The notes below the pieces were generated by a model. That model saw nothing but the letters and a program-made list of their open reading frames with translations. It searched no databases and had not been told where the DNA came from. From the NCBI GenBank assembly GCA_024403115.1, contig JAKSSL010000002.1, positions 1-64,000 on the forward strand: 64,000 nt of DNA, given 5' to 3'. Positions 1 through 64,000 of the stretch are shown here, piece after piece (the first letter of the stretch is position 1; each line of letters opens with the position of its first letter). The translations under genes were made by a program, and so were the position numbers. The DNA is from Clostridia bacterium. GTDB taxonomy: Bacteria > Bacillota > Clostridia > Peptostreptococcales > Anaerovoracaceae.

Positions 1-1445
1 AAAACTTCAACTAAAGGCATTTCAAGTTCTTGGAATATCTTAAATAAATCTTCCTTTTCTAGCTCCTTTTTCAGTCTTTCGACTAATACTTTAAGCTTGT
101 TAAAATACTCTTTTAAATAGGAAATATAAGCCTCTGACGGATCAAAGAATAATGATATTTGCTCATTTCCATCTAAAATATCCTTTTCTTTGATAATATC
201 TCCAAGTAAATTTTCATTGCATAAAGCTTCAAAGCTGTAATCTGATTTTGTTGGATTTATAAGGTATGCAGCGATTTCTGCATCAAAAACAGCATTGAAC
301 TCTTTGCATCCTAATGACATTAAATCATAAAGCTGATCTTTAAGACCATGGCCTATAAGTTTAAGCTCTGAAATCTTAGAATCTAAACCATCAAATTTAT
401 CTAAATAATAAAGCTTATCCTCACATAAGAAAGCTACGGCATAAAGCTCAGGCTTTGAAACATGGCTATTATTGGAAAAGACTTTAATCATTAGCTCTTT
501 GTCTTTCAATTCATCAAGGAAATCCAAATTAGAAGGCTTTAATACTTCAAAGTCCACATTTACCACGTCTTCCTTGACTTCTTCCAGCTCTAATTCCTTC
601 AAAAACTTGTTGAATTCAAGCTTTCTATATATTTCAATCAATTCGTCGTAGTTGTAGTCAACCACTTTAAAATCGGAAATTTCAAAATCAATAGGTGTAA
701 AAACATTGATGGTAGCAAGCTTTTTGCTCATCATTGCCATCTGTTCATTTTCTTGAACCTTGTTGCGAAGCTTTTCATTTTCAATCTCATCAGAATGAAC
801 TATCAATTCTTCCACAGAACCAAATTGTTCCAAAAGCTTCATAGCAGTTTTTTCACCAACTCCAGGCAAACCTGGAATATTATCGGATTTATCCCCCATT
901 AAACCCTTTAAATCAATAAATTGCTTTGGAGTACAGTTATATACTTCAAGCATTTTATCGTGATCAAATAAATCAAACTCAGTAACGCCCTTTTTGGTAT
1001 AAATAACTTTTGCAATATGAGTGCAAAGTTGGAAAGAATCTCTATCTCCAGTAACAATTAAAGGCTCAAGTCCCTCTTCTTCAGCCACTCTTGATACAGT
1101 TCCTATAATGTCATCAGCCTCAAAACCATCCATTTCAAGGGTTTTAATATTCATAGCGTGAAGTATATCCTTAAGGATAGGCATTTCCATTGCAAGTTCA
1201 GGTGGCATGCCCTTTCTTCCCGCCTTGTATCCTTCAAAAGCCTCGTGTCTAAAAGTAGGAGCTTTTCTATCAAAAGCAACAGTTAAGTATTCAGGACTAT
1301 AATCTTTCATAATCTTGGAAAGCATGTTTAAAAAGCCATATATACCTTGGGTATATATACCATCCTTGGTAATCATTGGCTTTTGCATTGCATAATATGC
1401 ACGATTTATTAAGCTGTTTCCATCGATTATAACTATTCTTTCCAT
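1..1445 (-). CDS. polA: DNA polymerase I, N-terminal part (runs off the window)
   Basis: About 481 N-terminal codons are present; the reading frame is still open at base 1, so the polymerase domain lies outside the window. The start is the ATG at 1445. The protein opens with the 5'-nuclease signature IVIIDGNSLINRAYYAM and continues with YKAGRKGMP and MDGFEADDIIGT, typical of the flap endonuclease domain (about residues 1-290). A 3'-5' exonuclease-like domain follows; where proofreading enzymes carry a DxE motif the sequence reads VFSNNSH, and a later strand reads FDAEIAAYLINP. The proofreading site therefore looks degenerate, as in Bacillus-type Pol I (family knowledge). Role: gap filling, primer removal and repair. 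No clear Shine-Dalgarno sequence is visible; a GAAGG lies in the arm of the hairpin just upstream. Confidence 0.95.
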   Translation of the reverse strand, partial: MERIVIIDGNSLINRAYYAMQKPMITKDGIYTQGIYGFLNMLSKIMKDYSPEYLTVAFDRKAPTFRHEAFEGYKAGRKGMPPELAMEMPILKDILHAMNIKTLEMDGFEADDIIGTVSRVAEEEGLEPLIVTGDRDSFQLCTHIAKVIYTKKGVTEFDLFDHDKMLEVYNCTPKQFIDLKGLMGDKSDNIPGLPGVGEKTAMKLLEQFGSVEELIVHSDEIENEKLRNKVQENEQMAMMSKKLATINVFTPIDFEISDFKVVDYNYDELIEIYRKLEFNKFLKELELEEVKEDVVNVDFEVLKPSNLDFLDELKDKELMIKVFSNNSHVSKPELYAVAFLCEDKLYYLDKFDGLDSKISELKLIGHGLKDQLYDLMSLGCKEFNAVFDAEIAAYLINPTKSDYSFEALCNENLLGDIIKEKDILDGNEQISLFFDPSEAYISYLKEYFNKLKVLVERLKKELEKEDLFKIFQELEMPLVEV

Positions 1446-1458
1446 AATAAAGATAAAG

Positions 1459-1484
1459 CCTTCGGCCCAATATTGGACCGAAGG
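1459..1484 (-). terminator. Hairpin between ackA and polA
   Basis: On the minus strand a 10-bp stem (CCTTCGGTCC pairing with GGGCCGAAGG, loop AATATT) follows the ackA stop and is followed by a T-rich stretch, CTTTATCTTTATT. It probably terminates ackA. Its 3' arm contains GAAGG about 14 bases before the polA ATG, so it may also affect polA translation. Confidence 0.65.
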
Positions 1485-1503
1485 TATAAATTAAATATTA
1501 ATA

Positions 1504-2700
1504 TTAAGCTTCAACTAATTCTAAAGTATCTCTTGCAATCATTAATTCTTCGTTTGTAGGGATTAATAAGATCTTAATCTTTGAATCTGCTGCTGAGATG
1601 ATTCTTTCTTCACCTCTAACATTGTTAAGTTCTTCATCAATCTTGATACCTAAAGCATCCATGTTTTCGCAGATCTTAGCTCTCATGCTTGCTGAGTTTT
1701 CGCCAACACCAGCTGTGAATACGATAGCATCGCATCCGTTCATTTCTGCAAAGTATGAACCGATATATCCCTTAACTCTCTTAGCGAATACGTCTAAAGC
1801 TAATCCAGCTCTTTCGTTTCCGTCCTTCATAGCTTCTTCAATATCTCTGAAGTCACTTGAAACACCTGAAATACCTAGAACACCTGACTTCTTGTTTAGA
1901 ACTGTATCCATTCCAGCTAAGTCTAAACCTTCTTTAGCTCCAACGAATGAAACGATTGCAGGGTCTAAATCGCCTGATCTAGTTCCCATTACAAGACCTT
2001 CTAATGGAGTAAGACCCATTGAAGTGTCATATACTTTACCGCCGTTTACTGCTGCACATGATGCACCATTACCTAAGTGGCAAGTGATGATCTTAAGATC
2101 CTTAAGGTCTTTTCCTAACATTGCAGCTGCTCTTTGTGAAACGTACTTGTGGCTTGTTCCGTGGAATCCATATCTACGAACGCCGTACTTTTCATAATAT
2201 TCATAAGGAACTGCGTAAATGTAGCTTTCAGCTGGCATAGTTTGATGGAATGCTGTATCGAATACTGCTACCATTGGAGTGCTTGGCATTAATTTTTGAC
2301 AAGCAGCGATACCCATTAAGTTTGCAGGGTTGTGTAAAGGTGCTAGTTCAATACATTCTTCTAATGCTTTGATTACATCATCAGTGATAAGAACTGATTG
2401 AGCATACTTTTCACCAGCGTGTACAACTCTGTGACCTACTGCTCCGATTTCATCCATTGATGCTACAACGCCATGATCCTTGTCTTGTACTGCTGCAAGA
2501 ACTTGTGCAATTGCATCATTGTGATCCTTCATTGGAACTTCAGTCTTAACCTTGTCATCACCGATTTTTTCATGAGTGATAACTGAGCCATCCATGCCAA
2601 TTCTTTCAACTAAACCCTTTGCTAAAAGCTTTTCACCGTCCATATCAATTACTTGATACTTAAGTGATGAACTTCCACAGTTAATAACTAATACTTTCAT
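1504..2700 (-). CDS. ackA: Acetate kinase
   Basis: A 398-residue protein that interconverts acetyl phosphate plus ADP and acetate plus ATP, the ATP-yielding step of acetogenic fermentation in the cytoplasm. The N-terminus [17 protein letters not shown] is the ASKHA phosphate-binding motif. Other family hallmarks are [62 protein letters not shown] and FTAGVGENS. The start at 2700 is chosen over an upstream in-frame codon because GGAGG lies 6 bases before this ATG and homology begins here. Full length for the family. No pta gene lies beside it; the neighbours are tsf upstream and polA downstream, each separated by a hairpin, so it appears to be transcribed alone from its own promoter. Confidence 0.98.
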
Positions 2701-2746
2701 TTGTTGCCTCCATATTAATAAAAATTGTACATAAAATACTATTATA

Positions 2747-2775
2747 ATTATACTCTTTTTATACTCAAAATTCAA
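2747..2775 (-). promoter_or_regulatory. Promoter of ackA
   Basis: Minus-strand -35 TTGAAT (2770-2775), 17-bp spacer, -10 TATAAT (2747-2752). A second TATAAT copy follows directly. It lies between the tsf terminator and the ackA ribosome binding site. Confidence 0.75.
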
Positions 2776-2798
2776 TAAAATTTAATCTTTAAGACATT

Positions 2799-2830
2799 AA
2801 AAAATGCCCTGAAATTTTCAGAGCATTTTT
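2799..2830 (-). terminator. Terminator after tsf
   Basis: A minus-strand stem of about 14 bp (AAAATGCTCTGAAA with TTTCAGGGCATTTT) ends in a T run, 16 bases past the tsf stop codon. It closes the rpsB-tsf unit. Confidence 0.85.
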
Positions 2831-2845
2831 CTTTTCAATATAGAA

Positions 2846-3937
2846 TTAAGCATTCATTTGTTTAGCTACTTCTTCAGCAAAGTTTTCTTCCTTCTTTTCG
2901 ATACCTTCGCCTACTTCGTATCTAACAACCTTAGCAATTGAAAGTGACTTGTCAACTGATTCTAAATACTTAGCAACAGTTTGCTTTCCATCTTCTGCTC
3001 TTACATAAACTTGGTCTAATAAGCAGATTTCCTTTAATTGCTTTGAAACACGGCCTTCAACAAGTCCTGAGAAGATCTTGTTTCCTGCGATTTCTTCCTT
3101 ATCAGCTACAGCTAATTCAGCAAGCTTAGCCTTACCTTCTTCTGAAATGAAGTTAGGTAGGAAGTTGAAATTGAAGCCCTTGTCAGCTCTCTTTTCAGCT
3201 AATGTTGCAGTATCTTCTTCGCCCCAAACACCATCTACAGCCTTGTCTAATAAAGCATTTAGAATTGGCTTTGGTAGTGAGAATGGATCGTTTAATGCGC
3301 TTTCTAAAGTTTGCTTCTTAATCTTTGCAAGTTCATCCTCTGAAATGTCATTTCTTGATACATATTGAGGGTTCATTGCAGCTACTTGCATAGCAATGTT
3401 TGTTAAAGCAGCCTTAGTGTCATCTGTAGCAGGGCCGTTTCCAACTACTACTACACCGATTCTTCCGCCACCGTGAACATATGAAGTAACAACATCACCG
3501 CTAAGCTTTTCAAATCTTCTAAGTGAAAGGTTTTCACCAATCTTAGCAATCTTTGCTGTTAAAACATCTGCTACTGTTGAGTCTTCAAAGCTCATAGCCT
3601 TGAAAGCGTCAAGGTCATTGTTATCAGTAGTTAAAGCTAATTTCGCTAAATCATTAACGAAGTTAACAAATTCTTCATTCTTTGAAACGAAGTCTGTTTC
3701 GGAATTAACTTCTACTAAAGCAGCAGTCTTTCCGTCTTCTGATAAAGCAATCTTAACTAATCCTTCAGCAGCTACTCTTCCAGCCTTCTTTGCAGCCTTT
3801 GCAAGACCTTTTTCCTTCAAAAAGTCTACAGCAGCCTCTAAGTTACCATCTGTTTCAACAAGAGCCTTCTTGCAATCCATCATGCCAGCTCCTGTCATGT
3901 CTCTTAATTCTTTTACTAATGCAGCTGTTACAGCCAT
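2846..3937 (-). CDS. tsf: Elongation factor Ts, with an internal insertion
   Basis: 363 residues; nucleotide exchange factor for EF-Tu in the cytosol. The N-terminal UBA-like part (VKELRDMTGAGMMDCKKAL) and the core motif VEVNSETDFVSKNEEF are standard. The strand YVHGGGRIGVVVV and the C-terminal GRVSKQLKEICLLDQVYV are also typical. Between about residues 215 and 285, where the family usually has a short linker before the VEGR motif, there are roughly 60 extra residues (NDPFSLPKPIL ... NFNFLPNFISEEGKAKL). That explains a length well above the usual 280-310. AGGAGG lies 7 bases before the ATG. It follows rpsB by 18 bases in the conserved rpsB-tsf pair; pyrH and frr, common next genes, are not here. 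Confidence 0.97.
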   Translation of the reverse strand: MAVTAALVKELRDMTGAGMMDCKKALVETDGNLEAAVDFLKEKGLAKAAKKAGRVAAEGLVKIALSEDGKTAALVEVNSETDFVSKNEEFVNFVNDLAKLALTTDNNDLDAFKAMSFEDSTVADVLTAKIAKIGENLSLRRFEKLSGDVVTSYVHGGGRIGVVVVGNGPATDDTKAALTNIAMQVAAMNPQYVSRNDISEDELAKIKKQTLESALNDPFSLPKPILNALLDKAVDGVWGEEDTATLAEKRADKGFNFNFLPNFISEEGKAKLAELAVADKEEIAGNKIFSGLVEGRVSKQLKEICLLDQVYVRAEDGKQTVAKYLESVDKSLSIAKVVRYEVGEGIEKKEENFAEEVAKQMNA

Positions 3938-3955
3938 TTTGGTACCTCCTAAATA

Positions 3956-4696
3956 TTATGCTTCTTCAACTACTTCTTCTACTACTTCTTCAGCTTCAAC
4001 AACATCGTTAGCTTCACCTTCGTGAGCTTCGATAATAGCGTCAGCCATCTTAGCTGCGATTAACTTTACAGCTCTAATAGCGTCATCGTTAGCTGGAATT
4101 ACATAATCAACATCATCAGGGTCACAGTTTGTATCACAGATACCAACTACAGGAATTCCTAAAATTCTTGCTTCCTTGATAGCAATCTTTTCCTTCTTTG
4201 GATCAACTACGAACATTGCTCCAGGCATTCCCTTCATGTCCTTGATTCCGCCTAAGTACTTTTCAAGTTTTTCAGCTTCGCCTTGTAACTTGCTTACTTC
4301 CTTCTTTGAAAGCTTTTCAAAAGTTCCATCTTCAGCCATTGCATTGATATCATTTAATCTCTTGATTCTGTTTGCAATAGTCTTGTGGTTTGTAAGCATT
4401 CCGCCTAGCCATCTTTCGTTTACATAGAACATTCCGCATCTTAAAGCTTCATCCTTGATTGCAGCTTGAGCTTGCTTCTTAGTTCCAACAAATAGAACTG
4501 GCTTACCGCTTTCACCAACTTCTTTCATGAAGTCATAAGCTTCGTCTACCTTACCAACTGTCTTTTGTAAGTCGATAATATAGATTCCATTTCTTTCTGC
4601 GAAGATGTAAGGAGCCATCTTAGGGTTCCATCTTCTTGTTTGGTGTCCAAAGTGTACACCTGCTTCTAGTAATTGTTTCATTGAAATTACTGCCAT
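3956..4696 (-). CDS. rpsB: 30S ribosomal protein S2
   Basis: 246 residues; late-assembling small-subunit protein. The start at 4696 gives [19 protein letters not shown] and has AGGAGG 5 bases upstream; an in-frame codon 30 bases further upstream is not preferred. Family motifs include [38 protein letters not shown] and [19 protein letters not shown]. The C-terminus ends in a Glu/Val-rich acidic tail. It is the first gene of the rpsB-tsf transcript, read from the promoter at 4849-4877 through a 146-base leader with paired segments, which suggests leader-based feedback control as known for S2 operons. Confidence 0.98.
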
Positions 4697-4842
4697 TGTT
4701 TTCCTCCTGGTTTTTAATACTTCCACAAAGCCTTACTCTTGCTAAACCTGACAGACAGAACGGTCAGGCACCTTTATTACAAGGGACTTTGTGTGATAAT
4801 TTACTAATGTTTCGAGCCTATATGTATATAAAGTCGAAACAC
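4697..4842 (-). promoter_or_regulatory. Structured 5' leader of rpsB-tsf, possible S2 autoregulatory element
   Basis: Between the predicted transcription start (about 4842) and the rpsB ATG the RNA can form an 8-bp hairpin (4834-4841 with 4808-4815). It can also form an outer stem CACAAAG/CTTTGTG (4787-4793 with 4724-4730) enclosing CCTGAC/GTCAGG (4763-4768 with 4747-4752). No terminator-like T run is present, so control would act at translation. The assignment to an S2 leader is inference from position and structure. Confidence 0.45.
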
Positions 4843-4848
4843 CCGTAT

Positions 4849-4877
4849 ATTATATAGCTAAATTGTTTAATTTGCAA
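4849..4877 (-). promoter_or_regulatory. Promoter of rpsB-tsf
   Basis: Minus-strand -35 TTGCAA (4872-4877), 17-bp spacer, -10 TATAAT (4849-4854). The -35 lies only 5 bases past the stop codon of the LytTR gene. Confidence 0.8.
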
Positions 4878-4882
4878 GGTTT

Positions 4883-5182
4883 TTATCTATAAAAATTAAT
4901 AATTTCTTCCTTGAAATTTCTTTTAAAATTTTTGCAGTAATACAAAAAGTTCCCATCTCGAAAAACTATCTTGTCGTAGTCGATCACCTTAACTCTATTT
5001 GCGTTTATAAAGCAATGTTTATTAAGTGATATAAAATATTCTGGCATATCAATATTATTTATATTCTCATAGTAGCTATAAGTATCACCGTCTAAATACA
5101 CCTCCATCTTACGGTTGTTTTTAATAATATAATCTATGTCCTCGAAATCAATAATAATAAGTTTCCTCTTTGTTTTTAACAT
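4883..5182 (-). CDS. Stand-alone LytTR-type DNA-binding protein
   Basis: About 99 residues from the ATG at 5182, which has GAAAGG 5 bases upstream. A second ATG at 5212 is possible, but it lies only 6 bases past the -10 box. The sequence fits a single LytTR domain: an N-terminal strand IIIDFEDIDYIIKNNRKMEVYL, then YFISLNKHCFINANRVKVID, then the C-terminal strand pair DGNFLYYCKNFKRNF. No receiver or membrane domain is attached, so it is an orphan regulator rather than a two-component response regulator. A perfect 24-bp palindrome covers its -35 region, suggesting autoregulation. Its targets are unknown. It lies just upstream of rpsB in the same direction but does not share that promoter. Confidence 0.75.
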   Translation of the reverse strand: MLKTKRKLIIIDFEDIDYIIKNNRKMEVYLDGDTYSYYENINNIDMPEYFISLNKHCFINANRVKVIDYDKIVFRDGNFLYYCKNFKRNFKEEIINFYR

Positions 5183-5218
5183 TAAAACCTTTCTCTTATC
5201 CTCAATACTCATGACTAA

Positions 5219-5248
5219 ATTATATCTTGTAAAAGCTTGAAATTTCAA
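5219..5248 (-). promoter_or_regulatory. Promoter of the LytTR gene
   Basis: Minus-strand -35 TTGAAA (5243-5248), 18-bp spacer, -10 TATAAT (5219-5224). The -35 is inside a perfect palindrome. A transcript from here would start at or just inside the ATG at 5212, which favours the downstream start at 5182. Confidence 0.6.
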
Positions 5249-5254
5249 GCTTTT
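5231..5254 (-). promoter_or_regulatory. Perfect 24-bp palindrome over the LytTR -35 box, candidate operator
   Basis: Half-site AAAAGCTTGAAA followed directly by its exact reverse complement. It covers the -35 of the LytTR gene, so a bound protein would block RNA polymerase. A short T run beside it on the plus strand could also make it hairpin-like in RNA, but no plus-strand gene ends here. Confidence 0.5.
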
Positions 5255-5330
5255 TCTTTCGACAAACACTAAGAATTAAAAGCTTGTAAACACTAGATTC
5301 AAAGGCTTTGTAATTATGAAATATCGACAT

Positions 5331-5359
5331 AAAAAAAGCATAGCTGATGCTATGCTTTT
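5331..5359 (-). terminator. Terminator after the beta-CASP ribonuclease gene
   Basis: Minus-strand stem AAAAGCATAGC / GCTATGCTTTT (5334-5344 with 5349-5359), loop ATCA, followed by a T run; 4 bases past the stop codon. Confidence 0.88.
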
Positions 5360-5362
5360 GTA

Positions 5363-7018
5363 TTATTGAACTCGATCTTCTTCTGTAACTTGTTCTCCTA
5401 GATTTATAGTATCCTTTTCTAGTTGAATGATTGTGTTTCTAATCTTATCGATTTTGTCTCTGGACATATCCATTCCCATGGCAATATCAGTTGAATCAAG
5501 TATCTTTTCAATGTTTGTATGAATATTTGCGATTCTATTACGTAAATCTTGAATTTTCTTATCATCGTAAGCTTCAGCAATTGCCTCATCATAATTAGTA
5601 AGCTTATCATTTTTAAGATCAAATTCGCTATTGCCTTCAACAACTATAGGTTTATAGCCCAGATTTTCATTAACATATTTTGCAAAATCACGCTTGGCAT
5701 CCATTTCACCGTGAACCAAGAAGATATTGTTAGGTTCTTTTTCAAAGCCCTTTAACCATGAAACTAAACCATCTCTATCGGCGTGTCCTGAGAATCCGTC
5801 AAGGTTTACAATTTCAGCGTTAACATGAACTTGTTCTCCAAATAGAGTTACCTCCTTTTGGCCATCTACGATTAAACGGCCCAAAGTACCTTCAGCTTGA
5901 TAACCTACGAAAATGACCGTATTTTTACCATCCCATAGATTGTGCTTTAAGTGATGTCTAATACGACCAGCTTCGCACATTCCACTGGCTGAAATGATGA
6001 TTTTTGGTGAACTGTCATTGTTTAAAGCCTGCGAAGCTGCAGTTGTTCTAGTAAATTCCAAATTAGGGAAATCCAAAGGATTGTCGCCACTTAATATGTA
6101 TTCTTTCGCTTCTTCATCAAAAACTTGAGCATTTCTACGGAAAACTTCAGTAGTAGTTGTTGCCATAGGACTATCGATGTATACCTTTATGGATCCTAAG
6201 ATATCGTGATATTCCTGATTTCTCTCGTAAATATTATTAAACTCGTAAATAAGTTCTTGAGTTCTACCAACGGCAAAAGATGGAATGATTACTGTACCAC
6301 CACGCTTAATTGTCTTAACAACAGCTTCCAAAAGTCCATCAATACTAGTTGAATTCTTTCCATGTAAACGATTTCCATAAGTTGTTTCCATGATTAAATG
6401 GTCAGCCTTTTTGATTATAGTAGGATCACGTAAAATAGGTCTATCCATTACACCCAAATCCCCTGAAAATACAATCTTTGAAGTATTTCCTTCTTCAGTG
6501 ACCCAAAGCTCAGTTATAGCAGAACCTAGAATGTGACCTGCATCATTTAAACAGAATTTCATATCATCGTTTAAAGTGATTAATTGGTCGTAAAGTACTG
6601 GCATAACTTGAGTTAAAGCTTTTTCAGCATCTTCCATTGTATATAAAGGTTCAACTGCTTTCTTGCCTGCACGAAGATTTCTCTTTGATTGCCATATTGC
6701 ATCCTGCTCATGAATATGAGCGCTGTCTCGAAGCATAACCTCAAGTAAATCTGCAGTGGCATCAGTGCAGTATATCTTACCCTTAAAACCACGTTTTACC
6801 AATAGAGGAATTCTACCGCAGTGGTCAATATGAGCATGGCTTAAAATTAAGGCTTCAATCTCTGAAGGATTAAATGGAAATGCTTCTAAATTTAAAGCTT
6901 CCATAGCCTTACCGCCTTGGAATTGGCCACAGTCAAGTAATACATTATGATTTTCTGTTGTAATTAAATGGCAGGAACCTGTTACAGTAGTTGAAGCTCC
7001 ACAAAATTTAATTTTCAT
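5363..7018 (-). CDS. MBL-fold beta-CASP ribonuclease-like protein
   Basis: 551 residues; a CPSF73/YSH1-type metallo-beta-lactamase with a beta-CASP domain, expected to cleave RNA in the cytosol. Zinc motifs are present in order: SHAHIDHCGRIP (HxHxDH), GHILGSAITE and FSGDLG. Beta-CASP motifs follow: ETTYGNRLH, IPSFAVGRTQEL, SASGMCEAGRIRHHLK and DGFSGHADRDGL. About 75 C-terminal residues after the catalytic core are charged and probably helical. The ATG has AGAGGTGA 4 bases upstream. It is the last gene of a tight four-gene operon, 14 bases behind the PHP phosphoesterase, and is closed by a strong terminator. It is not RNase J by architecture; the closest description is the bacterial single-chain beta-CASP ribonuclease family. 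Confidence 0.9.
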   Translation of the reverse strand: MKIKFCGASTTVTGSCHLITTENHNVLLDCGQFQGGKAMEALNLEAFPFNPSEIEALILSHAHIDHCGRIPLLVKRGFKGKIYCTDATADLLEVMLRDSAHIHEQDAIWQSKRNLRAGKKAVEPLYTMEDAEKALTQVMPVLYDQLITLNDDMKFCLNDAGHILGSAITELWVTEEGNTSKIVFSGDLGVMDRPILRDPTIIKKADHLIMETTYGNRLHGKNSTSIDGLLEAVVKTIKRGGTVIIPSFAVGRTQELIYEFNNIYERNQEYHDILGSIKVYIDSPMATTTTEVFRRNAQVFDEEAKEYILSGDNPLDFPNLEFTRTTAASQALNNDSSPKIIISASGMCEAGRIRHHLKHNLWDGKNTVIFVGYQAEGTLGRLIVDGQKEVTLFGEQVHVNAEIVNLDGFSGHADRDGLVSWLKGFEKEPNNIFLVHGEMDAKRDFAKYVNENLGYKPIVVEGNSEFDLKNDKLTNYDEAIAEAYDDKKIQDLRNRIANIHTNIEKILDSTDIAMGMDMSRDKIDKIRNTIIQLEKDTINLGEQVTEEDRVQ

Positions 7019-7032
7019 ACTATCACCTCTTA

Positions 7033-7830
7033 TTACTTTACATTATCATCGTGAAGATCGGAACCAGATGTTACATGCATATGGAAACGACCTGCAATTT
7101 GTACAAATTCAAAGCATTCCTTTTCGCTATGGAATGGATGGAAAGCTTCTACGCCCTTTAAACCATATTCTTTGTACTTTTTAAGCATTAAAGCAATGTT
7201 TTTATAGAATTCTTTGCTTTCTCTTTCACCAATTTTCTTTGTTTTACCAGGATGAGCAAAGACAGGCATTCCACCAGCATTTGCAATTAGTTTAATTGCT
7301 TCTTCTGGCTTAATGCGTTCCATTTTAACGGCTTTAACCCTTTCATCTAAAAGTATCTTATCAAAGGCTTCTTGATAGTCTTTGGCATATCCTTTGTTGA
7401 CTAAAGCTCTTGCAAAATGAGGTTTACCATAATATTTTTGCTTTTCATGCTGTGTTAAATCCTCATAAGTAAGCTCATAACCCATTTCATTTAAAACTTG
7501 AAGGAGTTTGTCGTTTCTAACTTGCCTTCTCTTCTTGGCTTCCTCTACATATTCTAAAAGTTCTGGGTTTTCTTCATCGAAATCATATCCCAAAATATGA
7601 ATATTGATTCCATCTTCGTTTCTACATGATATTTCAATACCATTAATAACCTTAATTTCAACGGCTTCTGCTGCAATTTGAGCCTCTGTAAGCCCTGAAA
7701 TAGTATCGTGATCTGTAATGGAAATAATATCATAGTCTAATTCCTTGTATTTCTTACAGATATCTGTTGGCTTTAACATGCCATCTGAATGAGTGCTATG
7801 AATGTGATAATCAACCTTATATTCGTCCAT
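7033..7830 (-). CDS. PHP-domain phosphoesterase (TrpH/RNase AM-like)
   Basis: 265 residues. The N-terminus VDYHIHSTHSDGMLKP carries the first metal ligands (HxH...D) of the PHP fold. TDHDTISGL and the later VFAHPGKT and TSGSDLHDDN supply the rest. This subgroup includes enzymes that remove phosphate from 3',5'-nucleoside bisphosphates and trim RNA 5' ends (established for the E. coli relative); which activity applies here cannot be read from sequence. The ATG lies 8 bases beyond the stop of the membrane-protein gene, with AGGAGG close before it. Its immediate neighbour is a beta-CASP ribonuclease, which makes a role in RNA turnover plausible (inference). Confidence 0.88.
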   Translation of the reverse strand: MDEYKVDYHIHSTHSDGMLKPTDICKKYKELDYDIISITDHDTISGLTEAQIAAEAVEIKVINGIEISCRNEDGINIHILGYDFDEENPELLEYVEEAKKRRQVRNDKLLQVLNEMGYELTYEDLTQHEKQKYYGKPHFARALVNKGYAKDYQEAFDKILLDERVKAVKMERIKPEEAIKLIANAGGMPVFAHPGKTKKIGERESKEFYKNIALMLKKYKEYGLKGVEAFHPFHSEKECFEFVQIAGRFHMHVTSGSDLHDDNVK

Positions 7831-7838
7831 AATACCTC

Positions 7839-8561
7839 CTAATATTGCTTTACAAACAAAACTTTTCGTCTTGTAAGCTTATATGTTATATAAAGAAATG
7901 CTAACGCTAGTATTACTGTAAAAATAGTCTGTGTATAGCCTATAAAATGGCTATAATCATCGTTTAATATTAATATTCCTAAGTTGGCTTTCTTAGATAA
8001 ATGAGCGGCTGATACAAAGCCCAGGCTCTTCTTATACAAACTGCTTACAAACATTAATATGTCTAAAGCTATTGTAATTATTCCTGTTACAAACATACTA
8101 AGCTGATAAGCTAGGAAAAGTTGTTCCTTTCCCCTTCGCTTTATCATGTATAAGTATGCTATCACCTCAACAACTAAAGCCCCCAGACCTATTAAAGTTA
8201 TGAAGTTTAATTTATCACGAAAATCTAGTAAAAACTGCTCTTCTTTATCATTGAAAACAGGATCAACACTATATCCATTATCAATATTAATATTCACATC
8301 GTCGCTAAAAGACAAAAAGAAATCACCCATTTTAGCTGACATCTCAGCATTTGAGAGCGTGATATTTGTGTTGTAAAGGTTTTCCGACTCGTTTAGATAG
8401 TAGGAAAACACCTCTTCTGATCTAAAAACCAGGTTTAATGATAAAGTGATGATTATAATGGGCATCAACAAAATTGTAGTTGTTTGAAATAGCCTGTATA
8501 GACTTTTCTTGCCCTCTTTCACCTTTACTTTTCTGTAATTTTCAAGCATTAAATTTCTCAT
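7839..8561 (-). CDS. Membrane protein, DUF1461-like
   Basis: 240 residues with an N-terminal membrane segment (about residues 25-46), an extracytoplasmic region of about 70 residues, then three further membrane segments (about 118-138, 153-172 and 213-230). Order and topology resemble the DUF1461/TIGR01906 integral membrane family, whose members have one N-terminal helix, an external domain and a C-terminal helix cluster; this match is by overall pattern only. No catalytic motif was recognised. The start at 8561 has AGGGGA upstream; an ATG four codons later is also possible. It lies in the middle of the TM2-PHP-ribonuclease operon with gaps of 13 and 8 bases. Function unknown. Confidence 0.6.
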   Translation of the reverse strand: MRNLMLENYRKVKVKEGKKSLYRLFQTTTILLMPIIIITLSLNLVFRSEEVFSYYLNESENLYNTNITLSNAEMSAKMGDFFLSFSDDVNINIDNGYSVDPVFNDKEEQFLLDFRDKLNFITLIGLGALVVEVIAYLYMIKRRGKEQLFLAYQLSMFVTGIITIALDILMFVSSLYKKSLGFVSAAHLSKKANLGILILNDDYSHFIGYTQTIFTVILALAFLYITYKLTRRKVLFVKQY

Positions 8562-8574
8562 ATTATTCTATCCC

Positions 8575-8874
8575 CTAAAAATACCCATCTTCAGAGCATG
8601 ATACTTTAACTATATCAACTATCCAACCAATACCAAAGCATCCACCTGTTAACAGCCATATTATTCCCGTACCTATTTTGCCATTAACAAATCTAGGGAC
8701 ACCTAACATTCCTAAAAAAATGGTTAATAGCACTAATATTAGTTTTCTATCGCTCATAGAAGAGCTACGAGTTTCTCTTTGATATTGTTCCCCATCCTCA
8801 GATGTTTTTGCTCCACAATTAGGACAATAGTTTACTTCATTAGGAAGTTCATGCCCACAATATTTGCAATACAT
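8575..8874 (-). CDS. Zinc-ribbon plus TM2 domain membrane protein
   Basis: 99 residues. The N-terminus is a zinc ribbon with two CxxC pairs (MYCKYCGHEL and NYCPNCGAK). After a short Ser/Arg linker comes a TM2 domain: a hydrophobic helix (LILVLLTIFLGMLGVPRF), a turn with Gly and a basic residue, and a second helix (IGTGIIWLLTGGCFGIGWI) leading to a DIV motif. TM2 proteins are small membrane proteins of unclear function. AAGGAGAT lies 7 bases before the ATG. It is the first gene of the four-gene operon and has an extended -10 promoter just upstream. Confidence 0.88.
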   Translation of the reverse strand: MYCKYCGHELPNEVNYCPNCGAKTSEDGEQYQRETRSSSMSDRKLILVLLTIFLGMLGVPRFVNGKIGTGIIWLLTGGCFGIGWIVDIVKVSCSEDGYF

Positions 8875-8897
8875 AATTCCATCTCCTTGTTCAATAT

Positions 8898-8903
8898 ATT
8901 ATA
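8898..8903 (-). promoter_or_regulatory. -10 element of the TM2 operon
   Basis: TATAAT preceded by TGT, an extended -10; the matching -35 position reads TTTATT and is weak. It lies between the XRE-gene terminator and the TM2 ribosome binding site. Confidence 0.5.
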
Positions 8904-8922
8904 ACACTATTTATCTAAGAAA

Positions 8923-8946
8923 TAAACAGGTCGCAAAGTGCGACCT
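8923..8946 (-). terminator. Terminator after the XRE regulator gene
   Basis: Minus-strand stem AGGTCGC / GCGACCT with loop ACTTT and trailing GTTTATTT; it overlaps the stop codon of the XRE gene by two bases. Confidence 0.75.
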
Positions 8947-9151
8947 ATTCATCAATAATCTCACCCCATTTTACATCATAAACTGAAACCCCTAGAATCT
9001 GACAAACTTGAATCGCATTTGTAACAGAAGGTATTTTCCCTTCTCTTTCCCATGCGCTTATAGTGGCATAGCTTATACGTGTCAAGTTTGCCAAAGCTCG
9101 AAGTGACAAATTCTTGCTTAATCTCACTTCTCTAATATTTAGCTTTTCCAT
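8945..9151 (-). CDS. Small XRE-family (Cro/CI-type HTH) regulator
   Basis: 68 residues from the ATG at 9151, which has GGAGG 5 bases upstream; a TTG four codons earlier overlaps that ribosome binding site and is rejected. The whole protein is one helix-turn-helix domain: LSLRALANLTRISYATISAWEREGKIPS matches the XRE helices 2-3, followed by AIQVCQILGVSVYDV, the usual closing helix. No effector domain is attached. It is a stand-alone gene between the TM2 operon and the SEL1 gene, each side closed by a terminator. Targets unknown. Confidence 0.9.
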   Translation of the reverse strand: MEKLNIREVRLSKNLSLRALANLTRISYATISAWEREGKIPSVTNAIQVCQILGVSVYDVKWGEIIDE

Positions 9152-9225
9152 GTAAGCCTCCAACTAGCTTTTCCTAAGCTTACATATATTATAAACATTG
9201 GCAAGTCCCTTTAACGGTACTTGAA

Positions 9226-9256
9226 TAAAAAAAACAGCAAATTAATGCTGTTTTTT
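9226..9256 (-). terminator. Terminator after the SEL1-repeat gene
   Basis: Minus-strand stem AAAAAACAGCA / TGCTGTTTTTT with loop TTAATT and a following T run; ends the DUF6485-phosphatase-AIM24-SEL1 operon. Confidence 0.9.
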
Positions 9257-9257
9257 G

Positions 9258-10109
9258 TTAATTATTTTTGTAATTCGCCATGAGCTTCTTTGCTTCTTCT
9301 AAACTCTCAGCTGCAAAAGGATCTCCCTTCTCCACACGTGCCTCAAAGCCCGAAATCGCGTCTGTAAGAACGTTTATGATGCTGTTCGGGTCAAAACACC
9401 TTGAACAGTATTTAATAGCCCACAAGAAGGCTTCTGGGAAGCTTTCATAATCCATCATTTGGCTTGCATCTTCAAAAGCTTTCATTATTAAAGCATCTGC
9501 GAAATCATCATTAGTATCAAGAGTTCCATCTCTATAGAATTCTGAAAGTAGATATGTTCCTCTTACGTCACCGAATATGGACGCCATTTGTAGGTTCAAA
9601 AGTGCTTTTTCTCTGTCCTTTTCAACACCTAAACCCTCTAAATAGCAATAACCTAAATATCCTGTTCCTACAACGCTTCCATCATTTTTTGCTTCTTCAA
9701 AAAGTTCCTTTGCTTTTACAAAATCTTTTTCTCTAAAAGCTTGCAAGCCTTTGATATACAATTCCATATCTGGACTTGGATCTTCATATGAAAGAATAAC
9801 CGAAATCTCATTTTTACGAAAGCGAATAGCATCAGTAAAAGGATTGATGATTAATCCGCTACATTCATAAGTGTCCATAACTGTTTTGAACAACTCCATA
9901 AGATCCATATTTAACAGCTCTGGAGTATCTTTATCTTCTGTAACGGCTTCTTCTTCACTGGTAAATCCAACCATCAGATTATGGCCATCTTCATCTTCAA
10001 GAAATAGAAATGTTACTGGAAATTCCTCTGAGCTTACCAGATGATAAGCATCCTCCATTTCAACGGGAACCCAAATCTCATTACGACATTTTAAATCTTT
10101 CTTTTCCAT
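9258..10109 (-). CDS. SEL1-like repeat protein
   Basis: 283 residues from the ATG at 10109 (AAGG about 8 bases upstream; 4 bases after the AIM24 stop). The first roughly 110 residues form an acidic alpha/beta region with no firm family match, somewhat like SseB-type N-terminal domains. From about residue 112 the sequence becomes TPR-like: MELYIKGLQAFREKDFVKAKELFEEAK, then SEL1-type turns such as GYLGYCYLEGLGVEKDREKAL and TYLLSEFYRDGTL. SEL1 repeats mediate protein-protein contacts. There is no signal peptide. Last gene of the four-gene operon. The partner and role are unknown. Confidence 0.75.
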   Translation of the reverse strand: MEKKDLKCRNEIWVPVEMEDAYHLVSSEEFPVTFLFLEDEDGHNLMVGFTSEEEAVTEDKDTPELLNMDLMELFKTVMDTYECSGLIINPFTDAIRFRKNEISVILSYEDPSPDMELYIKGLQAFREKDFVKAKELFEEAKNDGSVVGTGYLGYCYLEGLGVEKDREKALLNLQMASIFGDVRGTYLLSEFYRDGTLDTNDDFADALIMKAFEDASQMMDYESFPEAFLWAIKYCSRCFDPNSIINVLTDAISGFEARVEKGDPFAAESLEEAKKLMANYKNN

Positions 10110-10113
10110 ATCA

Positions 10114-10791
10114 CTACCCTTGAGTAGGCATATACTTAATAATCTCCATAGCAGTGTTATACAATGGCATTGATTGTAGAACAACCTTTCCTGGGCCAGT
10201 AACTACTGTATTAAATATACCCTCTCCCCCTAATAATGCGTTTTTAACGCCACCAACTGTTTGTACATCTATTGAGCATGAAGCGTCAACCATTGCAAGG
10301 TATCCTGAATCGATAACGATTTTTCCACCTTCTGGTAAAACCTTTTCTTCAGCCATTCCGTCAATTTCTAAGAAAGCTATACCATTTCCTGAAATCTTTT
10401 GTAGGATGAAACCTTCTCCGCCAACTAAACCAACACCAACTTTCTTTTGGAAATATATTGATGTTTCAACTCCTGGTGTAGCAGCTAAAAATGCGGATTT
10501 TTGGCAGATTATTTCTTGGCCCGGTTTTACTTCTACTGCAATAATACTACCTGGAAAACTGGATGCAAAAGCAATAAGTCCAGGTCCACCTTGGGCAGTA
10601 TACTTGTTTTGGAAAATCTTTTCTCCGGAAAAAGCTTTGGAAAACATTTTTCCTAATCCACCGCCTGATGTTTCCATTAACATGTTAGATGACATCCATG
10701 CCATTGATCCACCTTCGCAAATCATGGATTCACCTGCATCTAATTTACATTCAACAACAGGCATTGGTGCACATTTAATCTCATAATTCAT
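10114..10791 (-). CDS. AIM24/TIGR00266 family protein
   Basis: 225 residues covering the complete AIM24 (DUF124) fold. Family features are the Gly-rich early turn GESMICEGGSMAWMSSN and METSGGGLGKMFSKAFSGE, the core motif AQGGPGLIAFASSFPGSI, then PGQEIICQKSAFLAATPGVE and the late strand GGEGIFNTVVTGPGKVVLQSMP. Bacterial members are soluble beta-rich proteins without a settled function; the mitochondrial namesake affects inner membrane organisation. AGGAGG lies 8 bases before the ATG. It lies between the tyrosine phosphatase and SEL1 genes in one operon. Confidence 0.9.
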   Translation of the reverse strand: MNYEIKCAPMPVVECKLDAGESMICEGGSMAWMSSNMLMETSGGGLGKMFSKAFSGEKIFQNKYTAQGGPGLIAFASSFPGSIIAVEVKPGQEIICQKSAFLAATPGVETSIYFQKKVGVGLVGGEGFILQKISGNGIAFLEIDGMAEEKVLPEGGKIVIDSGYLAMVDASCSIDVQTVGGVKNALLGGEGIFNTVVTGPGKVVLQSMPLYNTAMEIIKYMPTQG

Positions 10792-10812
10792 TTTCGTACC
10801 TCCTAATTGTAA

Positions 10813-11574
10813 TTATTCTAAAACTTTATTTCTGTACTTTTCTATATCTGCATCATTTAAACGTAAAAACTGTCTTACATAGTTGTCATCGTTTTTGTAA
10901 TGCTTGTCTATAGAATCAAAGAACAGATTCATATATTCTTCTTTAACTAGAAACATTTCGTGTACCAGATGTGCTAAATGTTCATCGCCACCTAGGGAAA
11001 TTACGCGATTATACTTTTCTAAAGCTTCTGTTTCAGCATAATCCAGGCTAAGCATATAGTCTTTCATTATTTCTTCACGGCTTACGCCTGCAATCAAAAG
11101 CAATGTAGCTGTAAGCATTCCTGTTCTGTCTTTTCCTGAAGCGCAGTGGAAATCTATGGCACCTAATTGATAATTAATCATAAAATTAACAATTGCTCTT
11201 AGATTAGTTCTTGAAAAATCATTGGTAAGCATTTCGGAATAAAGATCACCCATATTAGGAATCATGGACCATCTCTTCTCCTTGCTTGGTTCAGCTTTGA
11301 TTTGTTCAATTAATTTGCCATACCTATCCTGTTCAGTTTCCTTTTGAACGGGGAAATGCATATATGCTACATGGGGTATTTCGTCATCTGGTTTTCTAGC
11401 TACTTCAGCATCAGCCCTCAAATCTATGACGGTTCTAATGCCTTGGTCAAAAATATAATCTTTTTCATCAGGGCTTAATCCTCTTAAAAGCGCAGACCTG
11501 TAATATATACCTTTTTTGAAATGTCTGCCATCTTTTGTAGGAATACCACCTAGATCTCTAAAATTATTTATCAT
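10813..11574 (-). CDS. Tyrosine-protein phosphatase family protein (DSP/Y_phosphatase3 type)
   Basis: 253 residues. The P-loop HCASGKDRTGM (consensus HCxxGKDRTG) with catalytic Cys lies near residue 115. The N-terminal NNFRDLGGIPTKDGRHFKKGIYYRSALLRGL is the diagnostic start of this family. An Asp-containing loop after the first strand pair (VIDLRADAEVARKP) matches its general layout. Substrates in this family include phosphotyrosine and phosphoinositides; the substrate here is unknown. No signal peptide, so cytosolic. The start overlaps the end of the DUF6485 gene by 11 bases, indicating translational coupling. Second gene of its operon. Confidence 0.92.
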   Translation of the reverse strand: MINNFRDLGGIPTKDGRHFKKGIYYRSALLRGLSPDEKDYIFDQGIRTVIDLRADAEVARKPDDEIPHVAYMHFPVQKETEQDRYGKLIEQIKAEPSKEKRWSMIPNMGDLYSEMLTNDFSRTNLRAIVNFMINYQLGAIDFHCASGKDRTGMLTATLLLIAGVSREEIMKDYMLSLDYAETEALEKYNRVISLGGDEHLAHLVHEMFLVKEEYMNLFFDSIDKHYKNDDNYVRQFLRLNDADIEKYRNKVLE

Positions 11575-11773
11575 TTTCCTCCATTACCTTTTCAGCAAAG
11601 TCTTCATAATGCCAGCTATCCTTAACATTTTCTGTCTTTAGTGTATGCCAAAAGCATGCTGGAATTTCTCTTTCTTGCAAATTCTTTAAGATACATGGTG
11701 TACATCCTAAATCATGATTGCTTGGATGATTAGGACATGAAGTGTCTCCACAAGTACAAAAATCAACTTTCAT
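11564..11773 (-). CDS. Cys-rich DUF6485-like small protein
   Basis: 69 residues with nearly all cysteines in the first half: FCTCGDTSCPNHPSN, then LGCTPCILKNLQEREIPACFWHTL. The C, H pattern suggests metal binding. The sequence fits the DUF6485 family of short clostridial proteins as I recall it; function unknown. AGGAGG lies 8 bases before the ATG. First gene of the operon leading to the tyrosine phosphatase, AIM24 and SEL1 genes, with an extended -10 promoter at 11805. Confidence 0.8.
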   Translation of the reverse strand: MKVDFCTCGDTSCPNHPSNHDLGCTPCILKNLQEREIPACFWHTLKTENVKDSWHYEDFAEKVMEENDK

Positions 11774-11804
11774 ATTAGTTTCCTCCTGTAATTTATTTGT
11801 AGAA

Positions 11805-11810
11805 ATTATA
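11805..11810 (-). promoter_or_regulatory. -10 element of the DUF6485 operon
   Basis: TATAAT preceded by TGT (extended -10); no good -35 at the usual distance. It lies 32 bases before the first ATG of the operon. Confidence 0.5.
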
Positions 11811-11834
11811 ACACAAAAAACTTTTTAATACTAT

Positions 11835-11863
11835 AAAACTCAGGCCAAAATGACCTGAGTTTT
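11835..11863 (-). terminator. Terminator after the giant secreted protein gene
   Basis: Stem AAAACTCAGG / CCTGAGTTTT (10 bp) with a 9-base loop; 4 bases past the stop codon. The T-rich end is short but the stem is strong. Confidence 0.8.
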
Positions 11864-11867
11864 ATAA

Positions 11868-14800
11868 CTATTTTCTAGTCTTCTTACATTTTACTGATTT
11901 TACAGTCGAATACTTTGTATAAGCTTTAACGCCTAGGCTGCTTAATGTTAGATATCCTCTAACCTTAAAGTAATATGTCTTGCCCTTCTTCAAGTTCTTA
12001 GCGTTATATTTTACCCATGAAGAACTTGTACCGGCCTTAAATTTGCCTAATAAAGTATACTTACCGCTCTTCTTAGTAGATCTGTATACATAATAGTAAG
12101 TTGGCTTGTTTCCTAAGCCCTTCTTCCATGATAATTTGATCTTACCATTCTTCAAAGCTTGTACCTTCAAACTGCTTACAGTACTTAACTTAGTACTTGC
12201 TTCAATCTTCTTCTTTGCATCAGTCTTGTTAAGAAGAAGTGTTTCATACATCTTTGTAATGCTGAAAGTTACGCAGTCGTAAGAAGCTACAGTTGATTTC
12301 TTATAGTGGTAATTTCCATTCTTGTAAATCATGATAGTATCGCTTGGTTTCAATCCTTCTGGAACTGGTAATTCCAGCTTAATTGAAGCACCGCCAAAGT
12401 TTGTTAACTTGACAGTCTTGCTCTTGCTATCAACATAGGAAATATCACTCTTGTAAGAAAGCGCCGGACCACTTGTACCGCTTGGCTTTCCAGCTTTGAT
12501 GTTAAATGTTACTGGTTTTGAAGTCTTGGAATTAATATTCTTTAAAGCAGCATTGCTTATTTGAATACTTCCAGCTCTTGTCTTGATTTCTAAATCAAGG
12601 CCCTTGTTAGCTGCTTGCTTAACAAGATCCGAAGTCAATTTAACATGTGCATCGTCAACTTTTTCACCCTCATCATTTGCAATAACAACGGACAAAGTCT
12701 TTGTTGACTTAGGTAAATTGTTCAAAAGTTCATCCACTTGTTCTTTGCTTAGTTCACAACTTAATGAACCATCTTCAAGCTTAACATCATCGCCATCAAT
12801 TGCTATGCCTTGTGTATTCACATCTTGAATAATAAAGCTTGTAGTAATTGTGCCTTCATAGCTTCCTGTACCTATTGCCTTAACAACAGCAGTACCAGCT
12901 TCCTTATTATTTTCAAATGATAAAGCATAGTCTTTGCTTTCAACTAATACATTACCATTCTTATCCTTTACTACAACTTCAGGAACAATTTCTTCGCCTT
13001 TTGACTGTTGCTTGTAGAAATGCTCTGTTGTATTTACACTGTACAACTTGCCCTTCACAATATTAAAGCTTGTTTGAATTTCGCCTTGATAATTGTTAAT
13101 ACCTGTAAGAGTAATTGTTGATTCACCAACTTCAATGCGATTATCATAACTTACTTCAAAGTCCTCTCCTTCAGTTAAGCCCTCAATGCTAACTGTAGGT
13201 TTCTTAGGCTTGCCATCAAATTCGAAGTCAAAGTCTTTTTCTATTACAACTTCGCCTTCTAAAGTGGCTTGATTAATTGTGAATCTGTCATGGCTTGCAC
13301 CCTTATAGTTTCCAATTCCTGTAGCATGAACAAATGCGTGACCTGCGTCCACATTATCCTCATAAGTTAATTTATAATCTACATCTTCTTGTAGAACTTC
13401 ACCCTCAACTACACTGTTGATTACTACTGTAGGCTTATGTTCTTTTCCATTGTATGTAAATTCTATTTCACTTAATGATTCAATTTCAGGAAGATCTGCT
13501 TGTTCGATTGTGAAGTCATAGCTTACACTGCCGCTATAATCTGAACCGCTGCCATTTGCACTTGCAGTTACTGTTGCAGTTCCTGCATTTACATTGTTAG
13601 CGTATGACAAAGTATATTCATCGCTATCAACTGCATTTCCGTCTTCATCCAGAATTGTTACCAAAGGTTCAAAGGCTTCACCGTTATAAACGAATTTGTC
13701 TTGACTTAGTGAAACGATTTCTGGAAGTTGTAACTTAGTAATTTCAAATGTAGCATTTCTAGAACCTGTATAGTTGCTTTCTTGTAAAGCAGTAGCAGTT
13801 ACAGTTCCTGTTCCTACCTTGACGTTGTTTTCATAAGTTAAAGCATAATCGCTACCTTCTACTAAAAGCTTACCTTTAACAACACTCTTAATTGTAACAC
13901 TTGGCTTATGTGCTTTTCCGTTATATACGAATGTATCTTCACTTAATGAATCAATTCTTGGAAGTTGTGCTTTGTTAATTACAAACTTAGCAACTTGTGT
14001 TCCTGTGTAGTTACTGCTTTCCTTTGCAGTAGCTGTTACTTGCTTTTCACCGCTGTTGATCAAATCGTCGCTGTATACCAATGTGTAATCGTTTGATGAT
14101 ACTTGCTTGGATTCTTCGTAATCGCTCTTGATAGTAACGCTTGGCTTATGTTCCTTGCCATCAAAAGTATATTTACTTGCATTTAATGTAATTTGAGGAA
14201 GTTCTGCCTTATTGATTACGAAAGTCTTTTCAACATATCCTGTGTAGTTGCAATTTCCAACAGCACTAGCTTTTACTGTGGCTGTTCCAGCATTTAGGTT
14301 ATTGGAATATGTTAAGACATAATCTGTCTTAGCAACAGAATCCTCACCTTCAACTACGCTCTTAATATCTACTTCTGGCTTCCATTCCTTGCCGTTATAT
14401 ACGAACTTGTCGATGCTCAAGGAATCGATTGCTGGAAGGTCAGCCTTTTCAATTGTAAATGTGCTAATTATTCTGCCAGTATAATTTCCAATACCTTCTA
14501 CAGTAACGCTTACTGTATCTGAGCCTTGGGAAGCATTTACATTGTTCTTTCCGTAAGTTACCTTAAAGTCTGTATTTTCCTTTAATTCTCCCAGACTTAC
14601 TGTAGGAGTCTTAGCTTTTCCATCGAAAACATAATTGAAATCATCAGATGATGGTAATTTTGCTTCCATCTTTTCTATGGATTTCTTATTAATTGTAAAT
14701 GTTTCTTCAACTGTACCTTCATAATTGCTTTCAGCCTTTGCTGTTGCCTTTACTGTTGCAGTACCAGCATTTATGTTGTTTACATAAGTCAATGTGTAAT

Positions 14801-17800
14801 CATCGTCTGATACATTTTGACCCTTTACAACACTTGGAATTGTAACTGTAGGTCTGCATTCCTTACCTGAGTAAGTATATTCGTCTTGGCTTAAAGCAGT
14901 GATATTTGCTAAATCAGCTTTTTCAATTGTATATTTAGCTGTCTTCACACTTCCAGAATAGTTGCCTATACCTGTAATTGTGATTGCCTTTTCGCCAGCA
15001 TTTACGCTATCATCGCCGAAATCAAGCTTGTAATCTGTGTTTTCAACAAGATTGCCGCTAGCAAATTCATTCTTGATGCTTACAGTAGGTTTACATTCCT
15101 TAGCATTGAATGTGATCTTATCATAGGATAATGAAATATTGTCATCATTCAATTCAGCAGGCTTAATTGTGTATTCTTCATATAGCTTACCAGTATAGTT
15201 TCCTGTACCTGTTATGGTTATATGCTTTGTGCCTGCATTAGTGTGGTCTGCATCATAACTTACTGTAAATGTTGCATCGCTGTCTGATAAGCTTACGCTT
15301 GGTTCTTTTGCAGTTCCATCATAAACAAATTCATCTTCACTTAATTGAGCAGTCATGTCTTCAATGCTCTTCATGCCAATTAAGTAAGTAAGATTTGTAG
15401 TTCCAGCGTATTTATCGCCCTTTAAAGTAACAGTTCCTGTATATTCTCCCTGTTCTTTAAATGAACTTACTGGCTTTCCGCCATATGTCCATTGAATATC
15501 GTATTGAGATGTATCGATATTAGTTTTTGTCTCATCGATTTCAGGAGCATGTTCCTTACCATCATAGACTATTTCACTAAGTTTAAGTGCGATTTCAGCC
15601 TTTGGAATATCAATCTTTGTTGCTTCGTTTACTGCTCCGCAATTCTTACAGGATTCAGTGATTTGACCTGCCTTAGTGAAGCTTGCTTTTTCAGTTACTG
15701 GTGCAGCATAATCGTGTTCAATGCTGAACTGAGCACTTTGTGTACTCTTGTAATTTCCAATACCTGTTGCAGTTACTGTAGCTGTTCCATATGATTTGTT
15801 ATTTTCATATGTCAAAGTATAATCAGTGCCTTCAACTAAGGTATTACCTGCTACTAGGCTGTTAATCACAACACCAGGCTTATGTTCATTGTCATCGTCC
15901 TTATAACTTGTCTTGCTCAGTGATTCAATTTTTGGTAAATCGTGAGCTGTAATAGTGTATGTAGGACGAATTGTTCCTGTGTAATTTCCTATACCTGTTA
16001 CAGTTAAAGTCTTTGCTCTTGTAGAAACATTAACAGGATCTGCAGGTTCTGTAACATTAAATGTAACTCTTGTATCTGTAAAGCTTACACTTGGAACTTG
16101 CTTTTCTCCTGAGTATACAACGCTTGTAGCGCTCAATTGATATGCCATAGAAACTATGCTCTTAGGTGATATTGTATAAGTCAGTGTAGTTTCACCGCTA
16201 TACTTATCATCATTAATGTTTACAGTTCCTACATATGTGCCTGCGTTCTTGAAGCTACTTACTGCTTGGTCATTACATTTCCAAGTAATTGTATAGCCTT
16301 CAATATTTGTCTTTGAAGCATCGATTTCTGGAGCTTGTTCAGCTTCATTGAATGTTACACTTGTAGCCTTCAAAGCTAATGTAGCTGTTGGAATAGTTTC
16401 AAGTAATTCTTCATGATTACAATTCTTACAGAATTTAGAAATCTTTCCGTCCTTTGTAAAGCTTGCTTTTACAGTGATAGGATCATCATAATCATGTTCT
16501 ATCTTGAATGTAGCTGTTTGAGAGCTGTTGGAGTTATAGTTGCCCATACCACTTGCAACAACTGTTGCAGTTCCATATTCAGTATTATTTGAATATGCTA
16601 GAGTATAGTCTACGCCTTCAACCAATGTCTCTCCTTGAACTAGACTATTGATAACGACAGCTGGTTCATGCTTTGATTTATCATCAGTGTAGCTTGATGG
16701 ATTTACAAGAGCGATTGCAGGTAAATTAGCTGGATTAATTGTAAATGTTTTGCTTAATTCACCTTGGTAATTTCCTATACCTGTTACTATTACACTTGCT
16801 TGTCCCGCATCAACATTGTTAGCGTAAGCTACAACAAAGTCCTTATTGCTTACAAGTGAGCCTATTGTAACGCTTGGTTTGTTTTCAACACCACTATAAG
16901 TATAAGAAGTCTTGCTCAAGTTTACAGTACCACTTAATTGCTTTGGAGTAATCTTAAATGTCTTTGTGATTGATCCCTTGTAATCCTTAGTACCAGTTAT
17001 TTCTAAACTTGCTCCTTCAATAACATTATTGTCCTTATCGTAAGCAACATTAACATTATTTGTCCATTTTAGTGTATATTCACTTGTATCTAATGCTTGC
17101 TTGTCAGGTCCAATTACCTTTACTTGAGGAGTAATTGCTGAACCTGTGTAAACTGTTGATCCAGTCAATTCTACTTGATAATCGCTCAAATCGATTTGAT
17201 TGATATCAAAGTCAATTGTCTTAGAACCTGTACAGTTATTACCCTGTGCAGTAAATGTGACGCTTCCTGCATTAGTGCCTGCATTCTTATTGGAGCCATA
17301 GCTTACAGTGTAATCACTGTCCAATAAGCCATTAACTGTATAGCTTGGCTTTATTTGACTACCTGTATAATCATATGATTCCTTTTCTAGAGTAATATCG
17401 CAATTTGCGACATTTGCTTTTGCAATGTCGAAATACTTAGTGATTTCGCCCTTATAATTACCCTTAAATGTAATCTTAGCACTTGGCTTATCAACTACTG
17501 TTAGATTGATTGTTGCTTTATATGTATTGTAGGAAGACTTACCGCTTACTGTAATAGTTGTAGTACCTGCTTTTAACCCGTTAATTGTAACTGTAGCAGA
17601 CCTATTTCTTGATATTGAAACTGATTGGTCATTTCCTACAATGCCCTTTGGATCAGAACTTATTGTATATGTCAAAGTACTTGATGCAGTACTTGTAATA
17701 TTAAGCTTGAAACTATCTCCTGTAGCAATTTTCTTGTTTGAAGTAGTTCCGTTTCTGCTTGGAGTAACATTCAAATCAGAAGTATCTGAAGCAATTGATG

Positions 17801-20800
17801 CATTTACATTGTTACTGTATTCAACTTCATAATCTGATGTGTTAAGTTCTGTATCACCGTCCATGATTGTAAATACTGGTCTTTGCTTTTGACCATTATA
17901 TACAAATGGGCCTTCTTCCATATCTACGGACAAGTCATTAATTGACTTTTCAACAATCTTAAATGTTCCTGTTGATACGCCTTCGCAATTTGCTTTTGCA
18001 GTAACAGTAACACTTGCTGTACCAACATTCTTGTTATTTTCGTAGCTTACATCGTAGTTATCTGCTGAAACGATATTTCCTGCAGTATCTTTAACAACAA
18101 CTGCTGGAGTATGTTCAGTCTTATCATATGTAAACTCAGATGGCGTAATTGAGAAAATATTTTCAGCCAATTTAGCCTTATTGATTACGAAGTTTACTGT
18201 CTTAGAACCAGTATAGTTTCCTATACCTTGAACAGTAACGCTTGGTTTAAGCTCTTCTGTACCAACATTAACATTGTTGTTATAGGAAAGTGTGTAATCC
18301 TTGTTCAATGTTAATTCTTTGTTAGTTACGCTTGGCTTATGAGCTTTTCCATCGTAAACATATTCTGTATCGCTTAATTCAATTTCAGGAAGTTCACTAG
18401 GTAAAATTGTGAAGTTCTTTTCCAAAGTACCAGTGTAATTTCCCTTTCCTGCTATGCTTACTAAAGCTTTGCTACCAGCATTAGTATTATTTGAATAAGT
18501 TACAGTAAAATCTTCATCCTTAACTAGTCCACTAATTGAAACTGTTGGTGTCTTTGCTTTTCCATCAAAAGTAAATTCATCTTCGTCAAGTAAAGCAGTC
18601 ATCTTTTCTATTGATTGTTTCTCAATAGTATATTTTGAATTGATAGTTCCCTTATAGTTACCAATTCCTGTTATTGTAATGCTGTGTTCACCTGCATTTG
18701 TAGTATCTTCATCAAACTCAACAGTAAAGTCTTGGTTAAGAACTAAACCGCTTAATGAAACATTAGGTTTTTGTGACTCACCATTAAATGTAAAGCTTGC
18801 TGGTGATAGTACAGGAGTCATATTTTCTATTGAAGCCTTTTCGATAACATATTGGAAAGTCTTAGTTCCGGAATACTTATCCTTATCCAATTTTGCCTCT
18901 ATAGTATATGTTCCTTCATTAATAAATTTACCGTCCCATTTTTCATCCTTATCTTTTGAGTAAGATATTGTAAAGTCTTGAACTGGAAGATTTGTCTTAC
19001 TTGTATCGATTTGCGGAGCTTGTTCTTTACCGTTAAATGTTGTGACGTACTTTGTCCAAGCTATTTCTGCCTTAGGAATTACTTCATCAACAGTTTTATC
19101 TGAACAATTCTTACAAATTCTATAGATTTCTCCATCTTGTTCAAAGCTTGCTTTTGTAGTAATAGGATCACCATATTCGTGAACGATGTCAAATGTGGCT
19201 TTTTGCACACCAGTGTAATTGCCCTTTGCTGTGGCAATAACTGTAGCTTCTCCAACGGCATCATTTTTCTCATATGACAATTCATAATCTGTCTTATTTA
19301 CAAGAGTTTCACCCTTTACTACGCTATCAATAACAACATCAGGTTCCTTTGGATCTTTGTCATCATAGAAGCTTGCAGGACTTACCTCTTTGATACTTGG
19401 TAAATTTGCAGGATTAATCTTAAATGTCTTGTTTACAGTTCCTGTGTAGTTTCCGCCTAGTACGGCTTGAGCAACAACAGTAACTGTGCCAGCATTAGTA
19501 TGGTCTTTGCTATATGAAACCATATAATCGCTGTTTGTTAAACTTCCAATCTTAATTGCAGGAGTCTTTGCTGATCCGTCATAAGTGCATTCTTGATATT
19601 CAATCCATGTAATGCTTGGAAGTTGTTTTTGTTGAATTTCAAATGTCTTAGTTGAACTACCTTGATAGTTACCGCTTGCAGTTGCAGTAGCAGTTACTGT
19701 AGCAGTTCCAGCATTTACATTATCTTTATATTCAACTACGAAGTCCTTATTAGAACCCTCATATAAGCCGGTAATTGTAATCTTAGGCTTCTTTTCACTG
19801 CCATCGTAGACAATGTTGTCAGCGCCGCTTATTGATGTAATCTCAGGAAGATTTGCTTTCTCAATTGTGAAAGTGCCATCAATAGTACCTGTATAGTTTC
19901 CTATACCACTTATACGGAATTGAGCTGTTCCAGCCTTGATATTATTGCCATATGAAACTTCAAAGTCCTCATCTTCAACCAATCCATCGATTACAGGCTT
20001 TGGAGTTTTTGCATTCTTGTCATATACATAGTCGAATGAATCCTTGTCAGGAAGTGTATATGATTTCTCGCTTAATGAAGCAGGTTCAATTGTAAAGTTT
20101 ATAGTCTCGTATCCTTGATAATTACCTAAACCTTCAATTTTTACACCTGGCAATTTGTCATCATCAGTAGGAACATCGATATTGTTCAAATACTCAACGA
20201 TGTCATAATCAACACCCTTAGTTAAACCTTCAATAAGAACATCTGGTTTTTTCTCCAATCCATCATAAACGAATGAATCTTGAGATAATGAAATCTTATC
20301 TTCAGGTAATCTTGTCTTAACAATATAGAAGTCGCCTGTAGCAGTTCCAGTATAATTGCCTTTACCTGTTACAGTAACTGTAACCTTACCGATATTCACA
20401 TTATCTTCGCCGTAATCTACTGTGAAATCCTCATCAAGTTCAAGGATCTCATCTTCATACAAGCCAAGAATAATAGGCATAGGTGTTTGAGCTTCTCCAT
20501 TGAATTCACATTCTTCTGGGTCAAAAGCTACTATATCAGGAATTTGAGCAGGATTAATTACAAACTCGGCTTCCACTTCACTCTTGTAATTTCCTATACC
20601 CTTTGCAATAACTTTTGCTTTACCTGCGTCTACATTGTCTTCATAAGACAAAGTGTAATCTCTATTTAATACAAGATTATTCTTGTCACCAAATTGGCTT
20701 GCAATTTCAACATCTGGTGTTATTTCATAAGCAGTATATGTAAGCGGAGCGCCTACAACGCTTGTAATCTCAGGTAAATCTATTGAATTAATTGTGAATT

Positions 20801-23800
20801 CCAATTCGACTTCTCCAGTATAGTTGTTTATACCGGTAAACTTAACAGTAGCTTTACCTGCATTCAAATTGTTAGAAACTAAGCAAGTATAATCTGTATC
20901 TTCTGTTAGATCTGTTATTACTGTTGGATCAATTGCTTGTCCACAATAATCAAATTCATCTTCTTCTAAACTGAAATCGCTTTCAGTAAGTTCTTTTGGA
21001 AGAATATCAAAATTCATCGAAGAAGTTCCTGAGTAGTTTCCTATACCTTCTACTGTAATAGTAGGAAGATTTTCAGAATCTGAAGGAACATTAATGTTAT
21101 TTACGCATTCCTTAATTACATAGTCAGTTTCGTATTCAAGACCGTCTATGAATACATCAGGAAGGATTGGCTCACCAGTATATTCGAAGCTGTCTTGGGA
21201 TAGGCTTGAAATATCTGGTAAATCCGCAGGCTTGATAGTAAATGTAAGCTCAGTTGTGCCTTCATACTTATCGCCCTTTAAAGTGATTGTTCCAGTATAA
21301 TTACCTGCATCAATCAGTTCATCCAATGTGTTACCATCAGAATTCTTCCATTGAATTTCGTAATCTTCATCTTCAGTTAAAATATTTCCTTCTGTATCAG
21401 CAATACTGATGCTTGGCATCAAATCATCTCCGTTGTATGTACCATCTTCTGGATTTGATGGTGCAACAAGCTTAGGAATGACTGTTGTTTCAGCTTCCTT
21501 ACAGTATTCGCAATATCTATCTATTGAACCTGCTTTTTCAAAGCTTGCAGGAGTATAGATATAATCACCATAATCATGGACAATCTGGAATTCGCCATCC
21601 ATTGTACCTGTATAATTGCCCTTTGCAACAATCGTGTATGAAGCTGTACCAACATTAGTATTGTTTAAGCATTCAATACTGAAATCAGTATCTTCAACTA
21701 AATCAATATCACCATATTTAATGCTAAGTGAAGGAATATGTGAAGTTCCATCGTGTAGGAATGGTCCTTCTTCAATGTCCACATCAAGCTCTTCTAAAGC
21801 CTTAGGTGAAATTGTATATTCTTGGCTCAAGGAATCCTCATAGTTGTTTACACCTGTTATCTTTACTGTAGGCATTCCATCTAAACCGCCTACATTAACA
21901 TCATTAAAGTATTCAACTATGTAATCCTTGTCTTCACCCTCTTCTAATACAGTATTTCCAACTTTTACTGTAACTGAAGGATGAATTTCTGAACCTGTAA
22001 ATACAAATGGTCCTTCTTCCAAAGATAAAACACCAGTTCCATTTGACAATGAAAGTGGTAAAATTTCAAAATGCTTTACTACAGTTCCTGCTACACCATT
22101 AATACCTATAATAATAACATCAGCAATACCAGCCTTCTTTGAACTGTCATAATCAACTGTGAAGTCCACATTCTCAGTCAGTCCCTCAATTGTAACCTTT
22201 GGCTTATTCATTGAACCAGAATAAATACAAGTTTCATATTCTAGACTGATCTTATCTTCAATATCTTCAAGATTTTGTTTAACTATATCAAATTCTAGAA
22301 CTGTTGAGCCTGTGTAGTTGCCTTTGAAAGTGATTGTAGCTGTAGCCTTAGAATCTTCAGTAGTCAATTGGATATTATTATCATATGTAATATCGTAATC
22401 AATTCCTTGTACCAAAGTCTTTTTAGCACTGTTAGTGATTACAGCAAGAGGTTTAATTTCTTGTCCAGCATAAACATATGAACTCTTTTCTAAAGCTATG
22501 CTCTTAATCTTGCCAACCTTGATTACACTATCGTAATCCTCAGCCTTGACAAAAATTTCACCCGCTTCGTCTAAGAACATATCTCCGCAGACGTCGCACT
22601 TGAAGTATTCAATATTACCTGCACCTTCTGTGCTTGAAGGAACTGCATCTACCTTTGAAATCTTGTGTCCATCAGGGTCTGGTCCTACGAATGTAGCTTC
22701 TTCTTCAAGACCTTCGCTAGAAGTTCCGCACAAGCAGCTTACATAGTATGTTGCAGCTTGAGTACAAGTTCTTGGTGAAGCTATAAAAGCATCATCCATT
22801 ACTTCTTCAGTGAATTCATGAGTATGATCTCCTAAATCAACGCTTAAGCTAACAGGATCTGTATAAATCACCTTACCGCTATATACATGTGAAGTATCAG
22901 TATCAATTAAATTGTCTGATAAGTATTCTAATTTACAACGGAATTGTGCTTCGTCTAAATCAACTTTTACAGAATCAACTACATAATCATCCTCATTTTC
23001 ACCTTCTATATCTACCCATTGGCCTTCCACTAGTTGTTGCCATTGGTATGTATCAACAGAACCTGTATCGCCTGTTATACCAGCAGATAAGTCTAGTCTA
23101 TCAAATACATTTAATTCTGTTTCTCCATCGATAGTAGTTTCAGGGTCTGAAACAGCTAATTGGTCATCTAAGAATGAAACCCTCTTAGTTAAGTATTCTT
23201 TCAAATTATAGCTAAAGTCTTCTGGAGCATCTGTCTTATGATAATCCACACCATAAGGGTCGGTAGTAAGCTTTGTATTGTAATATCTATAAACATCGCC
23301 TGAAACTTTATCTGCTTTTCTTGAAATTTCAACATTAAAGTGTTCTTTACCGTGATATAGATCATCTGGCCAACGAATATAGTTCATATTTGCTGAATCA
23401 ATAATATCTTGAGATATGTCATCTACCCATTGTGGCATTTCAGCAAAATCATCTGCGTATTCATTGTATAGTTGATATACTCTCTTCATGAAGTCATCGT
23501 GTTTAGCAAGTAAAGTAAAGAAAGAATTCCTATCCTTATCAATGTACCAGCTACCACCACTTCTTTCGGAGTCGTGATTAATGCTAAGCCAAGTATTGCT
23601 TATACGACCCATTGTTCCATCTAAATCCCAAATTGGTCCAGCAACTAGCTTATCCTCTGAATTCATGCTTTGTTTAGTGAAGAATATACTTCCTGCACTG
23701 GCATCACAATCCTTATATAGCTCATTTAACAAATACATTTTTGCCCATGAATCTACATCAATATAGTCTTTATAGGCGTCAGAGGTAGTGTTTTTTAAGG

Positions 23801-25205
23801 CATTAACAGCTTGAGTAATATAATCCCATACTGGTTGATGATCAGCAGTAAGCTCGTCGCTTCCGTCCTTGTAAGTAAATTTAATACCATTAATAGTTTT
23901 TTGATCTGTATCATTCAAATTATCAATTTCAACCATAAATCCTTCATCAGGACATTGATAATCGTTTTTAGGACAAATAGTGTAATTCCCTAAGTATTCC
24001 CCGTTCATATAGACATCAACGAAATCCAATTGTAGACCAATACCAAGTCGTTGAGCTATATCCTCACCTATTTTGTTTCTTAGACATGATGGGTCCTTAG
24101 CATTTGCTAAAATACTATACTTGGATGATGTTACACCACTTACGATCTTATCTGTTACCTTGTTTTTCTTAGGTAAATTTTCTGGATCGCTTATTGCTTC
24201 TTTGTATAAAGTGATGTTGTATGGTTTTTTGGCAAAATCTTTCCAAGTAGTATTTCCTCTACCCTTCATAGCCATAAAGTAGTTTTTACCACCAAGAGTT
24301 AAATCACCATAACAACGTGTTTCGTGGTTTGAATCTTTATTCATGGCATCAATTGTTCCCATTGATTCATCCACGTTAAAGAACAAAGCTCTAACCTTTG
24401 TTGATCCTTGTAACACATTTTCAAATTCTAAATCGCAATAATCATCATCAAAATATGCTTGTACATTTTTAGCTGATTTAGCCTGTGCAACGGATAATTC
24501 TCCAGATGCATAGTAAGTATCGCCAATTTTAATTCTTAGTATATTATTACTCCAATTAATGAAGCACTTGCTTAAATCTGCACTGCCTGGCATGTAAATT
24601 GATGCCAAGTACTTATCAACACTTGAAGTTGATTGTCCTGCTTCAAGGGAAACTTTTACATCACCATCTAAACCGTTATCCTCAGTTTTTGGAATTGTAA
24701 GTGCTTGTTTCAACAAAGGTGTGTTGGAAACAATGACAGTAATATTGGCATATTGAACACCACTAGTGCCTGTAGATTTTAATGTAATCTTTGTAGTTCC
24801 TGTGGCAACTGCTTTAAACTTAATTGTTGCTTTTCCTCTGGAACTAATTACAAAGCTGGATTCACTACCAATATAGTCAACAACACCTGATTTACTAAAT
24901 GTAGGCTTATTAAATGTTTTTGAACTGTATGATTTATTTGTTAAATTAATATTCAAATATTCTCCAGGAGACAGTTTTACAGTTCCTGAATCAACAGTGC
25001 TTGAACTTGATGAATCAACTGCCAATTCAACTGGAGTTGAATCTATTGTGTATTGACCATTAGCATCATCAATTGCAGAATTAAGGTCTAAGGTTCCACC
25101 ATAATTATCCGCATCCCCTGTTACGCGAACAGCGGAAAAAGCCATAGTCGGCATATACGTTACCAACATAATAAATGATAATAATAGTGTTAAAAGTTTT
25201 TTCAT
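11868..25205 (-). CDS. Giant secreted CotH-kinase and Ig-like repeat protein (about 4,445 aa)
   Basis: Starts at the ATG at 25205 (GGGGGG 8 bases upstream), not the GTG two codons earlier. Signal peptide at about 1-25 (MKKLLTLLLSFIMLVTYMP...AFS). A beta-rich region leads to a CotH-kinase-like domain at about residues 290-630: MKGRGNTTWKDFAKKPYNI, SILANAKDPSCLRNKIGEDI, FVDVYMNGEYLGNYTI and VAGPIWDLDGTMG. After an Ig-like segment and a Cys-containing segment come about 39 tandem beta-sandwich repeats (residues about 895-4125, 70-85 aa each). The consensus is roughly Y-[DN]-G-K-x-x-x-P-x-V, then DY-x-(L/V)-x-Y-x-NNVNAGTA, then GxGNYTGT. Four repeats are followed by an H-[DE]-Y linker with a CxxC pair. 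The C-terminus is a Fn3-like domain ending KKTRK. No LPxTG motif or SLH domain, so the surface anchor, if any, is unclear. It appears monocistronic. Role inferred: surface adhesin or scaffold; the kinase substrate is unknown. Confidence 0.9.
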   Translation of the reverse strand: MKKLLTLLLSFIMLVTYMPTMAFSAVRVTGDADNYGGTLDLNSAIDDANGQYTIDSTPVELAVDSSSSSTVDSGTVKLSPGEYLNINLTNKSYSSKTFNKPTFSKSGVVDYIGSESSFVISSRGKATIKFKAVATGTTKITLKSTGTSGVQYANITVIVSNTPLLKQALTIPKTEDNGLDGDVKVSLEAGQSTSSVDKYLASIYMPGSADLSKCFINWSNNILRIKIGDTYYASGELSVAQAKSAKNVQAYFDDDYCDLEFENVLQGSTKVRALFFNVDESMGTIDAMNKDSNHETRCYGDLTLGGKNYFMAMKGRGNTTWKDFAKKPYNITLYKEAISDPENLPKKNKVTDKIVSGVTSSKYSILANAKDPSCLRNKIGEDIAQRLGIGLQLDFVDVYMNGEYLGNYTICPKNDYQCPDEGFMVEIDNLNDTDQKTINGIKFTYKDGSDELTADHQPVWDYITQAVNALKNTTSDAYKDYIDVDSWAKMYLLNELYKDCDASAGSIFFTKQSMNSEDKLVAGPIWDLDGTMGRISNTWLSINHDSERSGGSWYIDKDRNSFFTLLAKHDDFMKRVYQLYNEYADDFAEMPQWVDDISQDIIDSANMNYIRWPDDLYHGKEHFNVEISRKADKVSGDVYRYYNTKLTTDPYGVDYHKTDAPEDFSYNLKEYLTKRVSFLDDQLAVSDPETTIDGETELNVFDRLDLSAGITGDTGSVDTYQWQQLVEGQWVDIEGENEDDYVVDSVKVDLDEAQFRCKLEYLSDNLIDTDTSHVYSGKVIYTDPVSLSVDLGDHTHEFTEEVMDDAFIASPRTCTQAATYYVSCLCGTSSEGLEEEATFVGPDPDGHKISKVDAVPSSTEGAGNIEYFKCDVCGDMFLDEAGEIFVKAEDYDSVIKVGKIKSIALEKSSYVYAGQEIKPLAVITNSAKKTLVQGIDYDITYDNNIQLTTEDSKATATITFKGNYTGSTVLEFDIVKQNLEDIEDKISLEYETCIYSGSMNKPKVTIEGLTENVDFTVDYDSSKKAGIADVIIIGINGVAGTVVKHFEILPLSLSNGTGVLSLEEGPFVFTGSEIHPSVTVKVGNTVLEEGEDKDYIVEYFNDVNVGGLDGMPTVKITGVNNYEDSLSQEYTISPKALEELDVDIEEGPFLHDGTSHIPSLSIKYGDIDLVEDTDFSIECLNNTNVGTASYTIVAKGNYTGTMDGEFQIVHDYGDYIYTPASFEKAGSIDRYCEYCKEAETTVIPKLVAPSNPEDGTYNGDDLMPSISIADTEGNILTEDEDYEIQWKNSDGNTLDELIDAGNYTGTITLKGDKYEGTTELTFTIKPADLPDISSLSQDSFEYTGEPILPDVFIDGLEYETDYVIKECVNNINVPSDSENLPTITVEGIGNYSGTSSMNFDILPKELTESDFSLEEDEFDYCGQAIDPTVITDLTEDTDYTCLVSNNLNAGKATVKFTGINNYTGEVELEFTINSIDLPEITSVVGAPLTYTAYEITPDVEIASQFGDKNNLVLNRDYTLSYEDNVDAGKAKVIAKGIGNYKSEVEAEFVINPAQIPDIVAFDPEECEFNGEAQTPMPIILGLYEDEILELDEDFTVDYGEDNVNIGKVTVTVTGKGNYTGTATGDFYIVKTRLPEDKISLSQDSFVYDGLEKKPDVLIEGLTKGVDYDIVEYLNNIDVPTDDDKLPGVKIEGLGNYQGYETINFTIEPASLSEKSYTLPDKDSFDYVYDKNAKTPKPVIDGLVEDEDFEVSYGNNIKAGTAQFRISGIGNYTGTIDGTFTIEKANLPEITSISGADNIVYDGSEKKPKITITGLYEGSNKDFVVEYKDNVNAGTATVTATATASGNYQGSSTKTFEIQQKQLPSITWIEYQECTYDGSAKTPAIKIGSLTNSDYMVSYSKDHTNAGTVTVVAQAVLGGNYTGTVNKTFKINPANLPSIKEVSPASFYDDKDPKEPDVVIDSVVKGETLVNKTDYELSYEKNDAVGEATVIATAKGNYTGVQKATFDIVHEYGDPITTKASFEQDGEIYRICKNCSDKTVDEVIPKAEIAWTKYVTTFNGKEQAPQIDTSKTNLPVQDFTISYSKDKDEKWDGKFINEGTYTIEAKLDKDKYSGTKTFQYVIEKASIENMTPVLSPASFTFNGESQKPNVSLSGLVLNQDFTVEFDEDTTNAGEHSITITGIGNYKGTINSKYTIEKQSIEKMTALLDEDEFTFDGKAKTPTVSISGLVKDEDFTVTYSNNTNAGSKALVSIAGKGNYTGTLEKNFTILPSELPEIELSDTEYVYDGKAHKPSVTNKELTLNKDYTLSYNNNVNVGTEELKPSVTVQGIGNYTGSKTVNFVINKAKLAENIFSITPSEFTYDKTEHTPAVVVKDTAGNIVSADNYDVSYENNKNVGTASVTVTAKANCEGVSTGTFKIVEKSINDLSVDMEEGPFVYNGQKQRPVFTIMDGDTELNTSDYEVEYSNNVNASIASDTSDLNVTPSRNGTTSNKKIATGDSFKLNITSTASSTLTYTISSDPKGIVGNDQSVSISRNRSATVTINGLKAGTTTITVSGKSSYNTYKATINLTVVDKPSAKITFKGNYKGEITKYFDIAKANVANCDITLEKESYDYTGSQIKPSYTVNGLLDSDYTVSYGSNKNAGTNAGSVTFTAQGNNCTGSKTIDFDINQIDLSDYQVELTGSTVYTGSAITPQVKVIGPDKQALDTSEYTLKWTNNVNVAYDKDNNVIEGASLEITGTKDYKGSITKTFKITPKQLSGTVNLSKTSYTYSGVENKPSVTIGSLVSNKDFVVAYANNVDAGQASVIVTGIGNYQGELSKTFTINPANLPAIALVNPSSYTDDKSKHEPAVVINSLVQGETLVEGVDYTLAYSNNTEYGTATVVASGMGNYNSNSSQTATFKIEHDYDDPITVKASFTKDGKISKFCKNCNHEELLETIPTATLALKATSVTFNEAEQAPEIDASKTNIEGYTITWKCNDQAVSSFKNAGTYVGTVNINDDKYSGETTLTYTISPKSIVSMAYQLSATSVVYSGEKQVPSVSFTDTRVTFNVTEPADPVNVSTRAKTLTVTGIGNYTGTIRPTYTITAHDLPKIESLSKTSYKDDDNEHKPGVVINSLVAGNTLVEGTDYTLTYENNKSYGTATVTATGIGNYKSTQSAQFSIEHDYAAPVTEKASFTKAGQITESCKNCGAVNEATKIDIPKAEIALKLSEIVYDGKEHAPEIDETKTNIDTSQYDIQWTYGGKPVSSFKEQGEYTGTVTLKGDKYAGTTNLTYLIGMKSIEDMTAQLSEDEFVYDGTAKEPSVSLSDSDATFTVSYDADHTNAGTKHITITGTGNYTGKLYEEYTIKPAELNDDNISLSYDKITFNAKECKPTVSIKNEFASGNLVENTDYKLDFGDDSVNAGEKAITITGIGNYSGSVKTAKYTIEKADLANITALSQDEYTYSGKECRPTVTIPSVVKGQNVSDDDYTLTYVNNINAGTATVKATAKAESNYEGTVEETFTINKKSIEKMEAKLPSSDDFNYVFDGKAKTPTVSLGELKENTDFKVTYGKNNVNASQGSDTVSVTVEGIGNYTGRIISTFTIEKADLPAIDSLSIDKFVYNGKEWKPEVDIKSVVEGEDSVAKTDYVLTYSNNLNAGTATVKASAVGNCNYTGYVEKTFVINKAELPQITLNASKYTFDGKEHKPSVTIKSDYEESKQVSSNDYTLVYSDDLINSGEKQVTATAKESSNYTGTQVAKFVINKAQLPRIDSLSEDTFVYNGKAHKPSVTIKSVVKGKLLVEGSDYALTYENNVKVGTGTVTATALQESNYTGSRNATFEITKLQLPEIVSLSQDKFVYNGEAFEPLVTILDEDGNAVDSDEYTLSYANNVNAGTATVTASANGSGSDYSGSVSYDFTIEQADLPEIESLSEIEFTYNGKEHKPTVVINSVVEGEVLQEDVDYKLTYEDNVDAGHAFVHATGIGNYKGASHDRFTINQATLEGEVVIEKDFDFEFDGKPKKPTVSIEGLTEGEDFEVSYDNRIEVGESTITLTGINNYQGEIQTSFNIVKGKLYSVNTTEHFYKQQSKGEEIVPEVVVKDKNGNVLVESKDYALSFENNKEAGTAVVKAIGTGSYEGTITTSFIIQDVNTQGIAIDGDDVKLEDGSLSCELSKEQVDELLNNLPKSTKTLSVVIANDEGEKVDDAHVKLTSDLVKQAANKGLDLEIKTRAGSIQISNAALKNINSKTSKPVTFNIKAGKPSGTSGPALSYKSDISYVDSKSKTVKLTNFGGASIKLELPVPEGLKPSDTIMIYKNGNYHYKKSTVASYDCVTFSITKMYETLLLNKTDAKKKIEASTKLSTVSSLKVQALKNGKIKLSWKKGLGNKPTYYYVYRSTKKSGKYTLLGKFKAGTSSSWVKYNAKNLKKGKTYYFKVRGYLTLSSLGVKAYTKYSTVKSVKCKKTRK
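17475..17805 (-). other. Extra Ig-like (Big_2-type) domain nested inside one repeat of the giant protein
   Basis: Within the repeat that begins INDLSVDMEEGPFVYNGQ, the usual NNVNAG...GNYKG stretch is split after VEYSNNVNAS. About 110 residues intervene (SDLNVTPSRNGTTS ... SVSISRNRSATVTINGL ... TTITVSGKSSYNTYKATI), after which the host repeat resumes with AKITFKGNYKGEITKYFDI. The inserted piece reads like a bacterial Ig-like group 2 domain. Approximate residues 2467-2577. Confidence 0.6.
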
Positions 25206-25355
25206 TGACACAGCCCCCCATATACAATGATTTTTTAGATTAGTAGAGTTTTAAAATTTTAGTATTTTATGTATAAACAATTACACTTATTACATATTAT
25301 ATACTCCTTTAAATTGTACTACTTTTTCAAGAATAAATAAAGCAAAAAAACATAT

Positions 25356-25384
25356 AAAAAAACAGCATATTTCTATGCTGTTTT

Positions 25385-25385
<1 letters not shown>
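25356..25385 (-). terminator. Terminator of the six-tRNA operon
   Basis: 12-bp stem AAAAACAGCATA / TATGCTGTTTTT with a GAAA tetraloop and a longer T run; it begins at the last base of the tRNA-Cys CCA end. Confidence 0.92.
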
Positions 25386-25458
<73 letters not shown>

Positions 25459-25462
25459 TTGA

Positions 25463-25537
25463 TGGCTGGGGTAACAGGAATCGAACCTGTGAGTGATGGA
25501 GTCAGAAACCATTGCCTTACCGCTTGGCGATACCCCA
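25463..25537 (-). tRNA. tRNA-Gln (CTG)
   Basis: 75 bases with CCA. Acceptor TGGGGTA / TACCCCA, discriminator G. Anticodon loop TTCTGAC gives CTG, reading CAG; the last anticodon-stem pair is T-T. The D-arm GCCAAGCGGTAAGGC is typical of tRNA-Gln. Confidence 0.92.
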
Positions 25538-25581
25538 ACAAACTAGAATCCTTCTTTAAAACCCTAGCAAAAATTAAATTG

Positions 25582-25658
25582 TGGGGTGGATGGAGGGATT
25601 CGAACCCTCGCATAACGGAGCCACAACCCGTTGTCTTAACCACTTGACGACACCCACC
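25582..25658 (-). tRNA. tRNA-His (GTG)
   Basis: 77 bases counting the extra 5' G(-1), which faces discriminator C73, the histidine identity pair. Anticodon loop TTGTGGC gives GTG. CCA encoded. Confidence 0.95.
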
Positions 25659-25661
25659 ATA

Positions 25662-25738
25662 TGGCGACCGGAATCGGGCTCGAACCGACGACCTCTAGCG
25701 TGACAGGCTAGCGTTCTAACCAACTGAACTACCCGGCC
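25662..25738 (-). tRNA. tRNA-Asp (GTC)
   Basis: 77 bases with CCA. Anticodon stem CTAGC / GCTAG, loop CTGTCAC giving GTC; discriminator G; acceptor contains two G-T pairs. Confidence 0.95.
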
Positions 25739-25754
25739 AAACCAGTTAGAAATG

Positions 25755-25830
25755 TGGTGGGCGTAATAGGGCTCGAACCTATGACCCCCTGCTTGTAAGG
25801 CAGATGCTCTCCCAGCTGAGCTATACGCCC
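25755..25830 (-). tRNA. tRNA-Val (TAC)
   Basis: 76 bases with CCA. Acceptor GGGCGTA / TACGCCC, discriminator A. The loop CTTACAA gives anticodon TAC. The D-arm GCTCAGCTGGGAGAGC is canonical. Confidence 0.96.
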
Positions 25831-25848
25831 ACATTATTATAAAAAAAA

Positions 25849-25925
25849 TGGTAGCGGCGAGTGGAGTCGAACCACCGACCTTCCGGGTATGAACCGGACG
25901 CTCTAGCCAACTAAGCTACACCGCC
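25849..25925 (-). tRNA. Elongator tRNA-Met (CAT)
   Basis: 77 bases with CCA. The loop TTCATAC gives CAT. The start GGCGGTGTAGC and the lack of the initiator-type anticodon stem GC pairs mark it as elongator Met, close to the Bacillus form. First tRNA of the operon. Confidence 0.93.
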
Positions 25926-25969
25926 ATAAACGTTACAATCTAAGATATTCAAATCGTAACGCAAGGAAT

Positions 25970-25998
25970 ATTTTACCAAACAAGTATAAACTTGTCAA
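25970..25998 (-). promoter_or_regulatory. Promoter of the Met-Val-Asp-His-Gln-Cys tRNA operon
   Basis: Consensus -35 TTGACA (25993-25998), 17-bp spacer, -10 TAAAAT (25970-25975). The short leader before tRNA-Met can pair CGTTAC with GTAACG, a likely processing stem. Confidence 0.88.
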
Positions 25999-26036
25999 GG
26001 AAAAATTGCCTTAATTTGTAATAAATAACAAAGTAA

Positions 26037-26378
26037 TTATTTTATACCGATAATACCTTCATCGATTTCATAAGCAGCTTCAATTACAGGATTAATAGTA
26101 TTAGCTTCGCATACTACTACTTCCTTTTCTTGGCCAAAATCATCTACTTCATTTTCAAGTCTTAAAGCTGGAAGCGGATGATGTTTAACTTCCCTTTTGC
26201 TGCTTACATTCTTAATTTCGTTTAATCTTCTTTGTCTTTCTTCACAATCCTTGATTGTTTCAACAAATTCATCAGAAGTAGCATCGATCATATCTCTTGC
26301 TCTCTTTGAAGCTAAAATAACTAAGCCGTATTTATTTCCTACTTTTTCTCTCAATTCATCAATCTTTGGATATTCCAT
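26037..26378 (-). CDS. rpoZ: RNA polymerase omega subunit, with C-terminal extension
   Basis: 113 residues. The first 50 or so match omega: YPKIDELREKVGNKYGLVILASKRARDMID. Omega helps fold and assemble the beta' subunit. After the core comes a charged stretch and an extra C-terminal part (LPALRLENEVDDFGQEKEVVVCEANTINPVIEAAYEIDEGIIGI), making the protein longer than the usual 65-90. The ATG overlaps the gmk stop codon by one base (TAATG), a translational coupling that matches the common gmk-rpoZ gene order. No strong terminator was recognised behind it; the tRNA promoter follows. Confidence 0.92.
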   Translation of the reverse strand: MEYPKIDELREKVGNKYGLVILASKRARDMIDATSDEFVETIKDCEERQRRLNEIKNVSSKREVKHHPLPALRLENEVDDFGQEKEVVVCEANTINPVIEAAYEIDEGIIGIK

Positions 26379-27013
26379 TATGCTTCCTCCTTAAATTTAT
26401 CAATAACTTGCTGTACTGAATCATCAACCTTTTGATGTAAAGCATCAACAATTGAAATAACTTTCTTTACGCTTGTATCGATATCATCGTTAATGATCAA
26501 ATAATCATATTGAGAAATAAAATCTAATTCTTGGGCAGTTTTGGAAAGACGTTTTTCAATAGTTTCCATGTCATCTGTATTTCTGTTAATGAGACGTTTT
26601 CTCAGTTCAGCCATACTAGGTGGCAGTACAAAAATCAAAACAGCTTCTGGATATGCTTTTTTAACGTTTAAAGCTCCCTGAATATCAATATCTAAAACTA
26701 TATCGATACCTTGCTCCATTTTATCTATTAAAGCTTTTTTAGGTGTACCATAATAGTTGTCGTACACTTGAGCATATTCCAGCAAGCCATCATTTTCAAT
26801 GGTTTCAATAAAAGTTTCTTTGCTGACAAAATAGTAATGAGCGCCTTCAACTTCCCCTTTTCTAGGCTTTCTAGTAGTCATAGAAACGGAAAATTCTAGC
26901 CTGTGATCTTTCACATCATTAATGATTCTGCTGCAAATAGTACCTTTACCTGCTCCTGATGGGCCGGAGATTACTAAAAGCTTTCCTTTTGTACTTTGAA
27001 AATCTTCTTTCAT
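26378..27013 (-). CDS. gmk: Guanylate kinase
   Basis: 211 residues; phosphorylates GMP/dGMP to GDP/dGDP with ATP, in purine nucleotide supply. P-loop ISGPSGAGKGTIC near the N-terminus. GMP-binding elements follow: SVSMTTRKPRKGEVEGAHYYFVSKETF and LEYAQVYDNYYGTPK; the lid-side RLINRNTDDMETIEKRL is typical. AAAGGA lies 7-8 bases before the ATG. It has its own promoter just downstream of yicC, and is coupled to rpoZ. The yicC-gmk-rpoZ order is conserved in Bacillota and many other bacteria. Confidence 0.98.
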   Translation of the reverse strand: MKEDFQSTKGKLLVISGPSGAGKGTICSRIINDVKDHRLEFSVSMTTRKPRKGEVEGAHYYFVSKETFIETIENDGLLEYAQVYDNYYGTPKKALIDKMEQGIDIVLDIDIQGALNVKKAYPEAVLIFVLPPSMAELRKRLINRNTDDMETIEKRLSKTAQELDFISQYDYLIINDDIDTSVKKVISIVDALHQKVDDSVQQVIDKFKEEA

Positions 27014-27045
27014 TTAACTGTCCTTTTCAATAAAACGTAACAATT

Positions 27046-27074
27046 ATTATACCACGGATTTACTTGATTTTCAA
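27046..27074 (-). promoter_or_regulatory. Promoter of gmk-rpoZ
   Basis: Minus-strand -35 TTGAAA (27069-27074), 17-bp spacer ending TGG, -10 TATAAT (27046-27051). The -35 lies 3 bases past the yicC stop codon. Confidence 0.8.
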
Positions 27075-27077
27075 GCA

Positions 27078-27962
27078 TTACTCAATGTTTTGAACTTGTT
27101 CTCTAATCTTTTCTATTTCGTACTTGATTTTAAGCATATTATTGGTAATATCCAAGTTGTTTGCCTTAGAACCAATAGTGTTAGCTTCTCTATTCATCTC
27201 TTGTACCAAGAAGTCCAGTTTTTTACCTTCACCGCCACTTCCACCTAGAATAATATCCTTTAATTGGACAAGGTGGCTGTTTAAACGTGTAATTTCCTCA
27301 TCGATAGCACATTTATCTGCAAAAACAGCAACTTCAGCCATAATTCTATCTTCTGGAATTTCAATTTCTCCATTTAAATATGAATTAATGCGTTCCATAA
27401 GCTTTTCCTTGTATAAAAGCGGAACCTGAGGAGCAAATTCTTCAATCTCATCTAAAATGGATTTAATAAGCTCTCCCTTTGCAAGCAAATCTTCCCCTAA
27501 TTTTGCGCCTTCAACCTTACGCATTTCGTCATGCTTTTCTGCAGCGACTTTTGTAGCTTTAAGGATTGCTTCGCAAATCTCGTCTTCGTTATCCACATCG
27601 GGCATGGCTTTTAAAACCTCAGGCATTTGTGCTAATCTACCCAGACTTACATCTTCTTTCAAATCAAAGCATTCTTTCAGCTCAATTAAATTATCATAAT
27701 ATTCTTGAGCAAGGCCCTTGTTTAAGCTGATGTGAACATCGTTTTCGCTCAAGTTCTCGAAATTAACAAAAACGTCGATTTTACCACGCTTAGCTGTTTC
27801 TTTAATCAAATTTTTGATCTTGTCTTCTGCAAAAGCATACTTTCTTGGTAATTTAACGTTTATGTCAGAATATCTGTGATTAACCGACTTTATTTCTACT
27901 ACAATATTTCTCTTTTCGTCAGTATATTCTCCACGGCCAAAGCCTGTCATACTTTTAATCAT
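27078..27962 (-). CDS. YicC/YloC family endoribonuclease
   Basis: 294 residues from the ATG at 27962 (GGAGG 6 bases upstream), where the family start MIKSMTGFGRGEY begins; the in-frame extension upstream reads into the tRNA-Arg gene and is rejected. N-terminal YicC domain: VEIKSVNHRYSDINVKLPRKY. C-terminal DUF1732: GKKLDFLVQEMNREANTIGSKAN followed by KIKYEIEKIREQVQNIE. Relatives have been reported to act as endoribonucleases in RNA turnover. It lies directly behind tRNA-Arg and ahead of gmk, and may be expressed from the tRNA-Arg promoter. Confidence 0.95.
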   Translation of the reverse strand: MIKSMTGFGRGEYTDEKRNIVVEIKSVNHRYSDINVKLPRKYAFAEDKIKNLIKETAKRGKIDVFVNFENLSENDVHISLNKGLAQEYYDNLIELKECFDLKEDVSLGRLAQMPEVLKAMPDVDNEDEICEAILKATKVAAEKHDEMRKVEGAKLGEDLLAKGELIKSILDEIEEFAPQVPLLYKEKLMERINSYLNGEIEIPEDRIMAEVAVFADKCAIDEEITRLNSHLVQLKDIILGGSGGEGKKLDFLVQEMNREANTIGSKANNLDITNNMLKIKYEIEKIREQVQNIE

Positions 27963-27980
27963 ATTAAACCTCCAGTCATA

Positions 27981-28055
27981 TGGTGTCCCGCAAGAGAATC
28001 GAACTCTCATCGACGCATTCGGAGAGCGTTACTCTATCCATTGAGCTAACGGGAC
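27981..28055 (-). tRNA. tRNA-Arg (CCG)
   Basis: 75 bases with CCA. Acceptor GTCCCGT / GCGGGAC, discriminator A. Loop CTCCGAA gives anticodon CCG, reading CGG; the last anticodon-stem pair is T-T. It lies 18 bases before the yicC start. Confidence 0.92.
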
Positions 28056-28066
28056 CTACAGTAAGA

Positions 28067-28095
28067 ATTATACCATAAATCTCGCCTTTTTCCAA
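28067..28095 (-). promoter_or_regulatory. Promoter of tRNA-Arg (and probably yicC)
   Basis: -35 TTGGAA (28090-28095), 17-bp spacer ending TGG, -10 TATAAT (28067-28072); it lies 4 bases beyond the stop codon of the anchored Fn3-like gene. Confidence 0.8.
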
Positions 28096-28098
28096 ACT

Positions 28099-28743
28099 CT
28101 ACTTGGTCTTAATTGCCCTTGTATCGCTCCACTGACCAAATATCTTTTCACCGCAGGAAACTTTATATGCTCTTACCCTGAAATAATACTTTTTATTCTT
28201 TTGCAAATTGGTGAAATCCTTGTGATTTAGTCTAATGTTTATGGATTTTTTGTTTTTAAAATCATCATTCCTGGAATATTGAACTTGATAGCCTGTTGCT
28301 TTCTTATCTTGGCTGGTTTTTATTGTCAGCTTATGATCTTTCGGGTAATATTTCAAAGAAAGTATATCAATTCTACGCGGTTTTGAAATCACTTTGACTT
28401 CCTTGTAGGCACTATTGTATTTCCATGTGGATTCTGCAGTGATTTTCAGCTGAGAAATACCTTCATTTTTCAAATATAAATAATTATTGCTAATCTTTCC
28501 TATGCTTGAATTACTAAGGCTGTAAGATAATTTACCTTCAGCTTTTATTGGTAATTCATGAGCTGATTCGTCATAAACGAAACTCATGTCTTCAGCCTCT
28601 ATTTCCTGGTCAATTTTCGGCCCAAAATATGACAAAATATCAATTCCATTGCCATTAAAATAGTATCTTTCCACAATAACTCCTAGGACAAAACAGATTA
28701 TTAACAGATAGACAGTGTATTTAATCATCTTTTTCTTACTCAT
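28099..28743 (-). CDS. Membrane-anchored Ig/Fn3-like surface protein
   Basis: 214 residues. A basic N-terminus and one hydrophobic segment (about residues 8-25, YTVYLLIICFVLGVIV) form an uncleaved-looking signal anchor; the rest is predicted outside. Residues about 50-120 form a beta-rich Ig-like segment. The C-terminal 90 form a Fn3-like domain: GYQVQYSRNDDFKN, then LQKNKKYYFRVRAYKVS and GQWSDT. That domain resembles the C-terminal domain of the giant protein in this window (YYFKVRGY). No enzyme motif. Its minus-strand promoter shares the -10 region with the divergent tRNA-Glu promoter, and a 20-bp inverted-repeat site lies 4 bases upstream of its -35. Function unknown; a surface or envelope role is likely. 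Confidence 0.7.
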   Translation of the reverse strand: MSKKKMIKYTVYLLIICFVLGVIVERYYFNGNGIDILSYFGPKIDQEIEAEDMSFVYDESAHELPIKAEGKLSYSLSNSSIGKISNNYLYLKNEGISQLKITAESTWKYNSAYKEVKVISKPRRIDILSLKYYPKDHKLTIKTSQDKKATGYQVQYSRNDDFKNKKSINIRLNHKDFTNLQKNKKYYFRVRAYKVSCGEKIFGQWSDTRAIKTK

Positions 28744-28765
28744 AACACTATTTAATTCCTTCCCC

Positions 28766-28794
28766 TTGTATTAATTTATTATTTGTGGTATTAT
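28766..28794 (+). promoter_or_regulatory. Promoter of tRNA-Glu
   Basis: Plus-strand -35 TTGTAT (28766-28771), 17-bp spacer ending TGG, -10 TATTAT (28789-28794). The -10 coincides with the minus-strand -10 of the neighbouring gene. Confidence 0.7.
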
Positions 28795-28818
28795 ATACAA
28801 GCCTTTGAAAGAAGTAAA
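28790..28818 (-). promoter_or_regulatory. Promoter of the anchored Fn3-like gene
   Basis: Minus-strand -35 TTTACT (28813-28818), 17-bp spacer, -10 TATAAT (28790-28795). The weak -35 and adjacent inverted repeat suggest activation by a DNA-binding protein. Confidence 0.6.
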
Positions 28819-28822
28819 TACA

Positions 28823-28842
28823 GTGTCACAAATTGTGAACAA
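28823..28842 (-). promoter_or_regulatory. 20-bp site with inverted repeat TCACAA-A-TTGTGA (copy 1)
   Basis: The 20-mer containing tcacaaattgtga is identical to the one at 43438-43457. On the minus strand it ends 4 bp before the -35-like hexamer of the anchored Fn3-like gene. Candidate regulator-binding site. Confidence 0.55.
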
Positions 28843-28850
28843 GAATTTAA

Positions 28851-28925
28851 GGCCCTATGGTCAAGCGGTTAAGACGTCACCCTCTCACGGTGAAATCTCG
28901 GGTTCGATTCCCGGTAGGGTCACCA
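28851..28925 (+). tRNA. tRNA-Glu (CTC)
   Basis: 75 bases with encoded CCA. Acceptor GGCCCTA / TAGGGTC, discriminator A. Anticodon stem TCACC / GGTGA, loop CTCTCAC giving CTC, reading GAG. The only plus-strand gene in the window. Confidence 0.95.
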
Positions 28926-28958
28926 AAAAATAGCATCTAAATGATGCTATTTTTTTTA
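28926..28958. terminator. Bidirectional terminator between tRNA-Glu and the Eis-like gene
   Basis: Stem AAAAATAGCATC / GATGCTATTTTT with a 5-base loop. It ends tRNA-Glu on the plus strand; on the minus strand it follows the Eis-like gene, whose stop codon lies in the T/A run. Confidence 0.88.
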
Positions 28959-30248
28959 ATAATCTGTATTAGTAAATGGTTTTTGACTAACGTGGAACAA
29001 AGCGTCCATAATATCTTCATCTCCGTTAGTTTCAAGAACTCCCAGTCTTGCTAAAGCCCCGAAATCACAGGATCCCATCAATAAAGCGGAAATGTCTGAT
29101 AAATTACCTTTTACGTATTCATCAGCAGCATCGCATGGGTACCAGTGACCATTCTTAAACTCTACAGCCTGTTCAAATTCTCTGTGTTTAAATTCATCAT
29201 ATATCACGAACTTTAGCTTTCTGTCGTGAGTTAAGAACTTTCTGTGCTCTGTTCCTTGTACAAAAGCTTTTAAATCGCTTATCTTATACATTGTTCCTAC
29301 AGCTTGTAGGTTAGTTTCCATAAAGCCGAAATCGATATATCCCCTGTTAGTACTTTGACAGTTAGGAAATACATAGGTAAAATCAGCTTCACCTGAACGA
29401 ATTACAAGCCTTTGAGCCAGATCAGCTTGAGCCTGCAAGCCTCCCAAAAGCTCTGCAAGGACTTCCTTGTCGCTATATACAAGCTCTTTAACGTTCATGT
29501 AATTAATTGTATAGTTTTCGTCACTATCAGCTTCAAAATCAAAGGCAACATATCCCTTCATTTGGCCATTCTCATCATAATATCCAAAGCGTCTAGTGTC
29601 GCTGTCGCCATCAATATCTCTTAGCTCGTCTTCAAATTTGTAAACCATACCGTGATATGAGTGTACATAGTCCTTATAGCATTGAATCAAAGCATCATAT
29701 TCCTTGTGAATATCAACAAATCTCAAATGGGAATAATCGTGTTTAGGAAGTGATGCTGTATCTAAAGTGTACTCATTTATCTTAGTTCCATAACCGTAAC
29801 CCATTGATTTATAGAAATCTATTCTAAAAGGTAAAAGCATATTTAATATGGCACCGCTAGCTTTAGCATAATACTCTGAAAACTCGATCATATTCTTTGC
29901 AGCACCCTTTTTCTTGTGCAAAGGATGTACTGCCAAAGCCATAACACCAACAGATTTTCTCATTTCACCAAACAAATTAATGTCAAAATCTATAAGCTTC
30001 ATTGTGGCAATAATCTTACCTTCTTCATATAGGCCATAGAAATTAATACCCTTGTCATTTCTCATTGAATTGATAATTCTAGGACCATATTTTTCTCTGC
30101 CATCGTCCCCTTGAGATTTTCCTTGAGGATAAGCGTTCAAATAGCAGTCTAAATAAGCATCAAGATCTGATTCTGGTACTGCTTTTACCACTCTCTTTTG
30201 ACCTTGAGGTCCTACAAATTCCTTGAAAATTTTACTATTCTCGTTCAT
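28956..30248 (-). CDS. Eis-like GNAT N-acetyltransferase
   Basis: 430 residues. The N-terminal GNAT domain has the acetyl-CoA loop in VGVMALAVHPLHKKKGAAKNMIEFS and the follow-on YYAKASGAILNMLLPFRIDFYKSMGYGYG. A second GNAT-like domain spans the middle, and an SCP2-like C-terminal domain carries KFVIYDE and LLMGSCDFGALARLG. This tri-domain layout is that of the Eis family, whose mycobacterial member acetylates aminoglycosides and proteins; clostridial substrates are unknown, so resistance should not be assumed. Last gene of ygiQ-sfsA-eis, 11 bases behind sfsA. Confidence 0.88.
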   Translation of the reverse strand: MNENSKIFKEFVGPQGQKRVVKAVPESDLDAYLDCYLNAYPQGKSQGDDGREKYGPRIINSMRNDKGINFYGLYEEGKIIATMKLIDFDINLFGEMRKSVGVMALAVHPLHKKKGAAKNMIEFSEYYAKASGAILNMLLPFRIDFYKSMGYGYGTKINEYTLDTASLPKHDYSHLRFVDIHKEYDALIQCYKDYVHSYHGMVYKFEDELRDIDGDSDTRRFGYYDENGQMKGYVAFDFEADSDENYTINYMNVKELVYSDKEVLAELLGGLQAQADLAQRLVIRSGEADFTYVFPNCQSTNRGYIDFGFMETNLQAVGTMYKISDLKAFVQGTEHRKFLTHDRKLKFVIYDEFKHREFEQAVEFKNGHWYPCDAADEYVKGNLSDISALLMGSCDFGALARLGVLETNGDEDIMDALFHVSQKPFTNTDY

Positions 30249-30259
30249 GATTAACTCCT

Positions 30260-30967
30260 TTAGTAATCTAAATCTATGTTAATTTTATCAAAAATCTCTA
30301 AAGAATCAATATCTACTTTACAATTATATGCGTATATTTCAACGCCTTTTGCTTTTGCCTCTTTTAAAGCTAAGCCAAACTCACTTTGAGTATCATAATT
30401 AGGCCCAAACAAGCTGGCCTCCTCCATTTGAATTACAAAAATAATGGCAGCCTCATAGCCCTCCTCTTTTGCTTGACAGAGTTCCTTAATGTGTTTAAGA
30501 CCCCTTAGCGTAGGAGCATCTGGGAAACGGCACAATCCGTCTTCTTCCAAGGTAACTCCCTTTACTTCCACAAAAGCTTTCTTCCCATATATATCTTCCA
30601 AATATAAGTCAAAGCGAGAATCCTTGTATGTTTTCTCAGGCTTAATACATGTTAGTTCATCCATATTGGAAAGTGAGATTCTTTTATCAGTAAAAGCCTC
30701 ATATACCACCTTATTAGGAGCTTGGGAGTCCATATTGATAAGCTTGCCAGCTTTTTCTACAGCCACCAAAGAATATCTCATCTTACGATTACCCATTCTC
30801 CCATTAAAATCCTCAAGGTAAACCTTGCACTTAGGCACCAACAGTTCTTTACAGCGCCCAGTGTTTTTCACATGAACCTTTTCCTCTTTGCCGTCCACAA
30901 TAACTTGGGCCACAAATCTATTAGGCCTTGAAACAAATTGTCCACATACTATTTTTTCGTATTTCAT
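30260..30967 (-). CDS. sfsA: SfsA family DNA/RNA nuclease-like protein
   Basis: 235 residues, full length. N-terminal OB-like part: FVSRPNRFVAQVIVDGKEEKVHVKNTGRCKELL. C-terminal restriction-endonuclease-like part with SRFDLYLED and KAFVEVKGVTLEEDGLCRFPDAPTLRGLKHI, giving the D...E-x-K nuclease motif. First described as a sugar-fermentation stimulation protein; later work assigns nucleic-acid binding and nuclease activity. Its ATG overlaps the ygiQ end by 4 bases (ATGA). Confidence 0.96.
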   Translation of the reverse strand: MKYEKIVCGQFVSRPNRFVAQVIVDGKEEKVHVKNTGRCKELLVPKCKVYLEDFNGRMGNRKMRYSLVAVEKAGKLINMDSQAPNKVVYEAFTDKRISLSNMDELTCIKPEKTYKDSRFDLYLEDIYGKKAFVEVKGVTLEEDGLCRFPDAPTLRGLKHIKELCQAKEEGYEAAIIFVIQMEEASLFGPNYDTQSEFGLALKEAKAKGVEIYAYNCKVDIDSLEIFDKINIDLDY

Positions 30968-32760
30968 CTCTTATTTCCAAGTAGCACAGGTATTAAATCT
31001 TCACGACCCGCTTTTTTCAAAGCTTTTATAACATATTTGCGATTTTCTGCTTTATTAAAATGTATCAAAGCTCTCTGCATACGCTTTTCTTCCATGTCCT
31101 TGGCAACGTAAACCTTCTTGCCAGTATAAGGATCTATTTCTGTGTAGAACATACAAGTTGAAAGTGTTCCAGGCGTAGGATAAAAGTCTTGAACCTGATC
31201 TGGAACGAAGCCGTAATTCTTTAAGAATAAAGCTAATTCAATTGCATCATCCAAAGTTGAGCCTGGATGTGAAGATATTAAATAAGGTATTAAATACTGC
31301 TTTTTAGCCTGTTTTTTGTTCTCACGGAAGTATTTATCACTAAAGCTTAAAAAGCTGTCTACGGCTGGTTTTCTCATGTAATATAGCACATTCTCCGACA
31401 CGTGTTCTGGAGCCACCTTCAAAGTTCCGCTAACATGATTTCCCACCAATTCTTTAATAAATAAATCGCAGTTTTTGTCGGCTAATAGATAATCATATCT
31501 AATACCTGAACGAATAAATACTTTTTTGACCTTAGGTAAAGCTCTAACTGCTTTAAGAATATCCAAGTATTCCAAATGATCCACATCCATGTTCTTGCAA
31601 ACTGTAGGATATAGACAGTCTTTTCCCTTACAAACTCCAGCTTTAAGTTGTTTCTTGCAAGCTGGGCCTCTGAAATTGGCAGTTGGCCCACCTATGTCGT
31701 GAATATAGCCTTTAAAATCAGGCAATTTAGTAAGCTTTTCAGCTTCATGTACTATGGAGTGCTTGCTTCGGCCTCTAACCTGTCTGCCTTGGTGATAAGT
31801 TAAAGCGCAGAAAGTGCATCCACCAAAACATCCACGGCTGGATACTATGCTAAATTTAACCTCATCAAAAGCAGGAATTCCACCTAAAGCATCGTAGCTT
31901 GGATGCCAATTATTCTCATAAGGTAATTGGTAAACCTCATCTAATTCCTGTGAATTCAAAGGCTCTTGAGGTGGATTTTGAACCACATATACTGTATCAG
32001 TATATTTTTCCACCAATTGTTTACCGTTTATATAATCGTTGTTTTCGTTTTGTATTTTAAAGCTATGCGCATAAGCTTCTTTGGAGCTTTGTATATCTTC
32101 GAAGCTAGGCAATATAATAGCATCATCAAGAAAACCATCCTTAGCTCGAAAGACAGTACCATTTACCCATGTAATATCCTTTGCATTTAAACCTTGGTTT
32201 AAAGCATCGACTATTTCTAATATGGCTCTTTCACCCATACCATAAATCAACAAATCAGCCTTAGAATCTAGCAATATGCTTCTTCTAATCTTGTTAGACC
32301 AGTAATCGTAATGGGCAAAGCGTCTTAAACTAGCTTCAAGTCCCCCTATTATAACTGGCACATCTTTGTAGGCTTCTTTTGCTTTATTAGTATAAACAAT
32401 TACAGCCCTATCCGGTCTGCCAGGATCCAGCTTAGGATTCTCACGGGCTGCTTTTGGCGCATAATCATCGAATTTTCTCTTATGTTTAAAAACGGAATAA
32501 TTATTTACCATGGAATCCACAACGCCACTGTTGATTAAAAAGCCAAGTCTAGGCTTTCCAAAACGCCTAAAATCCTCAACATTTGTGTAGTCAGGGCGTG
32601 GTAAAATACCCACCTTGTAGCCAGCTTTTTCCAAAAAGCGGGAAATAATCGCTGTACCAAAGGAGTGATGATCCACATAAGCATCACCGGTAACAAGGAC
32701 AAAGTCCACCTGTTCCCAGCCTCTATTGTTCATTTCTTCTCTATTTATTGGTAAAAACAT
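30964..32760 (-). CDS. YgiQ family radical SAM protein
   Basis: 598 residues. The N-terminal YgiQ domain (FLPINREEMNNRGWEQVDFVLVTGDAYVDHHSFG) is followed by a radical SAM core with cluster motif CFGGCTFCALTYHQGR. A C-terminal DUF3362-like part contains YPTPGTLSTCMFYTEIDPYTGK. A Cys-rich stretch after the core (CKKQLKAGVCKGKDC) is usual for the family. The reaction is unknown. The promoter's -10 box is only 6 bases from this ATG, so either the mRNA is leaderless or translation starts at the ATG nine codons later; the family N-terminus supports the first ATG. First gene of ygiQ-sfsA-eis. Confidence 0.94.
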   Translation of the reverse strand: MFLPINREEMNNRGWEQVDFVLVTGDAYVDHHSFGTAIISRFLEKAGYKVGILPRPDYTNVEDFRRFGKPRLGFLINSGVVDSMVNNYSVFKHKRKFDDYAPKAARENPKLDPGRPDRAVIVYTNKAKEAYKDVPVIIGGLEASLRRFAHYDYWSNKIRRSILLDSKADLLIYGMGERAILEIVDALNQGLNAKDITWVNGTVFRAKDGFLDDAIILPSFEDIQSSKEAYAHSFKIQNENNDYINGKQLVEKYTDTVYVVQNPPQEPLNSQELDEVYQLPYENNWHPSYDALGGIPAFDEVKFSIVSSRGCFGGCTFCALTYHQGRQVRGRSKHSIVHEAEKLTKLPDFKGYIHDIGGPTANFRGPACKKQLKAGVCKGKDCLYPTVCKNMDVDHLEYLDILKAVRALPKVKKVFIRSGIRYDYLLADKNCDLFIKELVGNHVSGTLKVAPEHVSENVLYYMRKPAVDSFLSFSDKYFRENKKQAKKQYLIPYLISSHPGSTLDDAIELALFLKNYGFVPDQVQDFYPTPGTLSTCMFYTEIDPYTGKKVYVAKDMEEKRMQRALIHFNKAENRKYVIKALKKAGREDLIPVLLGNKR

Positions 32761-32766
32761 AATAAT

Positions 32767-32795
32767 ATTTTACTAGAATATGGATAAATTTACAA
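32767..32795 (-). promoter_or_regulatory. Promoter of ygiQ-sfsA-eis
   Basis: -35 TTGTAA (32790-32795), 17-bp spacer, -10 TAAAAT (32767-32772). The -10 ends 6 bases before the ygiQ ATG, predicting a transcript with almost no 5' untranslated region. Confidence 0.65.
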
Positions 32796-32803
32796 ATTAA
32801 AAA

Positions 32804-32835
32804 TAAAAAAACAAACCCCAATAATGAGGTTTGTT
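32804..32835 (-). terminator. Terminator after the small P-loop gene
   Basis: 10-bp stem AACAAACCTC / GGGGTTTGTT (one G-T pair), loop ATTATT, followed by a T run. Confidence 0.85.
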
Positions 32836-32843
32836 ATTTACAA

Positions 32844-33269
32844 TTATTGATTAATGATTGTGCACTTTGAGAAGTCTACTCCAACCATTTCTTCCTTGTC
32901 TGCACTTAAGCTAACAACGAAGTCCATTCCATAGTTCTTGGAAATATCATCTAATCTATCAATATATTCAGGAAGATCTGACAAAGCAAAGTCTGCATGC
33001 TTTAAGATGCTGTCAATATAGATAGTTTCAATGTCATGGTCAGCTGAGATGATTCCATATAAGAAACCAATGTATTCATCGCTGTTTGTTACGTGTTCGT
33101 AATCTTCCATGCAGATAACTCTAATTCTATATTTCAAGCTGTACATTAATCTTTGGTCCTTAGTAATGAATACGATGCTGCCCTTTGCGTTTTCAACGTT
33201 TTCATTAGCTAATTCAGTGATTTGTTTTGTCTTTCCTGAACCCTTATGTCCAACTAAAATTTTTACCAT
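32844..33269 (-). CDS. Small P-loop NTP-binding protein of unknown function
   Basis: 141 residues. A Walker A motif lies at the very start (MVKILVGHKGSGKTKQI) and a Walker B-like strand at ETIYIDSILKHAD. No further domain fits the remaining length, so this is a minimal P-loop fold. Clostridial relatives are sometimes labelled PilT-like or ATP-binding, which the sequence does not prove. AGGAGG lies 8 bases before the ATG. It is transcribed alone, with a promoter whose -35 sits in the rlmN terminator loop and with its own terminator. No partner gene is evident. Confidence 0.75.
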   Translation of the reverse strand: MVKILVGHKGSGKTKQITELANENVENAKGSIVFITKDQRLMYSLKYRIRVICMEDYEHVTNSDEYIGFLYGIISADHDIETIYIDSILKHADFALSDLPEYIDRLDDISKNYGMDFVVSLSADKEEMVGVDFSKCTIINQ

Positions 33270-33302
33270 TTTTTGTGTTCCTCCTGGATAAATATTTTAA
33301 TT

Positions 33303-33331
33303 ATTATACAATAATAAATAGGCTATTTCAA
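33303..33331 (-). promoter_or_regulatory. Promoter of the small P-loop gene
   Basis: -35 TTGAAA (33326-33331), 17-bp spacer, -10 TATAAT (33303-33308). The -35 occupies the loop of the rlmN terminator hairpin. Confidence 0.78.
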
Positions 33332-33342
33332 GCCTATTTATT
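33313..33342 (-). terminator. Terminator after rlmN
   Basis: 11-bp stem AATAAATAGGC / GCCTATTTATT with an 8-base loop; its 5' arm covers the rlmN stop codon. The T tract is poor (TGTATAAT), so termination may be partial. Confidence 0.6.
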
Positions 33343-34356
33343 GATTTGTTTTAATCTTAATTGACCGCATGCGCCATCAATATCATCGCCTAATTCTCTT
33401 CTTAGGGTGCATTGAATATGTCTATCAGTTAAAAACGACATAAATTCTTTGGCTCTTCCACGATTTACGGTCTTAAGCCCTGTTTCATCAACTTCATTTA
33501 ATGGAATTAGATTTACATGACAGTTTAAACCAAACAATTTGCTCGCAAGCAATTTGGCATCCTCATCGCTGTCATTAATTCCTGAGCAAAGTGTATATTC
33601 AAAGCTAATTCTTCGTCCTGTTGTATCAACATAGTCCTTGCAGGCCTGTAAAAGCTCATCAACACCATATTTAAAGTTAACAGGCATCATTTGAGATCTT
33701 ATCTTATCGTCTGCACTGTGAAGGGATATTGCCAAATTGACCTGAGGCAAATCCTTTGAAAACCTTTTAATATACGGAACTAGGCCACATGTTGAAACTG
33801 TAATGTTTCTCATGCTCAAATTAAATCCATCCTTTGAATTAATTAGCCTGCAAAAGCGTACAAGCTCCTCATAATTATCAAAAGGTTCGCCGGTTCCCAT
33901 AATAACTATATGGTTAATCTTTGAATTTGTGGCACGTTCTGCTGCCAAAACTTGTGCCATCATCTCACCTGAGCTTAAATTTCTTACCAAGCCGTTTAAA
34001 GTGGATGCGCAAAATGAACATGACATCCTGCACCCCGCTTGACTTGAGATGCAAAGGCTATTGCCATACTTGTATTTCATGTATACGGCTTCTATTGCGA
34101 TACCATCAAAGCCAAATAGAAACTTTTCTGTTCCATCAAGTTTTGAAATTTGATGAGCTAAAATATCTGGATACTTTAGCTCATACATATTTTTCAAGTC
34201 TTCTCTCATATCCTTTGGTAGATTGCTCATATCATCAAAGGAAAATGCACGATTTTGCAAATCGCCATAAAGCCATTTATACACCTGTTTTGCTCTAAAC
34301 TTAGGTTGCAAAACATCTTCTAATTCTTCAATTGTATAATCAAAGATATTTAACAT
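33334..34356 (-). CDS. rlmN: 23S rRNA A2503 / tRNA A37 C2-methyltransferase
   Basis: 340 residues; radical SAM enzyme methylating C2 of adenosine 2503 in 23S rRNA and of A37 in some tRNAs. N-terminal helical part FRAKQVYKWLYG; cluster motif CRMSCSFCAS; MGTGEPFDNYEELVRF; NLAISLHSADDKIRSQMMP. The late CTLRRELGDDIDGACGQL contains the methyl-accepting region and its Cys. Its ATG follows the ileS stop codon with no gap (TAAATG), so it is coupled to ileS and under the same T-box control. Confidence 0.97.
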   Translation of the reverse strand: MLNIFDYTIEELEDVLQPKFRAKQVYKWLYGDLQNRAFSFDDMSNLPKDMREDLKNMYELKYPDILAHQISKLDGTEKFLFGFDGIAIEAVYMKYKYGNSLCISSQAGCRMSCSFCASTLNGLVRNLSSGEMMAQVLAAERATNSKINHIVIMGTGEPFDNYEELVRFCRLINSKDGFNLSMRNITVSTCGLVPYIKRFSKDLPQVNLAISLHSADDKIRSQMMPVNFKYGVDELLQACKDYVDTTGRRISFEYTLCSGINDSDEDAKLLASKLFGLNCHVNLIPLNEVDETGLKTVNRGRAKEFMSFLTDRHIQCTLRRELGDDIDGACGQLRLKQINK

Positions 34357-37300
34357 TTAAGCCTTTTCTATTGCAATACCTGTCTTGATTCCATTAACGT
34401 CATACTTGTCATCAACTGGCTTTTCTACCAATTCAACAGCAAGAGTTTCGCTCATAATGTAATCCTTTAGGCTGTCAACAGCTGCTTTTACCTTGCCTTC
34501 ATCATCTTGTGCAAAATCAAGATAAATCTTAATATTATCCATCATTTCTAGATCATGTTGCTTTCTCAATTGTTGAAGCTTTGAAACGATTTCACGAGCA
34601 TATCCTTCAGCTACAAGTTCATCAGTTAAATTAGTATCAAGAATTGTAAACTTGTTGTTTTCCATACCTACTGCGAAGCCTTCTTTTGCAGTAATTCTTA
34701 CATCCAAGAAGTCCTTTGTCACAGTAAGCTTTTCGCCTTCAAGCTCAATTTCTACACCATTTTCTGCTTTTGCAAGGAAATCTCCTGCTGAAGCAGCATC
34801 AATTGAAGCCAAATATGCTCCAAAAGCTTTAACCTTGCTTCCCAAAGCCTTACCAACTTCTCTGAAGTTAGGCTTTAATGAGAAGTCCATATATACTGAT
34901 AGATCATCAACGAATTTAACTTCCTTAATATTAAGTTCTTCTTTGATTAGACCTACCAAATATCCGATCTTTTCCTCATATGCGCCATCTACTAAAACAG
35001 CTGCCAAAGGTTGTCTTACCTTGATCTTTTCCTTTTCACGAACACCACGGCCCAAAGTTACCAAATCACGAACTAAGTCCATTCTGCTCTCATTTTCTAA
35101 ATCGATTAATTCTTCTTTAGCTTCAGGCATATATGCTGTATGAACAGTCTTTTCACCTGTAAGCTTAGTGTAGATTTCATCAGCTATAAATGGAGCGATT
35201 GGAGCAATCAATCTAGCAACTCCTACAAGGATTTCATAAGTTGTAGCGTAAACGCTTCTCTTATCCAAATCTAATTCTGGTGCGTAGAATCTACGACGAG
35301 CACGTCTGATATACCAGTTTGAAAGGTCTTCAACTACAAAATCATTAATTGCATGAACTGTCTTCATGTGATCGTAGCTGTCCATATCGTTCAATACTTC
35401 CTTTACAAGCTTGTTGTACTTTGAAAGTATCCATCTATCTAGCTCAGGTCTTTCCTTGTAGTCAACTTCAAATTCTGCAGGGTTGATGTTGTCGTTGTTT
35501 GAATATAGAACAAAGAAGTTATATACGTTCTTCAATGTTCCAAAGAACTTACTAACAACGTCTTTTAGACCATCTTCATCAAACTTTGTTGGAGTCCAAG
35601 CTGGTGAAACTGATAGCAAATACCATCTTGTAGCATCAGCGCCATACTTATCAAGCATTTCAAATGGTGATACTGTATTTCCAACGTGCTTACTCATCTT
35701 CTTACCATGAGCATCTAAGATAAGGTCATTAACCAATACATTCTTGTATGGTGATTTGCCCATAATAAATGTTGAGATAGCCATTAATGAATAGAACCAA
35801 CCTCTAGTTTGGTCAATTCCTTCGCAGATAAAGTCTGCTGGGAATAACTTATCAAAGTCATCCTTATGTTCAAATGGATAATGCCATTGTGCGAAAGGCA
35901 TTGAACCTGAGTCGAACCAGCAGTCCATAACTTCAGGAATTCTATGCATTTCCTTACCACAGCATGGGCATTTGAAAGTAACATCATCTACATAAGGTCT
36001 ATGTAATTCTATATCAATATCAATGTCTTGGATTGCTTTTTCCTTAAGTTCAGCACGGCTACCTACAGATTCTAGGTGACCACATTCACATCTCCAAACT
36101 GGAATAGGTGTACCCCAATATCTTGAACGTGAAATAGCCCAGTCCTTAACCTCTTCAAGCCAGTTTCCAAATCTCTTTTCTCCAACGTAATCAGGATACC
36201 AATTTACTGTGTTGTTATTTGCAACTAATTGGTCCTTAAGCTTAGTCATTTCAATATACCAGCTTGGTTTAGCATAGTATACCAATGGAGTATCACATCT
36301 CCAGCAGTGAGGATAGTTATGTTCTAGCTTTTCCTTAGCATAAATCTTATCTTCAGCTGCTAACCACTTGATGATTTCAACATCAAGACCATCTTCCATT
36401 ACGAAATGGCCCTTCCAAGGAGTATCTGTATAGCAACCTGTTTCATCTACAGGATTCATTACTGAAATATTGTACTTTCTTCCGCATTGGTAGTCGTCTT
36501 CACCAAAAGCAGGAGCAGTATGTACTATTCCAGTACCATCTTCTGTAGTTACATAATCCATGCAAGTTACTATAAAAGCATTCTTATTTGCATCTGGTTT
36601 AATGAACGGCATTAATTGTTCATATTCCCAGAATTCCATATCTTTACCCTTTAGAGTTTCAAGAACTTCATATTCATCCTTAATAACTGCATCAAGTCTA
36701 GCTTTTCCTACATAGAAGATATTTCCTTCTTCGTCACCGCTTAACATTTTGATCTTAACATAGTCGTATTCTGGACCAACTGTTAGTGCAGCATTGGAAG
36801 CTAAAGTCCAAGGAGTTGTTGTCCATGCAAGGAAATATTCATTATCTGTTCCCTTCTTCTTGAACTTTGCAGTTATAGTAGTTACCTTAACCATCTTATA
36901 GCCTTGAGCTACTTCGTGAGAAGCAAGACCTGTTCCACATCTTGGGCAGAAAGGTAAAATCTTGTGACCTTCATAGATTAATCCAGCTTGGAAGAATTGA
37001 TTAATAATCCACCAAACTGACTCAATGTAGTCATTGTCCAAAGTGATGTAAGGATTATCCATATCAGCCATGTATGCCATTCTATCTGACATTTCTTTCC
37101 ACATGTCAGTATATGTGAATACGCTGGCTTTACACTTTTCATTGAACTCTTTAATTCCGTATTTTTCGATATCTTGTTTGCCGTTAAAGCCTAATTGCTT
37201 TTCAACTTCGATTTCTACAGGAAGTCCATGAGTATCCCAGCCACCCTTACGGTTTACTTGATAACCTCTCATAGTTTTGTAACGGTTAATAGAATCCTTA

Positions 37301-37488
37301 AGAGTTCTAGCCATCATATGGTGAATGCCTGGCTTACCGTTGGCTGTTGGTGGACCTTCGAAGAATACGAAAGGTTCTCCATCTTTTCTTTCTTCAACAC
37401 AAAGCTTTAATAAATCAAGCTTGTTCCATTTTTCAATTTGCTCGTTTTGCACTTGTGCAACGGGCTTGTCTGAAAGTTTTTCAAACAT
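34357..37488 (-). CDS. ileS: Isoleucyl-tRNA synthetase, IleS2-like
   Basis: 1043 residues; charges tRNA-Ile. The HIGH-type site reads PTANGKPGIHHMMARTLKD (residues about 47-65) and the KMSKS loop reads KKMSKHVGNT (about 597). The editing domain carries TTTPWTLASNAALTV. A zinc-type pair CPRCGTGLASHEVAQGY is also present, whereas the C-terminal zinc finger of type-1 bacterial IleRS is missing. These features fit the IleS2 (eukaryote-like) group, which is often naturally insensitive to mupirocin (family knowledge; not tested here). AGGAG lies 9 bases before the ATG. Expression is controlled by the Ile T-box leader upstream. rlmN follows directly. Confidence 0.96.
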   Translation of the reverse strand: MFEKLSDKPVAQVQNEQIEKWNKLDLLKLCVEERKDGEPFVFFEGPPTANGKPGIHHMMARTLKDSINRYKTMRGYQVNRKGGWDTHGLPVEIEVEKQLGFNGKQDIEKYGIKEFNEKCKASVFTYTDMWKEMSDRMAYMADMDNPYITLDNDYIESVWWIINQFFQAGLIYEGHKILPFCPRCGTGLASHEVAQGYKMVKVTTITAKFKKKGTDNEYFLAWTTTPWTLASNAALTVGPEYDYVKIKMLSGDEEGNIFYVGKARLDAVIKDEYEVLETLKGKDMEFWEYEQLMPFIKPDANKNAFIVTCMDYVTTEDGTGIVHTAPAFGEDDYQCGRKYNISVMNPVDETGCYTDTPWKGHFVMEDGLDVEIIKWLAAEDKIYAKEKLEHNYPHCWRCDTPLVYYAKPSWYIEMTKLKDQLVANNNTVNWYPDYVGEKRFGNWLEEVKDWAISRSRYWGTPIPVWRCECGHLESVGSRAELKEKAIQDIDIDIELHRPYVDDVTFKCPCCGKEMHRIPEVMDCWFDSGSMPFAQWHYPFEHKDDFDKLFPADFICEGIDQTRGWFYSLMAISTFIMGKSPYKNVLVNDLILDAHGKKMSKHVGNTVSPFEMLDKYGADATRWYLLSVSPAWTPTKFDEDGLKDVVSKFFGTLKNVYNFFVLYSNNDNINPAEFEVDYKERPELDRWILSKYNKLVKEVLNDMDSYDHMKTVHAINDFVVEDLSNWYIRRARRRFYAPELDLDKRSVYATTYEILVGVARLIAPIAPFIADEIYTKLTGEKTVHTAYMPEAKEELIDLENESRMDLVRDLVTLGRGVREKEKIKVRQPLAAVLVDGAYEEKIGYLVGLIKEELNIKEVKFVDDLSVYMDFSLKPNFREVGKALGSKVKAFGAYLASIDAASAGDFLAKAENGVEIELEGEKLTVTKDFLDVRITAKEGFAVGMENNKFTILDTNLTDELVAEGYAREIVSKLQQLRKQHDLEMMDNIKIYLDFAQDDEGKVKAAVDSLKDYIMSETLAVELVEKPVDDKYDVNGIKTGIAIEKA

Positions 37489-37522
37489 TTTCTTTTTCTC
37501 CTCTCTCTTGCCAGAGACTAAT

Positions 37523-37733
37523 AAAAAATCCCTAGCCGAATTAAAATTCAGTTAGGGACGATTATAAACCGCGGTACCACCCTAATTGCAGTTCCATCAA
37601 ACTGCCTCTTATTGTGTTTGGCTCGGGAGTGATCTTCACCTTCGAACAGGACGGATTTCTCTCAGCTATAAAATCCTCTCTGTAAGCCCTTCTATCTAAG
37701 TTACTCTTTCCTTCATCGCCTTATTAAATTACT
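37523..37733 (-). promoter_or_regulatory. T-box leader (isoleucine) controlling ileS-rlmN
   Basis: The conserved T-box AGGGTGGTACCGCGG lies at 37569-37583. A stem I region with specifier ATC (Ile codon) is read at 37631-37633 in the context GAAGATCACTCC. The intrinsic terminator (stem TCCCTA...TAGGGA, T run) is at 37523-37558. Uncharged tRNA-Ile pairing with the specifier and T-box would stabilise the antiterminator and allow ileS expression. Confidence 0.95.
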
Positions 37734-37738
37734 CTCCT

Positions 37739-37767
37739 ATTATATACTAAATCAAAATGGCTGTCAA
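37739..37767 (-). promoter_or_regulatory. Promoter of the ileS T-box operon
   Basis: Full consensus: -35 TTGACA (37762-37767), 17-bp spacer, -10 TATAAT (37739-37744). The TGA stop codon of the upstream secreted hydrolase gene is inside the -35 hexamer. Confidence 0.9.
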
Positions 37768-39491
37768 TTAGTAATTGTAAAGCTTTTGCTTGCTAAAGTC
37801 TTTGTTTTTGCATAGTCTGTAGCTTTTATAACATAAGTGTATTTTCCTGCTTTTAATTTGGAAATTGTGATGTCGCTGTCTAGTTCAAATAAATCATATT
37901 TAAAAGCATATCGACTTGTAATATTTACAGTCTTTCTTATTACTTCTTTGCCATTCTTATCAAGCACTTTAACGGTTACAAATCTTAGCACATTATTAGA
38001 AATGACATTACCCTTTACAACGAAACCTACGCCCTTTTTAAGCTTTACAGGATAAGGTGTATTGGACAATTTCATTGTGCTATTGCCATATACGACAAAC
38101 TTCTTGTTGATTAAAGTCTTTGTTTGATTCTTGTCCTTAGCAATAATGTAATATGTATATGAACCAACTGGAAGTTTACTAAACTTAATCTTTGAGTTTA
38201 GATTTGAAAGCTTGTATGATGTAGCATTTGGACAAGCATACTTTGAAATTACGTACTTTCCAGTCTTATTATTCTTAATCTTTACCCAAACTTTGGATAG
38301 CTTAACGGTAGACTTTACCAAACCGCACACTCTAAATGAACCGCCAAGTTTTATAGGTTCTGGTGTCTTGTATTGACCTAGAGTGATCTTACTAGCTAAT
38401 ACTTTAAAGTCTTTGCTTAACAAGGATTTTAGCTTGCTACTGCTTGCAGCCAACTTTGAATCTGTGGCTTCAATTTTATATGTGTAGCTACCGGCTTTTA
38501 AACTTGAGAACTTGATGTAATTATCAAGGTTTAGTTCGTATACCATTTCTTCTGGTGACAATTCCTTAGACTTCACTTCTTCCTTACTAGCTTTATCAAT
38601 AATGCTTACTTTTATCTTCTTAATATCGTAATTTGAAGTGATTTTTCCACCTACTTTAAAGTTTTTACCTTGAAGTATTTCTGTTGGATATACAGCATTT
38701 GATATTTTCAACTTGCTTGCTTCATCTTGGATGTTTTCACTGCTACCAGGCTCACCGCTATCCGGTTCTTTATCACCGTCAAAAGTTCCTCGAGAAATTG
38801 AAACATAAATATTGTCTCCATCATAATTTATATCATGAACTCTTATACGAGAAGCATGCTTATCATTAGCGTATTCCTTTATTCCACTATCATAGGTATT
38901 GCAATCCAAAACAGTGACTCCCTTGGATTTAATGGAAAGAACTATTGCTGAATGGCCAGAATAGTTTCCACCTTTAATACGAATAATGTCTCCTCTTTTG
39001 GCATAGCTATGCATATTAGCATAGTTATAAATCACCTTATGCTTAATGTCTTTTGTATAAACATTTGTATCACAAGTATTCGCATATATATACCATAGAG
39101 CAAATTGGGCAAATCCGTAACAGGAATAGCCGTCACATGATGCCTTACCACCGTAATCTAAGCAATAGTGACGAGGCAGTAAATCTATGCTCTTAATTGG
39201 AAGTTTTTTGTTTATATATGTTTTTCCCTTGTTTTCGAAAATTAGATTTCTAACTGTATCGTTTTTCGCTAATACATTTGAAACCAAACAACGGGAATCA
39301 GTATTGCTAGTGGCCTTTTTCCCATCAGTTGTAAAATATGTATCCTTTAAAGTCTCAAGATCGGCTATTCTGTGATTCATTGTCTCTTGAGTTAAAGCAA
39401 AAACTGGCCCAATGGTAGTTGAAAAAACTACTGTAGCCAGTATAAATACAATAAATATTCGTTTTGATAGCGTTTTTAAGCTTTTAACCAT
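37764..39491 (-). CDS. Secreted NlpC/P60-like cysteine hydrolase with three wall-type repeats
   Basis: 575 residues. Signal peptide about 1-32 (KRIFIVFILATVVFSTTIGPVFA). The N-terminal domain has a papain-like arrangement: Cys124 in GYSCYGFAQFALW, His180 in NYSGHSAIVLSI and Asn198 in VTVLDCNTYD, with AKRGDIIRI before the His. This suggests a peptidoglycan endopeptidase or amidase of the NlpC/P60 or CHAP type; the exact family is not certain. After a Ser/Glu/Pro linker come three repeats of about 100-105 residues (from about 261), each with the pattern YP-x-L-x-x-G-x-x-F, a central SN, and G-x-YTY-x-I-x-A-x-D. The same module occurs three times in the GH25 lysozyme at 57796-59511. The start overlaps the mnmA end by 8 bases. 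Confidence 0.8.
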   Translation of the reverse strand: MVKSLKTLSKRIFIVFILATVVFSTTIGPVFALTQETMNHRIADLETLKDTYFTTDGKKATSNTDSRCLVSNVLAKNDTVRNLIFENKGKTYINKKLPIKSIDLLPRHYCLDYGGKASCDGYSCYGFAQFALWYIYANTCDTNVYTKDIKHKVIYNYANMHSYAKRGDIIRIKGGNYSGHSAIVLSIKSKGVTVLDCNTYDSGIKEYANDKHASRIRVHDINYDGDNIYVSISRGTFDGDKEPDSGEPGSSENIQDEASKLKISNAVYPTEILQGKNFKVGGKITSNYDIKKIKVSIIDKASKEEVKSKELSPEEMVYELNLDNYIKFSSLKAGSYTYKIEATDSKLAASSSKLKSLLSKDFKVLASKITLGQYKTPEPIKLGGSFRVCGLVKSTVKLSKVWVKIKNNKTGKYVISKYACPNATSYKLSNLNSKIKFSKLPVGSYTYYIIAKDKNQTKTLINKKFVVYGNSTMKLSNTPYPVKLKKGVGFVVKGNVISNNVLRFVTVKVLDKNGKEVIRKTVNITSRYAFKYDLFELDSDITISKLKAGKYTYVIKATDYAKTKTLASKSFTITN

Positions 39492-40533
39492 TTATGAATC
39501 CGCCACCTATTAAAACATCGTCTTGATATAGTACCAGTGATTGACCTGGTGTTACAGCTCTCTGAGGAGAATCAAATTCTACTGTTATGGAATCATCTTC
39601 ACTAGAAATGATTCGGCAGTTTTCAGGTTTTTGAGCATACCTTAGCTTGGCTTTTAAAGCCTTACCTAAATAATCCTCTCCTTTACCACAGCTGAACACA
39701 CAGTCTGAAGCTGAAATGGTACCCTTAAACAAATCCTCGTTGTCTCCCAAAACCACCTCATTTGTGTCAGGCTTAATTTGGCAAACAAAGGCTGGCTTTC
39801 CCAAAGATATTCCAAGTCCTTTTCTTTGGCCGATAGTATAGTTTGAAATGCCTTTATGCTCTCCCAAAACATTACCGTCTTTGTCCACGAAATTTCCCTT
39901 GGCTGTTGTAAGGCCACGGCTTTCCAAAAACTCAATGTAATTGGAGTCGTCATCTATAAAGCAAATCTCTTGGGAATCCTTCTTCATGGCATTAGACAAA
40001 TTATTTGCTTCTGCCAAAGCTCTCACCTTGTTTTTATCGTCCAAATCCCCCAAAGGGAAAATGATTCTTTGGATATATTCCTCAGGCAATCTATACAGCA
40101 TATATGATTGATCTTTAGCCATATTTGCACCTTGTCTAATATAACATTTTAAGCTTAAATCATCCTTAAAAATACGGGCATAATGGCCTGTTGCAATGTA
40201 ATATGCACCGATTTTATCAGCTGCTTCCATGAGTTGTTTGAATTTAATATTAGGATTGCAAATAATACAAGGGTTAGGTGTTCTAGCTTTTAAATACTCA
40301 CTGCAAAAATTATTAATAATCTTTGCGTCGAATTCAGCGGATACATCTGCAGTAATCAGCTCAATACCCAGCTCATCTGCAGTCTTTTGCGCATCCTCTA
40401 ATTCTTTGCCATCGCCTTTTACATCGAAGCAAAAGCCATAAAGCTCATATCCTTGTTCCCTTAAAATTAAAGCAGCAGTGGCGCTATCAACACCACCGCT
40501 TAAGCCTAATACAACTTTATTCTTATCTAACAT
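39484..40533 (-). CDS. mnmA: tRNA-specific 2-thiouridylase
   Basis: 349 residues; adds sulfur to U34 of Lys, Glu and Gln tRNAs using ATP and a persulfide relay. PP-loop LSGGVDSATAALIL near the N-terminus. Catalytic Cys in NPCIICNPNIKF and partner Cys in SQEICFID, with the tRNA-binding GHYARI and TIGQRKGLGI. Full length. It directly follows iscS and iscU, the sulfur donors, with a 1-base gap to iscU. That is the classic iscS-iscU-mnmA cluster of Bacillota. Confidence 0.97.
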   Translation of the reverse strand: MLDKNKVVLGLSGGVDSATAALILREQGYELYGFCFDVKGDGKELEDAQKTADELGIELITADVSAEFDAKIINNFCSEYLKARTPNPCIICNPNIKFKQLMEAADKIGAYYIATGHYARIFKDDLSLKCYIRQGANMAKDQSYMLYRLPEEYIQRIIFPLGDLDDKNKVRALAEANNLSNAMKKDSQEICFIDDDSNYIEFLESRGLTTAKGNFVDKDGNVLGEHKGISNYTIGQRKGLGISLGKPAFVCQIKPDTNEVVLGDNEDLFKGTISASDCVFSCGKGEDYLGKALKAKLRYAQKPENCRIISSEDDSITVEFDSPQRAVTPGQSLVLYQDDVLIGGGFING

Positions 40534-40534
40534 T

Positions 40535-40990
40535 CTATTCTTCTTCAGGAATTTCCTCTTCTTCGTCAGGATCTTCTTCTTGGAAAGGATCGAATCCTTC
40601 TAAACCAACATAATGCTTACCATTCTTGTTAGCATAATCCCAAATAGCTTTCTTGATTGCAACGTCAGCCAAAACTGAACAATGCACCTTTACTGGTGGA
40701 AGTCCACCAAGAGCATCAATAACATCATTATTATTAATCTTCAATGCGTCTTCAATGTTCTTTCCAATAATCATTGAAGTTGCCATGCTTGATGAAGCTA
40801 TAGCTGAACCGCATCCAAAAGTCTTAAACTTTGCGTCAGTAATGACGTCATCTTCAACTTTAATTTGAATTTGCATCATATCTCCGCATACTGGTGAACC
40901 GTAAACTCCTGTTCCATCAGGATTTTCCAATTCTCCAACATTCTTTGGGTTTAGGAAATGGTCCATTACCACATCATTATATAAAGACAT
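40535..40990 (-). CDS. iscU: Iron-sulfur scaffold protein IscU/NifU-like
   Basis: 151 residues. Cluster ligands Cys35 (YGSPVCGD), Cys60 (KTFGCGSAIASSS) and Cys104 (PPVKVHCSVLADVA), with the start MDHFLNPKNVGEL, match NifU-N/IscU scaffolds that build Fe-S clusters with sulfur from IscS. The C-terminal about 25 residues are an acidic tail (Glu/Asp/Pro), an addition to the core fold. It lies 3 bases behind iscS. Confidence 0.95.
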   Translation of the reverse strand: MSLYNDVVMDHFLNPKNVGELENPDGTGVYGSPVCGDMMQIQIKVEDDVITDAKFKTFGCGSAIASSSMATSMIIGKNIEDALKINNNDVIDALGGLPPVKVHCSVLADVAIKKAIWDYANKNGKHYVGLEGFDPFQEEDPDEEEEIPEEE

Positions 40991-40993
40991 ATT

Positions 40994-42169
40994 TTACCAA
41001 CCTTTCTCTACATTCACGGAAGAAATTTCGCGAAGTCTTCCAACAATTAATTCTAATTTTTCAACCACATAGTCGATATCTTCTTTTGTTGTAAAATCAC
41101 CAACTGTAAGTCTTACAGAACCGTGAATTTTTGTTACAGGAATACCAATTGCACTTAGTACATGTGAAGGCTTTAAAGATTTTGAGGAACAAGCAGAACC
41201 TGTAGAAACTGAAATTCCGAATTGATCCAATAATAGTAAAATACTTTCACCTTCAATGTATTCAAATGTAATATTAGCATTTCCAGGATGTCTCTTTGAA
41301 CTATCCTTTGGTCCGTTATAGTAAGTGTCTGGAATCTTTTCAAGGATTTGTTCAACTAGGTAATCTCTCAAGCTGGAACAATGCTTAACGTGTTCATCGA
41401 AATTCTTCTTTGCTAATTCAGCAGCTGCACCGAATCCAACAATTCCTGGAAGATTTTCTGTACCAGCACGCTTGCCCTTTTCTTGAGCACCACCGAATAC
41501 AAAGTTTGAGATCTTTACACCTTTTCTCATGTATAATCCACCTTCACCCTTAGGTCCGTAGATCTTATGAGATGATAGAGATACGAAATCAACTCCCATG
41601 TCCTTTACATCAATTGGAACATTTCCAAGACCTTGAACTGCATCTGTGTGGAATAAAACGCCATGTTTCTTAGCAACAGCTGCAAGTTCCTTAATAGGTT
41701 GAACTGTTCCGATTTCGTTATTTACTAGCATAACACTAACAAGAATAGTCTTATCAGTTATTGCTTTTTCTAAGTCTTCAGGACTAACAAAACCTTCTTC
41801 ATTAACTGGAAGATAAGTTATTTCATAACCATGCTTTTCTAAATGTTCACATGAATGAAGCATAGCGTGATGTTCGATTTGTGTAGTGATTATATGATTT
41901 CCCTTGTTTTTCAAAGCATCAGCTACACCAAATATTACCCAGTTATCTGATTCTGTACCACCTGCTGTGAAATAGATTTCACCAGGATCAGCATTAATTA
42001 ATGAAGCTACTTGTTCCTTAGCTTTATTAACGGCTTCCTTGGATTCCAAGCCGATGGAATATAGGCTTGATGGATTACCGAAATGCTCAGTATAGTACGG
42101 AATCATTTGATCTAAAACTTCCTTTTTAACGGGAGTTGTTGCAGAATAATCTAAATAGACTTGTTTCAT
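40994..42169 (-). CDS. iscS: Cysteine desulfurase IscS/NifS
   Basis: 391 residues; PLP enzyme releasing sulfur from cysteine for Fe-S clusters and tRNA thiolation. N-terminal VYLDYSATTPVKKEV; His in TTQIEHHAMLHSCEHL; PLP-binding Lys in SLSSHKIYGPKGEG; catalytic Cys in SVSTGSACSSKSLKPSH. Upstream is a 21-bp inverted repeat (42207-42227) that could be an operator, for example for an Rrf2-type iron-sulfur regulator. No such regulator gene is in the window. First gene of iscS-iscU-mnmA. Confidence 0.97.
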   Translation of the reverse strand: MKQVYLDYSATTPVKKEVLDQMIPYYTEHFGNPSSLYSIGLESKEAVNKAKEQVASLINADPGEIYFTAGGTESDNWVIFGVADALKNKGNHIITTQIEHHAMLHSCEHLEKHGYEITYLPVNEEGFVSPEDLEKAITDKTILVSVMLVNNEIGTVQPIKELAAVAKKHGVLFHTDAVQGLGNVPIDVKDMGVDFVSLSSHKIYGPKGEGGLYMRKGVKISNFVFGGAQEKGKRAGTENLPGIVGFGAAAELAKKNFDEHVKHCSSLRDYLVEQILEKIPDTYYNGPKDSSKRHPGNANITFEYIEGESILLLLDQFGISVSTGSACSSKSLKPSHVLSAIGIPVTKIHGSVRLTVGDFTTKEDIDYVVEKLELIVGRLREISSVNVEKGW

Positions 42170-42206
42170 ATTATTTCTTTTCTTTCTCCTCTCCGAAATA
42201 TATGCG

Positions 42207-42227
42207 ATAGCAATAATATTTTGCTAT
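42207..42227 (-). promoter_or_regulatory. Inverted repeat upstream of iscS, candidate operator
   Basis: ATAGCAA and TTGCTAT arms (7 bp, perfect) around a 7-bp A/T centre, about 40 bases before the iscS ATG and downstream of a TATAAT-like box near 42254. Binding protein unknown. Confidence 0.4.
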
Positions 42228-42282
42228 ATTATGTACTTTTCTAACCTACTTATTATATACCAAAAGCGACAAAAAATACATA

Positions 42283-42309
42283 AAAAAGACGGAAAAAATC
42301 CGCCTTTTT
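42283..42309 (-). terminator. Terminator after the DUF896 gene
   Basis: 11-bp stem AAAAAGGCGGA / TCCGTCTTTTT (one G-T pair), loop TTTTT, followed by a T run; just past the stop codon. Confidence 0.85.
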
Positions 42310-42310
42310 C

Positions 42311-42514
42311 TTAATTTTTCTTGTTCTTATCTAATCTAGGATCATCAGGGTCTACAATCTCAATATTATCCAATTGTGCTCTGAAATTTTTTCTAAATTG
42401 CAACAAATATTCTTCCCTTAAGTCAGCCCTTTCCTTAATTTCTTCAGGGCTTAAACCTTCGGATTTCGCCTTTGCAGCTAATTCGTTTATTCTGTCAATA
42501 AGTTTTTTATCCAT
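42311..42514 (-). CDS. DUF896 family protein (YnzC-like)
   Basis: 67 residues. The family core is plain: MDKKLIDRINELAAKAKSEGLSPEE, then LREEYLLQFRKNFRAQLDN, a short two-helix hairpin, and a charged tail. Bacillus members are small soluble proteins, one of which belongs to the SOS-regulated yneA operon; function is otherwise unknown. AAGGAG lies 6 bases before the ATG. It has its own promoter overlapping the end of the spo0A-like gene and its own terminator. Confidence 0.92.
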   Translation of the reverse strand: MDKKLIDRINELAAKAKSEGLSPEEIKERADLREEYLLQFRKNFRAQLDNIEIVDPDDPRLDKNKKN

Positions 42515-42538
42515 AAAATTTCTCCTTAAGCAAGAGAT

Positions 42539-42567
42539 ATTTTACCTTAAAATACACTATTTTTCAA
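42539..42567 (-). promoter_or_regulatory. Promoter of the DUF896 gene
   Basis: -35 TTGAAA (42562-42567) formed by the last codons of the spo0A-like gene, 17-bp spacer, -10 TAAAAT (42539-42544). Confidence 0.7.
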
Positions 42568-43363
42568 GAACAAATCTACCTTTGTTGCTCCTTTTAAAGT
42601 TCTCGCAGGCAAAACATATAAAGTCCATATTAGTAGGTCTAGGTCTACGGCCAACTATATAATTCCAAGTGGTAAGCTCTACCTGATCTCTACTGCACAT
42701 TTGATATGCATTATTAATGGCAAAACGCATATTTCTCTCCACCCTTGTCCATGTTGTGTTGTTTAGAATTGCAACGGTTTCATATAGGCCCTTTGTCATC
42801 TTGTTAAGATAGCTTGAATCACTTATCACAAGGCGTATGGCATCCTTTAAATACCTGTATCCAGATAGACTAGGAGAAATTCCCAGCTGTGCCAAATAGT
42901 TTCCTATAGATATTTCCATTTCGTTAGTCTTTAAAGCATCCATAAATATGGCATTTTCTATCTTTCTATGGTCAGCATCCATATATGAATCCTTAAAATG
43001 GCCAAAACCTTGTATTCTCCTTATCAAAAGCGAATAGTTTATAGGTTTAAACATATAGTAAGCTGCACCATAGTTAATAGCTTCCGTAATGGAATCCTCT
43101 TGCTTAATATTGGAAACAATAATTATCTTCGGTAAACTTAAGCCTTTCTCTTGAGATAACTCCTCTAACAAGGATAATCCATCTAAATCTTCTAAGCATA
43201 AATCCATTACAATTACATCACTTTGTATAGTTTTTATGTAGTTTAGACCCTGCTTCCCAGAGTTTGTAGAAAAAACAAGACGCATATCATTACTTCTGGC
43301 GATAATATTTTTTAAATCCTTTACGCTTTTCTTATCGCTATCAATGATTCCTACTTTTAACAT
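42557..43363 (-). CDS. spo0A: Spo0A-like response regulator (divergent)
   Basis: 268 residues. Receiver domain about 1-120: acidic pair Asp8/Asp10 (IIDSDKKS), phosphoacceptor Asp54 (VIVMDLCLEDLDG), Ser in IIIVSNI and Lys in YYMFKPIN. The C-terminal part follows the Spo0A effector layout: LGISPSLSGYRYLKDAI, SYLNKMTKGLYETVA, then the recognition-helix region NTTWTRVERNMRFAINNAY and RPRPTNMDFICF. The order and core residues fit Spo0A, but several positions differ from the usual TPSRVERAIRHAIE-type helix. Family role: phosphorylated master regulator of sporulation and stationary phase. No kinase gene is nearby. Its upstream region carries a 20-bp inverted-repeat site 4 bp before a weak -35. It lies 95 bases behind comEA. 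Confidence 0.85.
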   Translation of the reverse strand: MLKVGIIDSDKKSVKDLKNIIARSNDMRLVFSTNSGKQGLNYIKTIQSDVIVMDLCLEDLDGLSLLEELSQEKGLSLPKIIIVSNIKQEDSITEAINYGAAYYMFKPINYSLLIRRIQGFGHFKDSYMDADHRKIENAIFMDALKTNEMEISIGNYLAQLGISPSLSGYRYLKDAIRLVISDSSYLNKMTKGLYETVAILNNTTWTRVERNMRFAINNAYQMCSRDQVELTTWNYIVGRRPRPTNMDFICFACENFKRSNKGRFVLEK

Positions 43364-43387
43364 AATCTCATCCCCTTTCCATTCATT

Positions 43388-43403
43388 ATGTCAATTGTGA
43401 CAT
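43388..43403 (-). promoter_or_regulatory. Inverted repeat near the spo0A-like transcription start
   Basis: ATGTCA and TGACAT arms around ATTG, about 25 bases before the ATG. It contains the TTGTGACA string also present in the site at 43438-43457. Confidence 0.35.
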
Positions 43404-43427
43404 ATATATTAATATAAATATTTTCAA

Positions 43428-43457
43428 ATGCAATAGGGTGTCACAAATTGTGAACAA
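43428..43457 (-). promoter_or_regulatory. Second copy of the 20-bp site plus weak -35 of the spo0A-like gene
   Basis: Bases 43438-43457 repeat exactly the 20-mer at 28823-28842. On the minus strand it is followed after 4 bp by TTGCAT (43428-43433), a -35-like hexamer; a -10-like TAATAT follows after 16 bp. Confidence 0.5.
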
Positions 43458-43458
43458 A

Positions 43459-44124
43459 TTATATGCAAATGTAAGGTCTCATGTTTTCAAGCGTTTTGTC
43501 ACCGATACCACTCACCTTGGTCAAATCCTCTATTTTACCGAAATTTCCGTTCTGATTTCTATAATCCACAATCTTTTGAGCTTTGGAAGGCCCAATTCCC
43601 GGAATAGATTGCAATTCCGTGGAATCAGCCTTGTTTATATTAACTAAACCATTGCTATTTGATTGAGAGGATTCCGATCCACCAGAAGAGCTTTCCTCTT
43701 TGCTCTCCTTATTTTCAAGGCTAGGAATCACTATTTTCTGACCATCTACTAATATTTCAGCCTGATTAATATCATCTAAGTTCGCTTTCTTAGTCAAGCC
43801 ACCTGCCTTCTCAATAAGCTGAAAGATTCTATCACCATTTTCCATTTCATAAACGCCCTCTTCTTTCACTTCTCCAGAAATGTCAACATATATTAGCGCT
43901 GGACTTTCCTCTGTGATTTCCCCATTGTCAGATACAAGGTTTTCCTCAGTGTTTTCAATGCTTTCATCACTTTCTACAAGGATCTCATCTCCACCCTTGT
44001 CAATATTTGTCGTCAATAAAAAAGCAGCTATAACAAGTATTGTAATAGCTGCAATAATAATATACTTTTTCTTATCAGTCTTGACTTTCTCGACTAATTC
44101 TTTAAGTTTTAATTTATAATCCAT
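43459..44124 (-). CDS. comEA: Competence protein ComEA
   Basis: 221 residues from the second of two adjacent ATG codons. One membrane segment near the N-terminus (about residues 21-39, YIIIAAITILVIAAFLLTT), an acidic linker, an SLBB domain (IYVDISGEVKEEGVYEMENGDRIFQLIEKAGG), a Ser-rich linker and a C-terminal helix-hairpin-helix domain (LVNINKADSTELQSIPGIG, then VSGIGDKTLENMRPYI). It is the DNA receptor for transformation, outside face of the membrane. comEB/comEC are not in the window. The promoter's -35 TTGACA lies in the last codons of the upstream gene. Confidence 0.94.
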   Translation of the reverse strand: MDYKLKLKELVEKVKTDKKKYIIIAAITILVIAAFLLTTNIDKGGDEILVESDESIENTEENLVSDNGEITEESPALIYVDISGEVKEEGVYEMENGDRIFQLIEKAGGLTKKANLDDINQAEILVDGQKIVIPSLENKESKEESSSGGSESSQSNSNGLVNINKADSTELQSIPGIGPSKAQKIVDYRNQNGNFGKIEDLTKVSGIGDKTLENMRPYICI

Positions 44125-44153
44125 CATTCCCCTTTCCTTAATACGGCGAACTC

Positions 44154-44182
44154 ATTTTATATAAAAGCTTAGAATTTGTCAA
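44154..44182 (-). promoter_or_regulatory. Promoter of comEA
   Basis: -35 TTGACA (44177-44182), 17-bp spacer, -10 TAAAAT (44154-44159). The -35 is inside the coding end of the DUF2344 gene. Confidence 0.75.
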
Positions 44183-44846
44183 CAGACTTCAATAAAGCTA
44201 CCTCGTTCCTTTCCACGTCGATTTCTTCACGTGGAATCTCTTTATTTAGATAATTTAGGAAGCTTTGAATTACTAATTCTGGGCTAAGTATGGATTCTGC
44301 TCTAGAATCTGCTTTTAAAGAGAAAGGAGAGCGTTGGATTTCATCCTTACCCTCTAATAATTCAAAAGCAAGAATCTTGTCTTTAATATCAACCCATGCA
44401 TATTCCTTAGTCTTCTTCATCCTCTTTAAAGCCTTGATTTCAGCCTGATTCAAATATCCTGCCACATCTTCAACAGTATATTCACCAGGAATGAACAAGG
44501 TATAATTGCTGTAATTTGCAATGGCTGCCAAGCTCTTAATGTCTTGATCCATCTCCACACATGATAGAATTTCAAAGCCTAAAGGCATTCTTTCGCTCAA
44601 TGCTTTCTCAATGAAATCAGTTTCGTAGAATTCATCGCATTCTATCATTAGCATTTCATTGTATCCTTCATAAGCCAGCGGTAAAGGCTGTGCAAAATTC
44701 ATCTTTGGATGAGGATTGTAGCCCTGTGAATAGCTCAATTTAATGCCTGAAGCCCTAATAATTCTTCTAAACATCCTGTTCATGTCCAAATGGGATATGT
44801 ATTTTGCATAGGATAGCTTGTTAAATTTAATTAAATATTTACTCAT
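44169..44846 (-). CDS. TIGR03936 family (DUF2344) radical-SAM-associated protein
   Basis: 225 residues from the ATG at 44846, which has GGGGTGG 5 bases upstream; a GTG three codons earlier overlaps that ribosome binding site. The family core is KYLIKFNKLSYAKYISHLDMNRMFRRIIRASGI, then YSQGYNPHPKMNFAQPLPL. Function unknown; it nearly always accompanies the TIGR03960 radical SAM protein, and here its start overlaps that gene's end by 8 bases. In many Bacillota this pair precedes an RNase E/G gene and rplU; no RNase E/G gene is present here. Confidence 0.93.
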   Translation of the reverse strand: MSKYLIKFNKLSYAKYISHLDMNRMFRRIIRASGIKLSYSQGYNPHPKMNFAQPLPLAYEGYNEMLMIECDEFYETDFIEKALSERMPLGFEILSCVEMDQDIKSLAAIANYSNYTLFIPGEYTVEDVAGYLNQAEIKALKRMKKTKEYAWVDIKDKILAFELLEGKDEIQRSPFSLKADSRAESILSPELVIQSFLNYLNKEIPREEIDVERNEVALLKSVDKF

Positions 44847-46650
44847 TACAGCCACCCCACTTACATTCAGTATATCTATTCATACCGCATCCTGTACAAG
44901 ATAGACGGCAATCATGGGTAGTTAAAGCTTTCTTTGATTTCTCATATTCAGAAAGCAAATATGCCTTACTAACTCCACAATCTATAATATCCCAAGGCAA
45001 AGCCTCGTTCACATCTCTCTCACGGCTTGTGTAGAAATCTATTGAAAGCCCTGCTAATTGGGCCGCTTTGTGCCACAATTCTGGATCAAAGTGTTCGCTC
45101 CAGCTATCCATCTTGGCACCTAATTTATATGCATTCAAAAGAATCTTTCCAACTCTTCTGTCGCCTCTTGCAAGTAAAGCTTCAAGTTCGCTAGTTTTGT
45201 TATCGTGATAATTAAAAGTTATGCCTTTTACATAAAGCTGAGAAGCTAAATAGTTATGCTTTTCTTCAAACTCCTTGGCAGTATTTTGTCCTAGCCATTG
45301 GAAAGGTGTAAAAGCTTTTGGCACAAAATTAGACACAGAAACTGTAACATTGAACTTTCCAAGCTTTCCACCATTCTTTTCACGCTTAATGTCAAGAATG
45401 TGTTTAGCAATATTGGCGATTCCATCTAGATCTTCATAAGTTTCACCAGGTAGGCCAATCATAAAGTATAGCTTTACATTTCTCCAGCCTAAATCGATGG
45501 CTTTTGAAACGGCCTCATAGATATCATCCTCTGTAATACCCTTGTTTATAACATCTCTAAGCCTTTGAGAACCTGCTTCCACAGCAAAAGTAAGGCCTGA
45601 TTTCTTGTATTTTTGAATCTCATTTAAAACCTCAAATGAGAAGGAATCAAGTCTAAGTGAAGGCAAGGATAAAGCCACATTATTAGCACTGCAATAGTCT
45701 AAAAGTCCTAAAGCTAGGCCTTTAAAATCGGAATAATCGCTTGTGGAAAGTGATAGCAATGAAAGCTCATCATGACCTGTATTTTCAATCTCACTTTTTG
45801 CAATATTAATGATGTTATCCTTGCTTCTTTCACGAATTGGGCGATAAATCATACCTGCTTGACAGAATCTGCAGCCTCTAGTACAGCCTCTAAAGCTTTC
45901 AACTATAGCTCTGTCGTGGACAACATCGCTCAAAGGAACGAGTGGCTTTGTTGGGAAATCCACTTTATCCAAATCATCAACAATAGCCCTCAATACAGGC
46001 TTAAATTCGCTTGTTATAAAGCCGTTCTCGTCATAGCTAATTTCATACAATTTAGGCACATAAACCCCTTGTAAACGGCTTACAGCCCCTAGAAAAGCAT
46101 CCTTCCCTTTACCTTTATACTCCACATATAATTCGCAAAGTTCTGGCAATAATTCTTCACCATCACCGATTAGAAATACATCGATAAAGTCTGCCAAAGG
46201 TTCAGGATTAAAGGCACATGGGCCTCCAGCAATTACCAAAGGAAATGAATCATCACGTTCTTCTCTTAATAGAGGAATTCCTGCCAAATCAAGCATATTC
46301 AAAATGTTTGTATAGGACATTTCATATTGAAGTGTAAAACCTATTATGTCCATATCCTTAACATTCATTTTGCTTTCTAAGGCAAAAAGGGGGATATTTT
46401 CATTTCTCATAATTTCTTCCATATCCCTAGCAGGCGCAAACACTCTTTGGCACCAAATGTCATCTTCCTTATTAAGAATATTATACAAAATCTGAAGACC
46501 TGTATATGACATTCCTATCTCGTAAGTATCAGGAAAAGCAAAAGCAAAATTACAGCCCACATGATTATCCTTGTGGACTGCATTTATTTCATTTCCTATA
46601 TATCTTGCTGGTTTTTCAACCCTTTTTAAAATACTGTCTAATTTATACAT
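44839..46650 (-). CDS. TIGR03960 family B12-binding radical SAM protein
   Basis: 603 residues. The N-terminal cobalamin-binding-like part (AFAFPDTYEIGMSYTGLQILYNIL, VIAGGPCAFNPEPLADFIDVFLIGDGEE) precedes a radical SAM core with cluster motif CTRGCRFCQAGMIYRPIRERS. It ends in a Cys-rich tail (CRLSCTGCGMN, CKWGGC). The reaction is unknown. The start overlaps the HD-domain gene by 8 bases, and the DUF2344 gene overlaps its end, so all three are translationally coupled. Confidence 0.94.
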   Translation of the reverse strand: MYKLDSILKRVEKPARYIGNEINAVHKDNHVGCNFAFAFPDTYEIGMSYTGLQILYNILNKEDDIWCQRVFAPARDMEEIMRNENIPLFALESKMNVKDMDIIGFTLQYEMSYTNILNMLDLAGIPLLREERDDSFPLVIAGGPCAFNPEPLADFIDVFLIGDGEELLPELCELYVEYKGKGKDAFLGAVSRLQGVYVPKLYEISYDENGFITSEFKPVLRAIVDDLDKVDFPTKPLVPLSDVVHDRAIVESFRGCTRGCRFCQAGMIYRPIRERSKDNIINIAKSEIENTGHDELSLLSLSTSDYSDFKGLALGLLDYCSANNVALSLPSLRLDSFSFEVLNEIQKYKKSGLTFAVEAGSQRLRDVINKGITEDDIYEAVSKAIDLGWRNVKLYFMIGLPGETYEDLDGIANIAKHILDIKREKNGGKLGKFNVTVSVSNFVPKAFTPFQWLGQNTAKEFEEKHNYLASQLYVKGITFNYHDNKTSELEALLARGDRRVGKILLNAYKLGAKMDSWSEHFDPELWHKAAQLAGLSIDFYTSRERDVNEALPWDIIDCGVSKAYLLSEYEKSKKALTTHDCRLSCTGCGMNRYTECKWGGCNE

Positions 46651-47161
46651 TTACGATTTCCTTTATGGATTTTTTACAAATCTTTTCTACCCCATCTATG
46701 AACTTTTGAGCATTGTTCTTACTCCTTAAAATTCCAGGAGTTTTGGCAGGATCATTAATCTTTGCAATTACATAATCTATTCTTTCGTCTAAACCAACGT
46801 ATTGATCATCTTTAACCAATCTGTCAGCAAGACAAACTATATCAGTTTCGTTGATTTTATCCATAGGACTGAATTGTGGATATCTCATATGAACCAATAC
46901 GATTGCAGCCTCTCTAACAAAGCCATATTCCATTAATAGAGATGCTCCAGTAACATCATGCTTTGGCATAACACGGATAAAATCATGAGCATAAGCTGCA
47001 CCGTTGATTAATCCAATATCCAAATCATAGCCATGAGTATTTAATTCTTTACCAATTGCAACTGCCACATCACGAACAGCTTTGCAATGTTCTATAACAT
47101 TGCTTGGTGTGTTGTACTTTTCAAAAAGTTCTTCCACCATATCATTTGTTAAATATTTCAT
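46643..47161 (-). CDS. HD-domain phosphohydrolase-like protein
   Basis: 172 residues. HD signature residues: His in NVIEHCKAVRDVAVAIG, His-Asp in GAAYAHDFIRV, His in VLVHMRYP, and Asp in DIVCLADRLVKDD. That is the H...HD...H...D metal set of small HD hydrolases, so a phosphatase or nucleotidase activity is likely; the substrate is unknown. It lies 3 bases behind obg and overlaps the radical SAM gene by 8 bases. Confidence 0.85.
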   Translation of the reverse strand: MKYLTNDMVEELFEKYNTPSNVIEHCKAVRDVAVAIGKELNTHGYDLDIGLINGAAYAHDFIRVMPKHDVTGASLLMEYGFVREAAIVLVHMRYPQFSPMDKINETDIVCLADRLVKDDQYVGLDERIDYVIAKINDPAKTPGILRSKNNAQKFIDGVEKICKKSIKEIVNV

Positions 47162-47164
47162 ATA

Positions 47165-48460
47165 CTAATCCTCTGGAATATATTCCATTTCAAAATCATT
47201 AATTTTAATTGTATCCCCTTCTTCAAGGCCTAATTCCTTAAGCATTTCAATTCCACCTTTTTTCTCTATATATTTATATAGATATCTAAGGGAACCGAAA
47301 TCTTGGAAATTAGTGGAATTGAAGATCTTTGTAAGCTGTTTTCCCTCCAGCACATAGCAATCTTCATCTTCATCGTAGCTAGCAAATATCTTTGTGTAAT
47401 CAGGATCCTTATCATCCTTTTCAAAGTCAAAGTATTCTGTGTAGCCCTCGTCAACTTCATCAATAACTTTCGCAAGTTCCTTGGCAGCAGCTTGCATAAG
47501 CTCTTCAACACCTATATTAATTGGTGCAGAAATTGGGAATACTTCATAACCCTTATCTGTAACATACTTTACGAAAGCCTTATAATCCTCTCCATCCATA
47601 TCAACCATGTCGATTTTGTTTGCTGCGACTATCATTGGCTTTTTAAGAATCTTAGGATTATACTTTTCTAATTCTAATAAGATCTTATCAAAATCATCTA
47701 TAGGGTCTCTTCCTTCCATGCCGGAAACATCCACAACATGAATTAAGACCTTAGTTCTTTCAATATGTTTTAGGAATTGGAATCCAAGTCCCAAACCTTC
47801 GTTAGCGCCCTCTATGATTCCTGCAATATCAGCCATTGCAAAGCTAGTATTGGAAACTTGTACCACACCTAAATTAGGATCAATAGTAGTAAAATGATAA
47901 TCCGCAATTTTAGGCTTAGCGCTTGTAGCTGTTGCTAAAAGTGAAGATTTTCCTACATTTGGAAAGCCTACAAGACCAACGTCTGCAATAAGTTTAAGCT
48001 CTAGAATAATGCTTCTTTCCTTTGCAAAGCCACCAGCTTCAGCGAAGTTAGGAGCCTGTCTAGTGGAAGACTTAAAGTGTACATTTCCTTTTCCGCCCTT
48101 ACCACCTTTTGCGGCGATAAAGCTTTCTCCGTCCTCTGTTAAGTCCTTCATTGGAAGTCCAGATTCTTCATCAATAACAACAGTTCCACAAGGAACCTTA
48201 ATGATTAGATCTTCTCCGTCCTTTCCAAACTTGTTATATTTCATGCCGTCTTGGCCGTTTTCTGCCTCGTATTTTCTTTTGTATCTAAAATCCATTAAAG
48301 TGCGCAAGTTTCTATCAGCTTGGAAAATTACATTTCCGCCTTTTCCACCATCACCACCATTAGGACCACCTTCTGGTACATATGGTTCTCTTCTAAAAGA
48401 AACGCAGCCGTTTCCACCCTTGCCTGATTTAATTTGAATTTTTGCTCTATCTACGAACAT
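47165..48460 (-). CDS. obg: GTPase Obg/CgtA
   Basis: 431 residues from the ATG at 48460 (GGAGAAATATT just upstream); an in-frame start 21 bases further upstream is less likely. The Obg domain is FVDRAKIQIKSGKGGNGCVSFRREPYVPEGGPNGGDGGKGG. The G domain follows with P-loop GLVGFPNVGKSSLL, switch DYHFTTIDPNLG, DIAGIIEGANEGLG and NKID. The C-terminal OCT domain ends EYIPED. It is a ribosome-associated GTPase in 50S assembly and stress response. Two genes away from rplU/rpmA, its usual neighbours; here an F420 ligase-like gene sits between. A TATAAT-like box lies about 30 bases upstream of the ATG. Confidence 0.97.
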   Translation of the reverse strand: MFVDRAKIQIKSGKGGNGCVSFRREPYVPEGGPNGGDGGKGGNVIFQADRNLRTLMDFRYKRKYEAENGQDGMKYNKFGKDGEDLIIKVPCGTVVIDEESGLPMKDLTEDGESFIAAKGGKGGKGNVHFKSSTRQAPNFAEAGGFAKERSIILELKLIADVGLVGFPNVGKSSLLATATSAKPKIADYHFTTIDPNLGVVQVSNTSFAMADIAGIIEGANEGLGLGFQFLKHIERTKVLIHVVDVSGMEGRDPIDDFDKILLELEKYNPKILKKPMIVAANKIDMVDMDGEDYKAFVKYVTDKGYEVFPISAPINIGVEELMQAAAKELAKVIDEVDEGYTEYFDFEKDDKDPDYTKIFASYDEDEDCYVLEGKQLTKIFNSTNFQDFGSLRYLYKYIEKKGGIEMLKELGLEEGDTIKINDFEMEYIPED

Positions 48461-48514
48461 AATATTTCTCCATATTTTCAATATTCTTACACCATAATTA
48501 TACAGGAAAATGGC

Positions 48515-48551
48515 GAAAAAATAAAGGTAGCTATGGAAAATAGCTACCCTT
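48515..48551 (-). terminator. Terminator after the F420 ligase-like gene
   Basis: 11-bp stem AAGGGTAGCTA / TAGCTACCTTT (one G-T pair), 7-base loop, followed by ATTTTTT. Confidence 0.85.
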
Positions 48552-48556
48552 ATATA

Positions 48557-49747
48557 TTAATCTGTGTAATTATCAAAATATCCTTGGATATAGATAAATG
48601 GAGTACCCTTGTCTCCTGAACCTGAAGTTAAGTCACATAGAGAACCTAGTAAATCTGTAAGTTTTCTAGGTGTAGTTCCTTCAGTTTCCATAGTACCTAC
48701 TAGATTTGCATCCTTTTCTCTAATAGCTGCTTCAATAGCTTCCTTTAATTCTTCGCCTTGTAAATTAGCGAATTCATTATCAGCTAAGAACTTAAGCTTT
48801 AGTTCGTTAGGTTGACCTTCTAGTCCACTTGTATATCCTGGTGATACTACTGGATCTGCAAGTTCCCAGATCTTTCCTACTGGATCCTTGAAGGCTCCAT
48901 CGCCATAAACCATTACTTCAATAGTCTTGCCTGTCAATTCCTTAATGTCTGCTTGAACTCCTTCAACAAACTCTTGACAGTGAATTGGGAATAGTTTAAT
49001 AGTTTCCTCTGTAGCCTTATTTGAACCTAAAATACCATAGTCAGGATTGTAGCCTGAACCATCAACTGGTGCAGTTAACAAATCATCCATTCCAAGTACA
49101 ACTTCACCGCCTGCTTCCTTAACCAATCTCTTGGATCTTCTGCGAGTGTGAATATCTGCACAAATAACATTCTTAGTGTACTTTAAAATTTCTTTAGGAT
49201 TATTAGCAAAGATTACTTCTGCTTCTGCTCCCTCTTCCTCAATGATACCCTTATAGTAATTTACATAGTCTACGTTAGTAAATGTATGTCTTGACTTTCC
49301 GAATTTAGCTTCAAATTCTTCTTGTGTAAGAACATCTGAATAAGGGTTAACACCTGCTGCATCAAGTCTATCATAATCTAAGATATGGTTACCTACTTCA
49401 TCGCTTGGATAGCTTAGTTGAAGTACTACCTTCTTTGATCCTCTAGCAATACCTCTTAAACAAATAGCAAATCTGTTTCTGCTCAAAATTGGGAATACAA
49501 CACCTACAGTGCCTCCACCTAATTTTGCTTTTACATCTTTAGCTAATTGATTTGTTGTTGCGTAATTTGCTTGTGATCTAGCTAAAATAGATTCAGTAAC
49601 AGCTAGTACGTCCTTTTTACCGATTTCAAATTCTCCGTTGTTAATGCAATCCATAACAATATCAACAACGATTTTTCTAAGATTATCTCCCTCTTTAACA
49701 ATTGGACCTCTAAGACCTCTTGATACTGTTCCAATTCTTCTTTCCAT
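48557..49747 (-). CDS. Coenzyme F420-0:L-glutamate ligase-like protein (CofE/FbiB family)
   Basis: 396 residues from the ATG at 49747, where homology begins (RRIGTVSRGLRGPIVKEGDNL); a start 12 codons upstream is weaker, though neither has a strong ribosome binding site. Recognised parts are VLAVTESILARSQANY, GGGTVGVVFPILSRNRFAI and CADIHTRRRSKRLVKEAGGEVVLGMDD. The late region DGAFKDPVGKIWELADPVVSPGYTSGLEGQPNE contains acidic metal-type residues. CofE adds glutamate to F420; whether this organism makes F420 is not shown here, and related clostridial proteins may use another acceptor. It lies about 100 bases behind rpmA after a terminator, ahead of obg. Confidence 0.8.
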   Translation of the reverse strand: MERRIGTVSRGLRGPIVKEGDNLRKIVVDIVMDCINNGEFEIGKKDVLAVTESILARSQANYATTNQLAKDVKAKLGGGTVGVVFPILSRNRFAICLRGIARGSKKVVLQLSYPSDEVGNHILDYDRLDAAGVNPYSDVLTQEEFEAKFGKSRHTFTNVDYVNYYKGIIEEEGAEAEVIFANNPKEILKYTKNVICADIHTRRRSKRLVKEAGGEVVLGMDDLLTAPVDGSGYNPDYGILGSNKATEETIKLFPIHCQEFVEGVQADIKELTGKTIEVMVYGDGAFKDPVGKIWELADPVVSPGYTSGLEGQPNELKLKFLADNEFANLQGEELKEAIEAAIREKDANLVGTMETEGTTPRKLTDLLGSLCDLTSGSGDKGTPFIYIQGYFDNYTD

Positions 49748-49800
49748 AATCTTTATTCTCTCTTTCTGCCTGAAGAATCTCACTCCATAGGCTTCACTAA

Positions 49801-49829
49801 ATATAAAACCCCCATAGGTAATGGGGGTA
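49801..49829 (-). terminator. Terminator after rpmA
   Basis: Stem CCCCCAT / ATGGGGG with loop TACCT and TTTTATATTT; 17 bases past the rpmA stop codon. Confidence 0.88.
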
Positions 49830-49844
49830 ATTTTACATATTAAA

Positions 49845-50105
49845 TTATGCTTCCTTTGGGTAAACGCTTACTTGCTTTCTCTTCTTGTCATATCTTTCAA
49901 ATTTTACAGCACCGTCTACCTTAGCAAATAATGTATCATCTCCGCCAATACCTACGTTATTGCCTGGATGGAATTTTGTTCCTCTTTGTCTAACAAGAAT
50001 GCTTCCTGCTGTAACAAATTGGCCGTCGCCTCTTTTAACTCCTAAACGCTTCGATTCTGAATCTCTACCGTTCTTGGAACTACCTACACCTTTCTTACTT
50101 GACAT
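49845..50105 (-). CDS. rpmA: 50S ribosomal protein L27, without the Prp-cleaved extension
   Basis: 86 residues; lies near the peptidyl transferase centre. It begins [21 protein letters not shown], already at the mature-type sequence. Many Bacillota L27 proteins start with a short extension ending in a LxFFA-type motif that is cut by the protease Prp; that extension is not present here. AGGAGG lies 10 bases before this ATG, and upstream codons lead into the rplU stop, so a longer form is unlikely. The prp (ysxB) gene that usually sits between rplU and rpmA is also absent (19-base gap). Confidence 0.97.
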
Positions 50106-50124
50106 AGTCAGTTACCTCCTATTT

Positions 50125-50658
50125 CTATTTCATAGCTGCTTCGATAGTTTCGATAATAACAGCCTTTGTATCCTTAGCATTAACCTTAATACCGTTAGCT
50201 TCTGCTACAGCAATTAGTTCGTCCTTCTTCATTGACATTGAAACCTTAACTTCTGCCTTAGCTTCAGCCTTTGGAGCTTCCTTAACTTCTGCCTTTGCTT
50301 CAGCCTTTGGAGCTTCCTTCTTAGGAGCTGCCTTCTTAGCAGGAGCAGCCTTTTCACCACCAATTGAAAGAATTTCCAATTGAGTATAAGGTTGTCTGTG
50401 TCCTTGTTTCTTTCTGTAATCCTTCTTAGGCTTATACTTGTAAATTACAAGCTTTTCACCCTTTCCGTGTTCGATTACCTTTGCTTCAACGATTTCGCCT
50501 AAAGATGGTGTACCAACTTTAACGTCTTTACCGTCACTTGTTAATAAGCAATCAAGATTTACCTTTGCGCCAACTTTAACGTCTAGCTTTTCAACGTTGA
50601 TTACATCACCAACTTCAACCTTGTATTGCTTTCCTCCAGTTTGAATTACTGCATACAT
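50125..50658 (-). CDS. rplU: 50S ribosomal protein L21 with an added C-terminal HeH-like domain
   Basis: 177 residues from the ATG at 50658 (AGGAGG 9 bases upstream); an in-frame upstream extension would overlap the leader and is rejected. Residues 1-103 are standard L21: [19 protein letters not shown], then [21 protein letters not shown]. The tail is unusual: an Ala/Lys/Glu linker with repeats of [12 protein letters not shown] (about 110-140), then [18 protein letters not shown] ... [13 protein letters not shown], which resembles a HeH/SAP-type helix-extended-loop-helix domain of nucleic-acid binding proteins. First gene of rplU-rpmA behind a structured leader. Confidence 0.93.
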
Positions 50659-50776
50659 TATAAATTTTCCTCCTCTTTCCAGTCTCGCCGATCTTATGGT
50701 AGAAGCTAATATATGCTTCATTTCACAAACCAATTTCGTGCGGCTCTAAACAAAGTATTCGCTTTATCACAAATAC
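50659..50776 (-). promoter_or_regulatory. Structured 5' leader of rplU, probable L21 leader
   Basis: About 118 bases between promoter and ATG contain paired arms GTATT/AATAC, CACGAAA/TTTGTG and GAAGC/GCTTC. In Bacillota rplU is commonly preceded by an autoregulatory L21 leader; the assignment is by position and pairing only. Confidence 0.5.
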
Positions 50777-50782
50777 CGTAAT

Positions 50783-50812
50783 ATTATAACAAAAGCCGAG
50801 ACCCTTTGTCAA
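50783..50812 (-). promoter_or_regulatory. Promoter of rplU-rpmA
   Basis: -35 TTGACA (50807-50812), 18-bp spacer, extended -10 TGT-TATAAT (50783-50788). The -35 is within the loop of the recA terminator hairpin. Confidence 0.88.
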
Positions 50813-50825
50813 GGAAATTCTCGGC
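50788..50825 (-). terminator. Terminator after recA
   Basis: Stem GCCGAGA / TCTCGGC (7 bp) with a 17-base loop and trailing TTTTGTT; 15 bases past the recA stop codon. Confidence 0.78.
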
Positions 50826-50839
50826 TATTTTGCAACATT

Positions 50840-51940
50840 TTATTCGATTATTTCACCATTTTCGTCAAAGTTTAATATATCCATTACATCATCAACATCT
50901 TCCTTTGACACAGGCTTTAATCTTTCATAGATTACTTGTTCTAGTTCTTCTACTATTTCTTCATGGTCTTCAAGGAACAATTTAACATTTTCACGACCTT
51001 GGCCTATTCTTTCATCCTTGTAGCTATACCATGAGCCAGCCTTTTCAATTAGACCTTCATTTACTGCACAATCAAGTAGATCTCCTACCTTTGAAATACC
51101 TTCTCCGTACATGATATCAAACTCTGCTTGTTTGAATGGAGGTGCAACCTTGTTCTTTACAATCTTTGCACGTGTTCTATTTCCAAGGAATTGGTCACCT
51201 GATTTGATAGCTTCAACTCTTCTTACATCAATACGCATTGATGAGTAGAATTTCAAAGCACGGCCACCTGTTGTAGTCTCAGGGTTACCAAACATAACGC
51301 CAATTTTTTCTCTCAATTGATTGATAAATATTACACAAGTATTAGATTTATTAACAATACCTGTAAGTTTTCTCAAAGCTTGAGACATAAGTCTAGCTTG
51401 AGCACCAACAGTTGCATCACCCATATTGCCTTCGATTTCAGCCTTTGGAACCAAAGCAGCAACAGAGTCTACAACAATAACATCTAATGCACCTGAGCGA
51501 GTAAGCATTTCACAAATTTCTAAAGCTTGTTCTCCTGTATCAGGTTGTGAAACTAATAGTTCATCAATATGAACACCTAGATTCTCTGCATAGATAGGAT
51601 CCAATGCGTGTTCTGCATCAATAAATGCTGCTCTTCCGCCGTTCTTTTGTGCTTCAGCTATTACATGTAATGTTAAAGTGGTTTTACCAGATGATTCAGG
51701 TCCATAGATTTCTACAATTCTACCCTTTGGAACACCGCCAATACCTGTAGCTATATCCAAGCTTATTGAACCTGTAGAAATAGCTTCAATATTTAATGCT
51801 GTACCCTCATCGCCCAATCTCATAATGGCACCTTTTCCAAAAGTCTTTTGGATTTGGTTCATTGTAGTTTCAAGGGCTTTATCTCTCTCATCTTCCTTTA
51901 AATCAAATACTGGATCAACAGTCATCTTTTTAGTTGCCAT
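50840..51940 (-). CDS. recA: Recombinase RecA
   Basis: 366 residues; strand exchange and SOS co-protease. P-loop [21 protein letters not shown]; Walker B region [17 protein letters not shown]1/L2 region [38 protein letters not shown]. The C-terminus has the usual acidic tail. AAGGAG lies 8 bases before the ATG. The promoter carries a LexA-type SOS box just downstream of the -10. cinA lies upstream, a common gene order in gram-positives, but with a 183-base gap containing recA's own promoter. Confidence 0.98.
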
Positions 51941-51968
51941 CTTAATTTCTCCTTACTTTTCATAAAAA

Positions 51969-51980
51969 GAACATTTGTTC
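51969..51980 (-). promoter_or_regulatory. LexA (SOS) box of recA
   Basis: GAACAAATGTTC on the minus strand, matching the gram-positive consensus GAAC-N4-GTTC. It lies directly after the predicted transcription start, where repressor would block recA expression. Confidence 0.85.
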
Positions 51981-51988
51981 TTTTCTAT

Positions 51989-52017
51989 ATAATACACTAT
52001 ATATTTTTTGCGGTCAA
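51989..52017 (-). promoter_or_regulatory. Promoter of recA
   Basis: -35 TTGACC (52012-52017), 17-bp spacer ending TG, -10 TATTAT (51989-51994). Confidence 0.82.
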
Positions 52018-52075
52018 GTATATTTTATAATAAATTTTATAAATTTCTTTAACTTGTTGAAATATAAGCTTTTAC

Positions 52076-52117
52076 TGTTGAAAAAGTGTAATATATTGTT
52101 CAAAAAGTGTATTTTAT
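52076..52117 (-). repeat. Two tandem 21-bp imperfect repeats between cinA and recA
   Basis: Copies at 52076-52096 and 52097-52117 share tgtt-[gc]-aaaaagtgta; a third partial copy begins at 52118. They lie upstream of the recA promoter. The 21-bp period is two helical turns. Confidence 0.6.
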
Positions 52118-52123
52118 TGTTAT

Positions 52124-53365
52124 TTAAGCATCTGCTTTTATAGCCTCATAAATCATATGGAACATATTTAACATGGCTGAGTTTTTAACCCAAATTCTAC
52201 CATTGTTATTTAATTTCATATGCTTTACCTTAGTTTCCCCTTTGTAGCATAGGCCTATATAAATTGTACCTACTGGCTTTTCCTCAGTGCCACCATCAGG
52301 TCCAGCGATGCCTGTAATGGCAATGTTTACATCTGAGCCTGTTTTACGGTATAAGCCCTCTGCCATCTCTTGTGCCACCTGCTCGCTTACAACGGTATAT
52401 TTATCCAAAGTCTCCTGTTTAACCCCTAGAATCTCCATTTTAGCCTTCTCACTGTATGTTACATAAGACTCTTTGAATACCTTGGAAATTCCAGGCACAT
52501 TTGTTAATTCACTGGCAAACAAACCTCCTGTACAAGACTCAGCGCTGGAAATGCTCAGATTATTTTCAATCAACATTTTTCCTACTAAAGCTTGCAAGTC
52601 TATATCTTCATAAGCATAAATCTTGCCAGGGATCTTTTCCTCGATTATTTTAACCACATCTTCAACCTTTTTGCGAGCCTGGTTAATATCCTTATGCTTT
52701 GAAGTCACCCTTAGCTGAGTTTGTCCCTCCTTGGCATATGTGGCCACTGTAGGATCGCTTTGTCCGTGGATTTCATCGATTAAAACTGTTTCCAACTTGG
52801 ATTCACCTATACCGAAAGTTCTAAGAGTAAGGCTGTAATATTTTTCATCGCTAAAAGCTGCCAAATAGTCCTTAACAAAATTATTCCACAAATACTTCAT
52901 TTCTCTTGGAGGGCCAGGCATGGATACTATAGTCACTCCATCCTTTGTAATTGCAAATCCAGGAGCTGAACCAACAGCATTGTGTATAACTGTTCCGTGT
53001 TCAGGCACATAGGCTTGTTTTTCGTTATTCTTAGTTATTTCCCAATGGTTTTTGCCAAAGCGCTCTAATATTTCATTCCAAACCCTTTCGTCCTTAACAA
53101 GTTTTTCTCCAAAAGCCTTGCATATAGTTTCTTTAGTTAAATCATCCTCTGTGGGACCAAGTCCACCTGTTGATACTATTAAATCAACTTTTGACATAAG
53201 CTCGTAAAGAGTTTCCTCCAAACGCTTAGGATTATCTCCAACTGTATAATGGTACAACACATCAAAGCCCAGCTCATTTAAACCCTGGGATAAATATGTT
53301 GCATTTGTATTAACAGTCTGTCCAAATAATATTTCTGTTCCCACACTTAATATTGCAGCTTTCAT
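52124..53365 (-). CDS. cinA: Competence/damage-inducible protein CinA
   Basis: 413 residues. The N-terminal molybdopterin-binding-like domain begins MKAAILSVGTEILFGQTVNTNA, with VSTGGLGPTEDDLTKE and SMPGPPREMKYLW. The C-terminal domain (from about 250) has SSAESCTGGLFASELTNVPG and AITGIAGPDGGTEEKPVGTIYIGL, the NMN/ADP-ribose amidohydrolase region. In streptococci cinA is co-transcribed with recA during competence; here recA follows in the same direction but has a separate promoter. AGGAG lies 6 bases before the ATG. Confidence 0.97.
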   Translation of the reverse strand: MKAAILSVGTEILFGQTVNTNATYLSQGLNELGFDVLYHYTVGDNPKRLEETLYELMSKVDLIVSTGGLGPTEDDLTKETICKAFGEKLVKDERVWNEILERFGKNHWEITKNNEKQAYVPEHGTVIHNAVGSAPGFAITKDGVTIVSMPGPPREMKYLWNNFVKDYLAAFSDEKYYSLTLRTFGIGESKLETVLIDEIHGQSDPTVATYAKEGQTQLRVTSKHKDINQARKKVEDVVKIIEEKIPGKIYAYEDIDLQALVGKMLIENNLSISSAESCTGGLFASELTNVPGISKVFKESYVTYSEKAKMEILGVKQETLDKYTVVSEQVAQEMAEGLYRKTGSDVNIAITGIAGPDGGTEEKPVGTIYIGLCYKGETKVKHMKLNNNGRIWVKNSAMLNMFHMIYEAIKADA

Positions 53366-53384
53366 TATCTTCTCCTATTACAAA

Positions 53385-53403
53385 GGGAGCTATAAAAGCT
53401 CCC
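53385..53403 (-). terminator. Hairpin between pgsA and cinA (weak terminator)
   Basis: Stem GGGAGC / GCTCCC with a 7-base loop and only TTTGT after it. It may terminate partially or protect an mRNA end. Confidence 0.45.
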
Positions 53404-53407
53404 CATT

Positions 53408-53959
53408 TTACATCTCTTCAAAAATCTCTTTATTTTTAATTGTAATTTCAACACCTGAATAGATTGTCAAAGCTACAGCTACATACATACCAATATGGCC
53501 GATTAAATCGAAGTAATAAGCTACATCTTGGCAATTACACTTTCCTAAAGCCATAGCAAAAAGCAAAACCATAGTCGCTCCCATTTGGAAAACTGTTTTA
53601 AGCTTTCCGCTAAAAACTGCAGCAACGTCTTTGCCTTTGGCAGCAGAAACTGTTCTTATTCCTGCAACTAAGAACTCTCTTGCTAAAATAACAAGTAAAA
53701 CCCATGCTTTTAAAGTGTTATCCTCAACCATTAATACCAAGGCTGAATATACCAAAATCTTATCAGCCAGTGGATCCATAATCTTGCCGAAATCGGTAAC
53801 CAAGTTATCTCTTCTCGCAATTTTTCCGTCAAGTAAGTCTGTTATAGAAGCTAAAATAAAGATTATTAAAGCCACAAAAAACAGCTTATAGAAATAACAT
53901 AAGATAAATACAGGAACTGCTGCTATTCTTGTCAATGTTAATTTATTTGGTAAAGTCAT
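53408..53959 (-). CDS. pgsA: CDP-diacylglycerol--glycerol-3-phosphate 3-phosphatidyltransferase
   Basis: 183 residues; integral membrane enzyme making phosphatidylglycerophosphate, the first committed step to phosphatidylglycerol. The CDP-alcohol transferase motif is complete: DLLDGKIARRDNLVTDFGKIMDPLADK (DG-x2-AR-x8-G-x3-D-x3-D). Starts MTLPNKLTLTRIAAVPVF, as usual. About five hydrophobic segments. The ATG follows the rimO stop without gap, a rimO-pgsA-cinA order well known in Bacillota. Confidence 0.96.
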   Translation of the reverse strand: MTLPNKLTLTRIAAVPVFILCYFYKLFFVALIIFILASITDLLDGKIARRDNLVTDFGKIMDPLADKILVYSALVLMVEDNTLKAWVLLVILAREFLVAGIRTVSAAKGKDVAAVFSGKLKTVFQMGATMVLLFAMALGKCNCQDVAYYFDLIGHIGMYVAVALTIYSGVEITIKNKEIFEEM

Positions 53960-55276
53960 TTAAGCTTCCTCCGTTCCTACTAAATCATAATCAAAAGCAT
54001 CTATAATTCTTACTCTAAGGAAATCTCCCGCTTTAAGAGCTCTAAGAGAAGTAAATATCACGCTATTATCAATTTCTGGTGCGTCATATTGGGTTCTACC
54101 AATGTAGGAATTATCCTTGGTATCATCCACCTCTTCAACAAGCACATCTAATACCCTGCCTATTTTCTCCTTGTTATGCTCCAGGGAAATATCCAATTGA
54201 CGGCGCATAATTGCATCAACGCGCTCTTGCTTAACATCTTCATCAATTTGCTTTTCCATCTTTGCAGCAGGAGTATTATCCTCCATGGAATAAGCAAAGC
54301 ATCCTAAGCGTTCAAATTTCTCATCCTCAACAAAGTCTAAAAGCTCCTCAAAGTCCTCTTCACTTTCACCAGGGAAACCAATAATCAAAGTAGTTCTAAT
54401 ATTGATATCTGGTATTTCTTTTCTAAGCTTTGCAAGAGTAGTTTTAATGCTATCACTAGTTGATCTTCTGTGCATAGCTTTTAAAACGCCATTGCTGATA
54501 TGTTGAATAGGTATATCTAAATATTTGCAGACCTTAGCTTCTTCTTTGATGGTCTTAATTAATTCATCGTTGATTCTATCTTCATAACAATACATCAAAC
54601 GTATCCATTTGATTTTATCAATCTTTGCAAGCTGACGAACCAAATCGGACAGTTTATATTCTCCATAAAGATCATAGCCGTATAGAGTTAAATCCTGAGC
54701 AATTAGAATCAATTCCTTACAACCCTTGTCAGCTAAAAGCTTCGCCTCTTCAATGATTAAATCCATAGGCTTGCTTCTAAATCCACCACGAATATCTGGT
54801 ATTGCACAATAAGTGCAACGATTGTTACAGCCCTCAGCGATTTTAAGAGTAGCAGAATATGGATTGTCATCATATTTTCTAGGTTCAGCACCTAAAGGAC
54901 ATCCATCCCATTCTTCTACCAAAGCTTTTCTATTATCCAAATCCTTTAAAAGCTCAGGGAGTTTAGCGTATTCGTTAACACCTATAAACAGGTCCACCTC
55001 AGGCATTTCTTCCATAAGCTCTTTTGCATAGCGCTTTGTAAGGCAACCTGAAACGACAAGCTTTTTACCCTCTTCCTTATAAGGCATCAATTGGATAATT
55101 TGATTAATGGATTCTACCTTAGCGTCATTTATAAAGCCACAAGTGTTTACAACAATAACGTCGGCTTCCTCTATATCATCTGTAATTGTGTATGAATTTT
55201 CAACTAGTATGCCCTTTGCAACCTCTGTATCATTGAAGTTCTTAGGGCATCCTAAAGTTGTAAAATATATTATCAT
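53960..55276 (-). CDS. rimO: Ribosomal protein S12 methylthiotransferase RimO
   Basis: 438 residues; radical SAM methylthiotransferase acting on an Asp of S12. N-terminal UPF0004 domain with Cys ligands in TTLGCPKNFNDTEV, VNTCGFINDAKVES and VSGCLTKRYAKEL. Radical SAM motif CNNRCTYCAIPDIRGGFRSKP. C-terminal TRAM domain ending YDLVGTEEA. The opening GCPKN distinguishes RimO from MiaB-type enzymes. It overlaps ftsK by 4 bases. Confidence 0.97.
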   Translation of the reverse strand: MIIYFTTLGCPKNFNDTEVAKGILVENSYTITDDIEEADVIVVNTCGFINDAKVESINQIIQLMPYKEEGKKLVVSGCLTKRYAKELMEEMPEVDLFIGVNEYAKLPELLKDLDNRKALVEEWDGCPLGAEPRKYDDNPYSATLKIAEGCNNRCTYCAIPDIRGGFRSKPMDLIIEEAKLLADKGCKELILIAQDLTLYGYDLYGEYKLSDLVRQLAKIDKIKWIRLMYCYEDRINDELIKTIKEEAKVCKYLDIPIQHISNGVLKAMHRRSTSDSIKTTLAKLRKEIPDINIRTTLIIGFPGESEEDFEELLDFVEDEKFERLGCFAYSMEDNTPAAKMEKQIDEDVKQERVDAIMRRQLDISLEHNKEKIGRVLDVLVEEVDDTKDNSYIGRTQYDAPEIDNSVIFTSLRALKAGDFLRVRIIDAFDYDLVGTEEA

Positions 55277-57768
55277 TGATAATATTCCTCTTCTGTCATT
55301 AAAACAGTTCTTGGCTTAGCCCCTTCTGAAGGGCCGATTATTCCTTGTTCTTCCATAGCATCAATCATTCTAGCCGCTCTGTTATATCCTATTCTAAAGC
55401 GTCTTTGAAGCATTGATACGGAAGCTTGCTTAGCACGAATAACATGAAGAATTGCTTCTTCCATTAATTCGTCTTCATCGCCTGAGCCTTCTTCAACAAG
55501 GCTAGCTGGTTTTTCTATAGTAGTAATTACTTCTTCATCGTATTTTGGATCTGGCACTTGTGCTTTAACAAATTCCAAAACATCTTTCAATTCCTTATCT
55601 GTTAAGAAAGCGCCTTGAATACGTATAGTTGAATTAGTTGGGCAGAATAGCATATCTCCGTTTCCAACTAAGCTTTCAGCACCCTTAGTGTCGATTACTG
55701 TCATGGAGTCGTGATAGGATGCCATTCTAAAAGCTATACGTGCAGGTATATTTGATTTAATCAAACCTGTTACAACATCTGTAGAAGGTCTTTGTGTTGC
55801 AACGATTAAATGCATGCCTGCAGCTCTTGCCAATTGAGTTAAACGAACTATAGCTTCTTCAACTTGCTTCTTTGCAGTCATCATTAAATCTGCAAGCTCG
55901 TCGATTACGATAACAATTTGCGGTAACTCTTCAAATTCATTATCCTCTTTCTTTGCCATAAGTCTAACTTTATGGTTATAGCTTTCAAGATTACGAACCT
56001 TAAGCTTTTCAAACTTTCTGTATCTTTCTGTCATCTCTGCAACAGCCCAGTTCAAAGCAGCTGCAGCCTTTGTTGTATCAGTAACTACAGGTATTAACAG
56101 ATGTGGAATACCATTGTAATTGCCCAATTCTACAACCTTTGGATCTATTAATATCAGCTTAACTTGGTCAGGTGTAGCTCTATACAAAATACTTGTGATT
56201 ATAGTATTAATACATACTGACTTACCTGAACCAGTTGCACCAGCAACAAGTAAATGTGGCATCTTAGCTAAGTCGGAAACTATAGCTTTACCGCCTATGT
56301 CTTTACCTAAAGCTATTCCAATATTAGAATCCATATTCTTAAATTCCTTAGATTCAATAATTTCTCTCAAACCTACGGAATTTATGTTTTCGTTTTCAAT
56401 TTCAATGCCTATAGCGTTCTTTCCTGGAATTGGAGCTTCCATTCTAATGCTCTTTGCTCTTAGATTTAAAGCAATATCATCTGAAAGATTAACTATAGTA
56501 TTTACGCGCACACCCATTGCAGGTTGTACTTCAAATCTAGTAACTGTTGGTCCCTGTGTAACTTGAACAACCTTTGCATCCACATTGAAGTTTCTTAAAG
56601 TTTCTTCCAAATCATAAACTCTTTGTTCAAGGACAGAACGATCATCGCTCTTTTGTCTGGATGGTGTGTTCAATAAGTTGATAGGTGGAAGCTTGTATAG
56701 AGTTCCAGCCTTAGTCATATTGATTTCACTTTGATCAAGCTTAGCGTTTTTAAGTTCTGCTTTTGTAGGGCCCTTATCCTCATAGGAACTAATTGTAGCT
56801 CCTGTAGTTTTAACAGGATTGGAGCTAGTTTTTGCTTTAGTGCTCTTCTTATCATTTGAATCATCTAAACCATAGCCCGCTTTAACAGTAGTTCCTCCAT
56901 CTAGGCCAAAGCCCTTTTGGCTCTTAGCTGGGCTACCGTCTAGGCCAAAGCCAGCCTTAGTTTTAGTCTTTTCTCCATTACCTGTTATCTCATCTTCATA
57001 AGCCATGTTGTATTTAACATTGCTCTTTTTCTTGTTCTTAGGCTTTTCTTCAGTAAAGCTCACTGTCATAAGTGGCTTTCTACGTTTTGTATAATCACGT
57101 GTTACTTCAATGCCATTATCTGTGTTTGAGATATTAATATCGCTTGTAACTTCCTTTTCTGGCCTATTCTTAATCTCTTCAACCTTGTCTTTAATAGGCT
57201 TAGAGCTGATATGAAGAAATCTTGATAAAGGAGTATTTAAAAGCAACATTATGCATATGATTATTACAACTATTGCAACAACCCAAATACCTACATCTCC
57301 CACTAGCTTCATCAAACCGTAGCCCAGTGACATACCACAGACGCCACCGCTTTCTGATTCTGTACCGCTAATGAAGAATTCCTTCACATTAAATTCCAAA
57401 GCGCCATTTAAATAGTTTATGCTGAATACCAAATCAATATTGATGAAAAGTATCAATGATATGATGAATGACTTGATATTTAAATGAGCCACCTTGTGAA
57501 TCAACAGCAACAGACCTGCCAAAAGGAAGAAGAAAGGTAATGCTATTGCAGTTCCTCCGAATAAACCGGCAAGAACGTAGCTGATTTTTTCTCCCAAAGC
57601 ACCGCAGTGTTCTGTTAACAGTGCAAAGATAAGGAAGATGCCTAGGGCAACGATTACCAAACCCCATATTTCATCAAAAAGATTGCTATGGCGTTCTTCC
57701 TGAATATTAACTTGTTTCTCTTTTTCCTTACTCTTCTTTTGAGTATTCTTTTTTTGTGTTTTAGCCAT
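55273..57768 (-). CDS. ftsK: DNA translocase FtsK/SpoIIIE
   Basis: 831 residues. The N-terminus has about four membrane segments (within residues 30-185), then a charged linker containing repeats of GFGLDG/GYGLDD type. The motor domain has Walker A VAGATGSGKSVCINTI, Walker B IVIVIDELADLMM, and LARAAGMHLIVATQRPSTDVVTGLIKSNIPARI. The C-terminal winged-helix gamma domain (AKQASVSMLQRRFRIGYNRAARMIDAMEEQGIIGP) reads KOPS/SRS-type sequences. It pumps DNA at the septum in chromosome segregation or into a forespore. It lies 27 bases behind the GH25 lysozyme gene and is coupled to rimO. Confidence 0.97.
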   Translation of the reverse strand: MAKTQKKNTQKKSKEKEKQVNIQEERHSNLFDEIWGLVIVALGIFLIFALLTEHCGALGEKISYVLAGLFGGTAIALPFFFLLAGLLLLIHKVAHLNIKSFIISLILFINIDLVFSINYLNGALEFNVKEFFISGTESESGGVCGMSLGYGLMKLVGDVGIWVVAIVVIIICIMLLLNTPLSRFLHISSKPIKDKVEEIKNRPEKEVTSDINISNTDNGIEVTRDYTKRRKPLMTVSFTEEKPKNKKKSNVKYNMAYEDEITGNGEKTKTKAGFGLDGSPAKSQKGFGLDGGTTVKAGYGLDDSNDKKSTKAKTSSNPVKTTGATISSYEDKGPTKAELKNAKLDQSEINMTKAGTLYKLPPINLLNTPSRQKSDDRSVLEQRVYDLEETLRNFNVDAKVVQVTQGPTVTRFEVQPAMGVRVNTIVNLSDDIALNLRAKSIRMEAPIPGKNAIGIEIENENINSVGLREIIESKEFKNMDSNIGIALGKDIGGKAIVSDLAKMPHLLVAGATGSGKSVCINTIITSILYRATPDQVKLILIDPKVVELGNYNGIPHLLIPVVTDTTKAAAALNWAVAEMTERYRKFEKLKVRNLESYNHKVRLMAKKEDNEFEELPQIVIVIDELADLMMTAKKQVEEAIVRLTQLARAAGMHLIVATQRPSTDVVTGLIKSNIPARIAFRMASYHDSMTVIDTKGAESLVGNGDMLFCPTNSTIRIQGAFLTDKELKDVLEFVKAQVPDPKYDEEVITTIEKPASLVEEGSGDEDELMEEAILHVIRAKQASVSMLQRRFRIGYNRAARMIDAMEEQGIIGPSEGAKPRTVLMTEEEYYQ

Positions 57769-57795
57769 TTTAACACCTGTTTAGCAAAATGCTAA

Positions 57796-59511
57796 CTATA
57801 CTACAGTAAAATACTTATTATACAAGGTCTTTTCTATGGTTGTTCCAATAGGCTTAACGCTGGCCTTGATTATTAACTTATATTTGCCCTTAGGCAATTT
57901 GGTAAATGTTATACCTTTATACTTATCAAGCACATAATTTGAAGACAGATTATTGCTCAAATCCTTTGTAACTTGGGCTCTGTATTTTCCCTTCTTAGTT
58001 CCGCTCTCATATCTAATCCATACCTTGAAATTTCTCAGGTAATAATTGGATGAGATCTTACCCTTCATGGTAAATTCATTACCCTGCTCGATTTCTTGAG
58101 GCATTTGGAAGTTCACCGCTTTAATATATGCTTCCTTGTAAACCCTGAAATCTTTCTTCAAAAGTGTAAGGTTGATCTTTGAATCCTTAGCCCATACAGT
58201 ATATGTGTATTTACCCTTAGGTAGTTCTTTAAACTTCAAGGAAGAAGCTAACTTACTAAGTGAATAGCTTGTAGTGTTAGGGCTTGCTGTCTTCTTGTAA
58301 ACAACAGTACCATCTTCATCACAAATCTTTGCGTATAAGGAACTTATCTTGTAATTTGAGCTTACCTTACCCTTTATGGAAAAGCTTTCTCCCTGGAAAA
58401 ACTTTGTAGGATAGTTTGCTGTGCTATCAATTTTAAGCTTGGAATCTGTAGCAACCTTGAATGATTTATTAATTAAAGTCTTTTCACCGACAGAATCCTT
58501 TACCTTAAGTCTATATTTATATGTTCCAATTTTAAGTTTACTAAATTTAATACTATTGGAAATCTTTGATAAGCTATAGGTTTTTTCACCAGGCTCTCTT
58601 GTTTCTGATTGAACAATTTTACCGTCTTTGTCTAAAATCTGAACTTTAACAGATTTTATGCTTTTGTTTGATGCAACTGTTCCATAGATGTCAAAGCCTT
58701 TTCCCAAATCCAGCTTTACAGGATAATTGTGTGAATATACTCTTTTACCTGTCTTAAAGTTCTTATAACAGAAATTACAATCTAATTTACCTTTGAAAGG
58801 TGAAATCTTTCCTTCGCTGGAATATTGCCAAATATCGTAAGAAAATTTCGCAGCACATTCCTTTTCATCTTTAACTGTCTTAGTTGTATTACCACTTACT
58901 GGATACTGTGCCACCCACTTTGTGTAATCTGAATCTATAGTACCTATTTTGGATTTAAACCAAGACAAACTTGCGTATACGCCCGCCTTATAGCCTGCAT
59001 TGCTTATGACTTTACAGTAAGCGTTGGCAACATTTGCTAGAGTAGCTTTGCTTAAGTTTCCTTGGTTTGTAGGATCTTCAACATCTATGTAAACCGGATA
59101 TGTTATTTTCTTGCCAATTATTTTCTTTAAAGTGTAAAGAGCTTCATTTTGAGCTTGAGTAACTGTCTTAGCACAGGAATAGTGATATATGCCTATATCC
59201 AAACCTGCTTCTTTTGCGTTCTTATAGTTTTGTTCAAAACAAGGGTCCACTTCACGATTTCCAGAATTAATACGAGTAAAGCTGGATCTAAGAATGACGA
59301 ATTCAACCCCTGCTTCCTTAAATTTCTTATATGTGCTTACAGGTATTACATCCTGCCAGGAAGAAATATCTAAGCCATTAATCAAACCTTCTTCAGTTTT
59401 ATGAGCATATCTGTATCCGTTATAGCCCTTTGTATATGCAAAAACGCTTCCAAAGCTAAGACTAAATATTAATATAATTGTCAAAAAATCAATTAATAAA
59501 CTCTTTTTCAT
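57796..59511 (-). CDS. Secreted GH25 lysozyme with three wall-type repeats
   Basis: 571 residues from the ATG at 59511 (GAGG 5 bases upstream); upstream in-frame codons overlap the promoter and are rejected. Signal peptide about 1-25 (LLIDFLTIILIFSLSFGSVFA). The GH25 muramidase domain (about 40-240) shows GLDISSWQD, EFVILRSSF, GIYHYSCA and YPVYIDVEDP, the last with the DxE catalytic acids, then WQYSSEGKI. Three repeats of about 95-105 residues follow (YPVKLDLGKGFDIYG, YPTKFFQGESFSIKG and MPQEIEQGNEFTMKG), each ending near G-x-Y-x-Y. The same module is on the NlpC/P60-like protein at 37764-39491. Likely cleaves peptidoglycan during growth or division; ftsK follows directly. Confidence 0.93.
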   Translation of the reverse strand: MKKSLLIDFLTIILIFSLSFGSVFAYTKGYNGYRYAHKTEEGLINGLDISSWQDVIPVSTYKKFKEAGVEFVILRSSFTRINSGNREVDPCFEQNYKNAKEAGLDIGIYHYSCAKTVTQAQNEALYTLKKIIGKKITYPVYIDVEDPTNQGNLSKATLANVANAYCKVISNAGYKAGVYASLSWFKSKIGTIDSDYTKWVAQYPVSGNTTKTVKDEKECAAKFSYDIWQYSSEGKISPFKGKLDCNFCYKNFKTGKRVYSHNYPVKLDLGKGFDIYGTVASNKSIKSVKVQILDKDGKIVQSETREPGEKTYSLSKISNSIKFSKLKIGTYKYRLKVKDSVGEKTLINKSFKVATDSKLKIDSTANYPTKFFQGESFSIKGKVSSNYKISSLYAKICDEDGTVVYKKTASPNTTSYSLSKLASSLKFKELPKGKYTYTVWAKDSKINLTLLKKDFRVYKEAYIKAVNFQMPQEIEQGNEFTMKGKISSNYYLRNFKVWIRYESGTKKGKYRAQVTKDLSNNLSSNYVLDKYKGITFTKLPKGKYKLIIKASVKPIGTTIEKTLYNKYFTVV

Positions 59512-59556
59512 TAAAGCCTCAAACCTTCTAAAGATTGTCAATATTTTTACATTATA

Positions 59557-59585
59557 ATTATACTTGATTTTCTTTAGTTTTTCAA
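59557..59585 (-). promoter_or_regulatory. Promoter of the GH25 lysozyme gene
   Basis: -35 TTGAAA (59580-59585), 17-bp spacer, -10 TATAAT (59557-59562); a second TATAAT follows directly. Confidence 0.8.
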
Positions 59586-59604
59586 GCTTTTGGGCGATTT
59601 TTTG

Positions 59605-59631
59605 CAATAAAAAATCCGGAATATTTCCGGA
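59605..59631 (-). terminator. Terminator after rpmF
   Basis: Stem TCCGGAA / TTCCGGA with loop ATA, then TTTTTTATT; 16 bases past the rpmF stop codon. Confidence 0.9.
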
Positions 59632-59647
59632 CATTTTATCTAAATAT

Positions 59648-59830
59648 TTATGCTTCTGTAGCTACGATTTCTTTACCATCATAATAGTTGCAATTTGGGC
59701 ATACTCTGTGTGGTAATTTAGGTTCATGACATTGTGGACAAATTGAAAGTCCAGGAGCTACCTTCTTCATGTTTTGAGCTCTTCTCTTGTCTCTTCTAGC
59801 TGCTGAAGTTCTATTCTTTGGAACTGCCAT
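59648..59830 (-). CDS. rpmF: 50S ribosomal protein L32
   Basis: 60 residues from the ATG at 59830, with AGGAGG 7 bases upstream. [19 protein letters not shown] is the conserved start, and the zinc ribbon has CPQC and CPNC pairs, so this is the zinc-binding form. The yceD/DUF177 gene that often precedes rpmF is absent; tmcAL lies upstream instead, and rpmF has its own strong promoter and terminator. Confidence 0.97.
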
Positions 59831-59891
59831 GTCTACACCTCCTTGTGTAATCTTTATATCAAAATTATTATTAACGAATGTCAACGCAACT

Positions 59892-59921
59892 ATTATACAT
59901 TGATATTATCACCTTTGTCAA
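59892..59921 (-). promoter_or_regulatory. Promoter of rpmF
   Basis: -35 TTGACA (59916-59921), 18-bp spacer, -10 TATAAT (59892-59897). Confidence 0.85.
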
Positions 59922-59930
59922 GGGAAATTT

Positions 59931-60974
59931 TTAATAATTGCTCTTTTTAAAATAATCTCTATCCGCCCTAATATCGCTGTTCAGCAAGAGATTATAAATA
60001 TCGCTTCCGTGGATATCCATGTTCAAAGAAGTTTGGTCATCTTCTTCCAAATGCATATCTCTCTTTAGCTTGTTTACCAGCTTAATCTCTCCCCCACGAT
60101 TTTCGCCTATGATCTTTTGTCCTATTTGGTCAAAAGTCAAAACCTGAGTTACCTTAGGCTCTATGGACTGCATATCCCTAGTGATACCTAAAAGCAGTTG
60201 GATTAAAAATCTATTGATTCTAGCCTTGCTGTGCTTTTTGGAACTAAGCATTTCAACAAGTTCATCATAATCCTTTGCCTCCATAGCTTTTTCCTTGAGG
60301 CGAGATCCTAAACCATTGTCAGAAGATGCGATATTTTCAATATCTTCCACCTTCATATCAAGGGCCATATAGCGAATAAGATCAAATAGCAAGCCTTTGC
60401 TTGGAAGTCTTGTAATATCAGCTTCCACAAAGCTAGGAACAAGTCCCTTAATGTTGCCGGACTCACTTAAGGCAAGTCGGATTGCTTTTGCCGAAGAAAA
60501 ATCCCCAAGTTCTGTGGAATTATAGCCTTCACCAACTCTTTTAATTAGGAGCGGCTTTGCCTTTGTCATAGCTTTTATATACTCAATGGCCAAAATGGCA
60601 TTGGGACTGTGCTCAGGCATTTCGCCTGCTTCAATACACTTTTCCAGCTGGTCCATTTCAAGTTCTGAACCAAAAGAAATGTATTGGCAGCCAAGGGCTT
60701 CAAGGATTGAAACTCCACATTTTCCAAAGTCGCTGGCATAGCTGGTAGCATGGATTGTAGGAAGTTCTACTACTAAATTAGCGCCTCCTTCAACGGCCCA
60801 TTTTGCCCTATCCCATTTAGATGCAATTGCCATTTCACCTCTTTGAGTGAAATTGCCGCTCATAATAACCACGATTTCTGCATCAGGTATGGCTTTGCGA
60901 ATTTCATCAATTTGATATTGATGGCCAAAATGGAAAGGATTGTATTCAGCTACAATACCAACTCTATTTTTCAT
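59931..60974 (-). CDS. tmcAL: tRNA(Met) cytidine acetate ligase (YlbM family), short form
   Basis: 347 residues from the ATG at 60974, inside the 3' end of the preceding gene. Nucleotidyltransferase start VGIVAEYNPFHFGHQYQI (FHxGH motif), then VVIMSGNFTQRGEMAIASKWDRAKWAVEGGANLVVELP and FGSELEM, all typical of TmcAL, which acetylates C34 of elongator tRNA-Met using acetate and ATP. Family members are often near 400 residues; this one ends earlier, at about the start of the usual C-terminal region. Its substrate tRNA-Met is the first tRNA of the array at 25849. Part of the coaD to tmcAL cluster. Confidence 0.93.
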   Translation of the reverse strand: MKNRVGIVAEYNPFHFGHQYQIDEIRKAIPDAEIVVIMSGNFTQRGEMAIASKWDRAKWAVEGGANLVVELPTIHATSYASDFGKCGVSILEALGCQYISFGSELEMDQLEKCIEAGEMPEHSPNAILAIEYIKAMTKAKPLLIKRVGEGYNSTELGDFSSAKAIRLALSESGNIKGLVPSFVEADITRLPSKGLLFDLIRYMALDMKVEDIENIASSDNGLGSRLKEKAMEAKDYDELVEMLSSKKHSKARINRFLIQLLLGITRDMQSIEPKVTQVLTFDQIGQKIIGENRGGEIKLVNKLKRDMHLEEDDQTSLNMDIHGSDIYNLLLNSDIRADRDYFKKSNY

Positions 60975-61503
60975 CGTTATCAATGTTTTCTGCTAACTTA
61001 TGAATTTCGTTTCTGTTGTTGTTCAAAATTGTATTAATATCAGCTAATGAATGATCAATGTTGTTAAGCATTTCACCGAAGTATTTCAAATGAAGTTCGT
61101 CAACCTTTTCTTGCATCTCGTATAGCATTTGGTCAACGTATTCATATGTCTTCATCTTTAATTGCTTAGCGCTCTTCTTAGCTTCTTTTAGAATATTTTC
61201 TGCGTCTTGCTTAGCTTTACGCTTGATTTCATCCTCTTCAACAAGATATTCAGCTTCTTTTCTTGCTTCAAGAATGATCTTTTCGTATTCGTTTTTTGCG
61301 CTTTCTAAAATGTGAGTTTTTTCATCATTAACCCACTTTGCTTGTTGAATGTCATCAGGTAAAGCAAGTCTGATTTCTCTTACGATTTCAAGCATATCGT
61401 TGCCGTCAACCATAATCTTGCCTGTTAGAGGTACTTGTGGTGCGCTATCCACTGTATCCTCAATCTCTTCCAATAAATCTAAAACTCCCATGTTCTCTGC
61501 CAT
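60964..61503 (-). CDS. Coiled-coil protein of the coaD-tmcAL cluster
   Basis: 179 residues, soluble. The first 50 residues are an acidic helix and a short strand (VPLTGKIMVDGNDMLEIVREI); residues about 55-130 form a long Lys/Glu/Ala-rich coiled coil (AKNEYEKIILEARKEAEYL, KQDAENILKEAKKSAKQLK) like ATP synthase subunit b or DivIVA-like helices. No membrane helix, so not an ATP synthase subunit. A conserved gene at this place in clostridial genomes, to my knowledge without a known function. Overlaps tmcAL by 11 bases and lies 10 bases behind coaD. Confidence 0.7.
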   Translation of the reverse strand: MAENMGVLDLLEEIEDTVDSAPQVPLTGKIMVDGNDMLEIVREIRLALPDDIQQAKWVNDEKTHILESAKNEYEKIILEARKEAEYLVEEDEIKRKAKQDAENILKEAKKSAKQLKMKTYEYVDQMLYEMQEKVDELHLKYFGEMLNNIDHSLADINTILNNNRNEIHKLAENIDNDEK

Positions 61504-61513
61504 TTCTCTCTCC

Positions 61514-61996
61514 TTATTTGTAAATAGTTTTTAACTCATTATAAACGTTTTCAGGTACTAATCCCTTTATCTCACCATGTAAAGAAGCAATCTCCTTAAT
61601 CATGGATGAGCTTATAAATGAATACTCAGGACTAGTCATTAAAAATAGTGTTTCCACATGCTTGTTATAAAGTCTGTCATTGACTTGAGCCATTGCGATT
61701 TCCGCATCAAAGTCCATGGCATTTCTTAAGCCTCTAAACACCACATCAAATCCGTTATTATTAACATAGTCAGCTAACAAGCCACTAAAATATTCAACTT
61801 TAACATTAGGGATATCACAAGTCACCTCTTTAATAAGTTCAACTCGTCTATCCAATGAAATCAATGATTGTTTCTGAGGGTTTACGACAACGCCGATTAC
61901 TAGCTGATCGCAAATCTTCGAAGCACGTTTTATTAAATCTAAGTGGCCATTTGTAATGGGATCAAATGAGCCCGCATATAAACCTTTAATTGCCAT
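61514..61996 (-). CDS. coaD: Phosphopantetheine adenylyltransferase
   Basis: 160 residues from the ATG at 61996 (AAAGGAG 6 bases upstream). Hexameric CoA-pathway enzyme making dephospho-CoA. Nucleotidyltransferase motif LYAGSFDPITNGHLDLIKRA, then VVFRGLRNAMDFDAEIAMAQVN and MTSPEYSFISSSMIKEIASLHG. Full length. Follows rsmD, as in most Bacillota, but has its own promoter whose -35 overlaps the last codons of rsmD. Confidence 0.97.
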   Translation of the reverse strand: MAIKGLYAGSFDPITNGHLDLIKRASKICDQLVIGVVVNPQKQSLISLDRRVELIKEVTCDIPNVKVEYFSGLLADYVNNNGFDVVFRGLRNAMDFDAEIAMAQVNDRLYNKHVETLFLMTSPEYSFISSSMIKEIASLHGEIKGLVPENVYNELKTIYK

Positions 61997-62023
61997 AATT
62001 TCTCCTTTATAAAAAGCATATAT

Positions 62024-62052
62024 ATTATACCACAAGTAGCGGTTTATTCCAA
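62024..62052 (-). promoter_or_regulatory. Promoter of coaD
   Basis: -35 TTGGAA (62047-62052, the last two sense codons of rsmD), 17-bp spacer ending TGG, -10 TATAAT (62024-62029). Confidence 0.75.
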
Positions 62053-62586
62053 AGAAAAAATGCTTAAAACTATGCTGCCGTATTGTCTTTCTTTAATTCT
62101 GTGAAAAGCTTTAATATTCTCAGGAAGAATTACATCTTTATTATGCTCTGCCACTATTACGCCACCTGCTTTTAAAAGGTCCAAATCATAGATGCTATTA
62201 AATGCAGTTTCATATAGGCCATCCCAATAAGGTGGATCCATAATGATAATATCCAGCTTTTCATTGATTCTTTCCAAATTTCTAAGGTAATCCCCTGAAA
62301 GAACCACGCTATATTCCTCGCCCTTGCAATTAGCAATGTTTCTGCTAAGCAAGCTTATACTCTCCCTGCTGTTATCTGAAAAATAGCACTTATCAGCTCC
62401 TCTGGATAAAGCTTCCAAACCAAGACCACCTGTGCCAGCAAATAGATCCAGTACAACAGCACCGTCAACATATGGCATAAGCATGCTAAACATGGCCTCT
62501 TTTACCTTCTCGCTAGTAGGTCTAACATCTCTTCCTAGAGGTGCTTCAATTTTTCTTCCCTTCCAGTCTCCTGCAATTATTCTCAT
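62044..62586 (-). CDS. rsmD: 16S rRNA (guanine966-N2)-methyltransferase RsmD
   Basis: 180 residues. Begins MRIIAGDWKGRKIEAPLGRDVRPTSEKVKEAMFSML, the family signature. SAM-binding motif VLDLFAGTGGLGLEALSRGA and catalytic motif IIMDPPYWDGLYE (DPPY-type). Methylates G966 of 16S rRNA. It lies 8 bases behind recG, the common recG-rsmD-coaD order. Confidence 0.96.
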   Translation of the reverse strand: MRIIAGDWKGRKIEAPLGRDVRPTSEKVKEAMFSMLMPYVDGAVVLDLFAGTGGLGLEALSRGADKCYFSDNSRESISLLSRNIANCKGEEYSVVLSGDYLRNLERINEKLDIIIMDPPYWDGLYETAFNSIYDLDLLKAGGVIVAEHNKDVILPENIKAFHRIKERQYGSIVLSIFSLE

Positions 62587-62594
62587 ATCTCTCC

Positions 62595-64000
62595 TTATAA
62601 AATCAAATTGTAATTATCACCGTACAAGGATTTAAGTTTTCCTTGTATTCCAAGGTGATCATGTAAATTAGGGTCACTTTCCACAAGCTTGTCAATCTGT
62701 GGTTTGATAGCTTTTATCAAATCTAAATGTCTAGCTAAGTCTGCCACCTTAAGCTCTGGCAAACCGTGTTGAGCTGTTCCAAAGAAATCGCCAGGGCCTC
62801 TCAATTGTAGGTCTTTATCAGCAATATCTATACCGCTTGTACAAGAACACATTGTATCAAGTCTTTCCTGTGAAACAGGATTGGAACTGTTGGATATTAG
62901 CAAGCAGTAGCTTTGCAATGCACTTCTTCCCACACGGCCTCTCAGCTGATGCATTTGAGCAAGACCGAAGCGTTCTGCCCCTTCAATTATCATGACAGTT
63001 GCATTTGCAACATCTATACCAACTTCTATTACAACGGTTGATACCAAAACATCAATCATTCCACTGGCAAAATCCTTCATGATTCTGTCTTTTTCAACTT
63101 GATCAAGTTCACCGTGAAGGACTGCGGTACGAATCATAGGATATTTAGTCTGAAGTTCCTCGTATATTTCCTTGACGGAACGTGCTTTTACAGCCTCAGA
63201 CTCATCAATTAGAGGACATACCACATACCCTTGATGGCCTGCTTTTACCTCTTCCAAAAGCTTATCATAGGCGAATCTTCTCTGTGCCTTGTTGTAGGCA
63301 CTGGTAATAATTTCACGCCTTCCTTTAGGCATAGTATCAATAATTGAAATCTCGCTGCCGCTATATAGTACGGCGGCCAAAGTTCTAGGAATAGGCGTTG
63401 CAGTCATGAGCAAAACGTTTACGCCCTCCCCTTTGTTTACAAGAAGATTTCTCTGATTTACGCCAAATCTATGCTGTTCATCGGTTACGACCAAAGCAAG
63501 ATTGTTAAATTCTACCCCTTCGCTTATTAAAGCGTGGGTTCCAATTAATATGTCAATTTCACCATTTAGTAAGCGCTTTTTAGTCTCATTTTTATCCTTG
63601 GCTTTCATGGAACCGCAAAGAAGTCCCACTCTAATTCCAAGATTCGACATCAACTTTGCTGTATTCTCAAAGTGTTGCTTTGCAAGGATTTCAGTGGGCA
63701 CCATCATCACTCCCTGATATCCCTTCTTGGCAACGGCTTCCAAAGCCAACTGGGCTATTACAGTCTTACCAGATCCAACGTCACCTTGTATCAAACGATT
63801 CATCCTCTTGTTCGACAAAAGGTCCCCCTTGATTTCCTGCCAAACCTTTTCCTGACCGCTAGTCAATTGAAATGGCAATGAATCAATTAAAGCTTTATCA
63901 TCAATCTTATCAAGGCAGATTCCAGTATTTACTTCGTTCTTTCTTAAAAGCCTTAAGCCCAACAAGAAAGTGAACAACTCCTCATAGACCAACCTGAATC
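62595..64000 (-). CDS. recG: ATP-dependent DNA helicase RecG, C-terminal part (runs off the window)
   Basis: About 468 residues are present; the frame continues beyond base 64000 (the codon before VYEELFTF is a Leu, not a start), so the N-terminal wedge domain is outside. Helicase motifs in order: LTSGQEKVWQEI, NRLIQGDVGSGKTVIAQLA (motif I), MMVPTEILAKQHFEN (Ia), VTDEQHRFGVNQR (DEQH-type II), LLMTATPIPRTLA (III), STVVIEVGIDVANATVMII, then LRGRVGRSALQSYCLL (VI). Full RecG is about 680 residues. Role: remodelling of stalled forks and Holliday junction branch migration. Confidence 0.96.
   Translation of the reverse strand, partial: FRLVYEELFTFLLGLRLLRKNEVNTGICLDKIDDKALIDSLPFQLTSGQEKVWQEIKGDLLSNKRMNRLIQGDVGSGKTVIAQLALEAVAKKGYQGVMMVPTEILAKQHFENTAKLMSNLGIRVGLLCGSMKAKDKNETKKRLLNGEIDILIGTHALISEGVEFNNLALVVTDEQHRFGVNQRNLLVNKGEGVNVLLMTATPIPRTLAAVLYSGSEISIIDTMPKGRREIITSAYNKAQRRFAYDKLLEEVKAGHQGYVVCPLIDESEAVKARSVKEIYEELQTKYPMIRTAVLHGELDQVEKDRIMKDFASGMIDVLVSTVVIEVGIDVANATVMIIEGAERFGLAQMHQLRGRVGRSALQSYCLLISNSSNPVSQERLDTMCSCTSGIDIADKDLQLRGPGDFFGTAQHGLPELKVADLARHLDLIKAIKPQIDKLVESDPNLHDHLGIQGKLKSLYGDNYNLIL

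Follow-up and report, generated by a model that had tools for sequence, protein, structure and literature searches.

A giant, predicted exported protein with a CotH head, 39 Ig-like repeats and a basic C-terminal module in a Clostridia bacterium

Stalk proteins in which an enzymatic domain replaces the adhesive one have been described as 'fibrillar enzymes' (PMC9210967). The CotH domain is best known from the spore coat kinase of Bacillus subtilis, in which changes of D228 and D251 inactivate the protein (PMC7821199), but it has also been described together with LTD and Fn3 modules in cellulosomes, where its role is unclear (PMC6083626, PMC12484212), and near Pel genes in non-sporulating bacteria (PMC7112168). 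Here, we describe a single giant gene which joins a CotH domain to a long array of Ig-like repeats, found in a 64-kb stretch of DNA that was analysed as a whole and is referred to below as the window.

The gene lies in an open frame listed at 11868–25211 on the minus strand, as do all of its features given below. The frame encodes 4447 aa when counted from a GTG, and all residue numbers of the giant protein follow this count. An ATG at 25205 is preceded by a GGGGGG ribosome-binding site, and from there the open frame and its translation give a gene of approximately 4,445 codons (11868–25205) and a product of 486 kDa. The gene takes up 20.8 % of the window, which confirmed the claim of an earlier note that one gene fills about 21 % of it, and added the strand, which that note had not named. 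The first residues, MKKLLTLLLSFIMLVTYMPTMAFSA (25131–25205), read as a plain signal peptide. Hydropathy over the N-terminal region, taken in stretches of 15 residues, peaks inside this segment, and a paralogue in the same genome has a closely similar start.

The gene stands alone, with a hairpin-terminated tRNA cluster on one side and, after its own stop codon, a second hairpin (ACTCAGG-CCTGAGT followed by TTTTATAG, 11838–11860), which we read as a probable terminator from the sequence, while a terminator scan did not flag it. The annotated flanking genes are mostly housekeeping genes, and the G+C content equals that of the surroundings. The genome itself measures 1.08 Mb in 50 contigs and is 97 % complete. 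Just downstream, a gene for a Y_phosphatase3 protein without a signal peptide is encoded on the minus strand (10813–11574), and a small Cys-rich ORF (11582–11772) lies between it and the giant gene. This phosphatase was considered as a partner of the CotH protein and is probably unrelated, given the missing signal peptide, the probable terminator and the intervening ORF. Elsewhere in the window (37764–39491, minus strand), an exported protein of 575 aa combines Ig-like repeats with an N-terminal part that may be amidase-like; its Pfam matches were weak only.

Behind the signal peptide, the sequence suggests an N-terminal Ig-like domain (approximately residues 28–165, 24717–25130), for which the only match was a weak one, below the cut-off, to Pfam Inhibitor_I42 at residues 112–146. 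It is followed by a domain that we term pre-CotH (approximately residues 166–280, 24372–24716), which the sequences of relatives with the same CotH subfamily have in common; in agreement with this, the match to the paralogue starts well upstream of the CotH domain. The CotH domain itself covers residues 281–690 (23142–24371). Pfam CotH (PF08757) matched residues 318–618 with E=1.7e-20 and 74.2 bits against a cut-off of 23.8, spanning profile positions 4–299 of 322, and the signatures GRGNTTW, NGEYLGNY and GPIWDLDG were located at residues 318–324, 403–410 and 525–532, respectively, so that the reading of clear CotH signatures near the N-terminal end stood.

We then compared the domain as a subfamily, using an alignment of five sequences (A1) made up of the window CotH, its paralogue and relatives in the genomes G018, G182 and G115, all five of which matched Pfam CotH. 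The A1 profile matched the Bacillus cereus CotH structure 5jd9 with E=1.7e-4. Against a profile built from further secreted CotH proteins it reached probability 100 and E=2.1e-42 over 369 columns, and this second profile matched 5jd9 over its full length with E=3.7e-10. A PDB search with the whole giant protein gave no match. A single-sequence structure model of the CotH domain reached a pLDDT of only 36 and was not used; the assignment of the CotH fold thus rests on the profile matches. Judged by these, the head is genuinely related to CotH.

The two aspartates that are essential in B. subtilis CotH are 23 residues apart, which is exactly the spacing from NFD to WD (WDYD) in 5jd9. Their columns correspond to D503 (codon 23703–23705) and D529 (codon 23625–23627) of the giant protein, and Asp is invariant in both across 33 aligned CotH proteins and within the subfamily. 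Two other positions differ. Ser508 aligns by profile with an Asn of 5jd9 (first Asp +5), and Ser is found there in 20 of the 33 CotH proteins and also in secreted relatives. The Glu of the YLLxE motif, present in 27 of the 33 and in 5jd9, is replaced by Pro414; this Pro is invariant in A1 (5/5), and a relative in genome G535 likewise reads TPK. The head thus seems equipped to bind metal, while its site for the nucleotide may not be the usual one, and kinase activity is uncertain because the Asn is Ser here and a near-invariant Glu is Pro throughout the subfamily. Two large CotH proteins found elsewhere carry a phosphatase-like domain in the same frame, Y_phosphatase3 in one (L066, G126:C30, 3235–7521) and a calcineurin-like phosphoesterase in the other (L067, G096:C1, 6305–13000); a polypeptide that unites a kinase-like with a phosphatase-like domain hints at extracellular phosphate chemistry.

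A linker (residues 691–906, 22494–23141), in which Ig-like and His/Cys modules are seen, leads from the head to the array of MBG-type repeats (residues 907–4129, 12825–22493). An HMM built from the protein's own repeats gave 40 matches over the array, each with E≤4.1e-11, two of which (2431–2475 and 2540–2599) together make up a single repeat interrupted by an inserted Ig-like domain (approximately residues 2472–2573, 17493–17798, limits approximate). The array thus consists of 39 repeats over 3,223 residues, in line with the previous estimate of about 39 repeats and some 3,200 residues. Pfam MBG_3 was matched in nine stretches, and His/CxxC modules interrupt the array near residues 1212, 2011, 2906 and 3166. 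A model of a single repeat, made from its alignment with 33 further copies in the window, predicted a beta-sandwich (pLDDT 97), and comparison of this model with the PDB (Foldseek, VIA) returned weak Ig-like matches only, to LigA, S-layer proteins, Rib and complement C5 (Z ≤5.3). The repeats share a mean pairwise identity of 33 %, adjacent copies are no closer than remote ones and no tandem repeats were found at the DNA level, which together indicate that the array is old.

Beyond the repeats lies a domain (residues 4130–4330, 12222–12824) that also occurs in an 1810-aa protein of the same genome, and the protein closes with a basic Fn3-like module (residues 4331–4447, 11871–12221) ending in KCKKTRK. 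The last 117 residues contain 32 K/R and 2 D/E, as against 375 K/R and 652 D/E in the rest of the protein. Homologous modules with the same CKKTRK end close two further products of this genome, the 1810-aa protein on contig C3 and a protein piece on contig C26. The former (L057, G000:C3, 6458–11887) is a second large MBG-repeat surface protein, lacking CotH and likewise ending in KCKKTRK. Modules of this type were found in 45 of 198 genomes of the family, and in 15 of the 16 distinct proteins examined the copy ends no more than nine residues from the stop. The earlier note had described the protein as lacking an LPxTG or SLH anchor. This held in the literal sense, as no LPxTG-like motif was found in the giant protein and the entire genome, which has one sortase gene, gave no SLH domain; the protein is nevertheless probably not unanchored, since the basic module recurs at protein ends and relatives with the same head have SLH or dockerin in its place. 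These relatives end in three SLH domains (G182) or in Dockerin_1 (G535), and that of G018 in a different Lys-rich domain, while more distant CotH proteins of the same class end in dockerin or, by eye, in SLH-like regions. Dockerin, which is present in the relatives from G535 and G491, had no Pfam match in the giant protein. From these domain orders, the CotH head is a module of the cell surface whose means of attachment can be exchanged, and the tail is probably a retention module equivalent to SLH or dockerin that would keep the fibre at the surface. The basic Fn3-like tail, common to many proteins of the family, is a candidate module for surface retention of a kind not yet described.

The paralogue on contig C35 shares 42 % identity with the window CotH. 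It is the 5' part of a gene (L056, G000:C35) and the C26 piece a tail (L079, G000:C26, 6860–7594), both cut by contig ends, and the two may belong to a single further giant CotH gene as its opposite ends. CotH was found in 62 of 198 genomes of the family; the subfamily of the head is rare, and among 398 sampled genomes of the phylum strong matches were confined to G000, the genome of the window, and G535. The G535 protein (L101, G535:C32, 6223–8799), encoded in a genome of another class, combines the same CotH subfamily with a dockerin and scored 649 bits with A1, which suggests horizontal transfer of the head. No relatives of the head were found in the viral contigs searched, and a plasmid search returned one CotH protein, from Pseudobutyrivibrio, with 25 % identity. 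When residues 3–781 were compared with genome contigs, the only match was a weak one of 44 residues in Bacteroidales. CotH was not found in the congeneric genome G001, whose contig stops 99 bases beyond the same tRNA-Cys, where the giant gene would begin, and is not usable as an empty site. Also noted was a protein of 3,793 aa (L065, G082:C16, frame 839–12220) with two CotH domains, four LTD domains, Ig-like domains and a dockerin.

The reading that we prefer, and to which we give an even chance, is that the giant protein is a cell-surface 'fibrillar enzyme'. It would be exported by the general secretory route, as its signal peptide suggests, and retained in the envelope by the very basic Fn3-like module, probably through charge or binding to a wall polymer. 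The 39 MBG beads, at an assumed length of approximately 4 nm each, would add up to a stalk very roughly 150 nm long, holding the pre-CotH and CotH head away from the cell. The head would dock on surface or neighbouring proteins and, if catalytically active, phosphorylate their Ser/Thr residues with the kinase-like site of D503 and D529. There is little ATP outside cells, and cytoplasmic ATP is out of reach for a protein once Sec has exported it in unfolded form; both points count against an extracellular enzyme, as does the change of Glu to Pro in the subfamily and that of Asn to Ser, although Ser is found in the majority of the aligned CotH proteins. A broader form of this reading, that heads with Pro for Glu have been exchanged between bacterial classes and joined to the attachment of each host (basic Fn3-like, SLH or dockerin) as active, stalk-displayed extracellular kinases, so that non-sporulating bacteria would have a system for phosphorylation beyond the cell, appears unlikely.

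The strongest competitor, tentative in its turn, is a fibrillar adhesin in which the CotH fold was kept and its activity lost, the silent head serving as a binding domain that the stalk shows to a host, a plant fibre or a partner cell. The fixation of Pro for Glu in the subfamily and the low level of extracellular ATP fit such a head. In agreement with this, the adhesive domain is mostly N-terminal in fibrillar adhesins of Firmicutes (PMC9210967), and fungal CotH proteins are described as host-receptor ligands (PMC12211043). A purely structural domain need not, however, retain the two essential aspartates, which are invariant in 33/33 CotH proteins and in the subfamily.

The secreted, unanchored matrix filament implied by the earlier note is improbable; the missing LPxTG and SLH would suit it, but not the recurrence of the basic module at protein ends or its replacement by SLH or dockerin behind the same head. 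We consider it about equally improbable that the fibre modifies itself, the head phosphorylating its own repeats or the Lys/Ser-rich tails of its own and sister proteins and so altering charge or wall binding. B. subtilis CotH does phosphorylate a coat protein, CotB, on its Ser-rich repeats (PMC7821199), Ser and Thr make up 19 % of the giant protein and the tail modules repeatedly contain STKKS, yet richness in Ser/Thr is usual in surface stalks. A spore coat protein as in Bacillus, which only the family name would favour, is hardly credible, because no SpoIVA was found in this 97 %-complete genome whereas the B. subtilis control matched, and because the protein has an export signal.

If the head of this putative fibrillar enzyme is active, the phosphorylation of proteins outside bacterial cells gains a clear test case; even if it is silent, CotH heads serve as interchangeable surface modules. 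In either case, a genome of 1.08 Mb puts more than 1 % of its DNA into one surface fibre. No paper on this combination of traits was found in the literature searched, which is not proof of absence. The traits themselves are known ones combined, and the new details are the length of the stalk, the Pro of the subfamily and the basic tail.

Among the described systems, fibrillar enzymes and adhesins (PMC9210967) resemble the giant protein in being large and exported, here by prediction, and in having an N-terminal functional domain, a repeat stalk and a C-terminal attachment region, which is putative in the giant protein. It differs from them in its CotH head, in the 39 MBG repeats and in that a basic Fn3-like tail stands in place of a standard anchor. 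The cellulosomal CotH proteins, such as C. thermocellum Cthe_0044 and Cthe_0239 (PMC6083626; their role is reviewed in PMC12484212), are likewise secreted CotH domains in modular surface proteins, and the G535 relative links the same subfamily to a dockerin, while the giant protein lacks a dockerin and has a very long Ig-like stalk. The spore coat kinase CotH (B. subtilis; B. cereus 5jd9/5jda) belongs to the same domain family and has both essential aspartates; unlike it, the giant protein is of giant size, is predicted to be exported, is encoded in a genome without SpoIVA and carries Pro for Glu and Ser for Asn.
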